Made by a program: the position numbers and the translations under genes | Assembly (NCBI RefSeq): GCF_003399645.1 | Contig: NZ_NBXD01000030.1 | Location: 186,001 to 250,000 of the forward strand | DNA: 64,000 nucleotides | Reading direction: 5' to 3' | Source: Subtercola boreus | Lineage (GTDB): Bacteria > Actinomycetota > Actinomycetes > Actinomycetales > Microbacteriaceae | Part shown: positions 1-64,000 of the stretch, piece after piece | Position numbering within the stretch: the first letter of the stretch is position 1 | Layout of the letters: every line of letters begins with the position of its first letter | Notes under the pieces: generated by a model | What the model saw: the letters and a program-made list of their open reading frames with translations, nothing else | Told to the model about the DNA's origin: nothing | Databases searched by the model: none

Positions 1-677
1 GCGTAGAGCTGGGTCACCTCGAGGTCGGTCTCCTGTGCAGCGGCAGTGAGGTCGGCGGCAGCGGTGTCGTACTTCGCCTTCGCCGCGGCGACCGTCTGCT
101 CGCTGGCCCCGAGCGACTCGGCGAGCCTGTTCATGCTCGCGATGACATCGCTGCCTTTGCCGCCGATCTCGATCGCCACCACGGGGGCGATCTTCTCGAT
201 CTGCGCCTGCTGCTCCGCGTCGGCGAACGCATACAGTGGCCCGGCCAGGTCGAGCGTTCCCTCGCGGTCGGTCGGGTAGATGCCCGTCACGATGAGTTCG
301 GGTGCTGCTTCGGTGAGGGCTTCGAGGTCGATCTCGCCGTAGCTGTTGCCGACGATCGCCGTGTTCTCTATGTCGTACGACGCGAAGCGAGGGTCGCTCG
401 CGACATCCGTTCGGCCGAAGATCGCGACGGGGTCGATGCCGTAGCTCAGAAGACCGAGGGCGTAGTCGGCGTAGCTGGCGACCTTCTCGGGGCGCTGGTC
501 GAGGGTGACCATCTTGCCGGTGTCGTCGGTGTAGCTCCAGGGGCCCGAGGCGACGGAGTCTGCGACAGCAGCGGAGCCGGGGGAGCTCGGGGTGGAGCAA
601 CCGGCGAGGCCGACGAGCGCGAGTGCGGGGATGAGGAGGAGGGCGGCGGACCGTCTGAGAGAGGGAAGGATTTTCAC
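1..677 (-). CDS. Iron-siderophore ABC transporter substrate-binding lipoprotein (FecB/FepB-like), 3' end outside window
   Basis: Encodes the first ~225 residues of an exported binding protein that would deliver ferric siderophore to the permease/ATPase encoded just upstream on the same strand. The GTG start gives a basic N-terminus, a hydrophobic stretch and a lipobox LAGC with Cys27, so it is a lipoprotein anchored outside the membrane. The visible mature part (WSYTDDTGK, RPEKVASY, DLEALTEAAPELIVTG) is typical of the TroA/FecB periplasmic-binding fold. The gene runs off the left edge, so the C-terminal lobe is not seen. A DtxR/IdeR-like box lies 5 nt before the start, giving iron repression as the likely control. 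The family call is strong; the particular siderophore is unknown. Confidence 0.88.
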   Translation of the reverse strand, partial: MKILPSLRRSAALLLIPALALVGLAGCSTPSSPGSAAVADSVASGPWSYTDDTGKMVTLDQRPEKVASYADYALGLLSYGIDPVAIFGRTDVASDPRFASYDIENTAIVGNSYGEIDLEALTEAAPELIVTGIYPTDREGTLDLAGPLYAFADAEQQAQIEKIAPVVAIEIGGKGSDVIASMNRLAESLGASEQTVAAAKAKYDTAAADLTAAAQETDLEVTQLY

Positions 678-682
678 ATTAG

Positions 683-701
683 TTAGGTTAGCCTATCCTT
701 A
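683..701 (-). promoter_or_regulatory. DtxR/IdeR-type iron box before the binding-protein gene
   Basis: TTAGGTTAGCCTATCCTTA matches the actinobacterial iron-box palindrome TTAGGTTAGCCTAACCTAA at 17 of 19 positions. It sits 5 nt upstream of the GTG start at 677, so a bound regulator would cover the promoter or the transcription start itself. Assignment to DtxR/IdeR is by motif only. Confidence 0.8.
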
Positions 702-744
702 CTAAGCCTGTCGACCGTCCTCCGGCAACGGACGGGCTCGACGC

Positions 745-1620
745 CTACCTGTGCTCGGTGTCCACGGGTACGACGAGCGGCGATCCGCAGCTCGGATCGG
801 GAATGACGAGAGCCTCGAGATCGAAGGCCTCGCGCAGGATCGCGGGCGTGAGAACCTCCCACGGCGTGCCGTCTGCGATCACCCGTCCGCCGCCGAGAAC
901 GACGAGTCGGTCGGAGTACCGCCCGGCCAGCGAGAGGTCGTGCAGCACCATGACGACGGTCGCGCCATGTTCGCGGTTGATGCGCCGCACGAGGCGCAGT
1001 ACGTCGAGCTGGTGGCTGAGATCCAGGAACGTGGTGGGCTCGTCGAGCAGGATGGTCGGCGCCTCCTGGGCGAGGATGAGCGCAATCCACGCCCGCTGCA
1101 ACTGCCCGCCCGACAGCGACCCGGCGTCGCGGCCCTCGAGCCCTCGCAGCCCGGTCGCCGCCAGTGCCGCGTCGACCACCGCCGAGTCGTGCGGGGTGAA
1201 CGGTCGCAGCAGGCTCTGGTGCGGGTGCCGCCCGCGCGAGACCAGGTCGCGCACGGTCGTGGCGGAGGGGGTGAGCGGCTTCTGCGGCAGGATCGCCAGC
1301 CGACGCGCCACCTCCCGTGTCGACAGCGAGCGCACCGGATGGCCGTCAAGTTCCACTGTTCCCGCACCCGGGGTGAGCAGGCGACCGAACGCCTTGAGCA
1401 CCGTGGACTTGCCGCTGCCGTTCGCCCCGACCAGCGTGGTCACCCGGCCGCGCTCGATCCGTAGGTCGAGCCCATCGAAGATCACCGACTTCTCATACGA
1501 GAGCGTCACGCGGCGCGCCTCGAGCGCCGCAGAGTCCGCCGCAGAGCCATCCGCAGAGCCAGCCGCAGAGCCCGCCGGCGCCCCGGCCCGGCGGAAACGG
1601 GGGGTGGATGTCGCGGTCAC
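745..1620 (-). CDS. Iron-siderophore ABC transporter ATP-binding protein (FecE/FepC-like)
   Basis: A 291-residue cytoplasmic ATPase that powers ferric-siderophore import. Walker A GANGSGKST is at residues 65-73, the ABC signature LSGGQLQRA at 169-177 and Walker B with catalytic Glu (ILLDEP) at 190-195, followed by the H-loop region VLHDL. The GTG start overlaps the stop of the permease gene upstream by 4 bp (GTGA), indicating translational coupling. The first ~33 residues are a low-complexity Ala/Ser/Gly/Asp tract produced by short repeats of a GCAGAG-containing unit (about 1519-1575), not part of the ATPase fold. Expected to be co-transcribed from the iron-box promoter at 3810-3828. Confidence 0.93.
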   Translation of the reverse strand: MTATSTPRFRRAGAPAGSAAGSADGSAADSAALEARRVTLSYEKSVIFDGLDLRIERGRVTTLVGANGSGKSTVLKAFGRLLTPGAGTVELDGHPVRSLSTREVARRLAILPQKPLTPSATTVRDLVSRGRHPHQSLLRPFTPHDSAVVDAALAATGLRGLEGRDAGSLSGGQLQRAWIALILAQEAPTILLDEPTTFLDLSHQLDVLRLVRRINREHGATVVMVLHDLSLAGRYSDRLVVLGGGRVIADGTPWEVLTPAILREAFDLEALVIPDPSCGSPLVVPVDTEHR

Positions 1621-2753
1621 AGGGTGCTCTCCTTCGTGTTGCGGCGCGTCAGCAGCCGGATGAGGTACGGCGCGCCGACCACGGCCGTGATGATCCCGAC
1701 GGGAATCTCGCCGGGCAGCACTCCCCGCGCGAGCGCGTCGCCGCCCACCACGATGATCGCGCCCACCAGCGCGGAAGCCAGGAGCGGCGGGCGCCCCGAG
1801 CGCGCCACACGCCTGGCGATCTGCGGGGCGACGAAGGCGACGAACTCGATCGGGCCACTCGCCGAGACCGCCGCCGCCGTGAGCAGCACAGCGCAGAGGA
1901 TCACGATCAGCCGATGACGCTGGAGGGCGACGCCCAGCCCTGTCGACACGTCGTCACCGAGCTGGCTGACCTCGAGATTCGTCGACTGCAGCAGCGCGAT
2001 CGGCGTGACCACGACCAGCACGATCAACACCGGCCAGACGCTGGCCCACGAGATGCCCGAGAGGCTGCCCACCAACCACTGGGCGGCGGCCGCGGCATCC
2101 GTGATCTGCGCCTTCGCGATGAGGTAGCTGGTGATGCCCGTGAGCGTCGCCGTCGCGCCGATACCGATCAGGATGAGCCGGTAGCTGTCGACCCCTCCGC
2201 GCCACGAGAGGCCGTAGACGGCCGCGGCGGTGACCAGGGCGCCGAGGGTCGCCACGAGCGGCAGGCCGAGGCTCAGCAGGCCGGCCGCAACCGAATAGCC
2301 GCCGCCCGCGAGCACGATCGCCGAGACGGCGCCGAGGCTGGCTCCGGATGTCACGCCGATGATGTCGGGCGTCGCGAGTGGATTGCGCGCGAACGTCTGG
2401 GTGAGCGCCCCGGCGAGACCGAGAGCGGCCCCGACCAGCAGCCCCGCTGTCACGCGCGGCAGCCGGAGGTCGAGCACGATGAGACGCTCCGCGCGGGTGC
2501 CCCCGCCGACGAGGGTTCTCACGACGTCGGGAACCGTGAGCGAGCTCGACCCTGCAACGATGCCGAACAGTGCGGCGGCGATCGCGAGGAGCAGGCAGAC
2601 CGCGGTGACGACCACCACGCGGCCCTGCCACTGGCGGCCGAAGAACCGGTGGCCGTCTCTCGACGGCTCGGCGCGGCGAGGCCGAGGGCCGGGCCGGGAC
2701 CCGGGCCCGTTCCCGGGCTGCGGGGCGGGCTGGTTCGCGGTCGTCGCGGTCAC
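1617..2753 (-). CDS. FecCD-family iron-siderophore permease (second subunit)
   Basis: A 378-residue polytopic membrane protein of the FecCD/BtuC family, forming the import channel together with the neighbouring permease. The family hallmarks LRLPRVTAGLLVGAALGLAGALTQ and NPLATPDIIGVTSGAS-type segments are visible after a ~60-residue proline/arginine-rich cytoplasmic leader. The GTG start at 2753 was chosen because it overlaps the stop of the upstream permease by 4 bp (GTGA); the frame stays open far upstream inside that gene, but that extension is a shadow of it. About ten membrane segments are expected. The C-terminus likewise overlaps the ATPase start. Confidence 0.92.
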   Translation of the reverse strand: MTATTANQPAPQPGNGPGSRPGPRPRRAEPSRDGHRFFGRQWQGRVVVVTAVCLLLAIAAALFGIVAGSSSLTVPDVVRTLVGGGTRAERLIVLDLRLPRVTAGLLVGAALGLAGALTQTFARNPLATPDIIGVTSGASLGAVSAIVLAGGGYSVAAGLLSLGLPLVATLGALVTAAAVYGLSWRGGVDSYRLILIGIGATATLTGITSYLIAKAQITDAAAAAQWLVGSLSGISWASVWPVLIVLVVVTPIALLQSTNLEVSQLGDDVSTGLGVALQRHRLIVILCAVLLTAAAVSASGPIEFVAFVAPQIARRVARSGRPPLLASALVGAIIVVGGDALARGVLPGEIPVGIITAVVGAPYLIRLLTRRNTKESTL

Positions 2754-3805
2754 AGGGTCGCCATCTTTCCGCGGCGCACGATGGCGATGAAGACGATACC
2801 GCCGACGACCGTGAGCACGACACCCACCGAGACCTCGGCGTTGCCCCCGATGAGGCGGCCGATCACGTCGCAGACGAGCAGCACCACCGCCCCGACGAGT
2901 CCCGAGGCAGGCAGGAGCCAGTGGTGGTCGCCGCCGACCAGGCGGCGGGCGATGTGCGGTGCGGTCAGTCCGACGAATCCGATCGGTCCCGAGATGGCCA
3001 CGGCGCTCGCGGTGAGCAGGGTTATGCCCGCGAGCCCCACGAGACGGGCGCGCAGCAGGTTCTCGCCGAGGCCGTGCGCAAGTTCGGTGCCGAGCGCCAG
3101 GTTGTTCAGGGACCGGATGTTGGCGGCTGCGAAGACCATGCCGACGCCTGCGAAGAGCAGTGCGGCATCCACACCGGCCAGCGAACGGCCCGAGAGCGAA
3201 CCCACCACCCAGATGCGGTAGGCGGCGAGCGTGGTCTCGTCGGAGAGCACGAGGAACGACGTGAGGGCCACCAGGAGGGAGGAGACGGCGGCACCCGCGA
3301 TGGCGAGGGGCACCGGGCTGGAGAGCCCGCGGCCCAGGGCGGCGACCGAGAACACCACCACGCTGGCCACGGTCGCTCCGGCGAGGGCGAGCCAGAGGGT
3401 GGTGAGCACCGAACTCGTGCCGAGCACGTAGACGCCGATGACCACGGCGAAGCTGGCTCCGGCGGAGACCCCGAACAGGCCCGGGTCGGCGAGCGGGTTG
3501 CGCGTCTGGCCCTGCATCATCGCTCCGGCCACCCCGAGGCACACCCCGACGAGCAGGCCGAGCACGGTGCGCGGCACCCTCGAACCCCACACGACGGATG
3601 CGACATCCTGAGCCGGATCGAACAGGCCGGCCAGTACCGCAGTCGCGCTGATGAGGTTGCTGCCGAGCATCAGGCTGACCAGGGCCGTCGCGAGCACGCC
3701 GATGCCGAGCGCCAGCAGCACCAGGGGGCGCCGGGCGTGCGTCGACCGCCGCCGAGGATCGCCCGTCAGAGCGGTCGGGGCGAGGGCAGTGGGCGAGATG
3801 GGCAC
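2750..3805 (-). CDS. FecCD-family iron-siderophore permease (first subunit)
   Basis: A 351-residue membrane permease, first gene of the minus-strand iron operon. It shows the FecCD signature (RVPRTVLGLLVGVCLGVAGA, then QTRNPLADPGLFGVSAGAS) and the C-terminal GLTAPHIARRLVG motif of the family. The start at 3805 (GTG) has no recognisable ribosome-binding site and lies only 4 nt from the iron box at 3810-3828, so the mRNA is probably leaderless or nearly so. The stop overlaps the next permease gene. It would pair with the second permease to form a heterodimeric channel fed by the lipoprotein at 1-677. Confidence 0.92.
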   Translation of the reverse strand: MPISPTALAPTALTGDPRRRSTHARRPLVLLALGIGVLATALVSLMLGSNLISATAVLAGLFDPAQDVASVVWGSRVPRTVLGLLVGVCLGVAGAMMQGQTRNPLADPGLFGVSAGASFAVVIGVYVLGTSSVLTTLWLALAGATVASVVVFSVAALGRGLSSPVPLAIAGAAVSSLLVALTSFLVLSDETTLAAYRIWVVGSLSGRSLAGVDAALLFAGVGMVFAAANIRSLNNLALGTELAHGLGENLLRARLVGLAGITLLTASAVAISGPIGFVGLTAPHIARRLVGGDHHWLLPASGLVGAVVLLVCDVIGRLIGGNAEVSVGVVLTVVGGIVFIAIVRRGKMATL

Positions 3806-3809
3806 TTGG

Positions 3810-3828
3810 TAAGCTTAGCCTTACCTAA
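3810..3828. promoter_or_regulatory. DtxR/IdeR-type iron box in divergent promoter
   Basis: TAAGCTTAGCCTTACCTAA matches the iron-box consensus at 16 of 19 positions. It lies between the permease gene (start 3805, minus) and the siderophore-interacting protein gene (start ~3833, plus) and is within 5 nt of both starts, so one site can control both directions. Confidence 0.8.
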
Positions 3829-3832
3829 TACG

Positions 3833-4732
3833 ATGGCCGATATGGCCCGTTACCCCCGACTCATGCCAACCGACCCTCGACTCTTCACCGCGGAGGTTCT
3901 GCGGTCGGAGCGCCTCGCGCCGTCGTTCCAGCGCGTGACCGTCTGCGGGCCGGAGCTCGCCGGGTTCGAGTACAACGGCTTCGACCACTGGTTTCGGCTC
4001 TTCCTGCCTCCGCGGGCGGGGCTGCCGCTACACCTGCCGGCCGTTGCGGGTCGCGGTTGGTACAAACCGTATCTCGCCATTCCGGAGGGGACCCGCCCGC
4101 ACTGCAGCAACTACACCGTGGCCGGCGTGCGCACGATCGACGGGCGCACGGAGCTCGACATCGATGTGGTCATCCACACGGATGCCCGGGGCACGGTCGC
4201 CGGAGCGGTGGCCATCTGGGCGACCACCACCACGCCCGGGTCGCCTGTGGCCCTCCTCGACCAGGGGACGCTGTTCGATCCACCGACCGACATGGAGGGC
4301 GTGCACCTCGTGTCGGACGAGAGCGGGCTGCCCGCGCTCCGCGGCATCCTGCGCCACCTCGGAGGACACCAGTCGGGCACGGCGATCATCGAGGTGCCGA
4401 CGGCCGGCGACATCGAGCAGCTGGTCGCGCCCGCCGGGGTCGCCGTGACCTGGTTGACGCGCGATGCGGGCACAGATACGGGCACGGGGGCCGTCGCTGG
4501 AACGGCGCACGCCCCAGCCGCCGCCGAACACCATTCCGCACCCGGCCGGCGCGCCCTCGAGGCGCTCTGCGAAACCGTCACGCCGCACCCGCGGGACTAC
4601 GCCTTCGTCGTCGGCGAATCGACCCTCGCGACCGAGGGCCGCCGCGCACTGCACCGCGCCGGCCTGCCGAAGTCGCGCATCACCTTCTCAGGCTTCTGGA
4701 AACACACCCCGCACGCCCACGCCGCCCCCTGA
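3833..4732 (+). CDS. Siderophore-interacting protein (FAD-dependent ferric-siderophore reductase)
   Basis: A 299-residue cytoplasmic flavoprotein of the FAD_binding_9/SIP family (ViuB/YqjH relatives), which reduces imported ferric siderophore to release Fe(II). The N-terminal flavin domain contains SNYTVAGVR at the place where the family has its RxYT flavin-binding motif; the usual Arg before the Tyr is replaced. The C-terminal domain ends with FVVGESTLATEGRRAL and SGFWK, the SIP nucleotide-binding signature. Three in-frame ATGs (3833, 3842, 3863) are possible; the first is chosen because it sits right behind the iron box, consistent with a leaderless message. A Thr/Gly/Ala-rich loop near residues 210-230 looks like an insertion. 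Confidence 0.9.
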   Translation: MADMARYPRLMPTDPRLFTAEVLRSERLAPSFQRVTVCGPELAGFEYNGFDHWFRLFLPPRAGLPLHLPAVAGRGWYKPYLAIPEGTRPHCSNYTVAGVRTIDGRTELDIDVVIHTDARGTVAGAVAIWATTTTPGSPVALLDQGTLFDPPTDMEGVHLVSDESGLPALRGILRHLGGHQSGTAIIEVPTAGDIEQLVAPAGVAVTWLTRDAGTDTGTGAVAGTAHAPAAAEHHSAPGRRALEALCETVTPHPRDYAFVVGESTLATEGRRALHRAGLPKSRITFSGFWKHTPHAHAAP

Positions 4733-4773
4733 GCCGCAGCGCCCCGCCCCGGCCCGCCCCGGCCCGGCCCACC

Positions 4774-5226
4774 TCAGCGGAGGGGGTGGGGAAGGCCGTC
4801 GCGCACGGCCACCTCGACGTGGGCCCTGAACGCCGAGAGCTCACGCCTGACGATGAGGGAATCACCGCCGAACATCGACGCGAGGTGCTCGAGCGGACCG
4901 CGAGGGGTCCACTCGATTCGCATGAGGAGGCGAGACGACGTCTCGGTGAGGGGGTCGAAGACCGCCCGCCCGGCGAGCGACACCTCGCCCGAGGTGGTAA
5001 TCCACTCGAGCATCCGGCCGGGGTCGTTGGCGGTGATCAGCGCGTCGTACTCCCAGTCCAGACCGGCGACCCGGAGTTCCCAGACCGAGTGCAGGGCGTC
5101 GGTGACCGTGACCCTTGTGACAGCGCCCATGAACGCCGGAAACTGGGCGAAATCGGTCCAGGCATGAAAGGCCTCCTCATGACCGATGGCGAGGTCGACG
5201 CGGTGATCGATTCTCTTCACAGACAC
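4774..5226 (-). CDS. SRPBCC (START-like) family protein
   Basis: About 150 residues with the polyketide-cyclase/START-type lipid-binding fold: VKRIDHRVDLAIGHEEAFHAW at the N-terminus, then alternating strands (SVWELRVAGLDWEYDALIT) and a C-terminal amphipathic helix (IVRRELSAFRAHVEVAVRDGL). Such proteins bind a small hydrophobic ligand; no enzyme activity can be deduced. The GTG at 5226 is preferred over GTG 5241 because GAGGGGGAG lies just before it as a ribosome-binding site. It is transcribed in the same direction as the FAD oxidoreductase upstream, with ~125 nt between them. Confidence 0.75.
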   Translation of the reverse strand: MSVKRIDHRVDLAIGHEEAFHAWTDFAQFPAFMGAVTRVTVTDALHSVWELRVAGLDWEYDALITANDPGRMLEWITTSGEVSLAGRAVFDPLTETSSRLLMRIEWTPRGPLEHLASMFGGDSLIVRRELSAFRAHVEVAVRDGLPHPLR

Positions 5227-5350
5227 TGCTCCCCCTCTCACGGACGCTCGCCGCGAGCCTACGCGCGGTCGACCAAGCTCCCGGCCCCGTGTCGCGGCGC
5301 GTCAGTCGGATGGCGCCTCGGGCGACGCCGACCGGCTGAGAGACCGCCGG

Positions 5351-6406
5351 TCAGGGCTGGGCGAGGGCCTGACCGAGGGCCGTTCCCGATTCCCAGGCGG
5401 TCGAGACGGCGGAGCGGGCACCCCACGCGTCGCCGCAGACACCCACGCGCACGCCGCCGGCGCGATCGGTGCGACCGGGGGCCGCGCCGTCACCGCCGCT
5501 GAGGAGGAACAGGTCAGGGTGCTGGGTGGCGGGCGAGGAGAAGGTCCAGCGGTGCGCGGAGGTCGAGACCGGGGCCTCCGACAGGCCGAGAAGTGCGCCG
5601 ACCGCCTCGACGACAGGGGCGACAGCAGACTCCGGATGCTCGAGGTGCGCCCGTGCGAACGGCGCAGTGGTGTGCGCGACCAGTACCGGGGCTCCGTCGC
5701 CCCGACGGTCGCCGTCGTCGGCGACGAAGGCGAGCACCTCGGAGCCGTCGACGAAGGCCCCGTGCAGGTCGGCGGGCCAGAGCCGCTCGCGCCAGCGAGC
5801 GACCACGGTGATCGTGGGCTGCCAGTCTCCCGCGTCGGCGAGGCTGGCCGCGGCGATCGAGCCTGGCAGAAGCATCCGCTTCGCCTGCGGATCGGGCATG
5901 GCCAGCACGACAGTGTCGTACCGCGAGCCGAGAACGTCGCCGCCCTCGGGGATGCCTGCAACGTCGACCTCCTGGTCGAGCGGCACCCCGTCAGCCTGCA
6001 GCCGGTCGGCGAGGTCAGTGGCCAGCGAACGCAGCCCGGCGGGGGCGGCGTACCGCATCGGGCCGGACTTGGGCTCGTGCGAGCCGTCGGTCGCGTAGAC
6101 CCAGAAGGTGTCGGTCCAGGGCCGCACCAGCCCGCGCGTGATCCAGTCATCGACGACGGAGGCGAAACCCGAGCCGTCTGGCACGGTGAAGTACCGGGCA
6201 CCGATGTCGACGGGGCGATCATCCAGTCGCTTGCTGGCCAGTCGGCCACCGACCACCCGGCCGCGATCGACGACCCGCACCGCCACACCCGCGTCATGCA
6301 GGGCCCGGGCGCACGCAAGACCGGCGATGCCCGAGCCGACGACAAGAGTGTCGGATGTCGACACCCGGCCGGGCGAAGGGGACGCGGTCCCCGAAAGCTC
6401 ACTCAC
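5351..6406 (-). CDS. FAD/NAD(P)-dependent oxidoreductase (renalase/amine-oxidase-like)
   Basis: A 351-residue flavoprotein. A Rossmann dinucleotide motif VVGSGIAGLACARAL begins near residue 22, followed by the second FAD-contact motif GGRLASKRLDD and VDIGARYFTV, the arrangement found in bacterial renalase-like NAD(P)/FAD-dependent oxidoreductases. The C-terminus carries the closing FAD motif around VGVCGDAWG. The GTG start overlaps the stop of the small upstream gene (GTGA, 6403-6406), so the two are coupled. The substrate cannot be deduced. The sequence between residues 1 and 18 is low-complexity and may not belong to the folded protein. Confidence 0.82.
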   Translation of the reverse strand: MSELSGTASPSPGRVSTSDTLVVGSGIAGLACARALHDAGVAVRVVDRGRVVGGRLASKRLDDRPVDIGARYFTVPDGSGFASVVDDWITRGLVRPWTDTFWVYATDGSHEPKSGPMRYAAPAGLRSLATDLADRLQADGVPLDQEVDVAGIPEGGDVLGSRYDTVVLAMPDPQAKRMLLPGSIAAASLADAGDWQPTITVVARWRERLWPADLHGAFVDGSEVLAFVADDGDRRGDGAPVLVAHTTAPFARAHLEHPESAVAPVVEAVGALLGLSEAPVSTSAHRWTFSSPATQHPDLFLLSGGDGAAPGRTDRAGGVRVGVCGDAWGARSAVSTAWESGTALGQALAQP

Positions 6407-6771
6407 TGTTGCGGGTCTGCGTCGAAGCCCTCGTCGATACCCTGGGGCACGTCGTCCTCGATTCCGAGTTCGACGGTATCGCCTGCGACGGGCTTCGGGT
6501 CGCCGAGCAGAGCCGCCCGGGAGTTGAGCGCGACGATGAAGGTGGCATCGGACACATCGGGGTCGTCGCCGGGTTCGGGAACAGCGACGAGCTGGCTCGC
6601 CGGCCCGAGCAGCATCGAGACCACACCGACCGAACCGTCTGAGAGCAGGGCGGGAACCTCCACCGCGGCAGACGTCTTGCGGCGAGCGAGCGCTTCGGCG
6701 TAGTGGATCACCGCATCAGCGATGTCGTCACCGGTACGGACTTCGCCCCCCGCAAAATGTACGACTTTCAT
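6403..6771 (-). CDS. Small hypothetical protein coupled to the FAD oxidoreductase
   Basis: A 122-residue soluble acidic protein starting MKVVHFAGGEVRTGDDIADAVIHYAEALARR. I do not recognise a characterised family. The N-terminal half looks like a compact alpha/beta domain (helix DIADAVIHYAEALA, strands VEVPAL, VGVVSMLLG); the last ~25 residues are acidic and probably disordered. Its stop overlaps the GTG start of the FAD oxidoreductase, which suggests coordinated production. No signal peptide or membrane segment is visible. Confidence 0.7.
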   Translation of the reverse strand: MKVVHFAGGEVRTGDDIADAVIHYAEALARRKTSAAVEVPALLSDGSVGVVSMLLGPASQLVAVPEPGDDPDVSDATFIVALNSRAALLGDPKPVAGDTVELGIEDDVPQGIDEGFDADPQQ

Positions 6772-6836
6772 TACTGAAACCTACCCACCGTCACGTCCGT
6801 CGAGAAAGGGATTGCGCATCTGCCGTCGGAGAACGA

Positions 6837-7097
6837 CTATCGGGCGGGCGGCGGAGGCGACTCGTTCGAGACCTCGTCTGGCTCCTCGTCCAGAGCCGGC
6901 ACCGGGATGACCGCGATGTCGATCCCGCGCGTGAGTGCCAGCAGCGCCTGCCGTGGCCTGCCTTCCCCGACATTGACGCTCAGCCATCGCGTTTCGTCGG
7001 AACCGAGGCCGGCAGCGATCTCGGCGAGGAGTTCGTCGAGGTCGCGGTTGCCGACGCTGTACGGCTGGCCGCCGTAGAAGAGATTGATGCGCTTCAC
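6837..7097 (-). CDS. Small hypothetical protein downstream of DUF7882-like gene
   Basis: An 86-residue protein starting VKRINLFYGGQPYSVGNRDLDELLAEIAAGL. The fold looks like a short beta-strand, helix, strand arrangement ending in an acidic/proline tail. The frame is open upstream to 7214, but the GTG at 7097 is chosen because it overlaps the previous gene's stop by 4 bp (GTGA) and the upstream part is an Arg/Gln-rich shadow. Function unknown. The coupled pair 7094-7441 plus this gene resembles small-gene doublets of Microbacteriaceae; that is a recollection, not a search result. Confidence 0.68.
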   Translation of the reverse strand: MKRINLFYGGQPYSVGNRDLDELLAEIAAGLGSDETRWLSVNVGEGRPRQALLALTRGIDIAVIPVPALDEEPDEVSNESPPPPAR

Positions 7098-7441
7098 CTC
7101 GTACCCCCGTTGCCGCTGCTGCTGCCGCCGCTGCCGCTGAGGGGTGAATCCGGTTCGGGAACGAGCTGCAGGCCCCCGTTGGAATTCGCGGTGTCGCTGA
7201 GAACCTGGATCCACGCCGGATTGATGCGCGGCATCTTCCCGCCGTTGTACTTGTAGACGATCGGTAGCGCCGGATGCACCCAGACCGTCGTGCGCCCGTC
7301 GCCGATCGCCTCGTCGTCACGCCAGCTGAAGTTGAACGACTCGCCACGGCGGAGCTTTGCACCGATGACGATCTGGATGTGAGCCAGCACCCGGTCTTCG
7401 AAGTCGACCTTGAGAACCGAGTCGTAATTGAACGTTCCCAT
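7094..7441 (-). CDS. DUF7882-like small protein
   Basis: A 115-residue protein: MGTFNYDSVLKVDFEDRVLA, then LRRGESFNFSWRDD, GRTTVWVHPALPIVYKYNG and INPAWIQVLSDTANSNGGL. This pattern corresponds to a small actinobacterial family (DUF7882) that is often labelled ATP-dependent DNA ligase in databases; at ~110 residues and with no KxDG nucleotidyltransferase motif it cannot be a ligase. The C-terminus is a Gly/Ser tail. It begins a coupled pair with the 86-residue gene downstream. The role is unknown. Confidence 0.75.
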   Translation of the reverse strand: MGTFNYDSVLKVDFEDRVLAHIQIVIGAKLRRGESFNFSWRDDEAIGDGRTTVWVHPALPIVYKYNGGKMPRINPAWIQVLSDTANSNGGLQLVPEPDSPLSGSGGSSSGNGGTR

Positions 7442-7533
7442 GAAATCTCTCTGCTTCAGGCGCCGACGCGGCGCGACCTCAGACTACCGGGCTTCGGGGT
7501 GCGAGCTTCGAGAGCGCGCAAACGCGTCGCCTG

Positions 7534-8343
7534 TCACAAGTCGGCCGCGTGATCGGGCACGTACTTGTAGCGGGCGCGGTCGGGGCGCTCGTAGTCGTCC
7601 GCCGACGGGCGGGGCGGGATGTCGACCTTCTCGGGAACGCGCGGCTCGTAGGGCACCTGCGAGAGCAGATGGCTGATCGCGTTCAGGCGGGCCTTGCGCT
7701 TGTCGTCGCTCTCGATGGTCCACCACGGCGCATCCGCGTGGTCGGTCGCCTCGAACATGGCATCTTTGGCTCGGGAGTAGTCCTCCCACTTGGTGATCGA
7801 CACGACATCGGTCTCCGACAGCTTCCAGCGTCGCATCGGATCGTTCAGTCGCGAGTGGAAGCGCTCCTCCTGCACCTCGTCGGACACCGAGAACCAGTAC
7901 TTGACGAGGATGATGCCGTCTTCGACGAGCATCCGCTCGAAGGTCGGCACCTGGTGCAGGAACCGGCGGTACTGCTCCGGAGTGCAGTACTCCATCACGC
8001 GCTCGACGCCGGCCCGGTTGTACCAGGAGCGGTCCATCAGCACGATCTCGCCCGCGGTCGGCAGATGCTCGATGTAGCGCTGGAAGTACCACTGCCCCTT
8101 CTCGCGATCGTTCGGCGTGGGCAGTGCGGCGACACGAGCCTGGCGAGGGTTGAGGTACTGCATGATGCGTTTGATCGCGCCGCCCTTGCCCGCGGCATCC
8201 CGCCCCTCGAAGATGACGACCACGCGCGTGCCGGTCTCGACGACCCACTGCTGCATGCTCACCAACTGGATCTGGAGTCGCTCGAGCTCTTCTTCATAGA
8301 CGTGCTTCGGCATCCGTTCGATCATCTTCCCACTCTGGCCCAT
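7534..8343 (-). CDS. ppk2: Polyphosphate kinase 2 (PPK2 family)
   Basis: A 269-residue soluble enzyme that transfers phosphate between polyphosphate and nucleotides (class I PPK2 usually phosphorylates NDPs). Walker A GRDAAGKGG is at residues 47-55, the lid-region segment RVAALPTPNDRE follows, and Walker B DRSWYNR is at 104-110; length matches one-domain PPK2. Alternative in-frame starts exist at Met7 and Met11. It is divergent from the lipid kinase gene at 8450. Nucleotide specificity cannot be settled by eye. Confidence 0.93.
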   Translation of the reverse strand: MGQSGKMIERMPKHVYEEELERLQIQLVSMQQWVVETGTRVVVIFEGRDAAGKGGAIKRIMQYLNPRQARVAALPTPNDREKGQWYFQRYIEHLPTAGEIVLMDRSWYNRAGVERVMEYCTPEQYRRFLHQVPTFERMLVEDGIILVKYWFSVSDEVQEERFHSRLNDPMRRWKLSETDVVSITKWEDYSRAKDAMFEATDHADAPWWTIESDDKRKARLNAISHLLSQVPYEPRVPEKVDIPPRPSADDYERPDRARYKYVPDHAADL

Positions 8344-8437
8344 CGGTGGGCACCCCGTGTGGGGGTTGTCGAGATTCGGTCTCTGTGCAGGCCTGTCAAC
8401 CCACTCCGGGGTGTGTTTGTGTGAATACTCAGCACTC

Positions 8438-8443
8438 TAGGCT
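8438..8443 (+). promoter_or_regulatory. -10 box of a leaderless promoter for the lipid kinase gene
   Basis: TAGGCT ends 6 nt before the ATG at 8450, placing the expected transcription start on the A of the start codon. A weak TTGTGT at 8417-8422 could be the -35. There is no ribosome-binding site in the remaining 6 nt. Confidence 0.5.
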
Positions 8444-8449
8444 TGCCAC

Positions 8450-9430
8450 ATGACTGAACCCACACTCAAGACCGCTGCAGTCATCTACAATCCGATCAAG
8501 GTCGACCTCGATGCGCTCCGCGAGGCCATCGACTCCGCAGCACGCGACGCCGGCTGGGGCGAGTCCGTCTGGCTCGAGACCTCAGTCGACGATGTCGGCC
8601 AGGGCGTGACCCGCCAGGCCATCGAGCTCGGTGTCGACATGGTCATCGCGGCCGGCGGCGACGGAACCGTTCGCGCGGTCGCCGAGGCGCTCCGCGGCAG
8701 CGGCATCTCGCTCGGGCTCCTCCCGTCGGGAACGGGCAACCTTCTCGCCCGCAACCTCCAGCTCACGCTGAACAACGTTCCGATCGCCGTCACCACAGCC
8801 TTCACCGGCACCGACCGGGCGATCGACCTGGGTGTCATCGACATCGAACGCAGCGACAAGAGTCGCGACCGGCACGTCTTCGTCGTCATGGCCGGCATGG
8901 GCATCGACGCGAAGATGATCGCCAACACCGACGACGACCTCAAGGCCAAGGCCGGGATCGCGGCCTACGTCGGCGCGATCAGCAAGTCACTGCGCGACCC
9001 GCATGAGCTGCACATGCAGTTCAGACTCGACGACGAGCCGCCCAAGCGCACCACCGTGCACACGGTCATGCTCGGCAACTGCGGGTCGCTGCCGGCGAAC
9101 ATCCTGCTGATGCCCGACGCGAAGATCGACGACGGCCTGCTCGACCTCATGCTGATGAGGCCCGGTGGCGTGCTCGGCTGGATCCGCGTCTGGGTGAAGG
9201 TCGCCTGGCTGAACGGTATCGTGCGGCGCACCAAGGCCGGTAAAGCGCTCGCCGGTGAACACCGGAACGACGGCGACCTGCACTACCGCACCGGGAGAAA
9301 GTTCACGGCACGGCTGTCGCGCCCCGAGGAGATCGAGCTCGACGGTGACGGTTTCGGTAAGGCGACCGCGTTCAGAGCCTGGATCGAAGCCGGCGCACTG
9401 AATGTGCGCGTTCCGGTCGACGCCTCCTGA
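8450..9430 (+). CDS. Diacylglycerol-kinase-family lipid kinase
   Basis: A 326-residue protein of the DAGK/sphingosine-kinase catalytic family. The ATP-binding GGDGT motif is at residues 69-73 and the conserved PSGTGNLLAR at 92-101; AGMGIDAKM and MLGNCGSLP are the next family motifs, and EIELDGDGF closes the fold. It likely phosphorylates a membrane lipid or diacylglycerol at the inner membrane face, although related proteins act on other hydroxylated lipids. Only 11 nt separate it from the alpha/beta hydrolase gene downstream. Confidence 0.9.
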   Translation: MTEPTLKTAAVIYNPIKVDLDALREAIDSAARDAGWGESVWLETSVDDVGQGVTRQAIELGVDMVIAAGGDGTVRAVAEALRGSGISLGLLPSGTGNLLARNLQLTLNNVPIAVTTAFTGTDRAIDLGVIDIERSDKSRDRHVFVVMAGMGIDAKMIANTDDDLKAKAGIAAYVGAISKSLRDPHELHMQFRLDDEPPKRTTVHTVMLGNCGSLPANILLMPDAKIDDGLLDLMLMRPGGVLGWIRVWVKVAWLNGIVRRTKAGKALAGEHRNDGDLHYRTGRKFTARLSRPEEIELDGDGFGKATAFRAWIEAGALNVRVPVDAS

Positions 9431-9441
9431 TCGGCGCACCC

Positions 9442-10209
9442 GTGCAGCAGTACAGGGTGTTCCGGATGCCCGTGCGGGCCGGGGGCGATCGACCCACGTT
9501 CCTGCTGCTGCACGGTATCGGGCTCTCGCACCGCTCCTTCACGCGGGCAGCGAAGGTACTCGCCGGGCACGGTGACATTGTGGCGATCGATCTGCCGGGG
9601 TTCGGCGGCACGCCGCGGCCGAAGCATCCGCTGAGCGTGGAGGACGTCGCGCGGGGCGTCGGCGACGTGCTCGTGCGCACCCGCACCGGGCCGGTCATCG
9701 CGGTGGGCCACTCGATGGGAGCGCAGTTCGCCCTCGAACTCGCGCTGCAGCGCCCCGAGCTCGTCACGGCCGTCGTGATGATCGGGCCCGTGGTCGACCC
9801 GCTGCGGCGAACCCTGTGGCAGCAGGCGATGGCGCTGCTCCGGGATACGGCGTTCGAGCCGCTCCGCACGAGTCTGATGGTTCAGTTCGACTACCTGCGC
9901 TGCGGGCCGCTGTGGTTTCTCGCGGAGACCCGGGCGATGCTCGCCTATCCGACCCACGAACGCCTGCGGGCACTGACGCAGCCGCTGCTGGTGCTGCGGG
10001 GGGCGCACGATCCGATCGCCGACGAGGCGTGGGTGGTGCGGGCGGCAGCACTCGCGGGGTCGGGCGGGGGCCCGGTGTCCAGCGGCGGCGGCGGCCCGGC
10101 GATCAGCATCCCGGGCTTCCGGCACAACGTGGTGCACTCCGGGCCCGCGGCCACAGCGGGGCACATCGCCCGCTTCGCGGCCAGGCTCAGCGCGAGCGAT
10201 GTCGAATGA
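9442..10209 (+). CDS. Alpha/beta hydrolase
   Basis: A 255-residue alpha/beta-hydrolase-fold enzyme. The oxyanion-hole segment LLLHGIGLS, nucleophile elbow GHSMG (Ser near residue 92), a candidate acid in GAHDPIADE and the final His in GFRHNVVHSGP give a complete catalytic triad. No signal peptide is visible. It follows the lipid kinase in the same direction and may be co-transcribed. The GTG start lacks a clear ribosome-binding site; an in-frame ATG lies 24 nt downstream. Substrate unknown. Confidence 0.85.
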   Translation: MQQYRVFRMPVRAGGDRPTFLLLHGIGLSHRSFTRAAKVLAGHGDIVAIDLPGFGGTPRPKHPLSVEDVARGVGDVLVRTRTGPVIAVGHSMGAQFALELALQRPELVTAVVMIGPVVDPLRRTLWQQAMALLRDTAFEPLRTSLMVQFDYLRCGPLWFLAETRAMLAYPTHERLRALTQPLLVLRGAHDPIADEAWVVRAAALAGSGGGPVSSGGGGPAISIPGFRHNVVHSGPAATAGHIARFAARLSASDVE

Positions 10210-10266
10210 GGGGCGGTGCCGTCGCCTGAGAGACACGGCACCCTGCGCGGAGCGCTCGAACACCGC

Positions 10267-10295
10267 GCCCGCCACCTGATTCAGGCGCGGCGGGC
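10267..10295. terminator. Hairpin between convergent genes
   Basis: GCCCGCC (10267-10273) and GGCGGGC (10289-10295) form a perfect 7-bp stem with a 15-nt loop between the convergent hydrolase and GlsB-like genes. There is no U-tract, so termination is inferred from position. Confidence 0.4.
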
Positions 10296-10332
10296 ACGGT
10301 GTCTTCGCGAGTCACAGGCGCGAGCGCGTGCG

Positions 10333-10614
10333 CTACGAGCGGCGTACGGCGCCACGGCCCGCGAAGCGGGTGTAGATGACGAGAACGATGATCGCGCCGA
10401 TGATCGATCCGATGATGCCAGCGGGCTGGAAGAAACCGTCCATCGGGTCGTGCTGGAAGATGAGGAAGCCGAGGAACCCACCGACGAACGAACCGATGAT
10501 GCCCAGGAGGATTGTCATGGGGATGGAGATGTTCTGGCGACCGGGAACGATCAGGCGGGCGAGTGCGCCGGCGATGAGGCCGACGACGATGAGGCTGATG
10601 ATGAGACCGAGCAT
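10333..10614 (-). CDS. GlsB/YeaQ/YmgE-family stress-response membrane protein
   Basis: A 93-residue very hydrophobic protein: MLGLIISLIVVGLIAGALARLIVPG, then PMTILLGIIGSFVGGFLGFLI and IIGSIIGAIIVLVIYTRF, i.e. three membrane segments with the glycine pattern of the transglycosylase-associated GlsB/YeaQ family. The ATG at 10614 is chosen over ATG 10623 because AAGGA stands 8-9 nt before it, whereas the upstream ATG lies within that ribosome-binding site. Its role is general stress or envelope related; the exact function of the family is not settled. Divergent from the LuxR regulator gene across a stretch with three phased palindromes. Confidence 0.88.
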   Translation of the reverse strand: MLGLIISLIVVGLIAGALARLIVPGRQNISIPMTILLGIIGSFVGGFLGFLIFQHDPMDGFFQPAGIIGSIIGAIIVLVIYTRFAGRGAVRRS

Positions 10615-10689
10615 GGTGTGCATCCTTTGTTCTCGCGCCGGGGGGGGCGCTTCGGGTACCGCTCGGGATGAACGGCTAGGTATAGCGAA

Positions 10690-10746
10690 CCACCCCGGGA
10701 GGTGGCCCGAACCACCCCTAGGGGTGGTCTTTCCGCCCCAGGGGTG
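10690..10746. promoter_or_regulatory. Three phased CACCCC/GGGGTG palindromes in divergent promoter
   Basis: CCACCCCGGGAGGTGG (10690-10705), ACCACCCCTAGGGGTGGT (10711-10728, perfect 18-bp palindrome) and CGCCCCAGGGGTG (10734-10746) have centres about 21-22 bp apart, i.e. on the same DNA face. They fill the space before the response-regulator start at 10763 and look like a cooperative operator. Confidence 0.55.
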
Positions 10747-10762
10747 CTGTAGCTTCGTAAGG

Positions 10763-11434
10763 GTGAGCGAAACGACAGCGACCCGGCCCATCCGCGTGGC
10801 GCTCGTCGACGACTACGACGTCGTGCTCACCGGCCTCGCGCACATGTTCGACCGCTATCGCGATCGCGTGCTGGTCTGCGAGATCGACGCCAACGCCGAG
10901 CTGAGCGACGAAGTCGACATCGTGCTGTACGACTCGTTCGCGCAGCCGGAGTCGGACCACCAGGAGCTCAGCGCTCTCGTCGCAAACCCCCGGGCGAGCC
11001 GGGTCGTCGTCTACACGTGGAACTTCCAGCCCGAGCTCGTCGACAGCGCACAGCGCCAGGGCATCCACGGCTACCTCTCGAAGACCCTGCCCGCCCGTGA
11101 CCTCGTGGCGGCGATCGAGTCGGTGCACGCCGGCGAGACCGTGATCAGCGACGCTCCGAAGCGCGCCGGCAGCGCCCTCGGCCTCGACTGGCCGGGCCGC
11201 CACGAGGGCTTCACCGACCGCGAGTCCGAGATTCTGGCGCTGATCACGCAGGGCAAGAGCAACGCCGAAGTCGCGACGCTCACCTATCTCAGCGGCAACA
11301 CGGTGAAGTCGTACATCCGGAGCATCTATCGCAAGATCGATGTGACGAGCCGCACCCAGGCCGTGCTCTGGGGCATCGCGCACGGCTTCGCGCCCGACCA
11401 CCACCGCATCGACCATTGGCTGGGCGGCCCCTGA
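10763..11434 (+). CDS. LuxR/NarL-family response regulator
   Basis: A 223-residue DNA-binding regulator. The receiver domain has the acidic pair Asp16-Asp17, phosphoacceptor Asp57 (VLYD) and Lys107 (YLSK); the LuxR-type helix-turn-helix covers about 145-205 (FTDRESEILALITQGKSNAEVA, then GNTVKSYIRSIYRKI). The GTG start has AAGG immediately upstream but is otherwise weakly supported; the reading frame is open far upstream as a shadow. No histidine kinase lies next to it, so the partner is elsewhere or it is an orphan. The phased palindromes before the gene could be autoregulatory. Confidence 0.85.
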   Translation: MSETTATRPIRVALVDDYDVVLTGLAHMFDRYRDRVLVCEIDANAELSDEVDIVLYDSFAQPESDHQELSALVANPRASRVVVYTWNFQPELVDSAQRQGIHGYLSKTLPARDLVAAIESVHAGETVISDAPKRAGSALGLDWPGRHEGFTDRESEILALITQGKSNAEVATLTYLSGNTVKSYIRSIYRKIDVTSRTQAVLWGIAHGFAPDHHRIDHWLGGP

Positions 11435-11830
11435 CCTTCGAAGATCGACTCGCGGCCTCGTCGTCTGAGCGCATCCGCAACATCGAGCTGTTCGAGCTGC
11501 AGGTCAACGAGGGGCCGTGCCTCGACTGCTTCCGTACCGGTCACCCGTGATCAACGCGGGCATCACGGAAGCGAGGTGCTCGCCGAGCAGCTGCAGACCG
11601 CGCTGAACAACCGTGTTCTGATCGAGCAAGCGAAGGGAATGCTCCCGGCTCGGGCGAACATCTCGCCGAACGCGGCATTCGACGTCATTCGCTCACACGC
11701 CCGCGCGAACAACAACCGGCTGCTCCACGATGCCCAGCGCGTCATCGACGGAACCCTGGTGCTGCGAACGGGCGTACTCGTCGACCAGCCCGCGCCCGCA
11801 TCCGCGCCCGCATCCGACATCACCCCATGA
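11435..11830 (+). pseudogene. Decayed GAF-ANTAR regulator gene
   Basis: Two fragments of one family lie in different frames. The first (about 11437-11545) reads ASSERIRNIELFELQVNEGPCLDCFRTGHP then stop, which is the GAF part of actinobacterial GAF-and-ANTAR antitermination regulators. One missing base after the His-Pro codons and a large internal deletion join it to LAEQLQTALNNRVLIEQAKGML and a full ANTAR helix bundle (11576-11752). Most of the GAF domain is gone. The ANTAR part alone is an 84-residue open frame from GTG 11576 and might still be made, but it has no sensor. From 11831 to 11949 there is a further possible scrap (REVVNLTLQVT) and no gene. Confidence 0.7.
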
Positions 11831-11949
11831 CTGCCGAGCAGCTCACCGCCGATCAGCACGATCGCGCGCGAGGTCGTCAATCTCACCCTGCAGGTCACCT
11901 GAGAACAGGGTGCCGCCGCACCGGGAGCACCGGGAGCTACTGCACAGGG

Positions 11950-13413
11950 CTATTGGACAGAGGCGGTCAGCCGGGCGAGGTTGTCGAGCACCTGTGACCG
12001 CACGGGGCGCTTCAGCCACTCGTCGAGCTCGAGTTCGTGCGAGCGGCTGCGGTAGCTGTCTTCGACGCGGCGCAGGGAGTCGACGAAACGCTTGCCCCGC
12101 ACGAGCAACGACACCTCGAAGTTGAGGCTGAACGAGCGCATGTCCATGTTGCTCGAGCCGATCACCGCCACGTCGTCGTCGATGGTGAAGTGCTTCGCGT
12201 GCAGCACCACCGGTTTCTCGTAGAGGTAGATGCGCACGCCGGCACGAAGCAGGGTCTCGTAATAGCTGCGCTGAGCGTGGTAGACCACAGCCTGGTCGGC
12301 GACCTCGCAGGCGAAGAGCTGCACCTTGACGCCCCGCTCGGCAGCGGTGGTGATCGCGAAGAGCATGGAGTCGTCGGGCACGAAGTAGGGGCTCACGATG
12401 ACGAGTCGCTCCTGCGCGGAGTAGAGCAGCGCGTTGAAGAGCCGCAGATTGTTCTCACCCTCGAACCCCGGGCCGCTGGGCACCACCTGGCAGTCGAGGG
12501 ACTCGTCGGAGGGCACGACGCGAATCGGGTCTGCCTCACGGCTGAGCAGATCGTCTGTCTCGCTGTACCAGTCGGTGATGAAGATGGCGTTCACGCCTGC
12601 GACGACCGGCCCCTCGAGCCGCACCATCAGGTCTTTCCACTGCAACTTGCGCTTGATGTTCCCCCGCGTGTTGTAGCTCGGGTCGACCATGTTCTGCGAG
12701 CCCATGAACCCGATCAGACCGTCGACGACGAGCACCTTGCGGTGGTTGCGGAGGTCTGGCCGCCGCCATTTCGTTCGGAACGGATAGAACGGCAGCATCT
12801 CGTGGAAGTCGATTTCCGCCGCGCGCAGCCACCTCCTCGTCGCACGCCCCTTCGGGCTGCGGATGGTCGAGATGTGGTCGTACAGTACCCGCACCTTGAC
12901 CCCGCGGCGGTGCGCCGCGAGCAGGGCCTCGAAGAACGGCTTCGTCGTCTCATCGCGGCTCAGGATGTAGAACTCCGCGTGCACGTACCGCTCCGCCGTC
13001 TCGACCGCCGCCGTCATCGATGCGATGGACTCCTCATAGTCGGGCAGCAATTCGGCGTCGTTGCCACCCACCAGGGGCATCGCACCGAGAGTGCGATTGA
13101 GCTCGACGACTGACTTGAACCACTTCGGCCAGGTCTTCGTCTTCGACACCCGGTCGAGCCCGGCCGTGGTGTCGAGAATGTAGTCGTTGATCTCCTGCTG
13201 CTTCTCCAGCCGTTCCTTCGGCAGTTTCGTCGTGCCGAAGAGGCTGAAGAACAGGCTGCCGGGGATGGGCGCCACGAAGATCGCCATCAGCCACGCCATG
13301 GCCGCCGTCGGCCGCCGGTTGGGCGGCACGATGATCACCGCCGCGATGCGGATGAGCACCTCCACGATCAGGATGACTGCCGGCAGCGATTTGGGCAGTC
13401 GTCGGCGTTTCAT
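11950..13413 (-). CDS. cls: Cardiolipin synthase (phospholipase D family)
   Basis: A 487-residue membrane enzyme that joins phosphatidyl groups to make cardiolipin. Two N-terminal membrane helices (ILIVEVLIRIAAVIIVPP, and AMAWLMAIFVAPIPGSLFFSL) precede two HKD catalytic motifs: HRKVLVVDGLIGFMGSQN around residue 232 and HAKHFTIDDDVAVIGSSNMD around residue 412, each with the HxKx4D core. Length and layout match Cls-type synthases. The ATG at 13413 (MKRRRLPKS) is selected because the upstream extension of the frame is a shadow of the PPC gene. Confidence 0.93.
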   Translation of the reverse strand: MKRRRLPKSLPAVILIVEVLIRIAAVIIVPPNRRPTAAMAWLMAIFVAPIPGSLFFSLFGTTKLPKERLEKQQEINDYILDTTAGLDRVSKTKTWPKWFKSVVELNRTLGAMPLVGGNDAELLPDYEESIASMTAAVETAERYVHAEFYILSRDETTKPFFEALLAAHRRGVKVRVLYDHISTIRSPKGRATRRWLRAAEIDFHEMLPFYPFRTKWRRPDLRNHRKVLVVDGLIGFMGSQNMVDPSYNTRGNIKRKLQWKDLMVRLEGPVVAGVNAIFITDWYSETDDLLSREADPIRVVPSDESLDCQVVPSGPGFEGENNLRLFNALLYSAQERLVIVSPYFVPDDSMLFAITTAAERGVKVQLFACEVADQAVVYHAQRSYYETLLRAGVRIYLYEKPVVLHAKHFTIDDDVAVIGSSNMDMRSFSLNFEVSLLVRGKRFVDSLRRVEDSYRSRSHELELDEWLKRPVRSQVLDNLARLTASVQ

Positions 13414-13441
13414 GTCTGCACCATATCGTCTGAACCACAGG

Positions 13442-13900
13442 TCACTCGAACCGCAGATTCTCCAGGCCGTGGGCAGCGCTGTCTGCCACCCGCACCATAC
13501 GGGGAGCCAGCACCTCCTCCAGCACGAGCTCGACCGTGTAGTGGGTCGTCGCAGCGAGCAGATGGCCGGCTGCGGCGAGCCCGGCCCGGTCTTTGGCGCC
13601 GACCGCGACATGCAGGTGCACGGTGGGCGTGCCGGTCTGCTCGTTCCAGACCAGGGAGCCACTGCCGATGCCCTCGGTGTAGGCCACCTCGACGGCAGCG
13701 GGCAGCGGTGGCTCGGGGTCGGCGATGGGTTCGTGGCTCGCAATGAGACGCACCGAACGGAAGGCCCCGAGGAACACGGGGATGTACCCCTGCCGCACGT
13801 CGTGCTGCCGGCAGGCTTCGACAATGGAGCCGATGACGTCGTCTCCCGCCTGGAGCACGACGCCGATGCGGCGACCGGTGGTGAGTTCTCTGCTGATCAT
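13442..13900 (-). CDS. PPC-domain (DUF296) protein
   Basis: A 152-residue protein with the PPC/DUF296 fold: an N-terminal MISRELTTGRRIGVVLQAGDDVIGSIVEACRQHDV segment, GYIPVFLGAFRSVRLI, and the C-terminal HLHVAVGAKDRAGLAAAGHLL stretch with the conserved His and Gly residues of the family. Bacterial members are small trimeric proteins sometimes called DNA-binding, but lack the AT-hook of plant homologues, and no hook is seen here. The ATG start overlaps nothing; GGGGGC upstream is a weak ribosome-binding site. Divergent from the GntR gene. Confidence 0.8.
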   Translation of the reverse strand: MISRELTTGRRIGVVLQAGDDVIGSIVEACRQHDVRQGYIPVFLGAFRSVRLIASHEPIADPEPPLPAAVEVAYTEGIGSGSLVWNEQTGTPTVHLHVAVGAKDRAGLAAAGHLLAATTHYTVELVLEEVLAPRMVRVADSAAHGLENLRFE

Positions 13901-13983
13901 GGTGCCCCCAGGGTGCGACCGGCCTTCTGCTGGTGTCACCACTGTGGCAGAACATCGAGGTGCGCTCGACATAGGCTGGCGGT

Positions 13984-14019
13984 ATGACGTCGACTTCGGC
14001 CGTGAGGGAGCACCGGTGA
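13984..14019 (+). CDS. Possible 11-residue leader peptide upstream of the GntR regulator
   Basis: An ATG-to-TGA frame encodes MTSTSAVREHR. A TAGGCT -10 box (13972-13977) ends 6 nt before the ATG, as at other apparent leaderless genes in this window. The TGA stop overlaps the GTG start of the regulator gene in a GTGA configuration, so translation of the leader could feed ribosomes to the regulator. Whether it is translated is not shown. Confidence 0.4.
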   Translation: MTSTSAVREHR

Positions 14020-14774
14020 CAAGCACCTTCCCGGGCATCCCGACGCCCCGGCGCACCACCGACGACGAAGACCGGATCCGAAGCGCGGTGCTGCGGCATG
14101 TCAGGGAGGCGGCCGAGAACCGTCGCCCGCTGCCCGGTGAACTCGAGCTGGCCGCGACACTCGGATGCTCCCGACAGCAGTTGCGGCACTCCCTCCTCGA
14201 GCTGGAGCGTTCGGGCATCCTGCGTCGCCGACAGGGTGCGGCAACCACGGTCGACCCTGTGGCCCTCCGCATGAGCGTGCGGATGGAGGAGCAGTTCGAG
14301 CACGCCGAACTGCTGACGCGCATGGGGTACACGGCCACGGTCGAGGTGTTGTCGCGGTCGGTCGGGGCCATCCCTGTCGAGGTTCAGGCGCTGCTCGAGA
14401 GCGACCCTGCCTCGCTCTGCCTGTTCACCGTCAAGCGGTGGCTCGCCGACGGCGTGCCCGCGATGGTGGCCGACGACCGGCTGCTGCTGCCCCCGGGCAT
14501 GACCCAGGAGCCGGGCGGCTCCGTCTTCTCGGCCGCCGCCGATGTCTGGGGCGAGCCGGTGATCTGGGAGATCGCCACGCCCGGGGCCGCCATCGTCGAT
14601 GAGCGCATGAGCGGGCTGCTTGCGCTGCCCCTCGGTTCGGCGGTGATGACGCTGGAGCAGATCGGCGTCAGCGCGAGCGGCCGCCGCCTCTTTCACACCG
14701 TCGAGTACCACCGGCCGGGGATGGTGAACCACTCGCTCGTGAGAACGGTGCGCCCACCCTGGTGCACCAGCTGA
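14016..14774 (+). CDS. GntR-family regulator with UTRA ligand domain
   Basis: A 252-residue repressor or activator. The winged helix spans about residues 15-80 (ELAATLGCSRQQLRHSLLELERSGILRRRQG), and the rest is a UTRA-type ligand domain (LLTRMGYTATVEVLSRSV, VKRWLADGVPAMVADDRLLLP, and the closing VEYHRPG). GTG 14016 is selected because GAGGGAG lies 6 nt before it and because it overlaps a short upstream frame's stop. It is followed in the same direction, after 236 nt, by the ABC/amidohydrolase cluster, so it probably senses the substrate or an intermediate of that pathway. Confidence 0.85.
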   Translation: MTSTFPGIPTPRRTTDDEDRIRSAVLRHVREAAENRRPLPGELELAATLGCSRQQLRHSLLELERSGILRRRQGAATTVDPVALRMSVRMEEQFEHAELLTRMGYTATVEVLSRSVGAIPVEVQALLESDPASLCLFTVKRWLADGVPAMVADDRLLLPPGMTQEPGGSVFSAAADVWGEPVIWEIATPGAAIVDERMSGLLALPLGSAVMTLEQIGVSASGRRLFHTVEYHRPGMVNHSLVRTVRPPWCTS

Positions 14775-14793
14775 GTACACCGCCGACACACTC

Positions 14794-14807
14794 ACTTGTT
14801 TACAAGT
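14794..14807. promoter_or_regulatory. Candidate GntR operator
   Basis: ACTTGTTTACAAGT has perfect 6-bp inverted arms around TT. A related half site (GTTGTAAAAG) follows at about 14818-14827. It lies between the regulator gene and the transporter promoter, the place expected for a GntR/UTRA operator. Confidence 0.45.
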
Positions 14808-14932
14808 TCGTCACACGGTTGTAAAAGAGGGTGACGGATGGCACTGCAGAGTAGAGGAGGGCCCTCCTGAGGGCTCCGGGAGACCGAGACGGGTGATGCA
14901 AGCGTCACCGTGTGTCTCTGTATTTCGACTTG

Positions 14933-14963
14933 TTGACTAGCTTCGGCGCCCGCTCCCTAGGCT
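14933..14963 (+). promoter_or_regulatory. Sigma-70-like promoter of the 15.0-23.5 kb catabolic cluster
   Basis: TTGACT (14933-14938) and TAGGCT (14958-14963) are spaced 19 bp apart, somewhat long, about 45 nt before the ATG at 15011. The same -10 hexamer recurs at several other genes in the window. Confidence 0.45.
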
Positions 14964-15010
14964 TTGGGCATCCGCTCCCCTGCTCTCACACCCGACCCTG
15001 AGGACACGCC

Positions 15011-16087
15011 ATGACCCACAGCTCCCCCGCCCGCCAGCACACGCCCAGAGGACGGTTCGTCGCCATCCTCGCCGCCGGTGCCGCCCTGGCGCTCGCTCTC
15101 ACCGCCTGCTCGGGCGGCAGCAGCAGCACCGGAACCGCCTCAGGGTCGGCCGCTGTGAGCTACGGTGACATCGACATCCAGCTGTCGTACCTGAAGAACA
15201 CCGAGTTCGCCGGCGAGTACTACGCCGACAGCAAGGGCTACTTCACCGACGCGGGCTTCGGCACCGTCACGCTGACCGCGGGCGGGTCCTCGGCCGTCTC
15301 GGCCGAGGCGCAGGTGGCGACGGGCAAGTCGATCATCGGTATCAGCTCGCCGCTCATCACCGCTCCCGCCGTGGTGAAGGGCGCCGCGATCAAGATCGTC
15401 GCCGCCGACTACCAGAAGAACCCGTTCGACGTGGTCTCCCTGGCGAGCGCACCGCTGACGACCGCCGCCAGCCTGAAGGGCAAGACCATCGCGGTCGCCG
15501 ACTTCAACAGCCTTGTCTGGCAGGCCTTCCTCGCCGCCAACAACCTGAGCGCCGACGACGTGAAGACGGTTCCGTGGACGAACGGCCCCGACCAGCTCGC
15601 CAGCGGCCAGGTGGACGGGTACAACGGCTACACCACCGGCTTTCGCGGAACCGTCGGTGCGGCAGCGGTCCCCGCGGTCGAGTTCCTCCTCGCCGACCAG
15701 GGCCTCCCGCTCGTGGGCGAGACCCTCGTCGCCTCCCAGGACACGATCGACAACCACCGCGACGAGCTTAAAGCCGTGCTGACGGCGATCGTGAAAGGCT
15801 GGAAGGATGCCGTGGCCGACCCGCAGGCGGCAACCGACCTGACCGTCACCGACTACGGCAAGGACCAGAACCTCGACCCTGTGACGGAGCTCGCGGCGAT
15901 GACCAAGCAGAACACGCTGATGGTCACCGACGACTCCGCAGCGAACGGGTTGCTGACGATCACGCCTGATCTCATCGACCAGTCGATCGCCGCTCTGAAG
16001 CTCGCCGACATCGACATCACCGCCGACCAGCTCTTCGACACCTCGATCATCGACGAGGTCTTCGAGGACGACCCGAGCCTGAAGTGA
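15011..16087 (+). CDS. ABC transporter substrate-binding lipoprotein (NMT1/SsuA/TauA-like)
   Basis: A 358-residue exported binding protein, first gene of the cluster. A basic N-terminus, hydrophobic core and lipobox LTAC (Cys near residue 33) mark it as a lipoprotein, followed by a Ser/Gly linker. The mature part starts [31 protein letters not shown], the signature start of NMT1/THI5-like and SsuA-type proteins, which bind pyrimidines, sulfonates, nitrate, or aromatic acids. The ligand is unknown. Its TGA overlaps the start of the ATPase gene. Confidence 0.87.
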
Positions 16088-16908
16088 TGAACATCCCCGC
16101 ACCCACAGAGTCGCCGGCGGCAGAGGGCGTCGGCGTCGCCATCTCCGGCCTGTCGAAGACCTTCAGGCTCGGCCGCTCGAGCGTCACCGCGCTCGACGGT
16201 ATCGACCTGACGACTCCGCGCGGGTCGTTCGTCTCACTGCTCGGCCCGTCGGGGTGCGGAAAGTCCACGATCCTCCGCATCCTGGCCGGGCTCGACACGC
16301 CCACCACGGGCACCGCGAGCGTCAACGGCGAGACTCCCCGCACCGGTCGGAGCCGCGCGGGGAGCAATCTCGGTATCGCCTTCCAGGACTCCGCACTGCT
16401 GCCCTGGCGCTCGGTGCGCACCAACATCCGGCTGCCCCTGGAGATCATCGGCCGCCGGGACGAGGCGGCCGTGCAGGAGCTCATCGAACTGGTGGGCCTG
16501 TCCGGCTTCGAGGATGCCCGCCCGGCCCAGCTCTCGGGCGGCATGCGGCAGCGCGTATCGATCGCCCGCGCTCTGGTCGTTCGGCCCGACCACCTGCTTC
16601 TCGACGAGCCGTTCGGCGCGCTCGACGACATGACCCGCCAGCGGCTCAACCTCGAACTGCAGCGCATCTGGAGCGACCGGCCGGTGACCACCCTGATGGT
16701 GACCCACGGCATCCATGAGGCCGTGCTGCTCTCGGACTATGTGGCGGTCATGTCTGCCCGCCCGGGCCGCATCGTCGAGATGGTCGAGATCGCGCTGCCC
16801 CGGCCCCGCCCGGCAGAGATCATGCGCTCGCCGGAGTTCCACGAGATCGTCGACCACCTGAGCGAGCTGCTCTTCGAGGCGCACGGCCGGCGCGAGGCGA
16901 CCGCGTGA
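16087..16908 (+). CDS. ABC transporter ATP-binding protein (SsuB/TauB-like)
   Basis: A 273-residue ATPase. Walker [10 protein letters not shown] is near residue 53, signature LSGGMRQR near residue 150 and Walker [13 protein letters not shown] just after; this DEPFGALD form and the C-terminal [20 protein letters not shown] are typical of the nitrate/sulfonate/taurine importer subfamily. ATG 16087 (TGATG overlap with the previous stop) is chosen; GTG 16084, one codon upstream, is equally possible. The end overlaps the permease start by 4 bp. Confidence 0.92.
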
Positions 16909-17693
16909 CGACGATCTCCGCCCCCGTGGTGCGGGCCCTGGCCAGGCCGTGGCTGGGCGGCGCCGTCGGCATCGTGCTGCTGCTGGTCATCTGGGCGGCC
17001 TTCTCGACCGTGCTGCCGAGCAGTTCGATCGTGCCCACCCCGTGGGCGACAGCGGCCAGCGTGTTCAAGGACTTCGGTCCCTACTACTCCGGCAACCTCG
17101 CCTCGACGCTCGGCCGTGCCGGCTGGGGCTACCTCTGGGGCAATCTCGCCGGGCTGCTCGTCGCATCGATCGTGCTCATCGTTCCGCGGCTCGAAGAGAT
17201 CGTCACGCAGCTCGGAGTGGTCAGCCAGTGCCTGCCGATCACCGCGGTCGGGCCCATCATCATCCTCATCTTCGGTGGTCGGTCGGCCGCGATCTTCCTC
17301 GCCGCTCTGCTGGTGTTCTTCACGACGATGATCGGCGCGATTCTCGGGATGCGCGCGGCTCCCCGGGCCGCTCTCGATCTGGTCAGCGCCTACGGTGGCA
17401 GCCGGTTCACGCAGATTCGCAAGGTGCAGCTCGTCTCGGCCGTTCCCGCCGTGTTCACTGCCCTGGCGATCGCGGTGCCCGGAGCCCTGCTCGGTGCGGT
17501 GGTCGGTGAGTACCTCGGCGGAATCGACAGCGGAATCGGAGTTGCCCTGAACGCCGCCCAGCGCAACATCGACCCGCAGCGCGTCTGGGGAATGAGCATC
17601 CTGGCCGGCCTGATCGCGCTGCTCGGCTACGCACTCGTGTCGCTGATCGGCCGCTGGGTGACACCGTGGGTCCGCCGCGGAGGCTCGCACTGA
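16905..17693 (+). CDS. ABC transporter permease (SsuC/TauC-like), first subunit
   Basis: A 262-residue inner-membrane permease with about six segments and the BPD_transp_1 EAA-loop region ([44 protein letters not shown]). It starts at a GTG overlapping the ATPase stop. Having a second, different permease immediately downstream means the channel is probably a heterodimer rather than the usual SsuC homodimer. Confidence 0.9.
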
Positions 17694-18481
17694 TGCCCAC
17701 CATCCCCCGGCTGATCGTCAACCGTGTCGCGCTTGTCGTGCTCGCGGCCCTGATCGCCACCGGAATCTGGGTCGCGTTCCTCCCGCTCTTCCACGTCAGC
17801 CCGCTGATCGGCAAGAACCCGGCCGATGTGTGGGCCTACCTCGTAACGGGCAAGAACGCCGGCAAGAACCTGCCCGAGATACTGGGCTACCTGCTGCAGA
17901 CCATCCGCGACTTCGCCGTCGGCTATGCCGTCGGACTCGCCATCGCCTTCCTCGCCGCCGTGGTCTTCAGCCTGTCGGTGACGCTCGAGAACATCCTGAT
18001 GCCCACGGCGACCATCCTCCGTTCCATCCCGGTGATCGTCATCACCCCACTGATCACGCTGATCTTCGGGGTCACCATCGGCGGGGTCACCGCGATCGTC
18101 ACCCTGGTCGTGTTCCTGCCGGCGCTGGCGAACATCCTGTATGGGCTTCGACGAGCCCAGGCCCAGCACGGCGACCTCGTGCACGCCTACGGCGGCAGTT
18201 CGCTGCAACTGCTGTGGAAGGTCGCGCTGCCCGGGTCGCTTCCCGCGGTGATGGCGTCGGCGCGCATCTCGGTTCCGGCTGCGGTGACGGGCGCCATGAT
18301 CGGCGAGTGGCTGGCCACCGGCGGTGGGCTCGGCGGGTTCATCTCGCGCTCGGCCGGCAGTTTCGGCTACGACGCGATGTGGGCGTCGGCCGTCTTGATC
18401 ACGGGCTTCACGATGCTGGCCTATACGGTGGTCAGCATCCTCGATGCCCTCGTCGACCGGCGCTTCGGCGCGCTGGTCTGA
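17693..18481 (+). CDS. ABC transporter permease (SsuC/TauC-like), second subunit
   Basis: A 262-residue membrane protein of the same family as the preceding permease, with its own EAA-loop (LVHAYGGSSLQLLWKVALPGSLPAVMASARISVPAAVTGAMIGEW). The ATG at 17693 overlaps the previous stop as TGATG; an upstream GTG at 17666 in frame is a shadow. The pair, with one binding protein and one ATPase, makes a complete importer. Confidence 0.9.
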   Translation: MPTIPRLIVNRVALVVLAALIATGIWVAFLPLFHVSPLIGKNPADVWAYLVTGKNAGKNLPEILGYLLQTIRDFAVGYAVGLAIAFLAAVVFSLSVTLENILMPTATILRSIPVIVITPLITLIFGVTIGGVTAIVTLVVFLPALANILYGLRRAQAQHGDLVHAYGGSSLQLLWKVALPGSLPAVMASARISVPAAVTGAMIGEWLATGGGLGGFISRSAGSFGYDAMWASAVLITGFTMLAYTVVSILDALVDRRFGALV

Positions 18482-18495
18482 GTGGAGAACCAAGA

Positions 18496-19722
18496 ATGAA
18501 CGACGAGACCGACACCCGCGCAGAGGGAACGATCGACGGCATCACGGTGTGGAACGGCGAGCGCTCGCTCGGCCCGTCGAGGATCACCTGGCGGGGCGAC
18601 ACGATCGAGGCCGTCGAACCGGCCACCGAACGCTTCGAGGGGCTCGCGGTCATCCCGGGCCTCGTCGACACGCACGTGCACCTCGACACTAGCGTGCTCG
18701 ACGGTTCCGGCCCCGGTGACGCCTGGCCGCTCGTCACGCCCGACGAGGAGAAAGCGCTGCACGTCGCCGGTCACGCCCAGCGGTTCGCGCGCTACGGCGT
18801 CACGACCCTCCGCGACCTCGCGGCCTCCCCGGTTCAGATCGCGGTCGGTCGGGCCTTCGACCAGGGCGTGATCGCGGGGCCCCGGCTGCTCTCGAACGGG
18901 CCGGTCGGCATGACCGCCGGCCACGGCGACCTGTTCACGCCGCCGCGTTTTCGCGACCGGCCACCCGTGGCCGACTCCCCCGACGAGTGCCGCCGGCTGG
19001 TGCGCCAGTGGGCCCGCGAGGGTGCGACGGGCATCAAGATCTACACCAGCGGCGGCATCCTCTCGATGGGCGACCAGGTCGGCTGGCGCAACCAGACCCG
19101 TGCTGAGATCGCCGCCACGGTCGACGAGGCGCACGCGCTCGGCATGCTCGTCGCCGCGCACAGTCACAGCGCTGCGGGCATCGACATCGCCCTCGCCGTC
19201 GGTGTCGACTCCATCGAGCATGCCACCGGGCTGACGGATGCCCAGCTGCCGGCACTCGTCGAGGCGAACGTCTCTGTGGCTCCCACGCTGCTCGTCAACG
19301 ACATCGTCGCCGCTGGTGGCGGCGGTGTGCGCGCGGAGTCGGCGGAGAAGGCCCGGGAGGCGATCGCCGATCGTGACCCCGCCTTCCTCCGAGCCGGCCG
19401 GGCGGGCGTGCGCTTCGTGCTCGGAACCGACGCCAACGGCCGCTTCGTCGGCCACGGGGGCCAGCTCGAGGAGGTGCGCCTGATGCGCCGGGCTTTCGAC
19501 TGGAGCGCCGAGCGCACCCTAGTGGCCTCCACCTCGGATGCCGCCGCAAGCGTCGGCCTCGCCGGGCGGGTCGGGATGCTCGCGGCCGGCTTCGCGCCCG
19601 ACCTCATCGTCATCCGGGGCCGGCCCTGGCTCGACATCGACGACCTCCAGCTCTCCAACATCGTCGCCGTGGTGAGCCGCGGGCGGGTCATCTCCGGGGC
19701 GCTGCCGGTGCGCGAGCGATGA
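18496..19722 (+). CDS. Metal-dependent amidohydrolase
   Basis: A 408-residue cytoplasmic hydrolase of the amidohydrolase superfamily. The metal-binding THVHLD is at residues 59-64, GIKIYTSGG carries the likely bridging Lys, AHSHS and EHATGL give the other His ligands, and GTDANG the catalytic Asp. Family members cleave or deaminate cyclic amides, triazines, cytosine, hydantoins or imidazolones. ATG 18496 follows GGAG by 8 nt. Directly behind the importer, it is the best candidate for the first intracellular step (ring opening or deamination) on the imported compound. Confidence 0.85.
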   Translation: MNDETDTRAEGTIDGITVWNGERSLGPSRITWRGDTIEAVEPATERFEGLAVIPGLVDTHVHLDTSVLDGSGPGDAWPLVTPDEEKALHVAGHAQRFARYGVTTLRDLAASPVQIAVGRAFDQGVIAGPRLLSNGPVGMTAGHGDLFTPPRFRDRPPVADSPDECRRLVRQWAREGATGIKIYTSGGILSMGDQVGWRNQTRAEIAATVDEAHALGMLVAAHSHSAAGIDIALAVGVDSIEHATGLTDAQLPALVEANVSVAPTLLVNDIVAAGGGGVRAESAEKAREAIADRDPAFLRAGRAGVRFVLGTDANGRFVGHGGQLEEVRLMRRAFDWSAERTLVASTSDAAASVGLAGRVGMLAAGFAPDLIVIRGRPWLDIDDLQLSNIVAVVSRGRVISGALPVRER

Positions 19723-19812
19723 GCCGCCGCACGGTCGGCTCCCGAACGGTGAGCCGCAGCATCCCTGCCCGGGCCCACCCGACCGACGATTCTTCGAGCC
19801 AGAGAGCCCAAC

Positions 19813-20907
19813 ATGCACATCGATGAGAACCTGATCCGCGCCCTCCCCAAGGCCGAGGTGCATGTGCACCTCGAGGGCTCCCTCGAGCTCGCCGACCTGC
19901 TCGAGCTGGCCAAGGCCGCGGGAGCACCGCTTCCGGGCCCGGCGGCGACGCTCTTCGACGTGAGCACGCACGACAACCCCGGCGCCTTCGAGAACGGCAC
20001 CGGCGGCGGGGCGAGCAACGGCATCGGTGTCACCGGCCTCAGCGGTTTTCTGCAGTTCCTCGACTGGGAGGGCTCGCTCGTGCGCTCGCGCGAGCAGCTC
20101 GCACGCATCGCCTACCGGTTCGCCGCGCGGCAGAGCGCATCGGGCGTTCGGTACACCGATGCGATCATCAATCCGACGCACTGGGCGCCCTGGGCCTCAG
20201 ACGTGGCCGGTCTCTTCGACGCCCTGGCATCGGGGCTCGACGAGGCGGAGGCCGACGGACTCGCTACCGTCAACCTCTGCTACTCCCTGCTGCGCACCCA
20301 GAGCGCCGAGGCGGGCGTGCGGGCGGCGACCTGGCTCACCGAGAACCGCCCGGCGCGGGTGATCGCCCTGTCGATCGACGGTGACGAGCGCTCGGCGGGC
20401 AGAACGGGCATCCGGTTCGCCGAGGCGTTCGACATCGCAGCACGCGGAGGGCTCCGCCGCACCGTGCACGCCGGCGAATCGAGCGGGCCCGAGGGCGTGT
20501 GGGACGCGATCAGGCTGCTGCACGCCGACCGCATCGACCACGGGGTGCGGGCGATCGAAGACCCCGAGCTGGTGGACTACCTCGCTGAGCACGAGATCCC
20601 GCTCGGCATCTGTCCGCGCTCGAACCTCACCCTGGGCATCTACCCCGACCTCGAGTCGCATCCGCTCGCCGAACTGCAGCGGCGCGGAGTCATCGTCACT
20701 GTGAACACCGACGACCCGGCCCCGCTCGGCACCCGGCTCGAGAACGAGTGGGCCCTCGTCGCGGGTGCCTACGACTGGGGCCTGCCCGAGCTCGTCACGC
20801 TGGCGAAGGCGTCGGTCGCGGCCAGCTTCGCTCCGGATGATCTGCAGCGCTCGATGCTCACCGCGATCGATGACGCCGCCGTCTCCCTCGCACCCGCCTT
20901 CCGCTGA
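19813..20907 (+). CDS. Adenosine deaminase family hydrolase
   Basis: A 364-residue zinc hydrolase with all family motifs: HVHLEG (His17, His19), HAGES with the catalytic Glu, DHGVRA and NTDDP. Members deaminate adenosine, adenine or other amino-heterocycles. A Gly/Asn-rich stretch around residues 57-75 occupies the substrate-lid region, and there is no typical purine-salvage neighbour, so the true substrate may be another amino-substituted ring from this pathway. About 90 nt separate it from the amidohydrolase, without an evident terminator. Confidence 0.85.
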   Translation: MHIDENLIRALPKAEVHVHLEGSLELADLLELAKAAGAPLPGPAATLFDVSTHDNPGAFENGTGGGASNGIGVTGLSGFLQFLDWEGSLVRSREQLARIAYRFAARQSASGVRYTDAIINPTHWAPWASDVAGLFDALASGLDEAEADGLATVNLCYSLLRTQSAEAGVRAATWLTENRPARVIALSIDGDERSAGRTGIRFAEAFDIAARGGLRRTVHAGESSGPEGVWDAIRLLHADRIDHGVRAIEDPELVDYLAEHEIPLGICPRSNLTLGIYPDLESHPLAELQRRGVIVTVNTDDPAPLGTRLENEWALVAGAYDWGLPELVTLAKASVAASFAPDDLQRSMLTAIDDAAVSLAPAFR

Positions 20908-20941
20908 CACCCGCCCGCCACGCTCGCGCAGAGAGACCCCG

Positions 20942-22114
20942 ATGACCACCACCCTCAGCACCGCCGCCTCGCCCACCATCGCCCTCTCGGCCACCCCGTT
21001 CGCTCTGGCCGGCTGGGAGAACGAACTGGTCGAGGCCGTCGTCGAGCTCGCCCGCACCTTCGCGATGACAGCGGCGCACTATGACGACAGGGCCGAGATC
21101 GCCGTCGGCAACCTCGTGTCGCTCCACGACGCCGGGCTCTCCGAGGCGATGCTTCCACAGGAGGTCGGGGGGCGGGGCCTCAGCTACCAGGCCTTCGGCG
21201 AGATCGTGCGGGTGATCTGTGAGGCCGACCCCGCCACCGGCACCATCTTCACCATGCACTCCGGCGCCGCGGTCAGCCTCGCCCTGCTCACGAAAGACAC
21301 GCTGGGATCGTTCTACGCCGACGAGGTACTCGCCGGCAAGCGGTTCTCGAACGCGCTCTCGGAGCCGACCAGCGGCAACCGCTTCCTCAACCCGCAGCAG
21401 GCCGCCGTGCCCGTCGAGGGCGGCTGGGCTCTCGAGGGGGCCAAGCGGTTCGTCTCGGGCAGCGAGATCGCCGACTACCTCCTTGTGAACGCGCTGGTCG
21501 ACGGTGAACCGGTGTTCTTCGGAGTCCCCACGGCCGACGACTCCATCTCGATCATCCCGATCTGGGACACGCTGGGCCTTCGGGCGACGCGCAGCCAGCT
21601 GCTGTCCTTCGACAACACCGTGCTGCGCGTCGAACAGCGCGGGCGCACGCCCCGTCTGACCGATTTCGCGGTCATTCCCGCAGGCCTGCCGATGATCTCC
21701 CTGGGCGTCGCCGACGCCGCGCTCGCCGCGCTCATCACGCACGCCCGGGGGCGCATCATCCTCGGCAAAGCGCTCAGCCACCAGCAGTGGCTGCAGTTCG
21801 AGGTGGCCGAGGTGCAGAGCCGACTCGAGGCGGTGCGGGCGTTCGTACGCCAGACGCTGTGGCAGGCCGACCACCACGAGCCCTCGTTCTTCTCGAACCT
21901 CTCGCGCGCCAAATACCTGGCCAACAAGGTGGCGGTCGAGGTCGCCCAGCTCGCGGTGCGTGCAGGCGGAGCATCCGGGTTCCTGAAGACCTCGCCCATC
22001 CAGCGGCACCTCCGCGACGCCGAGGCGGGCCAGCTGATGGCGTACTCCACCGAAGTTCTGGCGGGCGAGATCGGCCGGGACGTGTTCGGCATCGCGCCCG
22101 GTGAGGTCGACTGA
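20942..22114 (+). CDS. Acyl-CoA-dehydrogenase-fold flavoenzyme (DszC/SfnB-like)
   Basis: A 390-residue protein with the acyl-CoA dehydrogenase three-domain fold: N-terminal helices (LHDAGLSEAMLPQEVGGRGLSYQAF), a middle beta domain (GGWALEGAKRFVSGSEIADYLLVNA) and a C-terminal helical domain (FLKTSPIQRHLRDAEAGQLMAYSTEVLAGEIGRDVFG). In clusters with flavin monooxygenases, such proteins are usually FMNH2- or FAD-dependent N/S-oxygenating enzymes rather than fatty-acid enzymes. ATG 20942 is used because the longer frame is a shadow of the deaminase gene. Two nucleotides separate it from the next gene. Confidence 0.8.
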   Translation: MTTTLSTAASPTIALSATPFALAGWENELVEAVVELARTFAMTAAHYDDRAEIAVGNLVSLHDAGLSEAMLPQEVGGRGLSYQAFGEIVRVICEADPATGTIFTMHSGAAVSLALLTKDTLGSFYADEVLAGKRFSNALSEPTSGNRFLNPQQAAVPVEGGWALEGAKRFVSGSEIADYLLVNALVDGEPVFFGVPTADDSISIIPIWDTLGLRATRSQLLSFDNTVLRVEQRGRTPRLTDFAVIPAGLPMISLGVADAALAALITHARGRIILGKALSHQQWLQFEVAEVQSRLEAVRAFVRQTLWQADHHEPSFFSNLSRAKYLANKVAVEVAQLAVRAGGASGFLKTSPIQRHLRDAEAGQLMAYSTEVLAGEIGRDVFGIAPGEVD

Positions 22115-22116
22115 CC

Positions 22117-23493
22117 ATGGCCGATCGGCCCCGCATGCTGTTCAACGCCTTCAACATCTTCTCGGCCTCCCACCACGACCAGGGCATGTGGGCCTGGCCG
22201 GGCAGCCGGCAGCTCGAATACAACGACATCGACTACTGGGTCGACATCGCGCAGCTGCTCGAGCGCGGGCACTTCGACACGCTGTTCTTTGCCGATGTGC
22301 TCGCACCCTATGACACCTTCGGGGCGTCGCGCGAGGCATCCGTCTACAGCGGTATGCAGTTTCCCATCAACGACCCTGGCGAACTCATCCCCGCCCTGGC
22401 CTACGCCACCCGTGACCTCGGGTTCGTGCTCACCCAGAACATCCTGCAGGAGCCCCCGTACTCGTTCGCGCGCAAGATGTCGACGCTCGACCACCTCACC
22501 CGCGGGCGTATCTCGTGGAACATCGTCACCACGTTCCTGCCCGGCGCCGGCCGCAACCTCGGTTTCGGCGGACTGCCCGACCACGGTGACCGGTACGCGC
22601 GGGCCGACGACTACATCGAGGTGGTCTACAAGCTCTGGGAGGCGAGCTGGGAAGACGACGCCGTGGTGCGCGACAAGGCCCGGCGGCAGTACAGCGACCC
22701 CTCGAAGATCCACGAGATCAACCACGTCGGCCCGTTCTACGACGTGGTCGGCCCGCACCTCAGCGAACCGTCACCGCAGCGCACCCCTTTCCTGATGCAG
22801 GCGGGCGTCTCGCCGCGGGGCCGCGACTACGCGGGGCGGAACGCGGAGGGGTTGTTCATCAACGCCCTCTCACCCGACGAGGCGGGGCCGGTGGTTCAGG
22901 ATGTTCGGGCCGCCGCCGTTCGGCACGGCCGCTCGGCGCAGAACGTGAAGCTCTTCGGCATTCTCGGGTTCGTCGTCGGCAGCACCGAGGAGGAGGCGAA
23001 GCGCCTGCACGAGGAGATCACCGACTTTCAGAGCATCGAGGCGAACCTGGCGAAGCAGAGCGTCTTTCTGAACTACGACTTCAGCCGGCTCGACCCGGCC
23101 GAACCGATCTTCGAGATCGCCGCGCGCCCCGAGGGCCAGACCGGCGTCGTGGCCGATCTCATTGCGATGTCGCCGAACCCCCGCTACACGATCGGCGAGC
23201 TGGTGCGCTGGTACGGCAACCTGCGCGTGGTGGGCACGCCCGAGCAGATCGCCGACCACCTCGAGAAATGGCAGGATGCCGGTGTCGACGGAATGAACGT
23301 GCAGTACGTCGTCTCCCCCGGCACCTTCGAAGACTTCGTGGACCACGTCAGCCCGGAGCTCCGCCGGCGCGGCATGATGCAGGAGTCGTACGCACCGGGC
23401 ACCCTCCGCGAGAAGATCTTCCCGGGCGCCGGGCCCCACCTCCCCGACGAGCACCCCGCCCGCGCCCTCCGCCGCGCCGCCTTCGGGGGCTGA
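22117..23493 (+). CDS. NtaA/DmoA/SnaA-family FMN-dependent monooxygenase
   Basis: A 458-residue luciferase-like flavin monooxygenase. The start MLFNAFNIFSASHHDQGMWAWPGS, the EPPYSFARKMSTLDHLTRGRISWNIVTT core and the QAGVSPRGRDYAGRNAEGLF flavin segment are characteristic of the nitrilotriacetate/dimethyl-sulfide/dibenzothiophene-sulfone monooxygenase group, which insert oxygen next to C-N or C-S bonds using reduced FMN from a separate reductase. No reductase gene is present in this cluster, so one must be supplied from elsewhere. Last gene of the unit; followed by a strong inverted repeat. Confidence 0.9.
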   Translation: MADRPRMLFNAFNIFSASHHDQGMWAWPGSRQLEYNDIDYWVDIAQLLERGHFDTLFFADVLAPYDTFGASREASVYSGMQFPINDPGELIPALAYATRDLGFVLTQNILQEPPYSFARKMSTLDHLTRGRISWNIVTTFLPGAGRNLGFGGLPDHGDRYARADDYIEVVYKLWEASWEDDAVVRDKARRQYSDPSKIHEINHVGPFYDVVGPHLSEPSPQRTPFLMQAGVSPRGRDYAGRNAEGLFINALSPDEAGPVVQDVRAAAVRHGRSAQNVKLFGILGFVVGSTEEEAKRLHEEITDFQSIEANLAKQSVFLNYDFSRLDPAEPIFEIAARPEGQTGVVADLIAMSPNPRYTIGELVRWYGNLRVVGTPEQIADHLEKWQDAGVDGMNVQYVVSPGTFEDFVDHVSPELRRRGMMQESYAPGTLREKIFPGAGPHLPDEHPARALRRAAFGG

Positions 23494-23534
23494 CGCCCGC
23501 GCGCCCCGCGCCCGCACGCGCTGCGCCCCGTGCG

Positions 23535-23588
23535 CGTTTTGCGCAAAAGCACCGAAGACCGGAGGTTTAGGTGCTTTTGCGCAAAACG
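23535..23588. terminator. 19-bp perfect inverted repeat between convergent genes
   Basis: CGTTTTGCGCAAAAGCACC (23535-23553) and its exact complement (23570-23588) flank a 16-nt loop. Each arm itself contains the 12-bp palindrome TTTTGCGCAAAA. Position between two convergent operons suggests a bidirectional terminator, but the nested palindromes are unusual and also fit a REP-type element or protein-binding site. Confidence 0.65.
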
Positions 23589-23594
23589 GGGCGG

Positions 23595-24620
23595 TCAGGC
23601 GAGCAGGAGGGCGATGTTCGTCTCGCCGCGCTCGAGATCACCGGCCTCGATGCGGCGGGCGATCTCGACGACGCGGGCGTTGGCCGGGGCGCTGCCGCCC
23701 ACCTTCGCCTGCTCGTCGACCACCAGGCCGTTGATCTCGTGCACCTCGTTGCGGCGACCCTTGACCCAGTCCTGCAGCGACGTCGTGCGCGTCGTCGGCG
23801 ACGAGAATCGTTTCAGCACCTGGTCGAGCAGCTGCTCGGCGAACGCGTCGGGGTCGTCGAGCGCGGCATCCGTCATGCCGAAGATGGGACGCAGCCGACT
23901 GCCCGAGGCCACCGCCGTACGTGCCGCCTCGCTCCCGCACTGCAGCATGAACTCGTACATTCCGGGCACCTGGATGGCGCGAGCCAGCTCGAGGTCCAGG
24001 ATGGCCGACGGCACCAGCTCGGCCGCATTCACGATGAGCTTGCCCCACTTCGACGAGCGGATGTCGTCGGAGATCTCCACGGTTCCGGCATGCCCGAGAG
24101 CGGCCGCGACGGGCGCCAGCCTCGCGGCGTCGACCGCCGGGTGGATGCCCCCGATCGCGAACCACGCGTGCTCCGGCGGGGTCTCGCGGTTGACGATCCC
24201 CGGCTCCCACATGTTCGACGCCACCTCGATGACGGCACCGACGGTTCGCTCCGGCCCCACGATGTCGGCGATGTCGTCGAGGCTCATACCGTTCTGCAGC
24301 CCCACCACGAGACCGTCGGGCGTGACCATCGGCTTGATCAGCTCGCACGCCCAACGGGTGTCGTAGGCCTTCATCAAGATGAAGACGATGTCGAACGCCT
24401 CGCGCAGCTCGGCGACCTCGTAGAGGTGTTTCACGACGACAGAGGTGTTCTCGGTGCGGTCGGGCATCACGACGGTGATGCCGTTCTCGCGCATGGCCTC
24501 GACGTGCACGGGCCACTGCTCGATGAAGGTGACGTCGAGCCCGGCGCGGGTGAGGTCGGCGGCGATACCGGCACCGTTGGCACCGGTTCCGACGAAGGCG
24601 ATCTTCGGTGAGGCGCTCAT
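23595..24620 (-). CDS. Ketopantoate reductase family (ApbA/PanE-like) protein
   Basis: A 341-residue NAD(P)H-dependent 2-hydroxyacid/2-oxoacid oxidoreductase of the PanE family. The nucleotide-binding loop KIAFVGTGANGAGIAADLTRAGLDVTFIEQW is at the N-terminus, the hinge region carries LVVGLQNGMSLDDI, and the catalytic Lys is likely in SSKWGKLIVNAAE. Its ATG overlaps the SDR stop by 4 bp, so it belongs to the catabolic operon and probably reduces or oxidises a hydroxy/oxo intermediate rather than making pantothenate. Confidence 0.82.
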   Translation of the reverse strand: MSASPKIAFVGTGANGAGIAADLTRAGLDVTFIEQWPVHVEAMRENGITVVMPDRTENTSVVVKHLYEVAELREAFDIVFILMKAYDTRWACELIKPMVTPDGLVVGLQNGMSLDDIADIVGPERTVGAVIEVASNMWEPGIVNRETPPEHAWFAIGGIHPAVDAARLAPVAAALGHAGTVEISDDIRSSKWGKLIVNAAELVPSAILDLELARAIQVPGMYEFMLQCGSEAARTAVASGSRLRPIFGMTDAALDDPDAFAEQLLDQVLKRFSSPTTRTTSLQDWVKGRRNEVHEINGLVVDEQAKVGGSAPANARVVEIARRIEAGDLERGETNIALLLA

Positions 24621-25396
24621 ACGAGGATCATCCCGCCCTCGATCGCGATGACCTGCCCGGTGATGTAGTCCGAGTCGCTCGAGGCGAGAAAGACCGCGGT
24701 GGGAACGAGGTCGGCGGGGGTGGCGGGCCGACCGAGCAGGATGTCTCCCGACATCCCCTCGAAGCCGGCGTCGGGCTGGCCCATGTCTGCAAGGTCCCGG
24801 TCGAGCTGGTCCCACAGCGGTGTCGCCACCACCCCCGGGGCGAAGGCGTTCACCGTGATACCCAGGCCTGCGAACGAGCGTGCGGCCGCCTGCGTCAGCG
24901 AGATGACGGCAGCCTTGGAGGCACTGTAGGGTGCAAAACTCGGGAAGCCCTGGCGGCCGGCGATCGAGGCAGTGTTGACGACCTTGCCGCCGCCGCCCTG
25001 GGCGATGAACTGCTTCACGGCCTGCTGGGTGCCGAGCACGACGCCGAAGCTGTTGACGTTCAGAATGAGGTCCCACTTCGCCTTGGTGATGTCGAGGAAG
25101 TTCTCGGGAGCGTTCAGCCCGGCGTTGTTGAAGTACACGTCGAGACGGCCGAACTCGGCCACGGCCGCGGCCACACCGGCGGCCACCTGATCCTCGTCGG
25201 TCACGTCGACGCGCACGGCGATCGCGCTGCCACCCGCTTCACGGATGTCACCCGCCACCGCCTCGGCCGCCTCGAGGTTCAGGTCGGCGATCACGATGTT
25301 CGCCCCCTCGGCCGCCATGCCGCGGGCGATTCCGGCACCGATACCCGATGCCGCTCCCGTCACGATGATCGTCTTCGATTGCAGTCGTGCTGTCAT
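24617..25396 (-). CDS. Short-chain dehydrogenase/reductase (acetoin/polyol dehydrogenase-like)
   Basis: A 259-residue classical SDR: cofactor motif TGAASGIG, acidic residue after strand 2 (IADLNLE, indicating NAD preference), NNAG, catalytic Ser in NTASIAG and YSASK. The closest functional types by eye are 2,3-butanediol/acetoin or sugar-alcohol dehydrogenases. AAGGAG stands 6 nt before the ATG. It lies behind the E2 gene and overlaps the PanE-like gene, so it probably interconverts a hydroxyketone and diol in this pathway. Confidence 0.85.
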   Translation of the reverse strand: MTARLQSKTIIVTGAASGIGAGIARGMAAEGANIVIADLNLEAAEAVAGDIREAGGSAIAVRVDVTDEDQVAAGVAAAVAEFGRLDVYFNNAGLNAPENFLDITKAKWDLILNVNSFGVVLGTQQAVKQFIAQGGGGKVVNTASIAGRQGFPSFAPYSASKAAVISLTQAAARSFAGLGITVNAFAPGVVATPLWDQLDRDLADMGQPDAGFEGMSGDILLGRPATPADLVPTAVFLASSDSDYITGQVIAIEGGMILV

Positions 25397-25408
25397 GTCG
25401 TACTCCTT

Positions 25409-25454
25409 CTTCAGATCAGGGTGCTGAGGGGCTTCAGATCAGGATGCTCAGGGG
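25409..25454. repeat. 23-bp tandem duplication at the 3' end of the E2 gene
   Basis: Two directly adjacent 23-bp units (25409-25431 and 25432-25454) differ at two positions. The right copy holds the final codons and stop of the E2 gene; the left copy is an out-of-frame intergenic duplicate. Confidence 0.8.
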
Positions 25455-26939
25455 GTTCTCGATGCGCTTCACGAACGCCGCGAGCCACTGCCCGGCGAGC
25501 GCCCCGTCGATCACGCGATGGTCGGCCGAGAGCGTGACGGTCATGACGGTCGCGACCGCGAGGGCGCCGTCGACAACCACCGGAGCGGGCCTGGCCGCAC
25601 CCACGGCGAGGATGGCGGACTGCGGCGGGTTGATGATGGCCGAGAACTCCTGCACGCCGTACATGCCGAGGTTCGACACCGAGAAGCTGCCGCCCTCGAG
25701 TTCGTTCTGGCGCAGCTTGCCCTCGCGGGCGCGGCCCGCCAGCTCGGCGATTCTCGCGCTCACACCGGTGACCGAGAGTCGGTCGACGCCGCGGATGACC
25801 GGGGTGAGCAACCCGCCGGGAGTGGCCACGGCCACGGCGACATCGACCTGCGTGTAGCGCGTGGTGCCGTCGTCGCCCCAGGTGGCGTTGGCCTCCGGAA
25901 CCTCGCTGAACGCGCCCGCCACCGCCTTCACGACGAAGTCGTTCAGCGAGACCTTGCGCGGGGCGCTGGCGTTGACGGATGCACGCAGCTCCATCAGCGC
26001 ATCGACCCTGCAGTCGGCGACGAGGTAGAAGTGCGGAACGGTCTGCTTGCTCTCGGTGAGCCGCCGGGCGATGGCGCGGCGCATACCGGTGTGCGGCACG
26101 AGCTCGGTGTCGCCGGCCGGCGCTGCGGGCGCCGCTTTGGCGGGCGCCGCCTGGGCGGGCGCTGCCGCGGCCGCCTGTGCGGGCACGACCTGGGCGGGCT
26201 GCGGGGCCGAGGCGGCCGTTGCCGGGATCGCCGGCGTCGAATCGTCGGCAGCCGGCGTTGCCGCCTCAGAGCCGACGGAGACGGCGCCGCGATCGGCGTC
26301 AGCCTCATCGGGAGCGGTGTCGGCGACGCCCGCGAAGTCGGCGACGGCGGTACGGTTCAGCCCCTCGAGGTCACGGCGCACGATGCGGCCGTCGGGGCCG
26401 CTGCCCGAGACACCGCTCAGGTCGAGGCCCTGCTCCCTGGCCATCCGGCGGACGAGCGGGCTCACGAACCGCCGACCCGTCTCGACCGGCTCCTGCTCGA
26501 CCGGTGCCTGCTCGGCCAGCGCCTGCTCCGCCTCGACCGGCACGGCGTTGTGGGTCTCGACCTTGGCGGTCGGCTCCCCCGTCGTTCCCGCAGCAAAGGC
26601 GTCGGCCGCCGCATCCGGCCCGCCCGCGGCGTCCGCACCTGCGGGCGCCGAACCGATGCCGACCGATGCCAGGAGCGCATCGATGTCGGCGTCTGTCTCC
26701 CCGGGCGCCGCGATCACGGCGATCGGAGCACCCACGTCGACGGAGTCACCGGGTTCGATGAGCATCCGCACCAGCGTGCCCGCCGTCTCAGCGTTGTACT
26801 CGACCATCGCCTTCTCGGTCTCGAGCTCGGCCAGCGGCTGGCCCAGGGCGATGTCGTCGCCGACCTCGGCGAGCCAGCTCTGCAGTGCGGCCTCCGTGGC
26901 GTTCGCCAGCACCTCGGGCATGCGTACGATCGTGGGCAT
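25434..26939 (-). CDS. Dihydrolipoamide acyltransferase (E2) of a 2-oxoacid/acetoin-type dehydrogenase complex
   Basis: A 501-residue E2. The lipoyl domain has the modified Lys in ELETEKAMVEY (Lys43); an Ala/Pro linker leads to a peripheral-subunit-binding domain (FVSPLVRRMAREQGLDLSGV), a second Ala/Pro-rich linker, and a catalytic domain ending with SADHRVIDGAL, the active-site DHRxxDG. It transfers an acyl group from E1 to CoA. ATG 26939 overlaps the E1 stop by one base (TGATG). No E3 gene is nearby, so dihydrolipoamide dehydrogenase must come from another locus. Confidence 0.92.
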   Translation of the reverse strand: MPTIVRMPEVLANATEAALQSWLAEVGDDIALGQPLAELETEKAMVEYNAETAGTLVRMLIEPGDSVDVGAPIAVIAAPGETDADIDALLASVGIGSAPAGADAAGGPDAAADAFAAGTTGEPTAKVETHNAVPVEAEQALAEQAPVEQEPVETGRRFVSPLVRRMAREQGLDLSGVSGSGPDGRIVRRDLEGLNRTAVADFAGVADTAPDEADADRGAVSVGSEAATPAADDSTPAIPATAASAPQPAQVVPAQAAAAAPAQAAPAKAAPAAPAGDTELVPHTGMRRAIARRLTESKQTVPHFYLVADCRVDALMELRASVNASAPRKVSLNDFVVKAVAGAFSEVPEANATWGDDGTTRYTQVDVAVAVATPGGLLTPVIRGVDRLSVTGVSARIAELAGRAREGKLRQNELEGGSFSVSNLGMYGVQEFSAIINPPQSAILAVGAARPAPVVVDGALAVATVMTVTLSADHRVIDGALAGQWLAAFVKRIENPLSILI

Positions 26940-29146
26940 CAGACAGCTTCCGTTCCGCGCGGTTGCGCGCCCATTCCGCGCGCGATCTGCTGCAGACCGG
27001 CGACCACTTCTTCTGTTCGCGCGATGGCCGCCCGCTCGAGCACCTTCGAGATGCTCGGCGACGCCTCCTCGCCGGTGACCCGCTCGACCGGCTGGTCGAG
27101 CCAGTCGAAGTACCGGCGCTGGATCTCGTCGGCCAGCCACGCGCCGTACGACGTTCCCCGCGCGCCCTGTTCGACGATCAGCACGCTGTTCGTCTTCTTC
27201 ACGCTCTCGCCGATGGTCTCCCAGTCGATGGACGCCCGGTCGAGCCAGCGCAGATCGATCACGTCGGCGTCGAACCCCGTCTCCTCGACCGCTTCGAGCA
27301 CGTGCTTGACCATCGAGAGGTAGCTGATGATCGTCACGTCGTCGCCCGTACGCCGCAGCGCCGCCTTGCCGAACGGCAGGATGTAGTCGAGGTCACCCGC
27401 CGGAACCTCGCTCTGGTCGGCGTAGAGGTCGACGTGCTCGATCACCAGCACCGGGTCTTCGAGGAGCAGGGCCGCGTTCATCAGTCCCACGTAGTCGGCC
27501 GCCGTCGAGGGGGCGACGATGCGCCAGCCCGGGCTCGTGGCGAAGATGCCGGCCGGGTCCATCAGGTGCTGCGAGCCGTAGCCCGAGCCCATCGCGATCT
27601 TCGTGCGCAGCACCAGCGGCACGGGGTTCGCACCGCCGAACATGTGCCGGGCCTTGCCGATCTGGTTGAACACCTGGTCGGCAGCCACCCACATGAAGTC
27701 GGGGTACATGAATTCGATGACGGGGCGGTAGCGCCCGTCGAGCGCCATGCCGCCGCCGAGCCCCGCGAACGCGTTCTCGCTGATCGGGGTGCCGAGCACG
27801 CGGCCCTCGAACTTCTTCGCCAGGCCCTTCGTGGCACCGTTGGTACCGCCGTTCAGCCGGTGCACGTCTTCGCCCAGTACGACGATGCGGTCATCCTGTT
27901 CCATGCGGCGATCCATCACGGCGGCGACCGCGTCGACGAACTTGCGCTTCTCGAGCTCACCTGTGTACTCGAGGGGCTCGAGGGTGCGAACATCGTTCAG
28001 CTCGCTCGTGTCGCCGCGCACACCGACGTTCACGAAGTCGATGTCGGGCCAGAGGTCGAGCTTGATGCGGCGCTTGCCGGGCAGGTCGGGATTCGCCTCG
28101 ATGAGCTGGCCCACGGCATCCGTCATCGCCGCCTGCGCCTGGCTGCGGATGCTCGCCACCGCCTCGTCGTCGAGCTGGCCGAGAGCGATCATCTCGCGGG
28201 CGACGCGGTCGAGCGGGTCGCGCTTCTTCCACTCGGCCTCCTCTTCTTTGCTCCGGTAGCCGAAGGCGCTGCCGGGGTAGGGCCCGTTCTGGTGGAAGAA
28301 GCGGTAGACCTCGACCTCGATCACCGCGGGGCCGTCACCGTTGCGCATGCGTTCGGCGGCCGCCTCCATCGCGAGGTGCACGGCCAGCGGATCCATGCCG
28401 TCGACCCGCCACGACGGAATGCCGAAGCCCTGGCCGCGACTGGAGAGGCGAGGCTCGCCGGTGACCTCGTCGACGCGGGTCGACACCGCGTAGAGGTTGT
28501 TCTCGATGAAGAAGGTGAGCGGCAGCTTCCAGGCGGCGGCGAGGTTCATGGTCTCGAGAACCGAGCCGATGTTCGTCGCACCGTCGCCGAAGTAACTCAC
28601 CGTGACATCCGTGGTGCCGGCGTGTTTCTGCGACCAGGCGTTGCCCGCACCGAGCGGTACGCCGCCGCCGACGATCGCGTTCGTACCGAGCGCGCCGGCC
28701 TCGAACCACTGCAGGTGCATCGAGCCGCCGCGACCGCGGCAATAGCCCTGGGCCAGCCCGAGGATCTCGGCCAGCGTGCGCTGCAGCACGGTCTGGATGT
28801 CGTCGGTCACCAGTGTGCCGAGGTCGAGTGAGCCGCCTGAGACGTGGTTGATCGCCTTCGCGAGGAACTGGTGGTGTCCGCGGTGCGAGCCATTGATCGC
28901 ATCCGTCGAGCGGAGACCCACGATGGATCCGACGGCGCCGCCCTCCTGGCCGATGCTGGAGTGCGCGGGGCCGTGCACGAGGCCCTCGCCGGCGAGTTCG
29001 AGCACGGTCTCCTCGAACGCCCGGATGAGGTGCAACTGCCCCAGCATGGTGGCCAGCAGGGCCGGGTCGGCCTTCTTGTAGTCGGCGGCGGTGGTGCTCA
29101 GTTCAACCCAGGGAGCGAGCGGCTCCAAACGTCGTTGTTTCGGCAT
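26939..29146 (-). CDS. Fused E1 alpha-beta subunit of a thiamine-diphosphate 2-oxoacid/acetoin-type dehydrogenase
   Basis: A 735-residue fusion. Residues ~1-360 are the E1-alpha domain with the ThDP motif GDGATNIGSVLETMNLAAAWKLPLTFFIENN; residues ~385-735 are E1-beta (IVVLGEDVHRLNGG, then EFMYPDFMWVAADQ, and the C-terminal transketolase domain with VIDLRWLDR). In most acetoin and branched-chain complexes these are separate proteins. The enzyme would decarboxylate a 2-oxoacid or cleave an acyloin and pass the acyl group to the E2 encoded next. First gene of the minus-strand operon; ribosome-binding site GGAG before the ATG. Confidence 0.92.
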   Translation of the reverse strand: MPKQRRLEPLAPWVELSTTAADYKKADPALLATMLGQLHLIRAFEETVLELAGEGLVHGPAHSSIGQEGGAVGSIVGLRSTDAINGSHRGHHQFLAKAINHVSGGSLDLGTLVTDDIQTVLQRTLAEILGLAQGYCRGRGGSMHLQWFEAGALGTNAIVGGGVPLGAGNAWSQKHAGTTDVTVSYFGDGATNIGSVLETMNLAAAWKLPLTFFIENNLYAVSTRVDEVTGEPRLSSRGQGFGIPSWRVDGMDPLAVHLAMEAAAERMRNGDGPAVIEVEVYRFFHQNGPYPGSAFGYRSKEEEAEWKKRDPLDRVAREMIALGQLDDEAVASIRSQAQAAMTDAVGQLIEANPDLPGKRRIKLDLWPDIDFVNVGVRGDTSELNDVRTLEPLEYTGELEKRKFVDAVAAVMDRRMEQDDRIVVLGEDVHRLNGGTNGATKGLAKKFEGRVLGTPISENAFAGLGGGMALDGRYRPVIEFMYPDFMWVAADQVFNQIGKARHMFGGANPVPLVLRTKIAMGSGYGSQHLMDPAGIFATSPGWRIVAPSTAADYVGLMNAALLLEDPVLVIEHVDLYADQSEVPAGDLDYILPFGKAALRRTGDDVTIISYLSMVKHVLEAVEETGFDADVIDLRWLDRASIDWETIGESVKKTNSVLIVEQGARGTSYGAWLADEIQRRYFDWLDQPVERVTGEEASPSISKVLERAAIARTEEVVAGLQQIARGMGAQPRGTEAV

Positions 29147-29268
29147 GGCGGTGGTCTCCGTTGATCGCGATTGGCTCCAATGTACAGTCTGTGCGTCGAT
29201 TTTACGAGGGTTTTTGCGATTCTGGCGCTAGATTGTATCCAACGCGGGTTCGAACAAAGGAGTGACCC

Positions 29269-29802
29269 ATGGCATCCGGAATCCCCGGCCTCGTCGGCAC
29301 CGAGCACATCGGCTTCACGGTTCCCGACCTCGATGAGGCGCAGGCGTTCTTCGTCGACGTGATCGGTTGCGAGTACATCTACTCGCTCGGCCCGTTCGTG
29401 AAAGACGGCGAATGGATGCTCGACCACATGAACGTCGACCCGCGCACGGTCATGCGGGAGCTCCGCTTCTTTCGCTGCCGAACAGGCCCGAACTTCGAGA
29501 TCTTCCAGTACGAGCCGGCTTCGGCCGGGGCCGAGTCACCGCCCCTCAACAGCGACGTCGGCGGCCACCACCTGGCGTTCTACGTCGACGACCTCGACGA
29601 GGCCGTCGACTACCTCCGCGAGAAGGGTGTCACCGTTCTGGGCGAACCCACCGCGAGCAGCAGCCACAGCGAAGGCCAGCGGTGGATCTACTTTCTCACC
29701 CCGTGGGGCATGCAGCTCGAACTGGTGAGCTACCCGAACGGCAAGGCCTACGAGAAAGACGCCGACGTTCTGCTCTGGCACCCCGCGCGCCCTACGCTGT
29801 GA
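29269..29802 (+). CDS. VOC-superfamily protein (glyoxalase/dioxygenase-like)
   Basis: A 177-residue vicinal-oxygen-chelate protein with two beta-alpha-beta-beta-beta modules: GLVGTEHIGFTVPDLDEAQAFFVDVIG and GHHLAFYVDDLDEAVDYLREKGV. Metal-ligand candidates are His in TEHIGF, a Glu in the first module, His in GGHHLAF and Glu in MQLELVSY. These enzymes isomerise, cleave or epimerise metal-chelated substrates. GGAG precedes the ATG. It is divergent from the E1 gene and joined to the GntR gene, so it probably belongs to the same pathway. Confidence 0.85.
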   Translation: MASGIPGLVGTEHIGFTVPDLDEAQAFFVDVIGCEYIYSLGPFVKDGEWMLDHMNVDPRTVMRELRFFRCRTGPNFEIFQYEPASAGAESPPLNSDVGGHHLAFYVDDLDEAVDYLREKGVTVLGEPTASSSHSEGQRWIYFLTPWGMQLELVSYPNGKAYEKDADVLLWHPARPTL

Positions 29803-30461
29803 GGGTGAGCACCTCCCGCAACGGCGTCGCCAGCGAACGCATCGCGGGGGCCCTCCGCGACTCGATCCTGCGCGGCGAGCACCCGCCCGGCACCCGGATC
29901 CGCCAGGAGGATGTGGCGGCCGAATTCGGTGCGAGCCGCCTCCCGGTGCGCGAGGCGTTCCGCATCCTCGAGGCCGACGGGCTCATCACGCTGGTCGCCA
30001 ACACGGGTGCGTGGGTGTCACGCCTCAGCCTCGCCGAATGCGAGGAGATCTACCAGCTGCGGGAGCGGATCGAGCCCCTGCTGCTCGGGTACAGCATCCT
30101 GAACCTGACGGATGACCAGCTGACCCGCCTCGAAGAGCTGGCGATCGCGATGCAGGCGCTCCGCGACCCCGAGGAGTTTCTGCGCCTCGACCGGGAGTTC
30201 CACCTGCTCTCGTACGCCGGCGCCACCACGGCGATCCTCGGCGACACCGTTCGCCGGCTCTGGAACACGACACAGCACTACCGGCGCGCCTACACCCGCC
30301 TGCTCGACCCCGACGGCAACCGCATCGTGCACGACGAGCACCACATGCTCGTGGCGGCCCTGCGGCTCGGCGACACCGAAGACGCCGAACGGGTGCTCTA
30401 CGGCCACATCCGCCGCACCCGACTGGAGCTCGCGCGCCACCCCACCCTCTTCGACCCCTGA
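29799..30461 (+). CDS. GntR-family regulator with FCD domain
   Basis: About 220 residues: winged helix (GTRIRQEDVAAEFGASRLPVREAFRILEADGLI) and an FCD ligand domain with metal-binding His/Asp residues (LDREFHLLSYAGA, HDEHHMLVAALRLGD, GHIRRTR). FCD regulators typically sense organic acids or sugar acids. The GTG at 29799 overlaps the VOC stop as GTGA; a second in-frame GTG at 29805 is possible. Its location between the two divergent arms of the cluster makes it the probable pathway regulator. Confidence 0.87.
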   Translation: MRVSTSRNGVASERIAGALRDSILRGEHPPGTRIRQEDVAAEFGASRLPVREAFRILEADGLITLVANTGAWVSRLSLAECEEIYQLRERIEPLLLGYSILNLTDDQLTRLEELAIAMQALRDPEEFLRLDREFHLLSYAGATTAILGDTVRRLWNTTQHYRRAYTRLLDPDGNRIVHDEHHMLVAALRLGDTEDAERVLYGHIRRTRLELARHPTLFDP

Positions 30462-30465
30462 TGCG

Positions 30466-30490
30466 CCCGGCCCGCGCGTGGCGGGCCGGG
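30466..30490. terminator. Strong hairpin between convergent genes
   Basis: CCCGGCCCGC (30466-30475) and its exact complement (30481-30490) form a 10-bp all-G/C stem with a 5-nt loop between the GntR and aldehyde dehydrogenase stops. No U-tract follows; bidirectional termination is inferred. Confidence 0.6.
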
Positions 30491-30497
30491 GCGGGGG

Positions 30498-32015
<1,518 letters not shown>

Positions 32016-32075
32016 GGGGCCTGTTTCGCGTCTGGGGAGTTGAGGAGCGTGCGGGGAACGAGCGGGGAGCACCGC

Positions 32076-33230
32076 TCAGAGCCAGGGGTCGATCAATATC
32101 TTGCCATCGACCTGCCCGGCTGTCAGCCTGTCGAGCTGAGCACCGAGATCGCTGAGCGGTACGACGCGCTCCACCAGCTCCTCGCCGAGTGTCGTCGAGG
32201 CCAGGATGGCGAGCGCCGCCGGCAGGTCGGTCTGGCAGACGTGGGCGAGGCTCGAGTCGAGGGTGATCTCGCGAAAGACCAGCGAGTGCACGTCGAGCGT
32301 CGGCTGCACCTTGGGCAGACCGACCGCCAGCACCCGGCCGCCGTTGCGCACGAGTGAGACGGCTGCCGCAAGTTGGCCGGGGGCTCCGCTGGCCTCGATC
32401 ACGACGTCGGCCCGGCCTCCGCCGAACGCCGCCTCGACATCGGCGGTGAGCCGCTCGGAAGGGCTGACGACGTGGTCGGCACCGAGGCGCAGCGCCCTCT
32501 CCTGCTTGGGGCCCGCGAATTCGACCACGGTCACCTCGACGTCGAGCAGGTGTTTCAGCCCGGCGAGCACGAACGAGGCGATCGCCCCGCCTCCGATCAC
32601 GAGCACCCGGTCGCCAGACAGCGCACCCGAGCGACGGGCGGCATGGATACCCACCGCCAGCGGCTGGGCGAGCGCGGCTGAATCGAGCGGGAGTGCGGCC
32701 GGTACCGGCACCAGGGTGCGCACCGGAACCGAGACGTACCCCGCCATGCCGCCGTCGAGGCTGAGCCCGAGCGTGTAGTAGTTCAGGCACATGTTCGTGC
32801 GGCCCTCGAGGCAGCGGGCACACTCCCCGCACCAGACCCCGGCGCCGCTGGCGACGAGGTCGCCGACGGCGAACGCGACGGATGCCCCGGGGCCGGTGGC
32901 GAGGCTGCCCGCGAGCGACGGCGAACCGGCCGGGGCGGCGGGTGACGCGGCCTCGGCCGCATCCGGAACCTCGACGATCTCGCCGACGAACTCGTGCCCC
33001 AGGACCATCGGACCGTGGTGGTGCGTAACCGCGTGCTCGCTGGTGACGGGGAACACCTTCGGGCCGACCGACCACTCCGTGGCATCGGTGCCGCAGATGC
33101 CCGAGCGCAGCACCCGCACCAGCACCTCGCCGGCACGGCGCTCGGGCGTCGGAACGTCGGTGATGCGGATGTCGTGCGCACCGTGGTAGACGGCCGCGGG
33201 CATCCGTTCGCTGATTCCCGGCGAAGTCAT
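32076..33230 (-). CDS. Zinc-dependent alcohol dehydrogenase (MDR family, polyol/butanediol type)
   Basis: A 384-residue medium-chain dehydrogenase. Catalytic zinc ligands are Cys46 in SGICGTDATEW and His79-Glu80 in VLGHEFVGE; the structural zinc loop is CGECARCLEGRTNMC. The nucleotide-binding motif is VIGGGAIASFVLAGLKH. A ~30-residue Ala/Pro/Ser-rich insertion lies after GEIVEVPDA (about residues 88-120), unusual for the family. The stop/start overlap with the ABC fusion gene (ATGA) places it in the transporter operon; it probably oxidises the imported polyol or sugar. Confidence 0.88.
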   Translation of the reverse strand: MTSPGISERMPAAVYHGAHDIRITDVPTPERRAGEVLVRVLRSGICGTDATEWSVGPKVFPVTSEHAVTHHHGPMVLGHEFVGEIVEVPDAAEAASPAAPAGSPSLAGSLATGPGASVAFAVGDLVASGAGVWCGECARCLEGRTNMCLNYYTLGLSLDGGMAGYVSVPVRTLVPVPAALPLDSAALAQPLAVGIHAARRSGALSGDRVLVIGGGAIASFVLAGLKHLLDVEVTVVEFAGPKQERALRLGADHVVSPSERLTADVEAAFGGGRADVVIEASGAPGQLAAAVSLVRNGGRVLAVGLPKVQPTLDVHSLVFREITLDSSLAHVCQTDLPAALAILASTTLGEELVERVVPLSDLGAQLDRLTAGQVDGKILIDPWL

Positions 33231-35794
33231 GTGGTGAGTTCTCGCTTCTTCTTACGCTGGCGGGCGACGGAGTAGAGCACCGCCGCCGCGAGGATGAGCA
33301 CGCCCTGGAAGATGTACTGCCACATCTGCGAGAGCCCGAGGAACGTGGTGGCGTTCAGCACCTGGATGAGCAGGATCGAGCCGAACAGCGTTCCGATGAA
33401 CGTTCCCCGGCCGCCCAGCAGACTGGTGCCGCCCAGCACCACGGCAGTGATGCTCGTGAGCGTGTAGCTGACCCCCTGCGCCGGGTCGCCGACACCGATC
33501 TGCACCATCAGCATGATCGCGCCGAGAAACGCGAAGATCGAGGTGAGCATGTAGGCCAGCACCACCGTCTTGTTGATGTCGACACCGATGCGACGGGCCG
33601 ACTCCTCGTTCGAGCCGGTGGCGCGCAGGCGTCGGCCCCAGCGGGTGCGCCGCAGGCCGAACTCGAGAGCGATTGCGACCACGACCAGCACGATGAAGGC
33701 GACCGGCACCGAGCCGACCTTGGTGGTCATCACTGCTGTCACACCCGAGCCGATGTAGCCGTCGGGCGAGTCGCGCAGGAGAAAGCTCAGACCCTGCAGC
33801 GCGATGTAGAGCGTCAGGGTGGCGGCGATGGCGGTGAACTTGCCGAACCGGATCAGGGCGCCGTTCACGAAACCCGTCGCTATCGCGAGCACGAACGTCA
33901 GCACGAGCCCGAGAGCGACGATCGAGAGCGGTTTGTCATCGTTGAAGAAGAACGAACCGACCACCACGAGGAACCCGGCGAGCGGGCCGACCGACAGGTC
34001 GATCCCGCCGATGATCAGAGCGATCGTCTGCCCGAGCGCGATGAACCCGAGGGCCGCGACGAGCGTCAGCACCGAGTAGATGTTGAAGGCCGAGAGGTAC
34101 CGCGCGTTCTGGCTGAAGATGAATGCGCCGAGCAGCACGATGATGCCGACCAGCAGCACGGTCGGGGCATAGTCGCCCTGCACGAAGCGCGAGAACCCGG
34201 CCGACCGCGCAGCCCCGACGCCCGTGGCCGTCTTCGCGCGCGAGGGTCGCACCGACGGCATCTCGACCGTGTGCGCCGTCGAGCTCACCGCGGCCCGCAC
34301 GATTTTCTCTTCGGTGATCTGGTCACCCGTGAGCAGGTCGACGGCGTGCCCGCGCGACATGACGATGACCTGGTCGCAGAGGCCCTCGAGCTCTTTGGCG
34401 TCGGAGGAGGCGATGATGACCGGGATGCCCGAGGCCGACACCTGGCGGAGGATCTTGTAGATCTCCAGTCGAGCGCCCACGTCGACGCCCTGGGTCGGCT
34501 CGTCGGCGACGACGATGAGCGGCTCGGAGAGCAGCGCCCGCGCCATGACCACCTTCTGCTGGTTGCCGCCCGAAAGAGAGGAGACCACCGCATCCATGGC
34601 GGAAGCCTTGACGTTCAGTGAATCGAGGGTGGCGCCCACCTTCTCGACCTCGCGGGGAGAACTGAGGAAGAGGGCGTTCTTGAACTTGCGGAGCGCAGTG
34701 ATCGCTGCGTTCTCCTGCACGGTCAGCGTCATCATCAGACCTTCGCGATGACGGTCGGCCGGCATGTAGCCGGTGCGGTGCAACAGCTCGCTCGGGGTGA
34801 CCTCGCGGTCACCGATCGTTGCCGTTCCGGTGAACGACTCCAGCCCGGCGAGGGCACGCAGCAGCTCGCTCTGGCCGTTGCCCACGACACCCGTGATGCC
34901 CAGGATCTGGCCGGGCGTGGTGGCGGCATTGACGTCTTCGAAACCGGGGCCGGTGAACCCGGTGAGGGCGAAGTTGATCGCCTCGGATCCGGTCGACTCG
35001 TGCTTGGGGGGGAAGGTCGACTCGAGCTTGCGGCCCACGATGAGGGCGAGGAGCTCATCGTCGGTGATCTTGTCGACGGCGGATGTTCCGCGAAAGCGGC
35101 CGTCGCGAAGCACGGTCACCCGGGTGGCCAGCTGCCTGACCTCGGCCATACGGTGGGTGATGTAGATGACCGACGTACCGGCGGCGACCACGGCGCGAAC
35201 CCGGGCGAACAGAAGGTCGACCGAATCCTGTCCGAGCGGAGCCGTCGGCTCGTCGAGCACGAGGATCTTCGGCTTGAGCGCGAGCGCCTTCGCGATCTCG
35301 AGCAAGTGCTTCTGGGCGACGGTGAGAGACTCGACCCGGTCGCGGAGGTGGGCGGTGAGGCCGACCTCAGCGAGCATCCGGGCCGCGATCTGCTCTGTGC
35401 CGTCTGAGCCCGACTCCGCCTGGAAGGCCGACTTCGGCAGCGCGACCTGCAGGTTCTCGAGAACCGTCATGTCGGGCAGCACAGCGGGATGCTGGTGCAC
35501 GATGGCGATTCCCGACGTTGCGGCCAGGGCGGGGGTGAGCACGTCGATGCTCTCACCGCCCACCCTGATGGTTCCACTGTCGGGCTGCACGGTACCCGAC
35601 GCCACATTCATGAGCGTGGACTTGCCCGCACCGTTCTCCCCGAGGAGGGCGTGCACTTCCCCGGGGAGAACATCGAACGAGACGTTCTCGAGAGCGACGA
35701 CGCCGGCATAGGTCTTCGTGATGTCGCTGAGCGAGAGTGTCGGAACCGACACCGTCACGATCGTCTCTGCCGAGACAGACGTTGTGTTGTTCAA
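33227..35794 (-). CDS. Ribose-type ABC importer: ATPase-permease fusion (RbsA-RbsC)
   Basis: An 855-residue fusion. Residues ~18-500 hold two ABC domains: the first with Walker A GENGAGKST (52-60) and LVLDEPTAPL, the second with the degenerate P-loop VVGNGQSELLRAL and signature LSGGNQQKVVMARAL, as in RbsA/XylG. From about residue 545 a full RbsC-type permease follows (FIALGQTIALIIGGIDLSVGPLAGFLV, ending VVLGGTSLLGGRGTFIGTLFG). The start is TTG, supported by AAGGTGAT 3 nt before it. Together with the separate permease at 37118-38140 this gives a heteromeric channel. Confidence 0.92.
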   Translation of the reverse strand: MNNTTSVSAETIVTVSVPTLSLSDITKTYAGVVALENVSFDVLPGEVHALLGENGAGKSTLMNVASGTVQPDSGTIRVGGESIDVLTPALAATSGIAIVHQHPAVLPDMTVLENLQVALPKSAFQAESGSDGTEQIAARMLAEVGLTAHLRDRVESLTVAQKHLLEIAKALALKPKILVLDEPTAPLGQDSVDLLFARVRAVVAAGTSVIYITHRMAEVRQLATRVTVLRDGRFRGTSAVDKITDDELLALIVGRKLESTFPPKHESTGSEAINFALTGFTGPGFEDVNAATTPGQILGITGVVGNGQSELLRALAGLESFTGTATIGDREVTPSELLHRTGYMPADRHREGLMMTLTVQENAAITALRKFKNALFLSSPREVEKVGATLDSLNVKASAMDAVVSSLSGGNQQKVVMARALLSEPLIVVADEPTQGVDVGARLEIYKILRQVSASGIPVIIASSDAKELEGLCDQVIVMSRGHAVDLLTGDQITEEKIVRAAVSSTAHTVEMPSVRPSRAKTATGVGAARSAGFSRFVQGDYAPTVLLVGIIVLLGAFIFSQNARYLSAFNIYSVLTLVAALGFIALGQTIALIIGGIDLSVGPLAGFLVVVGSFFFNDDKPLSIVALGLVLTFVLAIATGFVNGALIRFGKFTAIAATLTLYIALQGLSFLLRDSPDGYIGSGVTAVMTTKVGSVPVAFIVLVVVAIALEFGLRRTRWGRRLRATGSNEESARRIGVDINKTVVLAYMLTSIFAFLGAIMLMVQIGVGDPAQGVSYTLTSITAVVLGGTSLLGGRGTFIGTLFGSILLIQVLNATTFLGLSQMWQYIFQGVLILAAAVLYSVARQRKKKRELTT

Positions 35795-35839
35795 GAGATC
35801 ACCTTTGTTCTGTGGTGCTGGTGTGAAGCGGGGACCGCT

Positions 35840-35872
35840 TCTGGTGCGGGTGCTTCGTCTGGTGCGGGTGCT
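35840..35872. repeat. 15-bp direct repeat before the binding-protein stop
   Basis: TCTGGTGCGGGTGCT occurs at 35840-35854 and 35858-35872 (18-bp period), between the fusion gene and the stop of the binding-protein gene. Confidence 0.75.
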
Positions 35873-36977
35873 ACTTGTTCAGCAGTGCTGCCTGGTCGGC
35901 GGCCGGCATCTCGGCTGAGAGGAAGATGTCACCGGGCAGGTCGCTCTTGCACTCGACAGGGTTCGGGGTGCCCGAGACCGAGTCCTCGAAGACGGGAGCT
36001 TCGAACTTCGTGGTCGACGGCAGGGTGCCGCCGGTCGCCTTCGCCACCGCGTACTGCACAGCCAGACGCACGTTGTCGTTGCCGGTGGCGACCGTCATCA
36101 TCTTGAAGTCGGGGTTCGCCGCCTTGTTCTGCTCGTAGAAGCAGCCGAGCGAGTTGCCGTCACTGGTGACGAGGGCGGGGATGGAGCGACCGCTCTTCTG
36201 GAACTCGGGCAGCGCACCGAGCAGCGACGGGCCGAAGTCGGAGACGATGACGTCGATCTTCGGGTTCTTCGCGATGGCCGAGGTGAGCACCTGCTGCGAC
36301 AGCGCCGGGTCCCAGTTGGTCGGCTCGAAGGGCGTCTCCCCGATGAACTTGTACTTGGCCGGGTCGAGGATGCCGGTCATGGCGTTGTACTCGTCCTCGC
36401 CCTGGCTGTTGCCCTTCGGCCCGCTCATGAACAGGATGTTGCCGCCGTCGGGCAGGTTGGTCTGGATCCACTTGGCCCAGTTCGCGCCGTCGGTGGTGAA
36501 GTCGGCGCCGATCCACGCGTCGTAGTCCACGCCATCCTTTCCACCCGGGTTGACGCGGTAGGGAACCGTGACGACCCCGGCCTGGTAGGCGCTGCGGAGC
36601 GCGGGCAGCATGGCTTCACCGGCATCCGGGAACACCACCAGGGCGTTCACACCCTTCGCGACCATGCCCTGGATGTCGGAGATCGACTTCTGGGTGTCGC
36701 CCTGGCCGTCGGCGTATTCGTACTTCGTGACGCTCGGGCATTTCTTCACTTCGTCGGCGCCAGCGGCCGTGGTGATGAGGCGCCAGCTGTTGCCGCCGAA
36801 GCCGTCGAGCAGACCGAGGGTGATCTGCTTGGGGCCGCACCAGCTGGGAGCGCCGGCGACGGTGCCGGTGGGTACCGGCTCGTCAGCGCCGGGGGCGCCG
36901 CTGCTGCAGGCCGTCAGCGCGACGGCGCTGAGTCCGATGGCCACGGTGAGGGACAAGAACCGCTTGCGAATGGTCAT
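35871..36977 (-). CDS. Ribose-type ABC transporter substrate-binding lipoprotein
   Basis: A 368-residue exported protein: basic N-terminus MTIRKRFLSL, hydrophobic core, lipobox LTAC with Cys24. The mature part has the periplasmic-binding-protein type 1 layout (KSISDIQGMVAKGVNALVVFPDAG, then DYDAWIGADFTTDGANWAKWI, and KIDVIVSDFGPSLLGALPEF) of Rbs/xylose/inositol binders. Two Cys in the mature part (SWCGPKQ and SLGCFYEQ or VECKSDL) may form disulfides. The ligand is unknown; context suggests a sugar, polyol or derivative. Confidence 0.88.
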   Translation of the reverse strand: MTIRKRFLSLTVAIGLSAVALTACSSGAPGADEPVPTGTVAGAPSWCGPKQITLGLLDGFGGNSWRLITTAAGADEVKKCPSVTKYEYADGQGDTQKSISDIQGMVAKGVNALVVFPDAGEAMLPALRSAYQAGVVTVPYRVNPGGKDGVDYDAWIGADFTTDGANWAKWIQTNLPDGGNILFMSGPKGNSQGEDEYNAMTGILDPAKYKFIGETPFEPTNWDPALSQQVLTSAIAKNPKIDVIVSDFGPSLLGALPEFQKSGRSIPALVTSDGNSLGCFYEQNKAANPDFKMMTVATGNDNVRLAVQYAVAKATGGTLPSTTKFEAPVFEDSVSGTPNPVECKSDLPGDIFLSAEMPAADQAALLNK

Positions 36978-37051
36978 TCGTCGTTCCTTCTACTTGGTGC
37001 GGCTTCTCTGCCGCAGTGGGTGACTGCTCTGTCTTGTGAGGGGAAGGGGAT

Positions 37052-37088
37052 GGCTTGTGGGGGGGGGAGAGAGACGGCTTGTGGGGGG
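37052..37088. repeat. 13-bp direct repeat with G9 tract in intergenic region
   Basis: GGCTTGTGGGGGG occurs at 37052-37064 and 37076-37088; the first copy runs into a run of nine G (37059-37067). It lies in the 140-nt gap between the permease and binding-protein genes, which holds no gene. Confidence 0.7.
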
Positions 37089-37117
37089 CTGAGGATGCCC
37101 GCCGGGCGGCGCGCGAC

Positions 37118-38140
37118 CTAGGCCGTGGTGGCGACCGGCTTGCTCTTGGTACTGCTGCCGAACCGGGCGCGAACGCGCGACCAGTCGATCGTGTAGAGCG
37201 CGACGCCCACCGCGAGGGCCGCGGCCTGAACCAGCGTGCGCACCGCATAGGGAACGCCGACCGCAAGATTGAACTGGTCCAGCTGGCTGAGAAAGACGGC
37301 AGCGACAACCGTGGCGAGCGGAAAGCCCCGGCCGCCGAGCAGGCTCGTACCGCCCAGCACCACGACCGCCACCGCGGGAATGAGATAGGTGTTGCCCTGG
37401 AACGCCGTCGGCTGGGCAGTGATGCCGGCGAGCAGGATGCCGGCGATGCAGTAGAGCATCTGGCCCCAGACATACGCGGCGGTCTGGTGCACCCTCACGC
37501 GGAGCCCCGTGGCACGAGCCGCCACCGGGTTGGCTCCGATCGCTTCGAAGCGCCGGCCGGCAACCGTCTTCTTCACCAGGACGATGACGATGACCGCAAC
37601 GGCGGCGGCGAAGAACACGGAGTGCGGGATGCCGAAGGAGACGCCGCCAGCGACCGACTGCAGAAGGCGGGTGGTCGTCGTGGGCGACCCGTTCGAGATG
37701 CCGAGAACGGTTGCGAACAGCAGGGCGTTCGTTCCGAGCGTGGCGATGATGGCGTTCAGCCCCAGTCGCCCCACCAGGAAGCCATTGAGCAGACCGGCCA
37801 GGGCCGCGAAGCCGAAGGCCAGCAGCACCGCCGGAACCAGAAGGGAGTCGTCACCGTTCGGGATGCGGCTGACCACGACGATGGCCAGCGACACGGCGCC
37901 GGGTACCGACAGGTCTATGCCGCCCTGCTGCACGACGAGCATTTGGCCGAGGCCGACGACAGCGAGCACGGAGGCAAAGGGCAGCATTCCCAGAACAGCA
38001 CCCTGCGAGATGCTCGAGGGGGCGAGAACGGCGCTCGCAACGAGCAGGATGACGAGGGCGACACCGACGGTGATGAGGCCTTTCGACGCCCGGCGCCTGG
38101 GCCGTGCAAGGCCTGTGACCTGCCGCTCCGTTGCGAACAT
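37118..38140 (-). CDS. Ribose-type ABC transporter permease (RbsC-like)
   Basis: A 340-residue membrane protein with the RbsC signature VVGLGQMLVVQQGGIDLSVPGAVSLA and the C-terminal VVVLGGTSLLGGRGFPLATVV motif; about nine membrane segments. It is the first gene of the minus-strand transporter operon (permease, binding protein, ATPase-permease fusion, alcohol dehydrogenase, ALDH). The other permease of the importer is fused to the ATPase. ATG 38140 with AGAAG upstream. Confidence 0.9.
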   Translation of the reverse strand: MFATERQVTGLARPRRRASKGLITVGVALVILLVASAVLAPSSISQGAVLGMLPFASVLAVVGLGQMLVVQQGGIDLSVPGAVSLAIVVVSRIPNGDDSLLVPAVLLAFGFAALAGLLNGFLVGRLGLNAIIATLGTNALLFATVLGISNGSPTTTTRLLQSVAGGVSFGIPHSVFFAAAVAVIVIVLVKKTVAGRRFEAIGANPVAARATGLRVRVHQTAAYVWGQMLYCIAGILLAGITAQPTAFQGNTYLIPAVAVVVLGGTSLLGGRGFPLATVVAAVFLSQLDQFNLAVGVPYAVRTLVQAAALAVGVALYTIDWSRVRARFGSSTKSKPVATTA

Positions 38141-38293
38141 TTCTTCTCCAGCTGCTGTTGTTGAGACTCTCGACGATGAGCTACAACGTTGAGTGTAGCT
38201 TTACAGACGACCAGACCGTTCACAAGGGCTTATCGGTAACGGTTTGGTCATGGTGGCGGTCTGGCCCGTCAATCCGCGGGAGTACACAGGGCT

Positions 38294-38321
38294 TTGCCAC
38301 TGTGTAGTGGCAGTGTACATT
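38294..38321 (+). promoter_or_regulatory. Promoter with embedded operator palindrome
   Basis: TTGCCA (38294-38299) and TACATT (38316-38321) are spaced 16 bp. The spacer carries TGCCACTGTGTAGTGGCA (38295-38312), an inverted repeat with perfect 7-bp arms, so a repressor bound there would block the polymerase. It controls the PRISE SDR gene and may affect the divergent permease operon. Confidence 0.55.
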
Positions 38322-38367
38322 CTGTAGGAGCACGCACCGCGTGGTTCCACAGAGAGGTCGATCCATC

Positions 38368-39450
38368 GTGACAGACACCATTTCCCCGGCACGGCGCGCA
38401 CTCGTCGTCGGCGCCACCGGCATCGCGGGCCAGAGCGTTTCGCGCCAGCTCGTCGCCCTGGGCTTCACCACCTACGGCCTGTCGCGCGGCGGTGACAGCC
38501 TCACCCCCGGGGTGACGCCCGTGGCCGCGAACCTTCTCGACCCCGCCTCCCTGGCCTCGGCCGTGGAGGGGCTGGCTCCGGAGCTCGTCTTCATCACCGC
38601 ATGGATGAAGAAGGACACCGAGGCGGAGAACATCGAGGTCAACTCTGCGACGGTCCGCAACATCCTGACCGCTCTGGAACCCCAGAAGTCGGTGCGCCAC
38701 GTTGCCCTCGTCACCGGCCTGAAGCACTACCTCGGTCCGTTCGACAACTACGCGACCGGGGTGATGGCCGACACCCCCTTCAACGAAGACGAGCCACGCC
38801 TGACGTCACCGAACTTCTACTACAACCAGGAAGACGAGGTCTTCAAGGCTGCGGAGCGCGCGGGCTTCACCTGGAGCGTCCACCGCGCCCACACCGTCTT
38901 CGGTTACGCCGTCGGCAACGCCATGAACATGGTGCTGACCCTCTCGGTCTACGCCACCCTCTGCCGTGAGCTCGGACTGCCGTTCACCTTCCCGGGTTCC
39001 GCCACGCAGTGGAACGGTATCACCGACGTCACCGACGCCGAGCTGCTCGCCGAACAGCTCATCTGGGCGAGCACCGACCCCGCCGGCGAGAACGAGGCGT
39101 TCAACATCGCCAACGGCGACGTCTTCCGCTGGCGCTGGATGTGGCCGCGCGTGGCTGGACTGTTCGGCGTGGAGCCCGTCGGCTTCGACGAGGAACCCCG
39201 TCCCCTCGACGGACGGATGGCCGGAATGGAGGAGGCGTGGTCGCAGATCGCGGCTCGTCACGGCCTGGCCGAGCCGGACATCCACCGTCTCGCCTCGTGG
39301 TGGCACACCGACAGCGACCTCGGCCGCAACATCGAGGCGTTCACGAACATGAACAAGAGCCGCGACGCCGGTTTCATGAACTACCGCACGAGCTTCGCGA
39401 GCTTCGCCGACAAGGTGGCACGGTACCGCGAGGCGCGCATCATCCCCTAG
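38368..39450 (+). CDS. PRISE-like short-chain dehydrogenase/reductase
   Basis: A 360-residue NAD(P)-binding protein of the extended/atypical SDR type related to progesterone 5-beta-reductase/iridoid synthase (PRISE): VVGATGIAGQSVSRQL, then VRHVALVTGLKHYLGPF, the active-site region NFYYNQEDEVF with the conserved Tyr, and WSVHRAHTVFGYAVGNAMNM. Such enzymes reduce enones or act on related activated carbonyls. GTG 38368 is selected with AGAGAGG upstream; GTG 38341 is in frame and also has GTAGGAG 10 nt before it, so the start is uncertain. Confidence 0.85.
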   Translation: MTDTISPARRALVVGATGIAGQSVSRQLVALGFTTYGLSRGGDSLTPGVTPVAANLLDPASLASAVEGLAPELVFITAWMKKDTEAENIEVNSATVRNILTALEPQKSVRHVALVTGLKHYLGPFDNYATGVMADTPFNEDEPRLTSPNFYYNQEDEVFKAAERAGFTWSVHRAHTVFGYAVGNAMNMVLTLSVYATLCRELGLPFTFPGSATQWNGITDVTDAELLAEQLIWASTDPAGENEAFNIANGDVFRWRWMWPRVAGLFGVEPVGFDEEPRPLDGRMAGMEEAWSQIAARHGLAEPDIHRLASWWHTDSDLGRNIEAFTNMNKSRDAGFMNYRTSFASFADKVARYREARIIP

Positions 39451-39461
39451 ACCGCTGCGCC

Positions 39462-39479
39462 CCGCGCCCCCGGGCGCGG
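39462..39479. other. GC-rich hairpin between SDR and VOC genes
   Basis: CCGCGCCC and GGGCGCGG are perfect 8-bp arms around 2 nt. Placed between two same-strand genes, it may be a weak terminator or an mRNA-processing stem. Confidence 0.35.
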
Positions 39480-39517
39480 CATCCCGACACCCCACAGCCA
39501 TACGAAGGAGTATGCAC

Positions 39518-40105
39518 ATGGCCATTCTCGGCAGCCACCACGTCGGCGTCATCGTGAAGGACCTCGACCGGTCGATCCGGTTCTATCACGACACTCTCGG
39601 GCTCGAATTCGACAGCGAACCGAGCCCCTGGTTCGAGGGCGAGGAGCTCGCCCGGGGCGTCGGGGTGCCCGGCGCGCGCCTTCGCCAGGTGTGCCTGCGG
39701 GCATCCGACGGCCTCATCGTCGAGCTGCTCGAGTACGCAAACCGGCCGGCCGACAATGACACCCCCATCCAGCAGAACTACCTCGGCGCCATGCACCTGG
39801 CGTTCAGGGTCGATGACGTTCGGGCGACGAAGGCGGCGCTGGAGTCGGCCGGCGTCGACTTTCTCTCCGACGTCAACACCGTCGACGAGGGTGTGCTCGC
39901 CGGCTGGCGGTGGGTCTACCTGCACGACCCCGACGGCATCCCCCTCGAGCTCGTCGAAGTCGCCTACGTGAACGAGGCCGCCCGCGCCACGGGCATCGCG
40001 CGCTACCTCGCGACGCGCCCCGAGCCTCCCCTCACCGCCCGTTCGGAGCGTGTGTTCGACGTGAACCTGCCCCCGGACCACACCGAACCCGGGCTCGCCC
40101 GTTGA
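39518..40105 (+). CDS. VOC-superfamily protein (glyoxalase/dioxygenase-like)
   Basis: A 195-residue vicinal-oxygen-chelate protein: GSHHVGVIVKDLDRSIRFYHDTLGLEF, GLIVELLEYANRPA, then MHLAFRVDDVRATKAALESAGVDFLSD and GIPLELVEVAY; metal ligands are likely the His after Ser, the Glu in VELLEY, the His in MHLAF and Glu in LELVEV. ATG 39518 is chosen over ATG 39512 because AAGGAG lies 7 nt before it. It follows the PRISE SDR and probably acts in the same pathway; similar only in fold to the protein at 29269. Confidence 0.85.
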   Translation: MAILGSHHVGVIVKDLDRSIRFYHDTLGLEFDSEPSPWFEGEELARGVGVPGARLRQVCLRASDGLIVELLEYANRPADNDTPIQQNYLGAMHLAFRVDDVRATKAALESAGVDFLSDVNTVDEGVLAGWRWVYLHDPDGIPLELVEVAYVNEAARATGIARYLATRPEPPLTARSERVFDVNLPPDHTEPGLAR

Positions 40106-40115
40106 CCCAGGGCAC

Positions 40116-41795
40116 TCAGTCGCTGAGGCGCGGGAGCGTCTGGGTGCCTTCGATCTGCACGGCCTGCAACGCGTTCGGGTCAAGGCCCAGCGCCTGCAGG
40201 ATGGTCGGTGCGATCTGGGTTGTCTCGACCGGAACACTGACGGTTCGCGGGCCCGTGATGCCAGCACCCGAGACGATCAGGGGAACGTCACGGTCGTTGC
40301 CGGTCGCGCCGCCGTGTTCGGCGATCTTCGACGTTCCCCCGGTGTAGACGACACCCGCCTGCACGAGGCCGAGCACGTCGGGGTAAGCGGGGTCGGTGAC
40401 CTTCGCGTCGAAGTAGTTCGCGACCTCGGTGCCGGCGTAGATCTTGCTGAGGCCCGAGGCGGGAAGCGTTTTGGCTGCCCCGGTGATGTCCGCGCCGGCA
40501 GCTCGGTGAGAGACGAGGTAGTTCTTGGCGAACAGCGCAGCCTGCTGCGAGTGGTCCGACAGCCAGAGTTGCATGATGTCGTCGTCGGTCGAGAAGGCGA
40601 CGAGGTCGGCCGCTTCGGGGTGACGGGTCTTCCATGCGGCGTTCAGCCCGGCGATGATCGCGCTGTCGGGTACGCGGGTGAGCGCCGAGGGGTTTGTCGG
40701 CGACTGGCCGTGCTTGGCCGACAGGATCACCGTGGTGCTGCCCGCCTGGCCGCTGGAGACCAGTGCCGCTTCCATGCGGCCGACCGACGCGTCGACGTAG
40801 TCGAGGGCTCGGCTCAGCAGCGGGCCGGGTACGGTGCCACCGGGCAGGTAGCCGCCCGTGAGACCGTCTGAGGTGGGGAGCTTCTCCGCTGTCGATACGA
40901 CCTGGAAGTTCATGCCGAAGATTGCTGGGACGGCGGCAGTCATCGCGCCAGAGTGGTCTTTTCCGTCGATCTCGTTGAGAACCGACTGCACCTTGTAGCC
41001 GTCGTACTGCTGTGTCGCGGCGTTGTCCGTCGTCCAGTCGCCGGTGAACGGGGCCGGCGCGTCGCTGTTGATCTCGGGGGTGAAGAGGTCGTCGACGCCT
41101 TTGCCTGAAGGTCCGTTCAGGATCTCATAGGCGGGGTGCTTGTCGGACCAGGCGGTGGTGAGGCCGGCGTTCTTGGCGACCTCGAAGATGGTGTTGACGC
41201 GCAGGTACTGGTGAGGATAGACGGGTGTGCAGGTTCCCGGGTCGACGGGAAGCGCCGCGGGGTTCAGCAGCGAGGCGGGCTGGCCCGTCATGGTGAGGAT
41301 GCTCGCCGGCAGGCCGGGCAGGCCCTGGCCGGCCTCGAGGGCGAGCGGGTCCTTGTCAGCGGCCTCGGTGAAGGCGACCTCGGCGCCGGGAACGGCATTC
41401 GCGCAGTCCGTGGTGCCAGCGGGAAGCAGTACCCGGTTGTAGGTGTCGTCGTAGTAGATGCCGGTTGTGCCGGGGTTTCCGCCGGTCACCTGACCGATGA
41501 GTCCGGGGAACGAGTCCGACGGCACCGGGGTCTGGGCATTGATGTAACTCGTGCCATGAGCGACGAGAGCCGCCAGCGCCGACGCCGGATGCGCTCTCAC
41601 ATACCAGTCGATGTCTTTCTGGTGCAGTCCATCCACAGACAACAAAAGCACATGCTTCGCCTTGGCACTGCTGGCCACGCCCGCGCTGTTCGCTGCGTTT
41701 TCAGCGGCGACCGCCGGGGCGGCGGCCGCTGCGGTGAGACAGACCGTAGCGAGGACAACTGCTGTGCGGGTCGCTTTTCGGGCGCGTGATCTCAT
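40116..41795 (-). CDS. Secreted alkaline-phosphatase-superfamily phosphodiesterase/phosphatase
   Basis: A 559-residue exported enzyme. A Sec-type signal peptide (MRSRARKATRTAVVLATVCLTAAAAAPAVAAE) precedes an alkaline-phosphatase-fold domain: metal Asp in LLLSVDGLHQ, nucleophile Ser/Thr region PVPSDSFPGLIGQVTGG, and LSAKHGQSP, the family form of the DHG metal motif, with a late His in KIAEHGG. It hydrolyses phosphate esters or diesters outside the cell; precise substrate unknown. ATG 41795 has GAAGGAG 9 nt upstream. A C-terminal anchor is not seen. Confidence 0.87.
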   Translation of the reverse strand: MRSRARKATRTAVVLATVCLTAAAAAPAVAAENAANSAGVASSAKAKHVLLLSVDGLHQKDIDWYVRAHPASALAALVAHGTSYINAQTPVPSDSFPGLIGQVTGGNPGTTGIYYDDTYNRVLLPAGTTDCANAVPGAEVAFTEAADKDPLALEAGQGLPGLPASILTMTGQPASLLNPAALPVDPGTCTPVYPHQYLRVNTIFEVAKNAGLTTAWSDKHPAYEILNGPSGKGVDDLFTPEINSDAPAPFTGDWTTDNAATQQYDGYKVQSVLNEIDGKDHSGAMTAAVPAIFGMNFQVVSTAEKLPTSDGLTGGYLPGGTVPGPLLSRALDYVDASVGRMEAALVSSGQAGSTTVILSAKHGQSPTNPSALTRVPDSAIIAGLNAAWKTRHPEAADLVAFSTDDDIMQLWLSDHSQQAALFAKNYLVSHRAAGADITGAAKTLPASGLSKIYAGTEVANYFDAKVTDPAYPDVLGLVQAGVVYTGGTSKIAEHGGATGNDRDVPLIVSGAGITGPRTVSVPVETTQIAPTILQALGLDPNALQAVQIEGTQTLPRLSD

Positions 41796-42097
41796 CTGCA
41801 GTGACTCCTTCGCGGTGACGCAGCGGCCGGGAGGCCAAAGCATTCAGATGCGATTCTTCGCATTCCGTCAGCAGTTCGGAAGGCCGTTTGCGCCGAAGTA
41901 GGTGAAGGTTCACCCGCAGTTAATCATGTGGTTTCACACAGAAAAACGCTCCCTCCGAGCAGTCGCCACAGGGAGGTTTTTCCTTCGCTCGTGACAACTT
42001 CTTTTCGTCAGCAGATGTTCACCTGGGCAGCTCTTGCCGCACCGTAGCGAAAAACTCAGTATTAGAGCACGAGTCGCTAGCAGGAAGCAGGGAACTC
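41796..42097. promoter_or_regulatory. Divergent promoter region between two phosphatase-type genes, with PHO-box-like repeat
   Basis: No gene is seen in these 302 bases. GTTCACCCGCA followed directly by GTTAATCATGT (41908-41929) resembles the 11-bp direct repeats of actinobacterial PHO boxes, and another GTTCACC lies at 42017-42023. A hairpin CCCTCC/GGGAGG (41951-41976) followed by TTTTT looks like a plus-strand terminator ~120 nt before the phosphoesterase gene. PhoP control is inferred. Confidence 0.5.
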
Positions 42098-43594
42098 ATG
42101 AAGTTGTCACCCAGATATCGGCGTGCTCTCGCCGCAGCCGTCGCCGTGGGCGTCGTGGTGGGAGGTGTGGGTCTCGCCGCAGGCGTTCCCCAGTTCGCTT
42201 CCGCGAGCCCGGCCCTCTCGACCACCACCTACCGCCCCCCACAGATCGGTCACGTCTGGACGATCATGCTCGAGAACAAGTCCTACGAGTCGACGTTCAC
42301 GGGTCTCAATCAGAACGACTACCTCTGGAAGACACTGCCGTCGTACGGAGAACTGCTGACCCAGTACTACGGAACCGGCCACTTCTCTCTCGACAACTAC
42401 ATCAGCGCCGTCTCGGGCCAGGCGCCCGCCCCAGCAAACCAGGCGGACTGCCCCCAGTACACCGATGTATCGCCCGGAACCGCGGTCGCTGACGGTCAGA
42501 CGCTCGCGTCGAGCGGGTGCGTCTACCCCGCGTCGGTGCCGACCATCTTCAACCAACTCGACGGCGTGCACCTGCCCTGGAAGGTCTACAACCAGGACAT
42601 GGGCAACGACCCGACCAGAGAACAGGTCTACAACTGCGGAATTCCCGGCAACCCCGCAGGCGCGGGCGTACCCGACCCGGGTGGCGCGACCGCAATCGAC
42701 CAGTACGTGCCGAAGCACAACCCTGCAGCATGGTTCCACTCTCTGATCGACAACCCTGCCGACTGCGCAAAGGTGGTGCCGCTGGACGGCTACGCTGCGG
42801 CGCCCGGTCACGCGGCCATCCCGAGCATCGCGGATGATCTGAAGAGCATCAAGACCACGCCATCGTTCTCGTGGATCACCCCGAACAACTGCTCAGACGC
42901 GCACGATGCGACCTGCAAGGGCGACAACCTCTCTGGCGACCCCAACAACCACCAGGGCGGACTCTATGCGGCTGACCTCTTTCTCAAGAAGTACATACCG
43001 ATGATCATGGCCTCTCCGGCCTTCCAGAAAGACGGGGAGATCCAGATCCTGTTCGATGAGGCCTTTCCGCCGTACCAGATGTACGGCAACTCGATCGCTG
43101 ACGACCAGTACAGCGGTGACGCCGCCCTGGGCACGGACTCAGCGAACGGCAAACTCGTCCAGGGTGAGGCGAACACGGCCCAGTCAGTGGTTGCCTGTTG
43201 CGGCGAGCTCACCGGCCCGAACGTCACGCAGCCGGGCGACAATGCCTTCAACCAGGACACCACCCCCGGCGGAGGAATCACGGGCGCCGTACTGATCAGC
43301 CGGTTCATCACGCCGGGGTCAGTGAGTGCGCAGCCGTACAATCACTACAGCTGGTTGCGTACCATCGAAGATACCTTCGGCATCCGTCGTGGTGGCATCG
43401 ACGTGCAGGGTCACCTCGCCTACGCGGGAGTCGAAGGTCTTCGGCCCTTCGGGTCTGACGTCTTCAACAACCCGTCAGGCAAGGCCCTGCAACCTGCACC
43501 CTCCGGCAGTTCCGTCTATTCGGCCACGGCCAACGCGAACGAGCCCCCGATCGTGCAGGTCAACCAAGCCCCCGTACCTGTCGGCGGAAAGTGA
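42098..43594 (+). CDS. Secreted phosphoesterase (phospholipase C/acid phosphatase AcpA family)
   Basis: A 498-residue exported enzyme with a signal peptide (MKLSPRYRRALAAAVAVGVVVGGVGLAAG). The phosphoesterase motifs are VWTIMLENKSYESTF with the metal-binding Glu-Asn, GTGHFSLDNYISAVSGQ, ILFDEAFPPYQMYG and NHYSWLRTIEDTFGI near the C-terminus. The family hydrolyses phospholipids or phosphate monoesters outside the cell. Six or more cysteines suggest disulfides. It overlaps the lipoprotein gene by 4 bp. Confidence 0.87.
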   Translation: MKLSPRYRRALAAAVAVGVVVGGVGLAAGVPQFASASPALSTTTYRPPQIGHVWTIMLENKSYESTFTGLNQNDYLWKTLPSYGELLTQYYGTGHFSLDNYISAVSGQAPAPANQADCPQYTDVSPGTAVADGQTLASSGCVYPASVPTIFNQLDGVHLPWKVYNQDMGNDPTREQVYNCGIPGNPAGAGVPDPGGATAIDQYVPKHNPAAWFHSLIDNPADCAKVVPLDGYAAAPGHAAIPSIADDLKSIKTTPSFSWITPNNCSDAHDATCKGDNLSGDPNNHQGGLYAADLFLKKYIPMIMASPAFQKDGEIQILFDEAFPPYQMYGNSIADDQYSGDAALGTDSANGKLVQGEANTAQSVVACCGELTGPNVTQPGDNAFNQDTTPGGGITGAVLISRFITPGSVSAQPYNHYSWLRTIEDTFGIRRGGIDVQGHLAYAGVEGLRPFGSDVFNNPSGKALQPAPSGSSVYSATANANEPPIVQVNQAPVPVGGK

Positions 43595-44187
43595 CGATCA
43601 AAGCCATCCGCCGGAGGTTCCTGGCCGCCACCACCGTCTGTGTGGTGGCGGCCAGCCTTCTCGCTGGATGCACCTCGACTCCGGATCCCGCCAGCGGTTC
43701 GACAGCTGATGACGTCACAGCGTCGCTCGGGGCCGTACCGATTCCCACCGCCCCTCCCCTGGATCCGGTCCCGACCGCAACACTGGGAACACCTCAGCTG
43801 CTGGCCATGGGCGCTCAGACGGTCGTGATCCTCGACGCCGGAACGGACGGAGAAGCCACTGCAACCGGGCCGCGCCAGACGGACACGCTGGCGACCCCCA
43901 GCGACCCCACAGCGCGAAGTACCGACGCGACCATCACCCTGAGCGTGCAGGCATCGCACGGCAGCATCGTTCTCGACCCAGCCGATCTTGTCTGCCGAGA
44001 CGAAACGGGTGCACAAATCACCCTCACTCCTGCAGCCGGCATGCCAACCGGCCCCGTCACAATACCGGCCGGCTCGACCGCGACGATCGATGTTGTCGGG
44101 CACTTCGAAAGCGGAGCGGCGCAACTCACCTGGCGACCAGAAGGCCGACCCATCGCCATCTGGGACTTCAACATCGAACTCGACTGA
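43591..44187 (+). CDS. Hypothetical lipoprotein
   Basis: A 198-residue exported protein with lipobox LLAGC (Cys ~27) and a Ser/Thr/Pro/Ala-rich linker. The second half is beta-rich (ATITLSVQASHGSIVLDPADLVC, TIPAGSTATIDVVGHF, AQLTWRPEGRPIAIWDFNIELD) and could be an immunoglobulin-like domain. GTG start overlaps the phosphoesterase stop (GTGA), implying co-translation; it may assist that enzyme or sit in the same surface complex. Family not recognised. Confidence 0.75.
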   Translation: MTIKAIRRRFLAATTVCVVAASLLAGCTSTPDPASGSTADDVTASLGAVPIPTAPPLDPVPTATLGTPQLLAMGAQTVVILDAGTDGEATATGPRQTDTLATPSDPTARSTDATITLSVQASHGSIVLDPADLVCRDETGAQITLTPAAGMPTGPVTIPAGSTATIDVVGHFESGAAQLTWRPEGRPIAIWDFNIELD

Positions 44188-44215
44188 CCGGGGCCAGCGT
44201 GAAGACGGGGTGGGT

Positions 44216-44221
44216 TACCGT
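44216..44221 (+). promoter_or_regulatory. -10 box of a leaderless promoter for the response regulator
   Basis: TACCGT ends 6 nt before the ATG at 44228 with no ribosome-binding site between, matching the leaderless layout seen elsewhere in the window. Confidence 0.4.
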
Positions 44222-44227
44222 GCTGGT

Positions 44228-44908
44228 ATGAGAATCCTCGTGGTCGAAGATGATGTGAGAATCGCAGATGTCCTGCGGCGGGCGCTGGCTGAAGCGGGCT
44301 ACGCAGTCGATGTCACTCACTCGAGCACGGCCGCCCTCGAAGCGTTCGCTCTCGAGAGCCACGATCTTGTGATCCTCGACCTCCTGCTCCCCGGCCTGCC
44401 GGGCGGTGGCATGGAGGTGTGCCGGTCGATGAGGGTGGAGAACAGCGATGTGCCGATCCTGATGCTGACGGCCGTCGACTCGCCCCGAAACCGCGTACTC
44501 GGCTTGGATGCGGGAGCGGACGACTACCTGACCAAACCGTTCCATCTTCAGGAACTGCTGGCTCGGGTGCGTGCCCTTCTGAGGCGAGCACCCCGCGCAG
44601 ACCACCCCATTGTGTCCGTTGGCGGAGTGTCTCTGAATCCCGCGACCCGGGTCGCGGTTCGAGCGGAGCGCACAATCCCGCTGACAAGCAAGGAGTTCGC
44701 GGTGCTGGAGTATCTGATGCGCAATTCCGGGACCATCGTCAGCGCATCAGAGCTGATAGATCATGCCTGGGATGGCAATTACGACGGCTACAGCAACGTC
44801 GTGCAGACCTACATCCGCTACCTCCGCCAAAAGGTGAACATTCCAGGCGAGTCCGATTTCATCAGGACCCACCGGGGCATGGGGTACTCGGTGGGGCCGA
44901 GCACGTGA
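44228..44908 (+). CDS. OmpR/PhoB-family response regulator
   Basis: A 226-residue regulator: receiver domain with EDD at residues 7-9, phosphoacceptor Asp51 (VILDLLLPG), Thr in MLTAVD and Lys in LTKPF; C-terminal winged helix (IPLTSKEFAVLEYLMRNSG, NVVQTYIRYLRQKV, IRTHRGMGY). It overlaps the histidine kinase gene (TGATG), a standard pair. Neighbours are the phosphatases upstream and a COG4705-like membrane protein downstream. Confidence 0.93.
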   Translation: MRILVVEDDVRIADVLRRALAEAGYAVDVTHSSTAALEAFALESHDLVILDLLLPGLPGGGMEVCRSMRVENSDVPILMLTAVDSPRNRVLGLDAGADDYLTKPFHLQELLARVRALLRRAPRADHPIVSVGGVSLNPATRVAVRAERTIPLTSKEFAVLEYLMRNSGTIVSASELIDHAWDGNYDGYSNVVQTYIRYLRQKVNIPGESDFIRTHRGMGYSVGPST

Positions 44909-45855
44909 TGTTCCGGCAGGCCACGATACGGCTGACGCTCCTGTTCACGGCGGTTCTTCTCGTGGTGTTCGGTGTCGTAGCGGTCGGCGTCTACCTCTTC
45001 GTCGTCGCGTCGTTCGACTACGACAATGCGGCAAGCGATGCCGTCGATGCGGCTGAGCAGAGTTTCGCCGATCTTCGCGACGGGCTTCTCCTCGGCTACC
45101 TTGCTGCAGCAATCGTGTTGCCTGTCATCTGCCTGGTCATGGTGCGTCTGGTGCTCAGACCGGTTCGGCGCGGCTTCGAAGCGCAGGAGCGCTTCGTCGA
45201 CGATGCGTCCCACGAGTTCCGCACCCCACTCAGCATCGTCCAGGGAGAGCTCGAACTGGCCATCAGCCGTCCGCGCACCGAAGATGAGTACGTGCAGGCG
45301 ATCACCACAGCTCTGGACGAGGTCGATCAGCTGAACAGTCTCACCGCAGATCTGCTGCTTCTCACGCGCGGCAGCACCATCGAGCTCTCCGGAACCTTCC
45401 GCCCGGTGGACCTCCGAGCCGTGGTGGAACGGGCCGTGGGATCCAGCTCGCACAGTGGAGACGGGTCACGGGTGACGCTCTCCACGATCGATTCAGCAGC
45501 GTTCGGGTCGGAGACCCTGCTTGTACGAGCCATCGCCAACGTCGTGGACAACGCTGTGAAGTTCTCACCCGGCGAAAGCGTGGTCCTCGTCACTATGCAG
45601 GCCCAGTCCGACCGTACCCGGGTGATCGTGTCGGACAGTGGACCCGGTTTGACGGCGGAGGAGCAGGCACACGTCTTCGACCGTTTTTGGCGGGGCGAGA
45701 CGTCCCGCACCCTCCCGGGGCGAGGACTCGGGCTGGCCCTGGTGAAACAGATCATGCAGGCGCACCGCGGGACTGTCGTGCTGCGCGACAACCCCGGCGG
45801 CGGTACCCGGGTCGTGATCGAACTGCCGTCGACCGAAAACGGTGCGCGTAAATGA
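44908..45855 (+). CDS. Histidine kinase with minimal extracytoplasmic sensor
   Basis: A 315-residue membrane kinase. Two membrane helices (LTLLFTAVLLVVFGVVAVGVYLFVV and LLLGYLAAAIVLPVICLVMV) bracket only ~26 residues, so signal reception is probably within the membrane. The dimerisation domain has DASHEFRTPLS with phosphoacceptor His102; the ATPase domain has the N box NVVDNAVKF, G1 DSGPG and G2 GRGLGLALV. There is no obvious HAMP domain between TM2 and the His. Partner of the preceding regulator. Confidence 0.92.
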   Translation: MFRQATIRLTLLFTAVLLVVFGVVAVGVYLFVVASFDYDNAASDAVDAAEQSFADLRDGLLLGYLAAAIVLPVICLVMVRLVLRPVRRGFEAQERFVDDASHEFRTPLSIVQGELELAISRPRTEDEYVQAITTALDEVDQLNSLTADLLLLTRGSTIELSGTFRPVDLRAVVERAVGSSSHSGDGSRVTLSTIDSAAFGSETLLVRAIANVVDNAVKFSPGESVVLVTMQAQSDRTRVIVSDSGPGLTAEEQAHVFDRFWRGETSRTLPGRGLGLALVKQIMQAHRGTVVLRDNPGGGTRVVIELPSTENGARK

Positions 45856-45962
45856 GACCAGCATGAGAATGGCACTGCGCCCGCGCAAAGCCCGGCTGAA
45901 AACATCCTGAACAACGAGCATCAGGAAAGTGCTGGCTGATCTGAGATCGAAACCCTCCTGAC

Positions 45963-45982
45963 CGGGGCTTCTGCTGGCCCCG
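45963..45982. terminator. Hairpin after the kinase gene
   Basis: CGGGGC (45963-45968) and GCCCCG (45977-45982) pair around 8 nt, followed by AAATTG, about 110 nt past the kinase stop. The remaining space to 46098 carries the promoter of the next gene. Confidence 0.4.
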
Positions 45983-46098
45983 AAATTGTGCAGGCGATCC
46001 CTCTCGAGGTCACGCCTGCTGCTTTCTGTGGTTCGTCTCATCGACCGTATGCCGCATCGAACGGGCTCCGGCACCATCGGTTCCCTACCATCCCCCCT

Positions 46099-47376
46099 AT
46101 GACATCCTTCGCCGCGCCGGGGCCGCAGACCGCCCGCCACCTGCTGAGTAAGGTTCCAGCGATCACCGTCTGGTTCTGGATCATCAAGATCCTCTGCACA
46201 ACCGTGGGTGAGAGCTTTGCGGACTACATCAACCTCGCTCTCGGAGTCGGGCTGCTCGCCACGGCGGGTATCTTCACCGCTGTCACCGCGGCTGTTCTGG
46301 TTCTCCAGATGTCGAGGCGGCGATACCACCCCGGGTTCTACTGGCTGACAGTTGTGCTGATGAGCATCACCGGGACCCTCTACACCGACATCCTCACAGA
46401 CCAGGCCGGGGTGCCCCTCTGGGTGAGCTCAGCCCTGTTCGCCGTCGTGCTGGCCGTCGTGTTCGGGATCTGGTTCTCGCGGGAACAGACTCTGTCGATC
46501 CACAGCATCGTGAGCGTGCCGCGCGAGGCGTTCTACTGGCTCACCGTCCTCGTGACGTTCGCCCTCGGAACAGCTCTTGGTGACTGGACGCTGGAGCTGA
46601 CGGGCTGGGGGCCGGGGGTGTCGATCCTGCTTCCGCTTGCGCTCATCGCTGTCACCGCCGCGCTGTGGCGGTTCGGGGCCAACCCGGTTCTCACCTTCTG
46701 GGTTGCGTACATCCTCACCCGCCCGTTGGGTGCGAACACCGGCGACTGGCTCGGACTGACTCCCGCCGAAGGCGGTCTGGGACTCGGCACCCTCGCAACT
46801 TCGATCATCTTCCTTGCGCTCATCCTCGCCACCGTCGTCTACCTCTCCGTGAGCCGGGCCGACGTCGACCGGGCAGCTGCCACTGACCCCCGGGCGGAGC
46901 GCCCGGTCCCGACGGAACGCCGCCGCAGAGCCCATCTCATCCTCGGCGCGGCCGCTCTTGCCACGATCGCACTCCTGGTCACGACAGCAAGCCTGCCGCA
47001 CGAGAGTTCGCTCGCTGCCGAGGGATCGGCACCGTCGTGCTCCGCCTCATCCACACCGCTCACCCAGTCAGAGGCGCAAGCCGCCGTGCAGGCCAACTAC
47101 CCCGCCTCGAACGTCACCGAGCTACAGAGCATCGTGACCGACACGCTCTCACTCGTGACGCAGGGCGACAAGGCGGGAGCGGCGTCTCGAGCAACGGATC
47201 TTGAGACAACCTGGGACGACAACCAGGCCACCCTGAATGCTGCCGACTGCCGGGCGTGGACGTTCCTCGACCAGCAGGTCGACCCCGTTCTGAAATCAGT
47301 TCGAGCCGGCACCCCCGACCCTGCGACCGAAACGAAAGCGCTGAAGCAACTCTCGACGACACTCGGTGCACCCTGA
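46099..47376 (+). CDS. COG4705-like multi-pass membrane protein with extracytoplasmic tail
   Basis: A 425-residue protein. The N-terminal ~290 residues form eight or so membrane helices with two internal copies of a repeat: KVPAITVWFWIIKILCTTVGESFADYI and VPREAFYWLTVLVTFALGTALGDW, characteristic of COG4705 membrane-anchored proteins of unknown function. A further helix (AHLILGAAALATIALLVTTAS) leads to a ~110-residue exported C-terminal domain with two Cys, rich in helices. TACCAT (46086-46091) lies 7 nt before the ATG, suggesting a leaderless message. It follows the two-component pair. Confidence 0.78.
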   Translation: MTSFAAPGPQTARHLLSKVPAITVWFWIIKILCTTVGESFADYINLALGVGLLATAGIFTAVTAAVLVLQMSRRRYHPGFYWLTVVLMSITGTLYTDILTDQAGVPLWVSSALFAVVLAVVFGIWFSREQTLSIHSIVSVPREAFYWLTVLVTFALGTALGDWTLELTGWGPGVSILLPLALIAVTAALWRFGANPVLTFWVAYILTRPLGANTGDWLGLTPAEGGLGLGTLATSIIFLALILATVVYLSVSRADVDRAAATDPRAERPVPTERRRRAHLILGAAALATIALLVTTASLPHESSLAAEGSAPSCSASSTPLTQSEAQAAVQANYPASNVTELQSIVTDTLSLVTQGDKAGAASRATDLETTWDDNQATLNAADCRAWTFLDQQVDPVLKSVRAGTPDPATETKALKQLSTTLGAP

Positions 47377-47528
47377 TCTGCTGAAGGTGTCCGTGCGAGG
47401 CCTTCGCCTTTTCTGCCCGCACGGGCCATTCTCGGGGTTTGCTGACCCTCTCATCCTGGTCTCACGGACCTTTTCGTAGCGTCGAATCATCGGGTACTCC
47501 CGCCTGATGTCAAACGAAGGAAATCATC

Positions 47529-47819
47529 ATGAACAAACCCCTCAAGTGGACCCTCGGGTCTGTTGGTGCTGCGGCCCTGCTCATTGGCGGCGGCTTTGCC
47601 CTCGCCATTCCCGCGCAGGCCTCCACACCCGCTCCCGCGCCTGCCTCGAGCTCGAACACCGACAGCCACGGTGCGGCCGACGGCGAGACGGCAGACGACG
47701 GCACGAACGTCAGCACCTCGAACGACAGCGAGACAGCAGACGACGGCACCCCAGTCGAGGACGGGACAAGCGACGGCGAGACGGCAGACGACACCACCCC
47801 CTCAACCCCGGGGAACTAG
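47529..47819 (+). CDS. Small exported acidic repeat protein
   Basis: A 96-residue protein with an N-terminal signal or anchor (WTLGSVGAAALLIGGGFALAIPAQA) and a short mature part made of repeats: GETADDGT, SETADDGT and GETADDTT, rich in Asp, Glu, Thr and Gly. No cysteines. GAAGGAAATCATC precedes the ATG. The role is unknown; with its neighbours it belongs to the redox module. An acidic exported peptide could bind cations or flavin-enzyme partners, which is speculation. Confidence 0.7.
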   Translation: MNKPLKWTLGSVGAAALLIGGGFALAIPAQASTPAPAPASSSNTDSHGAADGETADDGTNVSTSNDSETADDGTPVEDGTSDGETADDTTPSTPGN

Positions 47820-47882
47820 CACAGGGCGGGGAGCCGGGCGGCCAAGAAACCTCGAAGAATTCGATGGTGATCTTGAGGGGTG

Positions 47883-48254
47883 ATGAAATCCTCGCGCAGA
47901 TCGCCCCTCGCCCTGACCGACGGCTCCGGTCTGACCCTCCTAGCGGGCCGGAACGTACTCTCCCGGTCGGTCATCAGTTCACCGGTGTGGAAGAGGGTCA
48001 CCTCGACGGTCACCGTCTTGATGGTGGGCGCGGCGGTCATCGTGGGCGTCTCGATCGGGTTGTCCGGCCCCGCCGTCTCACCGGTGACCCCGTCGATCGC
48101 CGCCGCCGCCGCCGGCGCTTCGACCGACACCGGTGCGACGGATCCTGTCACCACCGATCCGGGCGCAGCGGACGCCACGACGAGTGGGCCTGCGCCGGGC
48201 CGAACGAACGCACCTCGAGGCGCGAATGGTGGGCCGAGAAATGGTCGCCGATAG
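47883..48254 (+). CDS. Small membrane-anchored protein preceding the flavocytochrome gene
   Basis: About 123 residues, one membrane helix (VTSTVTVLMVGAAVIVGVSIGLSG) around residues 40-62 and an Ala/Thr/Pro/Gly-rich exported C-terminal half ending NGGPRNGRR. Not a recognised family. GTG 47880 one codon upstream is equally possible; the GAGGGG nearby is too close for a normal ribosome-binding site. Its end overlaps the next gene start by 14 bp, which favours translational coupling and a real gene. Confidence 0.55.
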   Translation: MKSSRRSPLALTDGSGLTLLAGRNVLSRSVISSPVWKRVTSTVTVLMVGAAVIVGVSIGLSGPAVSPVTPSIAAAAAGASTDTGATDPVTTDPGAADATTSGPAPGRTNAPRGANGGPRNGRR

Positions 48255-49584
48255 TCACTTCCGGGCCGGACGTACACAGCCGCCCGGCTTCGCCCTCAGC
48301 GCCGCCGCCGCGATTACTGCCGCCGTGCTGGGTGCTGCCGCGGTCATTCTCCTTGTACTGGCGAATTCGCCTCAGGCTCTGCCAGTGACTCCGCCGTTCA
48401 TTGCACACCTGGCCGGGATGCTGGGCGGGTACGCGGTGACGCTCATGGTGCTGCTGATGTCGAGGACCCCGGCGTTCGAACGCGGCATCGGGGCGGACCG
48501 CATGGCCCGTTGGCATGGCCGTCTCGGCGGCATCACCGTCACGTTGATCCTCGTGCACGGTGTCGCCGCGACGATCGGTTGGGCCGAGGTGCAGGGCATC
48601 ACACCCTGGCAGGCGACCACCCAGGTACTGGACATGCCGGGCCTCAGCGCCGCCGCGGTCGCAACCGTACTGTTCGTCGGTATCGGTATCGTCTCCGCCC
48701 GCAGCGCGAGGCGGCGCCTGCGTTACGAGACGTGGCACACCATCCACCTGCTGACCTATCTCGCGATCGCACTGTCGTTCTCGCACGAGCTCGCCGGCCC
48801 CGACCTCGCCGGCAACACCGTCGCCCAACTCCTGTGGTCATGCCTCTACACCGTCAGTTTCGCGCTGCTGCTTCGCTACCGGGTCGTGGAACCCCTGATG
48901 CAGGCGTGGCGGCACCAGCTCCGCGTCCAATCCGTCACACCGGCCGGCCCCGGCACGGTGAGCATTGTGGTGCGTGGCCGGCACCTCGAAGAGTTGGGTG
49001 CACAACCCGGGCAATTCTTCCGCTGGCGCTTCCTCGCCCGAACCAGCTGGCTCGCCGCGCATCCGTTCTCCCTGTCGGCCCCCGCGACCGAGCGTCACCT
49101 GCGCCTGACAGTGAAAGCGGCCGGTGACGGCACCGGCCTCCTGCAGACCCTGAAGCCCGGCACACGAGTTCTGGCGGAGGGCCCCTACGGGGCGATGACC
49201 GAGCGACGGCGCACCCGGCATGGCGTGCTGTTGATCGCGGGCGGTGTCGGCATCACACCCATGCGCACGCTCTTCGAATCCCTCACCGTCACAGGTCCGA
49301 TGACGTTGGTCTATCGCGCCTCGACGCCCGCAGACCTGCTCTTTCGCGATGAACTCGAAGACATCGCGGCGCGGCGCGGGGCACAGCTCATCTACCTCGT
49401 CGGCCGCTCAACCGAACCAGGCAACGCCGTCACGGCCGACAACCTCACCCGGCTCGTACCCGACATCAGGGATCGCGACGTGTACCTCTGCGCAGCACCC
49501 GGGCTCTCCACAACCGCACGCGGAGCACTTGCCGGCGCCGGAGTGCCTCGCCGGCGCATCCACCAGGAGGAATTCGCTTTCTGA
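48241..49584 (+). CDS. Ferric-reductase-like flavocytochrome with FAD/NAD(P)-binding domain (1)
   Basis: A 447-residue membrane oxidoreductase. The ferric-reductase transmembrane domain has candidate haem ligands His92 and His106 in one helix and His166/His169/His182 in another. The cytoplasmic half is a ferredoxin-NADP-reductase-type module: FAD motif HPFSLSAPA, then NAD-binding IAGGVGITPMRTLF and a terminal acidic EEFAF. It would pass electrons from NAD(P)H across the membrane. ATG 48241 is the first start in the homologous part. About 100 nt separate it from the second copy. Confidence 0.88.
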   Translation: MVADSHFRAGRTQPPGFALSAAAAITAAVLGAAAVILLVLANSPQALPVTPPFIAHLAGMLGGYAVTLMVLLMSRTPAFERGIGADRMARWHGRLGGITVTLILVHGVAATIGWAEVQGITPWQATTQVLDMPGLSAAAVATVLFVGIGIVSARSARRRLRYETWHTIHLLTYLAIALSFSHELAGPDLAGNTVAQLLWSCLYTVSFALLLRYRVVEPLMQAWRHQLRVQSVTPAGPGTVSIVVRGRHLEELGAQPGQFFRWRFLARTSWLAAHPFSLSAPATERHLRLTVKAAGDGTGLLQTLKPGTRVLAEGPYGAMTERRRTRHGVLLIAGGVGITPMRTLFESLTVTGPMTLVYRASTPADLLFRDELEDIAARRGAQLIYLVGRSTEPGNAVTADNLTRLVPDIRDRDVYLCAAPGLSTTARGALAGAGVPRRRIHQEEFAF

Positions 49585-49682
49585 GGCCTCTGGCAGACGG
49601 TAGAGCCCTAAGAATCCTGGAAGAAACGGGGGGCATCGTTGTACGTACCCCGCCCTCCCGACGGAACCGAAGAGAGAACACC

Positions 49683-51107
49683 ATGTCACTGCGAACGGCA
49701 CCACCCGGCCGGCAGGCCGACCGCGCTCGCACCGCGTCCGTCGATCGCACCCGCCGCATCCGTTCCCGTCGACGCACCCGCACGGCCGACCTGATGATCG
49801 CCGCCTGCTGGGCATCCGTCGCCCTCGCGGTGTCACTGTACCTCGCCTACGGCGGCCTCTCTGAGGTCACCGATCTCGCCTCCGGGCTCACCGCTGTGGG
49901 AATCGTGACCGGGCTTGTCGGCACCGACCTCATCCTCGTGATGCTCGTTCTCGCCGCACGGATCCCGGCCATCGACCGGGTCGTCGGGCAAGACGTCGCG
50001 ATGGCGTTTCATCGCCAACTCGGCAAGCCCGCTCTCTACCTGATCCTCGCCCACGGCGTACTGCTCACCATCGGCTACGCGATGACCGACGGCTCGAACA
50101 TCGTCGCCTTGACCATCGTGTTCTTCCAGGGCTCCGACATGGCACTCGGCTACCTCGGTCTCGGCCTCCTGGTCGCGGTCGTCGTCACCTCCGTCGTCGC
50201 TGTGCGCCGACGGTTCTCCTATGAGGCGTGGCACCTCATCCACCTGCTCAGCTATGTCGCCGTGCTCACCGCCCTGCCCCACCAGCTCAGCGCGAGCGGA
50301 GTGCTGGCCGAAGGCACGCTGCAACGCGGGTACTGGATCGGGTTGTACGTGCTCGCGTTCGGCGCGATCGCCGTGTTCCGTTTCGCGGTGCCGATCGTTC
50401 GAAGCGCCCGCCACGGCATCAGGGTGTCTGCTGTCGAGCAGCTCGCGCCGGGGGTCGTGTCGATCCATCTCAGCGGCCAGGGCCTCGACCGGCTCCAGAC
50501 CGCGGGCGGGCAGTATGCGATCTGGCGGTTCTGGACGGGCACGACCTGGTGGCACGCGCATCCGATCTCCTTCTCGGCCGTACCGACAGCCCGCTCCGCC
50601 CGCATCACGGTTCGTGACCTCGGCCGCGGCAGCGCGGCGGTCGGCCGGGTGCGGCCGGGTACCCGGGTGTCGATCGAAGGACCCTACGGGATCTTCACCG
50701 ACGCCCACCGGGTCGCACCGCGCATGGCCGTCGTGGCCGCCGGGATCGGCATCACTCCCGTTCGATCGCTGCTTGAACACTCCGATCTCCGTCCCGGTGA
50801 GGCAACCGTGGTGCTCCGCGGCGGTGATCTTGGCGAAACGTACCTCTGGAATGAGATCGGAGAGTTGCCGAGCATGCGGGGCAACACCGTCTTCAGCGTG
50901 ATGGGCCCTCGCCCACGCGGACTCGGAACGTGGTTGTCAGCCGAAGCGCTGGCCCGGGGTGTGACGATCACCTCGGTGTTCCCCGCGCTGCGGGAATCGG
51001 ACCTGTACGTGTGCGGGCCGCAGTCCTGGGCCGATCTCGTCATCCGCGACGCCCGCGCCGCGGGGCTTCCTGCAGCTCAGATCCACGTAGAGAGGTTCGA
51101 CTGGTGA
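49683..51107 (+). CDS. Ferric-reductase-like flavocytochrome with FAD/NAD(P)-binding domain (2)
   Basis: A 474-residue paralogue of the preceding protein. An Arg-rich cytoplasmic N-terminus leads to six or so helices with matching His pairs (AMAFHRQLGKPALYLILAHGVLL and EAWHLIHLLSYVAVLTALPHQL), then FAD motif HPISFSAVP and NAD-binding VVAAGIGITPVRSLL, ending HVERFDW. GAGAGAAC precedes the ATG. The GTGA overlap with the FMN-binding protein gene makes the exported flavoprotein the likely electron acceptor of this enzyme. Confidence 0.88.
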   Translation: MSLRTAPPGRQADRARTASVDRTRRIRSRRRTRTADLMIAACWASVALAVSLYLAYGGLSEVTDLASGLTAVGIVTGLVGTDLILVMLVLAARIPAIDRVVGQDVAMAFHRQLGKPALYLILAHGVLLTIGYAMTDGSNIVALTIVFFQGSDMALGYLGLGLLVAVVVTSVVAVRRRFSYEAWHLIHLLSYVAVLTALPHQLSASGVLAEGTLQRGYWIGLYVLAFGAIAVFRFAVPIVRSARHGIRVSAVEQLAPGVVSIHLSGQGLDRLQTAGGQYAIWRFWTGTTWWHAHPISFSAVPTARSARITVRDLGRGSAAVGRVRPGTRVSIEGPYGIFTDAHRVAPRMAVVAAGIGITPVRSLLEHSDLRPGEATVVLRGGDLGETYLWNEIGELPSMRGNTVFSVMGPRPRGLGTWLSAEALARGVTITSVFPALRESDLYVCGPQSWADLVIRDARAAGLPAAQIHVERFDW

Positions 51108-51640
51108 GAACGAGAGCAGTGGCCCTGAGCATCCTGTCGTCGGCGGCGGTGCTCGCCGTGGGCTGGCAGCTGGGCGAACAGGGCCGGGTGCAGGATGTCG
51201 CATCCGCGGCCAGCACATCGACCCAGGTGTCCGCGCCGACCGCCACACCCACCCCTTCGTCGACGGCGGACAGCGGCACGGCGGCCAGCGGCACGGCTGC
51301 CGCGAGCGGATCGTCTGCCGCGGCGGCCACAGCAACTCCCACTCCGAGCACGGCGGCGGGCGTGTCGGGCACGTTCACCGGCGCCGTCTCGAGCACCCGG
51401 TTCGGCGACGTGCAGGTGTCGATCACGGTCGCCGACGGCACCATCACCGACGTCACCGCCCTGAAACTGACCGACAAGGAGCAGAAGTCGGTCTCGATCA
51501 GCAACCGTGCTGCCCCCGTCCTCCGACAGGAGGTGCTCGCCGCCCAGTCCGCGCAGGTGAAAAGCGTCTCCGGTGCGACCTACACCAGCGATGCCTACCT
51601 GACCTCGCTGCAGTCCGCGCTCGACCAGGCGGGTCTCTGA
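51104..51640 (+). CDS. Membrane-anchored extracytoplasmic FMN-binding protein
   Basis: A 178-residue exported protein with an N-terminal anchor (AVALSILSSAAVLAVGW), a ~60-residue Ala/Ser/Thr/Pro linker and an FMN-binding domain (about 86-178). SGATYTS at 156-162 matches the site where ApbE attaches FMN covalently to a threonine (Thr159 here). The gene lies between the flavocytochrome and apbE, so the predicted flow is NAD(P)H, FAD, haem, then covalent FMN outside the membrane. Confidence 0.85.
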   Translation: MRTRAVALSILSSAAVLAVGWQLGEQGRVQDVASAASTSTQVSAPTATPTPSSTADSGTAASGTAAASGSSAAAATATPTPSTAAGVSGTFTGAVSSTRFGDVQVSITVADGTITDVTALKLTDKEQKSVSISNRAAPVLRQEVLAAQSAQVKSVSGATYTSDAYLTSLQSALDQAGL

Positions 51641-51642
51641 CC

Positions 51643-52428
51643 GTGGGCGTACAGGTGGGAGCCCGCGTGCATGTCTTCGACACGATGGGCACCACCGTGA
51701 GCATCCGATTCGCCGACGACCGGCCGGACCCCGACGTTCTCGGCCGCGTCGAAACCACCTTCGCGTCGTTCGATGCTCGCTTCAGCCTCTACCGGGAAGA
51801 CTCGGAGATCAGCCGGATCGCCCGCGGTGAACTGTCGCTGCCCGCCTCGAGCAGCAGTATGCGAGACACCTACGCAGAAGCCCTCGACTGGCGCCGCCTC
51901 ACCGGCGACAGTTTCACACCGCACCGGCCAGACGGCGTGATCGACCTGTCGGGGCTCGTCAAAGCGAAAGCAGTGGATGCGGCCGCCGCCGTGCTCGAAC
52001 AGGCCGGCGAAGCCGACTGGCTGATGAACGCGGGCGGCGACATCCTGAGCCGAGGCGATGATCGCGGTGAGGCCTGGCGGGCAGGGATCGTCGATCCCCT
52101 CGACCGCGCGGCTCTCCTCGCCGACGTGGCACTCGGTGTCGGCCGGCGCGCTCTGGCGACCTCCGGCACCGCCGAGCGCGGCGAGCACATCTGGCGACAG
52201 CGCCGGCCCCCAGGTGCGCAGGGGTCGTGCGCCTACCGGCAGGTGTCCGTCGTCGCACGGGACATTGTCACGGCCGACGTGCTCGCAACATCCATCCTCG
52301 CCGGCGGCCCTCAGCAACTCGACGACGCGCTCGACAGGTTCGACGTCGAGGTTCTCGCCGTCGACGAGAGTGGCGAGCTGATGGCCTCGGCGGGGCTCCG
52401 GCGCGCGTGGGGCACCTCCACCCCGTGA
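51643..52428 (+). CDS. apbE: FAD:protein FMN transferase (ApbE)
   Basis: A 261-residue flavin transferase that attaches FMN to threonine of extracytoplasmic flavoproteins. ApbE motifs present: MGTTVSIRF, SLYREDSEISRI, DLSGLVKAKAVDAAA, NAGGDI and the metal-site region TSGTAER, with DIVTADVLATSIL near the C-terminus. It is shorter than the ~330-residue enzymes and has no visible signal peptide or lipobox, which is odd for an enzyme acting outside; Gly-rich start MGVQVGARVHVFD. Two nt after the FMN-binding gene. Confidence 0.88.
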   Translation: MGVQVGARVHVFDTMGTTVSIRFADDRPDPDVLGRVETTFASFDARFSLYREDSEISRIARGELSLPASSSSMRDTYAEALDWRRLTGDSFTPHRPDGVIDLSGLVKAKAVDAAAAVLEQAGEADWLMNAGGDILSRGDDRGEAWRAGIVDPLDRAALLADVALGVGRRALATSGTAERGEHIWRQRRPPGAQGSCAYRQVSVVARDIVTADVLATSILAGGPQQLDDALDRFDVEVLAVDESGELMASAGLRRAWGTSTP

Positions 52429-52463
52429 TGGGCGGCCAACGATTGCCCGCCGTGGCCGCTCCC

Positions 52464-52469
52464 TATACT
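52464..52469 (+). promoter_or_regulatory. -10 box of a leaderless promoter for the second response regulator
   Basis: TATACT ends 6 nt before the ATG at 52476, with TTGCCC (52443-52448) 15 bp upstream as a possible -35. No ribosome-binding site fits in between. Confidence 0.5.
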
Positions 52470-52475
52470 TCGACC

Positions 52476-53144
52476 ATGGCCGACCGCCCGCGCATCCTGC
52501 TCGTCGAAGACGACGCACGCCTGTCCGCGATGCTCCTCCAACTGCTCGAGACAGAGGGGTACGACCTCGTACTGGCCCGCGACGGGCAGCGCGCGCTGCA
52601 CGAGGGGCTCACGCAACCGTCCGACATCATCGTGCTCGACCGCGGCCTGCCACTGATCGAAGGGCTCGACGTACTCAACCGGCTGAGAAGCCGGGGGGTG
52701 CTGACCCCGGCGCTCGTGCTCTCAGCCCTCGGCAACCCCGCCGACCGGGTCGAAGGGCTCGACCGCGGCGCCGAGGACTACCTCGCCAAGCCCTTCGACA
52801 TCGACGAACTGCTTGCCCGCATCCGAGCCCTCCTCCGCCGGCACCACGCCACCGTGCCGGTTCTCACGGTTCCCGGCGGGTCGCTGGATGTCGGCAGCCG
52901 GCTCGTCACCGTCACCACCGGCGGCATCGTCACACTGTCAGAACGCGAAGGACAGCTGCTCGAGAGACTCGCCCGGCGGCCGCAACAGGTCTTCAGCCGC
53001 GACGACCTCCTGGCCACCGTCTTCCCGGACGCAGACGATCTCGGCGTGGTCGACACCTACGTGCACTACCTGCGCAAGAAACTCGGCCGCGACTGCGTGA
53101 AGACGATTCGCGGCATCGGCTACCGCCTCGGGCCTCTCTCGTGA
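52476..53144 (+). CDS. OmpR-family response regulator
   Basis: A 222-residue regulator: acidic pocket EDD (11-13), phosphoacceptor Asp55 (IIVLDRGLPL), conserved Lys in LAKPF, and a C-terminal winged helix (GGIVTLSEREGQLLERLARRPQQVF, VVDTYVHYLRKKL, KTIRGIGYRLG). It has its own leaderless-type promoter directly after apbE and overlaps the kinase gene by 4 bp. It is probably the controller of the redox genes. Confidence 0.92.
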   Translation: MADRPRILLVEDDARLSAMLLQLLETEGYDLVLARDGQRALHEGLTQPSDIIVLDRGLPLIEGLDVLNRLRSRGVLTPALVLSALGNPADRVEGLDRGAEDYLAKPFDIDELLARIRALLRRHHATVPVLTVPGGSLDVGSRLVTVTTGGIVTLSEREGQLLERLARRPQQVFSRDDLLATVFPDADDLGVVDTYVHYLRKKLGRDCVKTIRGIGYRLGPLS

Positions 53145-54397
53145 ACCGCCTCAGGATCGGGCGCCAAGGGAATGGGGCACGCCCGATCGATGACCTGCGT
53201 GGTGCATCGCTGAGGCTCACCGCCCAGTTCACCGGCCTGATGCTGGTCGTGCTGCTCATCGTCGGAGGAATCGTCTACGCCCTGGTCAGTACACGTGTCT
53301 CCGAAGCTGCCGAGAACGCCCTCACCACGACAGCTCAGCTCGACTCCCCCACCGATGCCCCGAAGAACAGCTACCTCACCATCGTCGACGGCCGAAGCGG
53401 CGACAGAATCCTCTCGACGCCGGGCATACCTGCCGGGCTTCTCGATCCGCAGGCACTCAGCACGGTGACATCCACCAAGACCGACGTCAGAAGCGAGCGA
53501 ACCATCGACGGTCACCGCTACCTGCTTCTGACGACGTCGTCCACCGGTGACCGCAACGGCGATCGTGTCGCACAGGTCGCCATCGACCAGAAAGAGAACA
53601 CCGAAGAACTCCAGCGGCTCGTCGGGGCACTCGTACTCGCAGGGCTCATCGCGCTGGTGCTCGCAGCGGGAGCGGCCTTCGTGATGGCAGGGCGCGCCAT
53701 GCGGCCGCTCGCCGACGCCCTCGCGCTCCAGCGCCGATTCGTCGCCGATGCCAGCCATGAACTCCGTACCCCGCTCACTCTTCTGAGCACCCGGGCACAG
53801 CTCCTGCGCCGCCGACCCCAGAACGACCTGCCGACGGATGTCACAGCATCCGTCGAGGAGATCGTCACCGACTCGAAAGCCCTGACCGGCATCCTCGAAG
53901 ACCTGCTCATCGCCGCCGACCCCAGAAGCGTCGCCGCGCTGGAGACCGTCGACCTGACAGTGGCCGCGGCAGAAGCCGTCGCGCTCCTCGCCGACAACGC
54001 TTCGGATCATGGCCTCTCCCTCCACCAGACGGGTGACAGCTCCTCCGTTCTGATCGACGGCTCCCCCTCAGCACTACTCCGCCTGATCATCGCGCTGCTG
54101 ACGAATGCTCTCGATCACGCCGACAGCGCCGTCACCGTGTCGATAACAGCTTCAGGGCGCGACGCCCTGATCAGAGTCACGGACGACGGCGAAGGTTTCG
54201 CGCCCGAGGCCGCCGCGAACGCCTTCCGCCGCTTCGCCAGCAACCGCCAGGCAACCCCGGAGGGTACGCGCCACTACGGGCTCGGCCTCGCCATCGTCGA
54301 CGAGATCGCCCGGCGTCACAACGGCTCGGTCACAATCGACTCCGCATCCACGGGGGGCGCATCCGTCGTCGCCAGCATCCCCCTACAGGCAAGCTGA
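53141..54397 (+). CDS. Sensor histidine kinase
   Basis: A 418-residue membrane kinase. TM1 is LTAQFTGLMLVVLLIVGGIVYALV, an extracytoplasmic sensor of about 105 residues follows, and TM2 is LVGALVLAGLIALVLAAGAAF. The phosphoacceptor is His206 in DASHELRTPLT; the ATPase domain has LLTNALDHA as N box, DDGEGF and HYGLGLAIV. GTG start overlaps the regulator stop (GTGA). The sensor domain is not recognised. Confidence 0.92.
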   Translation: MNRLRIGRQGNGARPIDDLRGASLRLTAQFTGLMLVVLLIVGGIVYALVSTRVSEAAENALTTTAQLDSPTDAPKNSYLTIVDGRSGDRILSTPGIPAGLLDPQALSTVTSTKTDVRSERTIDGHRYLLLTTSSTGDRNGDRVAQVAIDQKENTEELQRLVGALVLAGLIALVLAAGAAFVMAGRAMRPLADALALQRRFVADASHELRTPLTLLSTRAQLLRRRPQNDLPTDVTASVEEIVTDSKALTGILEDLLIAADPRSVAALETVDLTVAAAEAVALLADNASDHGLSLHQTGDSSSVLIDGSPSALLRLIIALLTNALDHADSAVTVSITASGRDALIRVTDDGEGFAPEAAANAFRRFASNRQATPEGTRHYGLGLAIVDEIARRHNGSVTIDSASTGGASVVASIPLQAS

Positions 54398-54542
54398 TCG
54401 GGGGCTGGGGATGCTTTCGTGCATGGTGCTCATGTCAGTGCGGCGAGATGGTCTGGCCCCGTATCGATGGCGAGGTGGATCGTCTTCCCGCGCCTCTGCG
54501 TGACGCCGATCTCCACCTCCTCCGAAGATGCAGCCGCGAGGC
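54398..54542. other. Intergenic stretch without recognised gene
   Basis: The 145 bases between the convergent kinase and chromate transporter genes contain no supported gene. A minus-strand frame ending at 54430 gives 36 residues outside the transporter gene (EVEIGVTQRRGKTIHLAID), which could be a remnant but matches no family I know. Confidence 0.4.
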
Positions 54543-55766
54543 TCAGCCTGTGATCAACGAGATGGCGACTCCTCCGGCGGCTCCGATGATCACCACGGCC
54601 CACGCGGGAATTCTCCAGACGATCAGCAGTACGAAGCAGATGACCGCGAGGACGAATGCTCCGGTGCCGGTGATCGCGGTGGTGAAGACCGGGTCGTAGA
54701 GTGCGGCTGCGAGAAGGCCCACCACGGCAGCGTTCGCGCCGCGCATCAGCGCTTGCGCCCAGGGGCGGGAGCGGAAGGCGTTCCAGAACGGGAGTACCCC
54801 GGTGAGGAGAAGAAAACCGGGGAGGAAGACACCCGCGAGGGCGATTGCTGCGCCGGCGATCCCACCGGGCCCGACCGTCGACAGCGTGCCCAGATACGCG
54901 GCGAAAGTGAACAGGGGCCCGGGAACGGCCTGGGCCGCGCCGTATCCGGCGAGAAACTGGTCTGGGCTGACCCAACCGGTGTCAACGACACCCGCCTGCA
55001 ACAGCGGCAGAACGACGTGGCCGCCGCCGAAGACCAGCGCCCCGGCCCGGTAGAACGCGTCGAACAGTTGCAGGGCCCCCGAGTGCGTAGCGGCCGCGGC
55101 GACCGGGAGTGCCACCAGCAGCACCACGAACATTGCCAGGCAGGTCATACCGACTGTGCGCGTGACCGGGAACCGCACCATCACAGCGGCCGGATCGGAT
55201 GGTTCACGGCAGAGCAGCAGACCGGCGAGTGCGCCGATGACGATGGCGCCGATCTGCCCGACTGATCCCGGGAGAAGGAGAGCGCTGGCGGCCGCGACGA
55301 CGGCGATCGATGCCCGGACCCGGTCCGGGGTCAGGGTGCGGGCCATTCCCCAGACCGCCTGGGCGACGATGGCGACAGCGACGATCTTCAGGCCGGCAAG
55401 GATTCCTCCGCCGATGGCACCCTGGAACAGCGGAGCCCCGTAGGCGAACGCGACCATCAGTGCCGCTGACGGCAGCGTGAAGGCGAGAAACGCAGCGATC
55501 GCACCGGTCGGCCCAGCCCGGAAGAGTCCAAGCCCGAATCCGACCTGGCTTGACGCTGGCCCCGGGAGAAACTGGCTGAGGGCGACAAGGTCACCGTATT
55601 CGGTGTCGTCGAGCCATTTCCGGCGCTGGATCAGCTCGTTCCGAAAGTAGCCCAGGTGGGCGATGGGGCCGCCGAACGAGCTCACGCCAAGCTTCAGGAA
55701 CGCCCGCAGGACCTCCCACGCCGAACCCTGTCTGGCACGCGGCGGGATAGTCGTGTTCTCACTCAT
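54543..55766 (-). CDS. chrA: Chromate transporter (ChrA, two-domain CHR family)
   Basis: A 407-residue membrane efflux protein. Two homologous CHR halves are visible: LKLGVSSFGGPIAHLGYFRNELI with ALSQFLPGPASSQVGFGLGLF, and FYRAGALVFGGGHVVLPLLQAGV with GYGAAQAVPGPLFTFAAYLG; the FGGP and PGP motifs mark both. It exports chromate by proton-driven exchange. ATG 55766 is preferred to GTG 55796 because AGGAG stands 7 nt before it. The promoter region is shared with the copper regulon, but no chromate regulator is seen. Confidence 0.92.
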   Translation of the reverse strand: MSENTTIPPRARQGSAWEVLRAFLKLGVSSFGGPIAHLGYFRNELIQRRKWLDDTEYGDLVALSQFLPGPASSQVGFGLGLFRAGPTGAIAAFLAFTLPSAALMVAFAYGAPLFQGAIGGGILAGLKIVAVAIVAQAVWGMARTLTPDRVRASIAVVAAASALLLPGSVGQIGAIVIGALAGLLLCREPSDPAAVMVRFPVTRTVGMTCLAMFVVLLVALPVAAAATHSGALQLFDAFYRAGALVFGGGHVVLPLLQAGVVDTGWVSPDQFLAGYGAAQAVPGPLFTFAAYLGTLSTVGPGGIAGAAIALAGVFLPGFLLLTGVLPFWNAFRSRPWAQALMRGANAAVVGLLAAALYDPVFTTAITGTGAFVLAVICFVLLIVWRIPAWAVVIIGAAGGVAISLITG

Positions 55767-55937
55767 GCTGTGGCTCCTGTCCCCGTCACGGTTCACACCC
55801 GTTCCCGCGCAGTGACGGGCCCGCGCCGGCCCTCAAGGGAGCGGCGTAGAACATACGGATGTCGAATGAACGGCAGGTGAACTCCGCTCACGCCTCCAGG
55901 GGTTCTTAACATAGGGACCATTCCGTGACTTACTTGT

Positions 55938-55954
55938 ATACCCCTATGGGGTAT
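55938..55954. promoter_or_regulatory. CsoR-type copper operator upstream of csoR
   Basis: ATACCCCTATGGGGTAT has perfect 7-bp arms around TAT, the form of CsoR operators (G/C-rich dyad with TATACCCC). It lies 19 nt before the csoR start; a close twin lies at 62171-62187. Confidence 0.85.
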
Positions 55955-55972
55955 GAATGGTGAGGTGTGGTG

Positions 55973-56254
55973 ATGGTCGGTTACGCGTCGAACAAGGATG
56001 CTCTTCTCAAGCGGCTCAGTCGTGCTGAAGGGCAGGTGCGGGGCATTGCCCGAATGGTCGAGGAGGACACCTACTGCATCGATATTCTGACGCAGGTGTC
56101 GGCTGCGACGAAGGCGCTCGAGACTGTCGCGCTGTCGCTGCTGGATGACCACCTCAAGCACTGTGTCGCTGAGGCGAGTGCCGAGGGTGGGCCGGTGGCG
56201 GAGGAGAAGCTCCGTGAAGCATCCGCCGCGATAGCCCGCCTCGTTCGTTCCTGA
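55973..56254 (+). CDS. csoR: Copper-sensing repressor CsoR
   Basis: A 93-residue all-helical metal-sensitive repressor. The CsoR fingerprint is complete: Cys35 (TYCIDIL), His60 and Cys64 (DDHLKHC), i.e. the x-C-H-C copper site, and LLKRLSRAEGQVRGIARMV in helix 1. Cu(I) binding releases the operator. ATG 55973 is chosen (GAGG 6 nt before); GTG 55967 and 55970 are in frame. It heads the operon csoR-copZ-copA and has an operator in its own promoter. Confidence 0.94.
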   Translation: MVGYASNKDALLKRLSRAEGQVRGIARMVEEDTYCIDILTQVSAATKALETVALSLLDDHLKHCVAEASAEGGPVAEEKLREASAAIARLVRS

Positions 56255-56286
56255 CGACCGCCCGTGCGCGGAGAGAGAAGAAGCTG

Positions 56287-56532
56287 ATGAATGAAGCGAC
56301 AACGAACGTGGTTCGGGCGCACTATCTGGTCTCGGGGATGACGTGCTCCCACTGCGTCGCCAGCGTGACCGAAGAGATCAGCGCAGTTCCCGGGGTGCAG
56401 AGCGTCAGCGTTTCTCTGAACGCGGGGGGCGACTCCACGGTGATGGTTGTCAGCTCGGCCCCGGTTCCGGTCGATGACGTGCGCGCCGCGATCGCCGAGG
56501 CCGGCTATGAAATGGTCTCTGGCCAGGGATGA
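56287..56532 (+). CDS. copZ: Copper chaperone (CopZ-like HMA protein)
   Basis: An 81-residue HMA-domain protein with the metal site GMTCSHC (Cys20, Cys23) and the ferredoxin-like pattern [37 protein letters not shown]. It carries Cu(I) to the ATPase encoded next, whose ATG overlaps this stop by 4 bp. Confidence 0.93.
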
Positions 56533-58772
56533 CCATGACCGACGTGAACCTCGATATCGGGGGCATGACGTGCGCCTCCTGCGCGACGCGGATCGAGCGG
56601 AAGCTCAACCGCATCGAAGGGGTCACCGCGTCAGTCAACTACGCGACGGAGAAAGCGCGGGTGCAGACAGCCGGGGTCGAGACTGCCGATCTGATTGCTG
56701 CGGTCGAGGCCGCCGGGTACACTGCCGCACTTCCTGCCCCGATTCCCGCAGAGGCACCGGCAGACGACGCTCCGGTGGACGCCGAATTGTCGGGTCTTCG
56801 GCAGCGGCTGATCGTCTCTGCGGCGTTGGCTGTTCCGGTCGTGGTGCTGTCGATGGTCCCGGTGTTCCAGTTCACGTATTGGCAGTGGTTTGCGCTGATG
56901 CTGGCGGCCCCGGTCGTGGTGTGGGGGGCGTGGCCCTTCCACCGTGCTGCGGCAGTGAACGCCCGGCACGGTGCCGCGACCATGGACACCCTTGTCAGTG
57001 TCGGCGTGATCGCAGCTTTCGGGTGGTCGTTGTACGCCCTGTTCCTCGGTCACGCCGGTGAATCTGGGATGCGGATGAGTTTCCAGCTGACAAGCACCCC
57101 GGGAAACGGAACGTCTGAGCTGTATCTCGAGGTCGCATCCGCGGTGACTGTTTTCATCCTCGCCGGACGGTACATCGAGGCGCGCGCGAAGAGGCAGTCG
57201 GGCGCTGCGTTGAAGGCGCTTCTCGCGTTGGGTGCGAAGGATGCCACCCGCGAACGCGCAGGCCACGAGGAGCTCGTACCGGTGGGTTCGTTGGTGCCGG
57301 GAGACAGGATCGTTGTGCGGCCGGGCGAGAAGATCGCCACCGATGGTCTGATCGTCGACGGCATCTCTGCTGTCGACGCCGGCATGGTGACGGGCGAGTC
57401 GGTTCCCGTCGAGGTTCACCCGGGAGATCGGGTCGTGGGCGCGACGATCAATGTCGGCGGGCGGCTGTTGGTCGAGGTGACCCGGGTCGGCGCTGACACG
57501 GAACTCGCCCGGATGGGCCGGCTGGTCGAAGAGGCACAGAGCGGCAAAGCCCAGGCGCAGCGCCTCGCCGACCGGGTCTCCGCCGTGTTCGTTCCCGTCG
57601 TCATCGCCCTCGCCCTCGTCGCTTTCGCTGGCTGGCTTCTCATCGGCGGGTCGGCAGAGACCGCGTTCGCCGCCGGGGTTGCAACGCTGATCATCGCGTG
57701 CCCGTGCGCTCTGGGTCTTGCGACCCCGACCGCGCTGCTGGTCGGTACCGGGCGCGGTTCCCAGTTGGGCATCCTCATCCGTGGCCCCCAGGTGCTCGAG
57801 CAGACCCGCACGGTCGACACCATCGTGCTCGACAAGACAGGCACCATCACCACCGGGAGGATGACGGTCACCGCCGTCGAGGCAACCGCCGGGACCGCCC
57901 CGGAGGAGCTCATCCGGTATGCAGCTGCCGCCGAAGAGGGCTCAGAACATCCCATCGGACGCGCGATCGTCACGCACAGCACGTCCTACCCGTCTGACCG
58001 GGCGAGCGTGGAAGCCTTCCAGGGGCATCCCGGGCACGGTGTGCAAGCCATCGTCGATGGTCGCCTCGTCATCGTCGGACAGCCGGCGTGGCTCTCGGAT
58101 GCATGGTCGATCCCGACAGCAGCCCAGCTCCGTTCGGCGATCAGCGCATCCGAGTCTGCCGGCCTGACTGTCATGGCGGTCAGCTGGGACGGGGTGTTCC
58201 GCGGGATCATCAGCGTCGGCGACACCGTCAAACACGGCAGCAGCGACGCGGTCGCCGAATTCGTGGCACTCGGACTCCACCCCGTGCTTCTGACCGGGGA
58301 CAACGCCGGGGCCGCCCAGGCCGTCGCCCGACAGGTCGGAATCAGTGAGGTCCACGCCGGCACCACCCCGTCCGACAAGCTCGACCTGATCAGATCCCTG
58401 CAGGAGGCGGGCCGGGTCGTTGCGATGGTCGGTGACGGAGTCAACGACGCTGCCGCGCTGGCCGCTGCCGACCTCGGAATCGCGATGGGTACCGGGACCG
58501 ACAGTGCGATGGCAGCCAGCGACATCACCATCGTCAGCGGCAGCCTCCTGGGTGTCGCCGACGCCATCCGTCTCTCGAGACGCACCCTCGGCACGATCAA
58601 GGGGAACCTGTTCTGGGCGTTCGCGTACAACGTCGCGGCGATCCCGATCGCGATGCTCGGCCTCCTCAACCCGCTGTTCGCGGGCGCGGCAATGGCCTTC
58701 TCGTCTGTGTTCGTCGTCACGAACAGTCTCCGGCTGAGGAACTTCCACCCGGCCACGAGGGCAGACCGATGA
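56529..58772 (+). CDS. copA: Copper-exporting P1B-type ATPase CopA
   Basis: A 747-residue membrane pump. One N-terminal HMA domain with CASC (Cys15, Cys18); the intramembrane CPC in [17 protein letters not shown] (about residue 390); actuator motif TGE ([10 protein letters not shown]); phosphorylation DKTGT (about 435); ATP-domain His-Pro ([12 protein letters not shown]); [10 protein letters not shown]; and the C-terminal YN and MxxS motifs typical of Cu(I) exporters. It drives Cu(I) out of the cell. Confidence 0.96.
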
Positions 58773-59290
58773 CCCCGGCTGCGCTGGGCCCGCTGAAGAC
58801 CGCACCGGTGAGCCTGCGGCGAACCAGGGCACACATTCTGGGAGCGAACACCATCCAGCGGACGGTGTTTCTGTTGGCCGTGGTCGGCGCTGTCGTTGTC
58901 GGGCTCCTCGCAATGCATACCCTGCAGACCGGGATGGGCAATCACAACGCCCCCATGAACACGACCAGTGCTATGGGTGGCCCCGCACACCCGGGTGGCG
59001 AAACGGTGCGCGGCCTCGACCACGGGCCGGACACCGGAACAGCCGCCGCGCACGAGCACGCCACCGCGTCGGAGTGTTCGGGGATGTGTGATCCGGGGCA
59101 CACGATGGCAGGCATGGTCTGCGTTCTCGCGCTTCTGCTCACCGGCCTCCTCCTCGCCGCGATCAGACCCGCCAGCACCTCCACCACGACACCCGTGACA
59201 CCTGCCCTGCTGCAGCGCGCCGACGTCGCAGCCGCCAGGCCGAGACCTGCGCCACCAGATCTTCACGTTCTGTCCATTTCGAGAACCTGA
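58769..59290 (+). CDS. DUF6153-like His/Met-rich membrane protein
   Basis: A 173-residue protein translationally coupled to copA (ATGA). One N-terminal membrane helix ([19 protein letters not shown]), an exported loop rich in His, Met and Cys ([41 protein letters not shown]), a second helix ([17 protein letters not shown]), and a tail ending [12 protein letters not shown]. This layout matches DUF6153 proteins of actinobacterial copper loci. The loop residues could bind Cu outside the membrane; the mechanism is unknown. Confidence 0.8.
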
Positions 59291-59360
59291 TGGCGTCAGC
59301 CCGCACCCCGGGTACTTCGCGCACTCGATTTCTCACTCCCACTGAAATGGATAGTAAAAA

Positions 59361-59981
59361 ATGTCACAACTTCGCACCACTCTCGCCGTCACGGCCGCCC
59401 TTGCTGCCGCGGTGACACTTGCCGCGTGCTCGTCTTCCTCCGGGTCGATGAGCGGCATGGACCACGGAGACACCATGATAAGTTCCGCGCCCACAATGAC
59501 GGCCGGCACCAACAACACCGCCGACGTCACCTTCGTGACTGGCATGATCCCCCACCACACCCAAGCAGTGACCATGGTCGACTCCCTCCTGACGAAGGAC
59601 GGTATCGACCCGGCCGTGATCGCCCTCGCGGAACAGATCAAATCGGAGCAGGAACCCGAGATCACCACGATGACCGGCTGGCTCACCGCGTGGGGAGTGC
59701 CCACGAGCACCGACACCGGAATGTCGGGCATGGACATGGGAACCGGCACCGGCATGATGTCCGATCAGGACATGTCAGCCCTGGACGCAGCGACCGGGTC
59801 AGCGGCATCGAAACTGTTCCTGACCCAGATGATCCAGCACCACGAAGGTGCCATCGGTATGGCCAACACGGAAGTCACCTCCGGACAGGACCCTGACGCC
59901 CTGGCCCTGGCGAACAACATCGTCACCAGCCAGACCGCAGAGATCCAGACCATGACCAGCCTCCTCGGCACCATCCAGTAG
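59361..59981 (+). CDS. DUF305 lipoprotein
   Basis: A 206-residue exported protein with lipobox LAAC (Cys ~23), a Met/His-rich start (SGSMSGMDHGDTM) and two copies of the DUF305 helical repeat: FVTGMIPHHTQAVTM and FLTQMIQHHEGAIGM. DUF305 proteins are common in copper-resistance loci and probably bind copper. The DNA before the ATG is AT-rich with a weak ribosome-binding site. Confidence 0.85.
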   Translation: MSQLRTTLAVTAALAAAVTLAACSSSSGSMSGMDHGDTMISSAPTMTAGTNNTADVTFVTGMIPHHTQAVTMVDSLLTKDGIDPAVIALAEQIKSEQEPEITTMTGWLTAWGVPTSTDTGMSGMDMGTGTGMMSDQDMSALDAATGSAASKLFLTQMIQHHEGAIGMANTEVTSGQDPDALALANNIVTSQTAEIQTMTSLLGTIQ

Positions 59982-60004
59982 CACCATCGCGGTCGTCCCC
60001 GCCG

Positions 60005-62158
60005 TCATGTCGCCTTGGGCTGGGCGGCGGGGAGGGCGCCGACGCTGACCTCAGGGCGAAGATCGAGACGCCGAAGCAGCTGGGCGTTCAGTGCGACGAC
60101 CACCGTCGATGCGCTCATCAACAGCGCGCCGACCGCCATCGGGAGGATGAACCCGATGGGGGCGAGAACGCCCGCGGCGAGCGGCACGGAGAGGAGGTTG
60201 TAGCCGGCCGCCCACCAGAGGTTCTGCTTCATCTTGCGGTAGCTCTTCTTCGACAGCTCGATCACCGAAAGCACGGAGCGGGGGTCATCGCTTGCGAGGA
60301 TGACCCCCGCTGACGCAATCGCAACGTCGGTGCCGGCGCCGATCGCGATCCCGACATCGGCCTGCGCGAGGGCGGGTGCGTCGTTGACGCCATCGCCGAC
60401 CATCGCGACCGTGCGGCCCTCTGCCTGCAGCTCTACGACCTTCGCGGCTTTGTCCTCGGGGTGTACTCCCGCGAAGACCCGGTCGATACCGAGTGACGCT
60501 GCGACGGAATGGGCGACAGCCTCGGCATCTCCGGTGATCATCACGACCTGGATGCCGAGAGCATGGAGGGCATCGACGGCCTGCCGGGACTCGGGCCGGA
60601 TCTCGTCTGCAAGCCCCAGTGCTCCGATGACGGCACCGTTTCGGAGCACGTGCAGGATGATCTGCCCGTCGTTCTCCCACGCTGACGTTTCCGCCAGCGG
60701 TGACTCGTTGTGGGCGGCGAGCATGCTCGGCCCGCCGACGCTGATGGTGTCACCCGCGATCGCTCCGGAGACCCCGACCGCTGTCGACGCCCGAAGATCG
60801 GTTGCGTGAAGGGCGGGGAGGTCCCGGGACTCCGCCGCGGTGGTGATGGCCCGGGCAAGCGGATGCTCACTGTCGGCCTCGACTGCCGCAGCCCAACTCA
60901 CCACGTCCCGTTCCGTCATCCCGTCGATGACCGCGACCGATGACACGACGGGTTCGCCCTTCGTCAGGGTTCCGGTTTTGTCGAACAGGATCGTGTTCAC
61001 CGTTCGCATGCTCTCCAGGGCGAGGCGGTCGGTGATCAGCACGCCGCCCTTCGCCGCACGCTCCGTCGCGATCGACACCACAAGCGGTATCGCCAGGCCC
61101 AACGCGTGCGGGCAGGCGATGACGAGAACGGTGACCGTTCGGATCACGGCATCTTCGGGTGTGCCCAGTGCCGTCCAGACGATGGCGGTGAGGGCTGCCG
61201 AGCCGAGCGCGAACCAGAACAGCCAGCCGGCAGCGGTGTCTGCAAGCCGCTGCGCTCGAGACGTCGAGTTCTGGGCCTCACTGACCAAGCGCCGGATACC
61301 CGCCAACGCGGTGTCGTCACCGACAGCTGTCACCCGCACCCGCAGGGCATTGTCGGTCGCGACCGTTCCGGCCACCACATGTGAACCCACACCCCTGGCC
61401 ACCGCCCGGGACTCACCCGTGATCATCGACTCGTCGACGTCAGCTGTTCCCTCGACGACGTTCCCGTCGGCTGGCACCCGGCCGCCCGGGCGCACCACGA
61501 CAAGGTCCCCGACAACCAATTCGGATGGCGCGACTCTGACCGTGCTCTCGCCCTCGACGCGTTCCGCCTCATCTGGCAGAAGAGCGGCCAATGACTCCAA
61601 CGCCGTCGACGTCTGCGCCAGGGAACGCATCTCGATCCAGTGCCCCAGAAGCATGATCACGACCAGAAGAGCCAACTCCCACCAGAAGTCGAGCTGGTGA
61701 TCCAACAGGCCGAGGCTCGCTCCCCAGGACGCCACGAACGCGACCGTGATCGCGAGAGCGATGAGGAGCATCATTCCCGGCTTTCGCGACCGGAGCTCGG
61801 TGACAGCTCCCATCAGGAACGGTCGACCACCCCACACATACATCACCGTCCCGAGCGCGGGAGAGACCCACGAAGTGACGGCGGTCTCGGGTACTGCGTA
61901 ACCCAGGATCATCGCGAACATGCTGCTGAAGAAGACGACCGGGACTGCGACCACCAGCATGATCCAGAACAACGTACGGAACTGGGCGACGTGGCCGGCA
62001 TGCCCTCCGTGACCGGAATGACCGGCATGCCCCGAGTGATCCATCCCGCTCTGACCCGAGTGATCCATCGCGCCGTGGCCGGACTGCTCACCGACCACCG
62101 TCCCCACAGGGGCGTGAACATCGGGGACGGGGTTGTGGCTGTGCTCTGTGCGGCTCAT
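60005..62158 (-). CDS. copB: Heavy-metal P1B-type ATPase (CopB-like)
   Basis: A 717-residue metal pump with a His-rich N-terminus (HSGHAGHSGHGGHAGH; no HMA domain) and a CPH instead of CPC motif (VIACPHALGLAIPL, about residue 347). Phosphorylation site DKTGT is near 393, TGES and GDGVNDAPAL are present. This is the CopB group, usually linked to Cu(II)/Cu or other soft-metal export. ATG 62158 follows CGGAAG; the operator at 62171-62187 is 13 nt upstream. Convergent with the DUF305 gene. Confidence 0.93.
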   Translation of the reverse strand: MSRTEHSHNPVPDVHAPVGTVVGEQSGHGAMDHSGQSGMDHSGHAGHSGHGGHAGHVAQFRTLFWIMLVVAVPVVFFSSMFAMILGYAVPETAVTSWVSPALGTVMYVWGGRPFLMGAVTELRSRKPGMMLLIALAITVAFVASWGASLGLLDHQLDFWWELALLVVIMLLGHWIEMRSLAQTSTALESLAALLPDEAERVEGESTVRVAPSELVVGDLVVVRPGGRVPADGNVVEGTADVDESMITGESRAVARGVGSHVVAGTVATDNALRVRVTAVGDDTALAGIRRLVSEAQNSTSRAQRLADTAAGWLFWFALGSAALTAIVWTALGTPEDAVIRTVTVLVIACPHALGLAIPLVVSIATERAAKGGVLITDRLALESMRTVNTILFDKTGTLTKGEPVVSSVAVIDGMTERDVVSWAAAVEADSEHPLARAITTAAESRDLPALHATDLRASTAVGVSGAIAGDTISVGGPSMLAAHNESPLAETSAWENDGQIILHVLRNGAVIGALGLADEIRPESRQAVDALHALGIQVVMITGDAEAVAHSVAASLGIDRVFAGVHPEDKAAKVVELQAEGRTVAMVGDGVNDAPALAQADVGIAIGAGTDVAIASAGVILASDDPRSVLSVIELSKKSYRKMKQNLWWAAGYNLLSVPLAAGVLAPIGFILPMAVGALLMSASTVVVALNAQLLRRLDLRPEVSVGALPAAQPKAT

Positions 62159-62170
62159 CTTCCGAACCTT

Positions 62171-62187
62171 ATACCCCCTAGGGGTAT
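62171..62187. promoter_or_regulatory. CsoR-type operator upstream of copB
   Basis: ATACCCCCTAGGGGTAT has perfect 7-bp arms and the same ATACCCC/GGGGTAT halves as the csoR site at 55938. Location 13 nt before the copB ATG suggests CsoR repression of this pump too. Confidence 0.85.
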
Positions 62188-62228
62188 CTGTCGAGAGCCG
62201 AGCGCTGCACCCGGAGCCGCACAGCACT

Positions 62229-62234
62229 TAGGCT
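62229..62234 (+). promoter_or_regulatory. -10 box of a leaderless promoter
   Basis: TAGGCT ends 6 nt before the ATG at 62241; no ribosome-binding site is present between them. Confidence 0.5.
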
Positions 62235-62240
62235 CGAAGC

Positions 62241-63071
62241 ATGACGGAGTCGCCGCTGGTCGGGCGGGTCGAAGCGCCCGACCTCCACCTCATCTCGTTC
62301 AACGTGCGACGACGGATGCCCGCCATCGGGCCGCGCACCGCCGACCGCTGGGCACAGCGCTCCCCCGCACTGGCCGCTCTGCTCGCTCTCGAGCGGCCGC
62401 ACCTGATCGGTGCGCAGGAAGTGCTGCCCGATCAGGACCGCTTCATCCGTACCGCCCTCGGGAGCGACTTCAGCCGCGTCGGGCGTGGACGGGAGACGAA
62501 CGGGCAGGGCGAGGGCTGCCCGATCTACTACGACCGAACCCGGCTCCAGCTGCTCGACTGGGTGCAGCAGGCGCTCTCCGACACCCCGGAGGTGCCCGGC
62601 TCGCGGTCGTGGGGCAACCTGACCCCGCGCATCCTGGTGCGGGCAGAGTTTCGCGACCGGGCCACCGGCATCCGTCTTCTCGCCATCAACACGCACTTCG
62701 ACCACCTCTCGCGGCGCTCGCGCGTCACAGCGGCCCACACCATCCGCCAGCTCGTCGTGGGCCAGGCGCTACCCGCAGTCGTGACCGGCGACCTCAACAG
62801 CGGAGAGGACACGGCGCCCCTCACCGAACTCTTCGCCGGGGGCGGGGTGGTGGATGCCTGGGGTGCAGCACGCACCCGCCTCACCGCCGAATGGGGCACC
62901 TTTCCGAACTACCGCGAACCGCGGCGTGACCGCAAACGCATCGACTGGATCGCCGTCTCGCCGACAGTCGAGGTCGAGCGCATCGGCATCAACACCGAGC
63001 GGCCCGGCGGGGTCTGGGCGTCCGATCACCTCCCGGTTCAGGCCGTGCTGCGAATGCCGACAGCCCCGTGA
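62241..63071 (+). CDS. Endonuclease/exonuclease/phosphatase family protein
   Basis: A 276-residue cytoplasmic enzyme of the EEP superfamily (DNase I/Mg-phosphatase fold). Conserved stretches: LHLISFNVRRRM, LIGAQEVLPDQ with the metal-binding Glu, LLAINTHFDHLS, VVTGDLNSGED with Asp-Asn, IDWIAVS and SDHLPVQAVL with the catalytic Asp-His. It hydrolyses phosphodiester or phosphoester bonds of unknown substrate. No signal peptide. Divergent from copB. Confidence 0.88.
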   Translation: MTESPLVGRVEAPDLHLISFNVRRRMPAIGPRTADRWAQRSPALAALLALERPHLIGAQEVLPDQDRFIRTALGSDFSRVGRGRETNGQGEGCPIYYDRTRLQLLDWVQQALSDTPEVPGSRSWGNLTPRILVRAEFRDRATGIRLLAINTHFDHLSRRSRVTAAHTIRQLVVGQALPAVVTGDLNSGEDTAPLTELFAGGGVVDAWGAARTRLTAEWGTFPNYREPRRDRKRIDWIAVSPTVEVERIGINTERPGGVWASDHLPVQAVLRMPTAP

Positions 63072-63137
63072 GGGAGACCTTTCGGTCGGGGCCGCGCGGG
63101 GCATCCGCCGTTCTGGTCGACCTCGGTGGTGCGCGGG

Positions 63138-63773
63138 TCAGCGCGGGCGCGACATCAGCTGTCTGCCGAGCTCTGACCCGAGCAGGGCGGATGCCGCGTC
63201 GTCGATGATCGCGTCACCCTCGCTGCGGGCGATGCGACGCGAGGTGATCAGGGTCGCCGTTCCCTGCATGGTTGCGGCGAAGAGCAGTTTGAAGCGCACA
63301 CGGGCGCTGCCTCTGTCGATGTGGCTGCCGTCGGTGGCGCTCGGGTCGCCGCTGCCTGGGTCGGCGGGTATCGCTTCGTCGAGCGTCTCGAACAGGCGGG
63401 ACGCAGCATCCTGGAGCGCTTTGCTCGGGTCGTTCAGCTTTGCCGCGAACATCAGTTCCATCAGTGCCGCATCTTCGACACCGAAGTCGACGTAGGCGCG
63501 CCCCACCCGTCGAAACCGTTCCTCGAATGAGCCTCGGCCCGCGAGCGCCGACCTGATGTTCTCGGTCAACCGCACGAAACCCTGCTCGGCAAGCGCATCG
63601 AGCAGGGCCTGCCGGTCGATGAAATGGCTGCGTGGAGCCCCGTGGCTCACACCGGCCTGGCGGGCGAGCTCCCGCAGCGAGAGACCGTCGACGCCGGTGT
63701 TGCGCAGCATCTCCTCCGCCTGCTCGAGCAGTACTGCCCGGAGGTTGCCGTGGTGGAAGGGCCGGGAGGTCAT
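63138..63773 (-). CDS. TetR-family transcriptional regulator
   Basis: A 211-residue repressor. The HTH is in the N-terminal ~50 residues (GLSLRELARQAGVSHGAPRSHFIDRQALLDALAEQGF), followed by an alpha-helical ligand domain (DFGVEDAALMELMFAAKLND resembles the TetR_C_13-type WHG domain). The 62-nt gap to the divergent NAD(P)-binding gene carries two inverted repeats likely to be its operators. Confidence 0.88.
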   Translation of the reverse strand: MTSRPFHHGNLRAVLLEQAEEMLRNTGVDGLSLRELARQAGVSHGAPRSHFIDRQALLDALAEQGFVRLTENIRSALAGRGSFEERFRRVGRAYVDFGVEDAALMELMFAAKLNDPSKALQDAASRLFETLDEAIPADPGSGDPSATDGSHIDRGSARVRFKLLFAATMQGTATLITSRRIARSEGDAIIDDAASALLGSELGRQLMSRPR

Positions 63774-63780
63774 CTGTTCA

Positions 63781-63830
63781 GTCTACTCGTGGACTAGACA
63801 TTGACTATTTACTAGACACTGCCTAGTCTG
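63781..63830. promoter_or_regulatory. Candidate TetR operators overlapping a leaderless promoter
   Basis: GTCTA/TAGAC (63781-63785, 63795-63799) and ACTAG/CTAGT (63811-63815, 63823-63827) form two inverted repeats. The second overlaps TAGTCT (63824-63829), a -10 box ending 6 nt before the ATG at 63836. Confidence 0.55.
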
Positions 63831-63835
63831 GCGGA

Positions 63836-64000
63836 ATGACATCCCAGACCTTCCTCGTATTCGGCGCCACCGGTCAGACCGGCCAGCACTTCACTTCCCT
63901 CGCCCTTAGAGAGGGGCACACCGTACGGGCGCTGGCGCGGAACCCGTCGAAGTTCGGGTACGAGCATCCCGCTCTGGAGGTGCACACCGGTACCGTCACC
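63836..64000 (+). CDS. NAD(P)H-binding (NmrA/SDR-like) protein, 3' end outside window
   Basis: The first 55 codons read MTSQTFLVFGATGQTGQHFTSLALREGHTVRALARNPSKF, the Gly-rich cofactor motif GATGQTG and the Arg that prefers NADPH, as in NmrA/SDR-a5 proteins. It is divergent from the TetR gene and probably its target. The remainder lies past the right edge. Confidence 0.85.
   Translation, partial: MTSQTFLVFGATGQTGQHFTSLALREGHTVRALARNPSKFGYEHPALEVHTGTVT

What the first reader, a model, noticed from the sequence alone, without database searches (positions are those of the whole stretch)
14016..23493. Candidate undescribed catabolic pathway for an N- or S-heterocycle
Seen: one regulator, a complete SsuABC-type importer with two different permeases, an amidohydrolase, an adenosine-deaminase-like enzyme, a DszC/SfnB-like flavoenzyme and an NtaA/DmoA-like monooxygenase in one directional block with overlapping or short gaps. 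Established: the families act on amides/aminated rings and C-N or C-S bonds. Inference: the imported compound is deaminated and ring-opened, then oxidised by FMNH2-dependent enzymes. I know no characterised pathway with this combination. The missing flavin reductase must be external.
Basis: partly seen in the sequence, partly recalled or inferred. Interest (0 to 1): 0.8.

Follow-up and report, generated by a model that had tools for sequence, protein, structure and literature searches.

The report
Regulated purine-like compound scavenging operon
A bacterium carries a self-regulated set of genes that appears to import a purine-like compound, strip its amino group and oxidise what remains; the same switch and enzymes, with different importers, recur in related bacteria, but the exact compound is still unknown.

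Summary
The nine + strand genes at 14016-23493 are real: GntR/UTRA regulator, NMT1/THI5-type binding protein, ATPase, two permeases, COG1228-type amidohydrolase (AHD), ADA-like deaminase, acyl-CoA-dehydrogenase-fold flavoprotein (FmoC) and NtaA/DmoA-type monooxygenase. The host appears to be a Subtercola.

New: a palindromic operator-like site, ACTTGTNNACAAGT, lies before the importer genes (14795, degenerate copy 14929). In 17 genomes, 26 of 30 places of its 13-base core lie in these clusters, including the only place in this genome. Among 56 FmoC loci a perfect site occurs in 12 of 12 with the GntR orthologue and 0 of 44 without. In one genome it precedes ADA and AHD, 1.25 Mb apart. This argues for one regulon.

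Leifsonia, Kutzneria and Leucobacter pair FmoC-NtaA with a Bmp/PnrA-type importer instead; other relatives add adenine-deaminase-like genes. Best reading: a dedicated import-and-dismantling regulon for an aminopurine-type compound, with oxygenases removing a further substituent, possibly sulphur. Substrate and order of steps are inferred.

The parts
13442..13897 (-). PCC/PPC domain protein gene, divergent from gntR; the same family recurs near AHD in relatives
   Evidence: Pfam PF03479, 51.4 bits (an earlier try in a wrong frame gave nothing); homologues in AHD/GntR clusters; perfect site (L035) or one-mismatch site (L110, L118) at its mapped start; no site at its own start in the window
14016..14774 (+). 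GntR/UTRA regulator (GTG start)
   Evidence: PF00392 and PF07702; orthologues 46-75% in clusters that carry the site
14794..14807 (.). perfect palindromic operator-like site ACTTGTTTACAAGT
   Evidence: the only place of the 13-base motif in this genome; binding by GntR is inferred
14929..14940 (.). second, degenerate copy (CTTGTTGACTAG, one mismatch), identical in Subtercola vilae
15011..16087 (+). substrate-binding protein, NMT1/THI5 family
   Evidence: PF09084, 124.5 bits; PDB 4nmy 30.6 bits
16084..16908 (+). ABC ATPase of the importer
   Evidence: PF00005
16905..17693 (+). ABC permease 1
   Evidence: PF00528
17693..18481 (+). ABC permease 2
   Evidence: PF00528
18496..19722 (+). AHD: amidohydrolase related to arginine/Xaa-Pro carboxypeptidases and ochratoxinase (the label COG1228 is recalled)
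   Evidence: PF01979; best PDB matches 3mtw, 3be7, then 9kov, 2qs8, 4c5y
19813..20907 (+). ADA-like deaminase of a separate subfamily (HxHLEG, NPTHW, HAGESSGP, NTDDP)
   Evidence: PF00962 236.8 bits; TIGR01430 above cut-off; motif comparison
20942..22114 (+). FmoC: acyl-CoA-dehydrogenase-fold flavoprotein with Ala (A367) where the aligned acyl-CoA dehydrogenases have Glu
   Evidence: fold model pLDDT 88.5, Foldseek
22117..23493 (+). NtaA/DmoA-family FMN-dependent monooxygenase, nearest solved relatives HcbA1, DmoA, LadA
   Evidence: TIGR03860 464.7 bits, cut-off 279.7; PDB matches

Best explanation
A dedicated, locally repressed import-and-dismantling regulon for an aminopurine-type compound (a base or nucleoside carrying an amino or N6-substituted amino group plus a further substituent). 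How it most likely works: (1) GntR/UTRA sits on ACTTGTNNACAAGT before the importer genes and lets go when the compound or a product binds (site found; binding and ligand inferred). (2) The NMT1-type ABC importer brings the compound in; relatives use a Bmp/PnrA-type importer for what is probably the same job (gene content shown; substrate inferred). (3) ADA hydrolyses the exocyclic amino group to an oxo group; AHD removes an amide-linked (acyl or carbamoyl) group when there is one (family chemistry; substrates inferred). (4) FmoC and NtaA, fed reduced flavin by a reductase encoded elsewhere, oxidise the product and cut a carbon-heteroatom bond, working like the DszC/DszA couple or HcbA1 (inferred from families; that chemistry is recalled). 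(5) The oxopurine left over goes to ordinary salvage or, in this genome, to the xanthine-dehydrogenase-family (PF01315) and uricase (PF01014) genes on contig C12 (genes shown; link inferred).
For: Shared regulon: perfect site in 12 of 12 FmoC loci with the GntR orthologue and 0 of 44 without; in 17 whole genomes (chosen because they carry the clusters) 26 of 30 distinct places of the 13-base motif lie in these clusters, the single place of this genome included; counted by strand, 48 motif matches against 9 of the reversed control pattern (places checked); in G195 the only two places are upstream of ADA and of AHD, 1.25 Mb apart. Purine-type substrate: of the 10 of 56 loci with FmoC-NtaA side by side, 8 have a Bmp/PnrA-type importer (6 Leifsonia, Kutzneria, Leucobacter) and 2 an NMT1-type one (S. 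vilae, Cohnella); ADA orthologues share clusters with an AdeC-type gene in Microbacterium-type, Frankia and other loci and with a TadA-like deaminase (below its cut-off) in four; ADA keeps HxH, HAGE and DDP in 16 of 16 compared. Oxygenase chemistry: NtaA is above its family cut-off; FmoC has Ala at the dehydrogenases' Glu position in 47 of 47. Three of six Leifsonia clusters carry an FMN-reductase gene (Pfam PF03358 for L081; close homologues in L076 and L083).
Against: No ligand or activity is known for any member. The binding protein here is NMT1/THI5-like, a family known (recalled) for pyrimidine and thiamin precursors rather than purines. FmoC-NtaA plus importer occurs in Kutzneria, Leucobacter and Cohnella without a detected ADA orthologue and without the operator site. 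AHD was not found in the Leifsonia genomes and elsewhere has the site before an operon with a Dpp peptide-type importer, which suits a peptide-like molecule. 38 of 56 FmoC loci (Nocardia and others, some on short contigs) show no ADA orthologue, NtaA or importer binding protein. The Frankia locus L101 has ADA-AdeC-FmoC without gntR or site, and L232 has gntR (46%) without a site, though its contig starts just before ADA. This genome already has PF01315 and uricase genes, so ordinary purines do not need the cluster. In this genome alone the reversed control has 1 strand match against 2 of the motif, and in the window 7 of 100 shuffles reach the two matches seen with one mismatch allowed; the case rests on the comparison. 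Related species share ancestry, so the counts are not independent events.
Confidence: 0.5

Rival explanations
1. Sulphur scavenging from an organosulphur compound that is not a purine: FmoC and NtaA work like DszC/DszA or DmoA/SfnB, and the deaminase and amidohydrolase handle other parts of the molecule.
For: NtaA's second-best solved relative is dimethyl-sulfide monooxygenase; SfnB is FmoC's second-best curated model, below cut-off; the top Foldseek match is a 3-sulfinopropionyl-CoA desulfinase. In Leucobacter the cluster stands near cystathionine-beta-synthase-like, cystathionine gamma-synthase and OAH-sulfhydrylase-like genes and an SfnB-like enzyme; in Cohnella near an NlpA/MetQ-like protein and further NtaA genes; in Leifsonia L077 an OAH-sulfhydrylase-like gene ends 0.9 kb from the ADA site.
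Against: The probes for the sulphur genes were taken from the Leucobacter and Cohnella loci, so counts with them would be circular and no enrichment is claimed. Bmp-type importers and purine-type deaminases would be odd for a non-purine. Acyl-CoA-dehydrogenase folds score nearly alike in Foldseek.
Confidence: 0.17
2. A pyrimidine-type compound (thiamin or its fragments, a pyrimidine or a pterin) is the substrate; the NMT1-type protein imports it, ADA removes the aminopyrimidine amino group and the flavoenzymes open the ring, as RutA does for uracil (RutA chemistry recalled).
For: NMT1/THI5 family membership and the weak 4nmy match; weak RutA matches of NtaA (35 bits) and of the second NtaA-type gene of S. 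vilae (65.4 bits), both far below the cut-off of 498.3.
Against: ADA is above the curated adenosine-deaminase cut-off; orthologous clusters use Bmp/PnrA-type importers and carry AdeC-type genes.
Confidence: 0.13
3. An oxygenase route for the purine ring itself that stands in for xanthine dehydrogenase and uricase.
For: Six of six Leifsonia genomes with the cluster have no PF01315 and no PF01014 match.
Against: This genome and all five other Subtercola genomes tested have both families, two of the six together with the cluster. The six Microbacterium-type genomes tested have PF01315 but no NtaA beside FmoC.
Confidence: 0.08
4. Two neighbouring but separate units: a purine-nitrogen unit (AHD, ADA, importer) and an unrelated monooxygenase pair.
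For: The FmoC-NtaA pair occurs without ADA, and ADA without the pair, in several loci.
Against: Gaps of 2-90 bases on one strand with no terminator-like site on the + strand; the same pairing in Leifsonia, Subtercola and G195 with different importers; a divergent FmoC homologue (43%) with its own site in G042.
Confidence: 0.07

Closest known systems
DszC/DszA dibenzothiophene desulphurisation couple
   Same: An acyl-CoA-dehydrogenase-fold flavoprotein paired with an NtaA-family monooxygenase, reductase from elsewhere in the genome (Dsz properties recalled)
   Different: FmoC scores 55.8 against a DszC cut-off of 850; NtaA is nearer HcbA1, DmoA and LadA than DszA; no DszB seen; importer and deaminase present
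HcbA1 (hexachlorobenzene dehalogenase), DmoA, LadA
   Same: NtaA/DmoA family, near full-length alignments, 396-411 bits
   Different: Substrates named for those do not suggest a deaminase-linked cluster; the window's group (57-93% identical, 10 genomes) stands apart from matches at 39-48%, although the FmoC-adjacent NtaA of Cohnella is in the lower band (46%)
Riboflavin/lumichrome catabolism (RcaE, Lum pathway)
   Same: NtaA-family enzyme on a nitrogen heterocycle; RcaE 301 bits
   Different: The abstract and section list of PMC12746152 name a P450, thiamin-dependent decarboxylase, xanthine oxidase, Rieske dioxygenase and catechol dioxygenase; none is among the genes of this cluster
Adenosine deaminase / adenine deaminase
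   Same: ADA keeps HxH, HAGE and DDP; above the TIGR01430 cut-off
   Different: HxHLEG and NPTHW instead of the HDHLDG and SSNLQT of the c27 group or the SDDP(A/P)YFGGY of the c5 group
HutC-type GntR/UTRA regulators
   Same: Best curated match TIGR02018 HutC, 45.3 bits; palindromic site
   Different: Far below the cut-off of 220; no gene of the cluster reaches a hut cut-off

Membership tests
NtaA/DmoA-family FMN-dependent monooxygenase | score above the curated TIGR03860 cut-off over the full length | tested here: met
   464.7 against 279.7 bits, residues 9-433
NtaA/DmoA-family FMN-dependent monooxygenase | uses FMNH2 supplied by a separate reductase | not testable with these tools
   reductase-family genes exist elsewhere in the genome
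Acyl-CoA dehydrogenase | catalytic Glu in the C-terminal helical domain (role recalled) | tested here: not met
   A367 faces Glu in all 4 PDB alignments shown and is Ala in 47 of 47 FmoC sequences; the alternative base position of some members was not tested
SfnB / DszC | curated cut-offs of TIGR04022 / NF043015 | tested here: not met
   108.2 against 430.9 and 55.8 against 850 bits
Adenosine deaminase (TIGR01430) | curated cut-off and HxH, HAGE, DDP motifs | tested here: met
   243.5 against 216.55 bits; motifs in 16 of 16; below the cut-offs of the narrower PRK09358 models
Adenosine deaminase (TIGR01430) | acts on adenosine | not testable with these tools
   subfamily motifs differ from the two other ADA-like groups compared
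SsuABC / aliphatic sulphonate importer | SsuA_fam cut-off | tested here: not met
   41.9 against 163.5 bits
Xaa-Pro dipeptidase (NF051886) | curated cut-off | tested here: not met
   199.3 against 500 bits
Single operator-defined regulon | shared site tracking the regulator gene across genomes | tested here: met
   12 of 12 and 0 of 44 FmoC loci; 26 of 30 places; exception L232
Single operator-defined regulon | regulator binds the site and the genes are co-expressed | not testable with these tools
   needs bench work

The most novel reading that the evidence does not exclude
The regulon salvages hypermodified purine nucleosides, such as tRNA position-37 residues (t6A, i6A and their 2-methylthio forms) or methylthioadenosine. 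AHD cuts a carbamoyl-amino-acid side chain, ADA (and AdeC in relatives) removes the N6-bearing group, and FmoC-NtaA strip a methylthio group in a Dsz/HcbA1-like C-S cleavage, giving up nitrogen, sulphur and a plain oxopurine. It would use every enzyme and explain the nucleoside- and peptide-type importers as well as the sulphur-gene neighbours, but none of it is tested.
Probability: 0.1. Interest if true: 0.82.

Novelty: new variant of a known kind. Interest (0 to 1): 0.56.

Why it matters
It turns a list of loosely annotated genes into a candidate regulon with its own operator, and gives named strains (Subtercola vilae, Leifsonia) in which one substrate search would assign function to an unplaced deaminase subfamily, an acyl-CoA-dehydrogenase-fold flavoprotein without the dehydrogenase Glu, an NtaA-family oxygenase and perhaps a PCC-domain protein. 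How bacteria return modified purines to metabolism is only partly worked out: the abstract of PMC13296781 says that the demethylation of N6-methylated bases was not established even in E. coli.

Tried and rejected
Riboflavin/lumichrome catabolism was considered because RcaE is an NtaA relative; set aside on the enzymes named in PMC12746152 (abstract and section list). An oxygenase stand-in for xanthine dehydrogenase was weakened. FmoC as an acyl-CoA dehydrogenase was set aside by the missing Glu. A sulphur reading was kept as a rival only: its probes came from the loci that suggested it. Plasmid searches gave only distant matches: NtaA 419 records at E <= 1e-60, all under 60% identity; FmoC 1 record at E <= 1e-40; AHD 1 record at E <= 1e-60; the two regions opened had no annotated feature. 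FmoC in 394 class genomes: 3 with a match at E <= 1e-70, own genome included. The four operator matches outside the clusters were opened: three lie inside called reading frames, one in a gap, and no cluster gene was labelled near them; taken as chance. Of the one-mismatch hits, five (L070 10958, L231 12687, L049 3339 and 3840, L059 18791) lie inside a gene or far from one. No sigma-70-like promoter and one terminator-like site, on the - strand, were found in 13400-23800.

Rows left out: the ADA motif comparison uses 16 ADA orthologues; the L072 copy was not called as a frame, L070 is the same genome as L034, and the copies in L231, L232, L040 and L043 were not added. Alignment A2 uses 46 of the 56 FmoC loci (not L082, L087, L089, L105, L111, L114, L122-L125) plus the window. 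Searches used 48 of the 56 loci as handles; one search used 27 of those 48. One search covered 17 genomes chosen from those with clusters. L233 was fetched and not analysed beyond one 100-aa stretch without a family. Two Pfam tries were in a wrong frame and empty: the PCC gene (right) and the ketopantoate-reductase-like gene (right).

Literature: ten answered searches, seen as listings with abstract openings; none listed a matching pathway. Papers opened: PMC12746152 (abstract and section list), PMC12133300 (passages), PMC13296781 (abstract and section list).

Full report
What is there. The window is C30:186001-250000 of an unnamed 3.67 Mb genome. A same-genus genome with the cluster, G090, has its match at the same position of a contig of the same length (104,977) as Subtercola vilae DB165, so the host appears to be a Subtercola (inference; G090 and G632 are treated as one genome). 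The nine genes of the finding are intact, with spacings from a 4-base overlap to 90 bases apart from a 236-base gap after gntR.

Same genus. In one search (299 family genomes), 2 of the 7 same-genus genomes listed have the ADA orthologue at E <= 1e-95. In S. vilae the order is kept (L034/L070): gntR, [second NtaA-type gene], SBP, ATPase, permease 1, permease 2, [Amidohydro_3 gene], AHD, ADA, FmoC, NtaA, with 75-93% identities.

Wider family. AHD has matches at E <= 1e-60 in 32 of 249 family genomes. Relatives at 72-75% (L035-L037) lie near an ADA orthologue (59-66%), a Bmp/PnrA-type importer, an AdeC-type gene and a PCC gene. Many more distant AHDs (about 57-62%) lie by Dpp-type importers, PucR regulators, PCC genes or ADA-like genes of other subfamilies, some by an NMT1-type importer.

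FmoC across named genomes. One scan of genome contigs gave 56 loci. By tblastn labels, NtaA follows FmoC in 10 of 56 (S. vilae, 6 Leifsonia, Kutzneria buriramensis, a Leucobacter MAG, Cohnella); an ADA orthologue (56% or more) is present in 13 of 56; a Bmp-type binding protein in 11 of 56; an NMT1-type importer in 3 of 56 (S. vilae, Devosia, Cohnella; the Cohnella binding protein by Pfam; the Devosia contig ends after FmoC); 38 of 56 have no ADA orthologue, NtaA or importer binding protein (Nocardia and others; some contigs are short). Leifsonia order is ADA, gntR, Bmp importer, FmoC, NtaA; three of six also carry an FMN-reductase gene and an aldo/keto reductase just upstream. Five Microbacterium-type loci have gntR, ADA, AdeC and FmoC (41-45%) with either the Bmp importer and a TadA-like deaminase (L112, L115) or AHD and PCC (L110, L113, L118). 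G195 has ADA-gntR and, facing them, NtaA-FmoC-Bmp importer at 416 kb, and AHD-Dpp at 1667 kb. The ADA orthologue was found in 14 of 27 FmoC genomes asked, AHD in 7 of 48 (none of the 6 Leifsonia). NtaA at 57% or more was found in 10 of 48; nine adjoin FmoC, one (G672) lies on another contig beside an NMT1-type importer and an SfnB-like gene; the FmoC-adjacent NtaA of Cohnella is only 46%.

The operator. CTTGTTTACAAG lies at 14795-14806 and a one-mismatch copy at 14929-14940, both in the gap before the importer genes. Twenty-nine perfect copies give ACTTGTNNACAAGT, with A before the core in 26 of 29 and T after it in 22 of 29. Every perfect site listed lies within 261 bases of the mapped start of a cluster gene (ADA, binding protein, AHD, FmoC, TadA-like, PCC, gntR or the second NtaA-type gene); five one-mismatch hits do not or lie inside genes. 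Among 56 FmoC loci the perfect site is in 12 of 12 with the GntR orthologue and 0 of 44 without, with 17 site places and 0 of the reversed control. Among 30 AHD loci it is in 8 of 8 scored as having the orthologue; 3 of the 22 others also have a site, but two of those (L036, L037) do show a gntR match and the third (L048) belongs to G195, whose gntR is at its other locus. L232 (G155), fetched later, has gntR (46%) and no site; its contig starts just before ADA. In 17 whole genomes chosen for their clusters the 13-base motif has 48 strand matches at 30 distinct places, 26 in these clusters and 4 elsewhere; the reversed control has 9 strand matches; this genome has one place (two strand matches) against one control match. 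Species here are related, so these are not independent events. GntR binding is inferred.

The enzymes. ADA is above the curated adenosine-deaminase cut-off but forms its own group: HxHLEG, NPTHW and HAGESSGP(E/D) in 16 of 16, unlike two other ADA-like groups in the same alignment. FmoC has the acyl-CoA-dehydrogenase fold (model pLDDT 88.5; Foldseek TM about 0.8 to the 50 matches listed, best E a 3-sulfinopropionyl-CoA desulfinase) but Ala where the four aligned dehydrogenase-type chains have Glu. NtaA is a full-length member of the NtaA/DmoA family, nearest solved relatives HcbA1, DmoA and LadA. AHD's nearest solved relatives are arginine and Xaa-Pro carboxypeptidase-type enzymes, and ochratoxinase. 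PMC12133300 (passages) describes the PF01979+PF13382 enzyme YerA as an N6-methyladenosine/N6-methyladenine deaminase, and PMC13296781 (abstract) reports that E. coli Add, but not AdeC, deaminates an N6-methylated substrate; so both families can reach N6-modified purines.

Reading. The operator ties AHD, ADA, importers, FmoC and NtaA into one candidate regulon. Swapped importers that include the Bmp/PnrA type, and neighbouring deaminases, point to a purine-type compound. Families of FmoC and NtaA point to oxidation and cleavage of a carbon-heteroatom bond, in the way of DszC/DszA or HcbA1 (recalled chemistry). Sulphur is suggested by the Leucobacter, Cohnella and one Leifsonia neighbourhood but cannot be counted as enrichment. 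The genome's PF01315 and uricase genes lie within about 20 kb of each other on C12, so the cluster is more likely for a special purine than for ordinary ones. Substrate, order of steps and regulator ligand are open.

Noticed in passing
13442-13897 (-): PCC-domain (PF03479) gene divergent from gntR; homologues recur near AHD in L110, L113, L118, L035-L037, L040, L043, L044, in some with the same site at their start. Function of bacterial PCC proteins unknown to me; may be a further pathway part.
   Followed up: partly
L043:7932-9248, L042:7928-8917 and others: An ADA-like subfamily near AHD genes with HCDVDQ in place of the HAGE motif in 5 of the rows compared, so probably with another substrate.
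   Followed up: no
L034:11342-12709 and L034:5833-7626: S. vilae has a second NtaA-type monooxygenase and an Amidohydro_3 gene inserted into the same cluster.
   Followed up: partly
23595-29146 (-): Convergent downstream block: ketopantoate-reductase-like (PF02558), short-chain dehydrogenase, 2-oxoacid dehydrogenase E2 and a fused E1 protein of 735 aa. No operator site near it.
   Followed up: no
54543-62227: Chromate transporter and two P-type ATPases (one with an HMA domain), a metal-resistance-like stretch.
   Followed up: no
30498-36977 (-): Aldehyde dehydrogenase, zinc alcohol dehydrogenase and a sugar-type ABC importer whose ATPase domains and permease are read as one 855 aa frame.
   Followed up: no
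L230:11445-14186: In G042 an FmoC homologue (43%) with its own site stands beside TatD-like and creatininase genes and a Bmp protein.
   Followed up: partly
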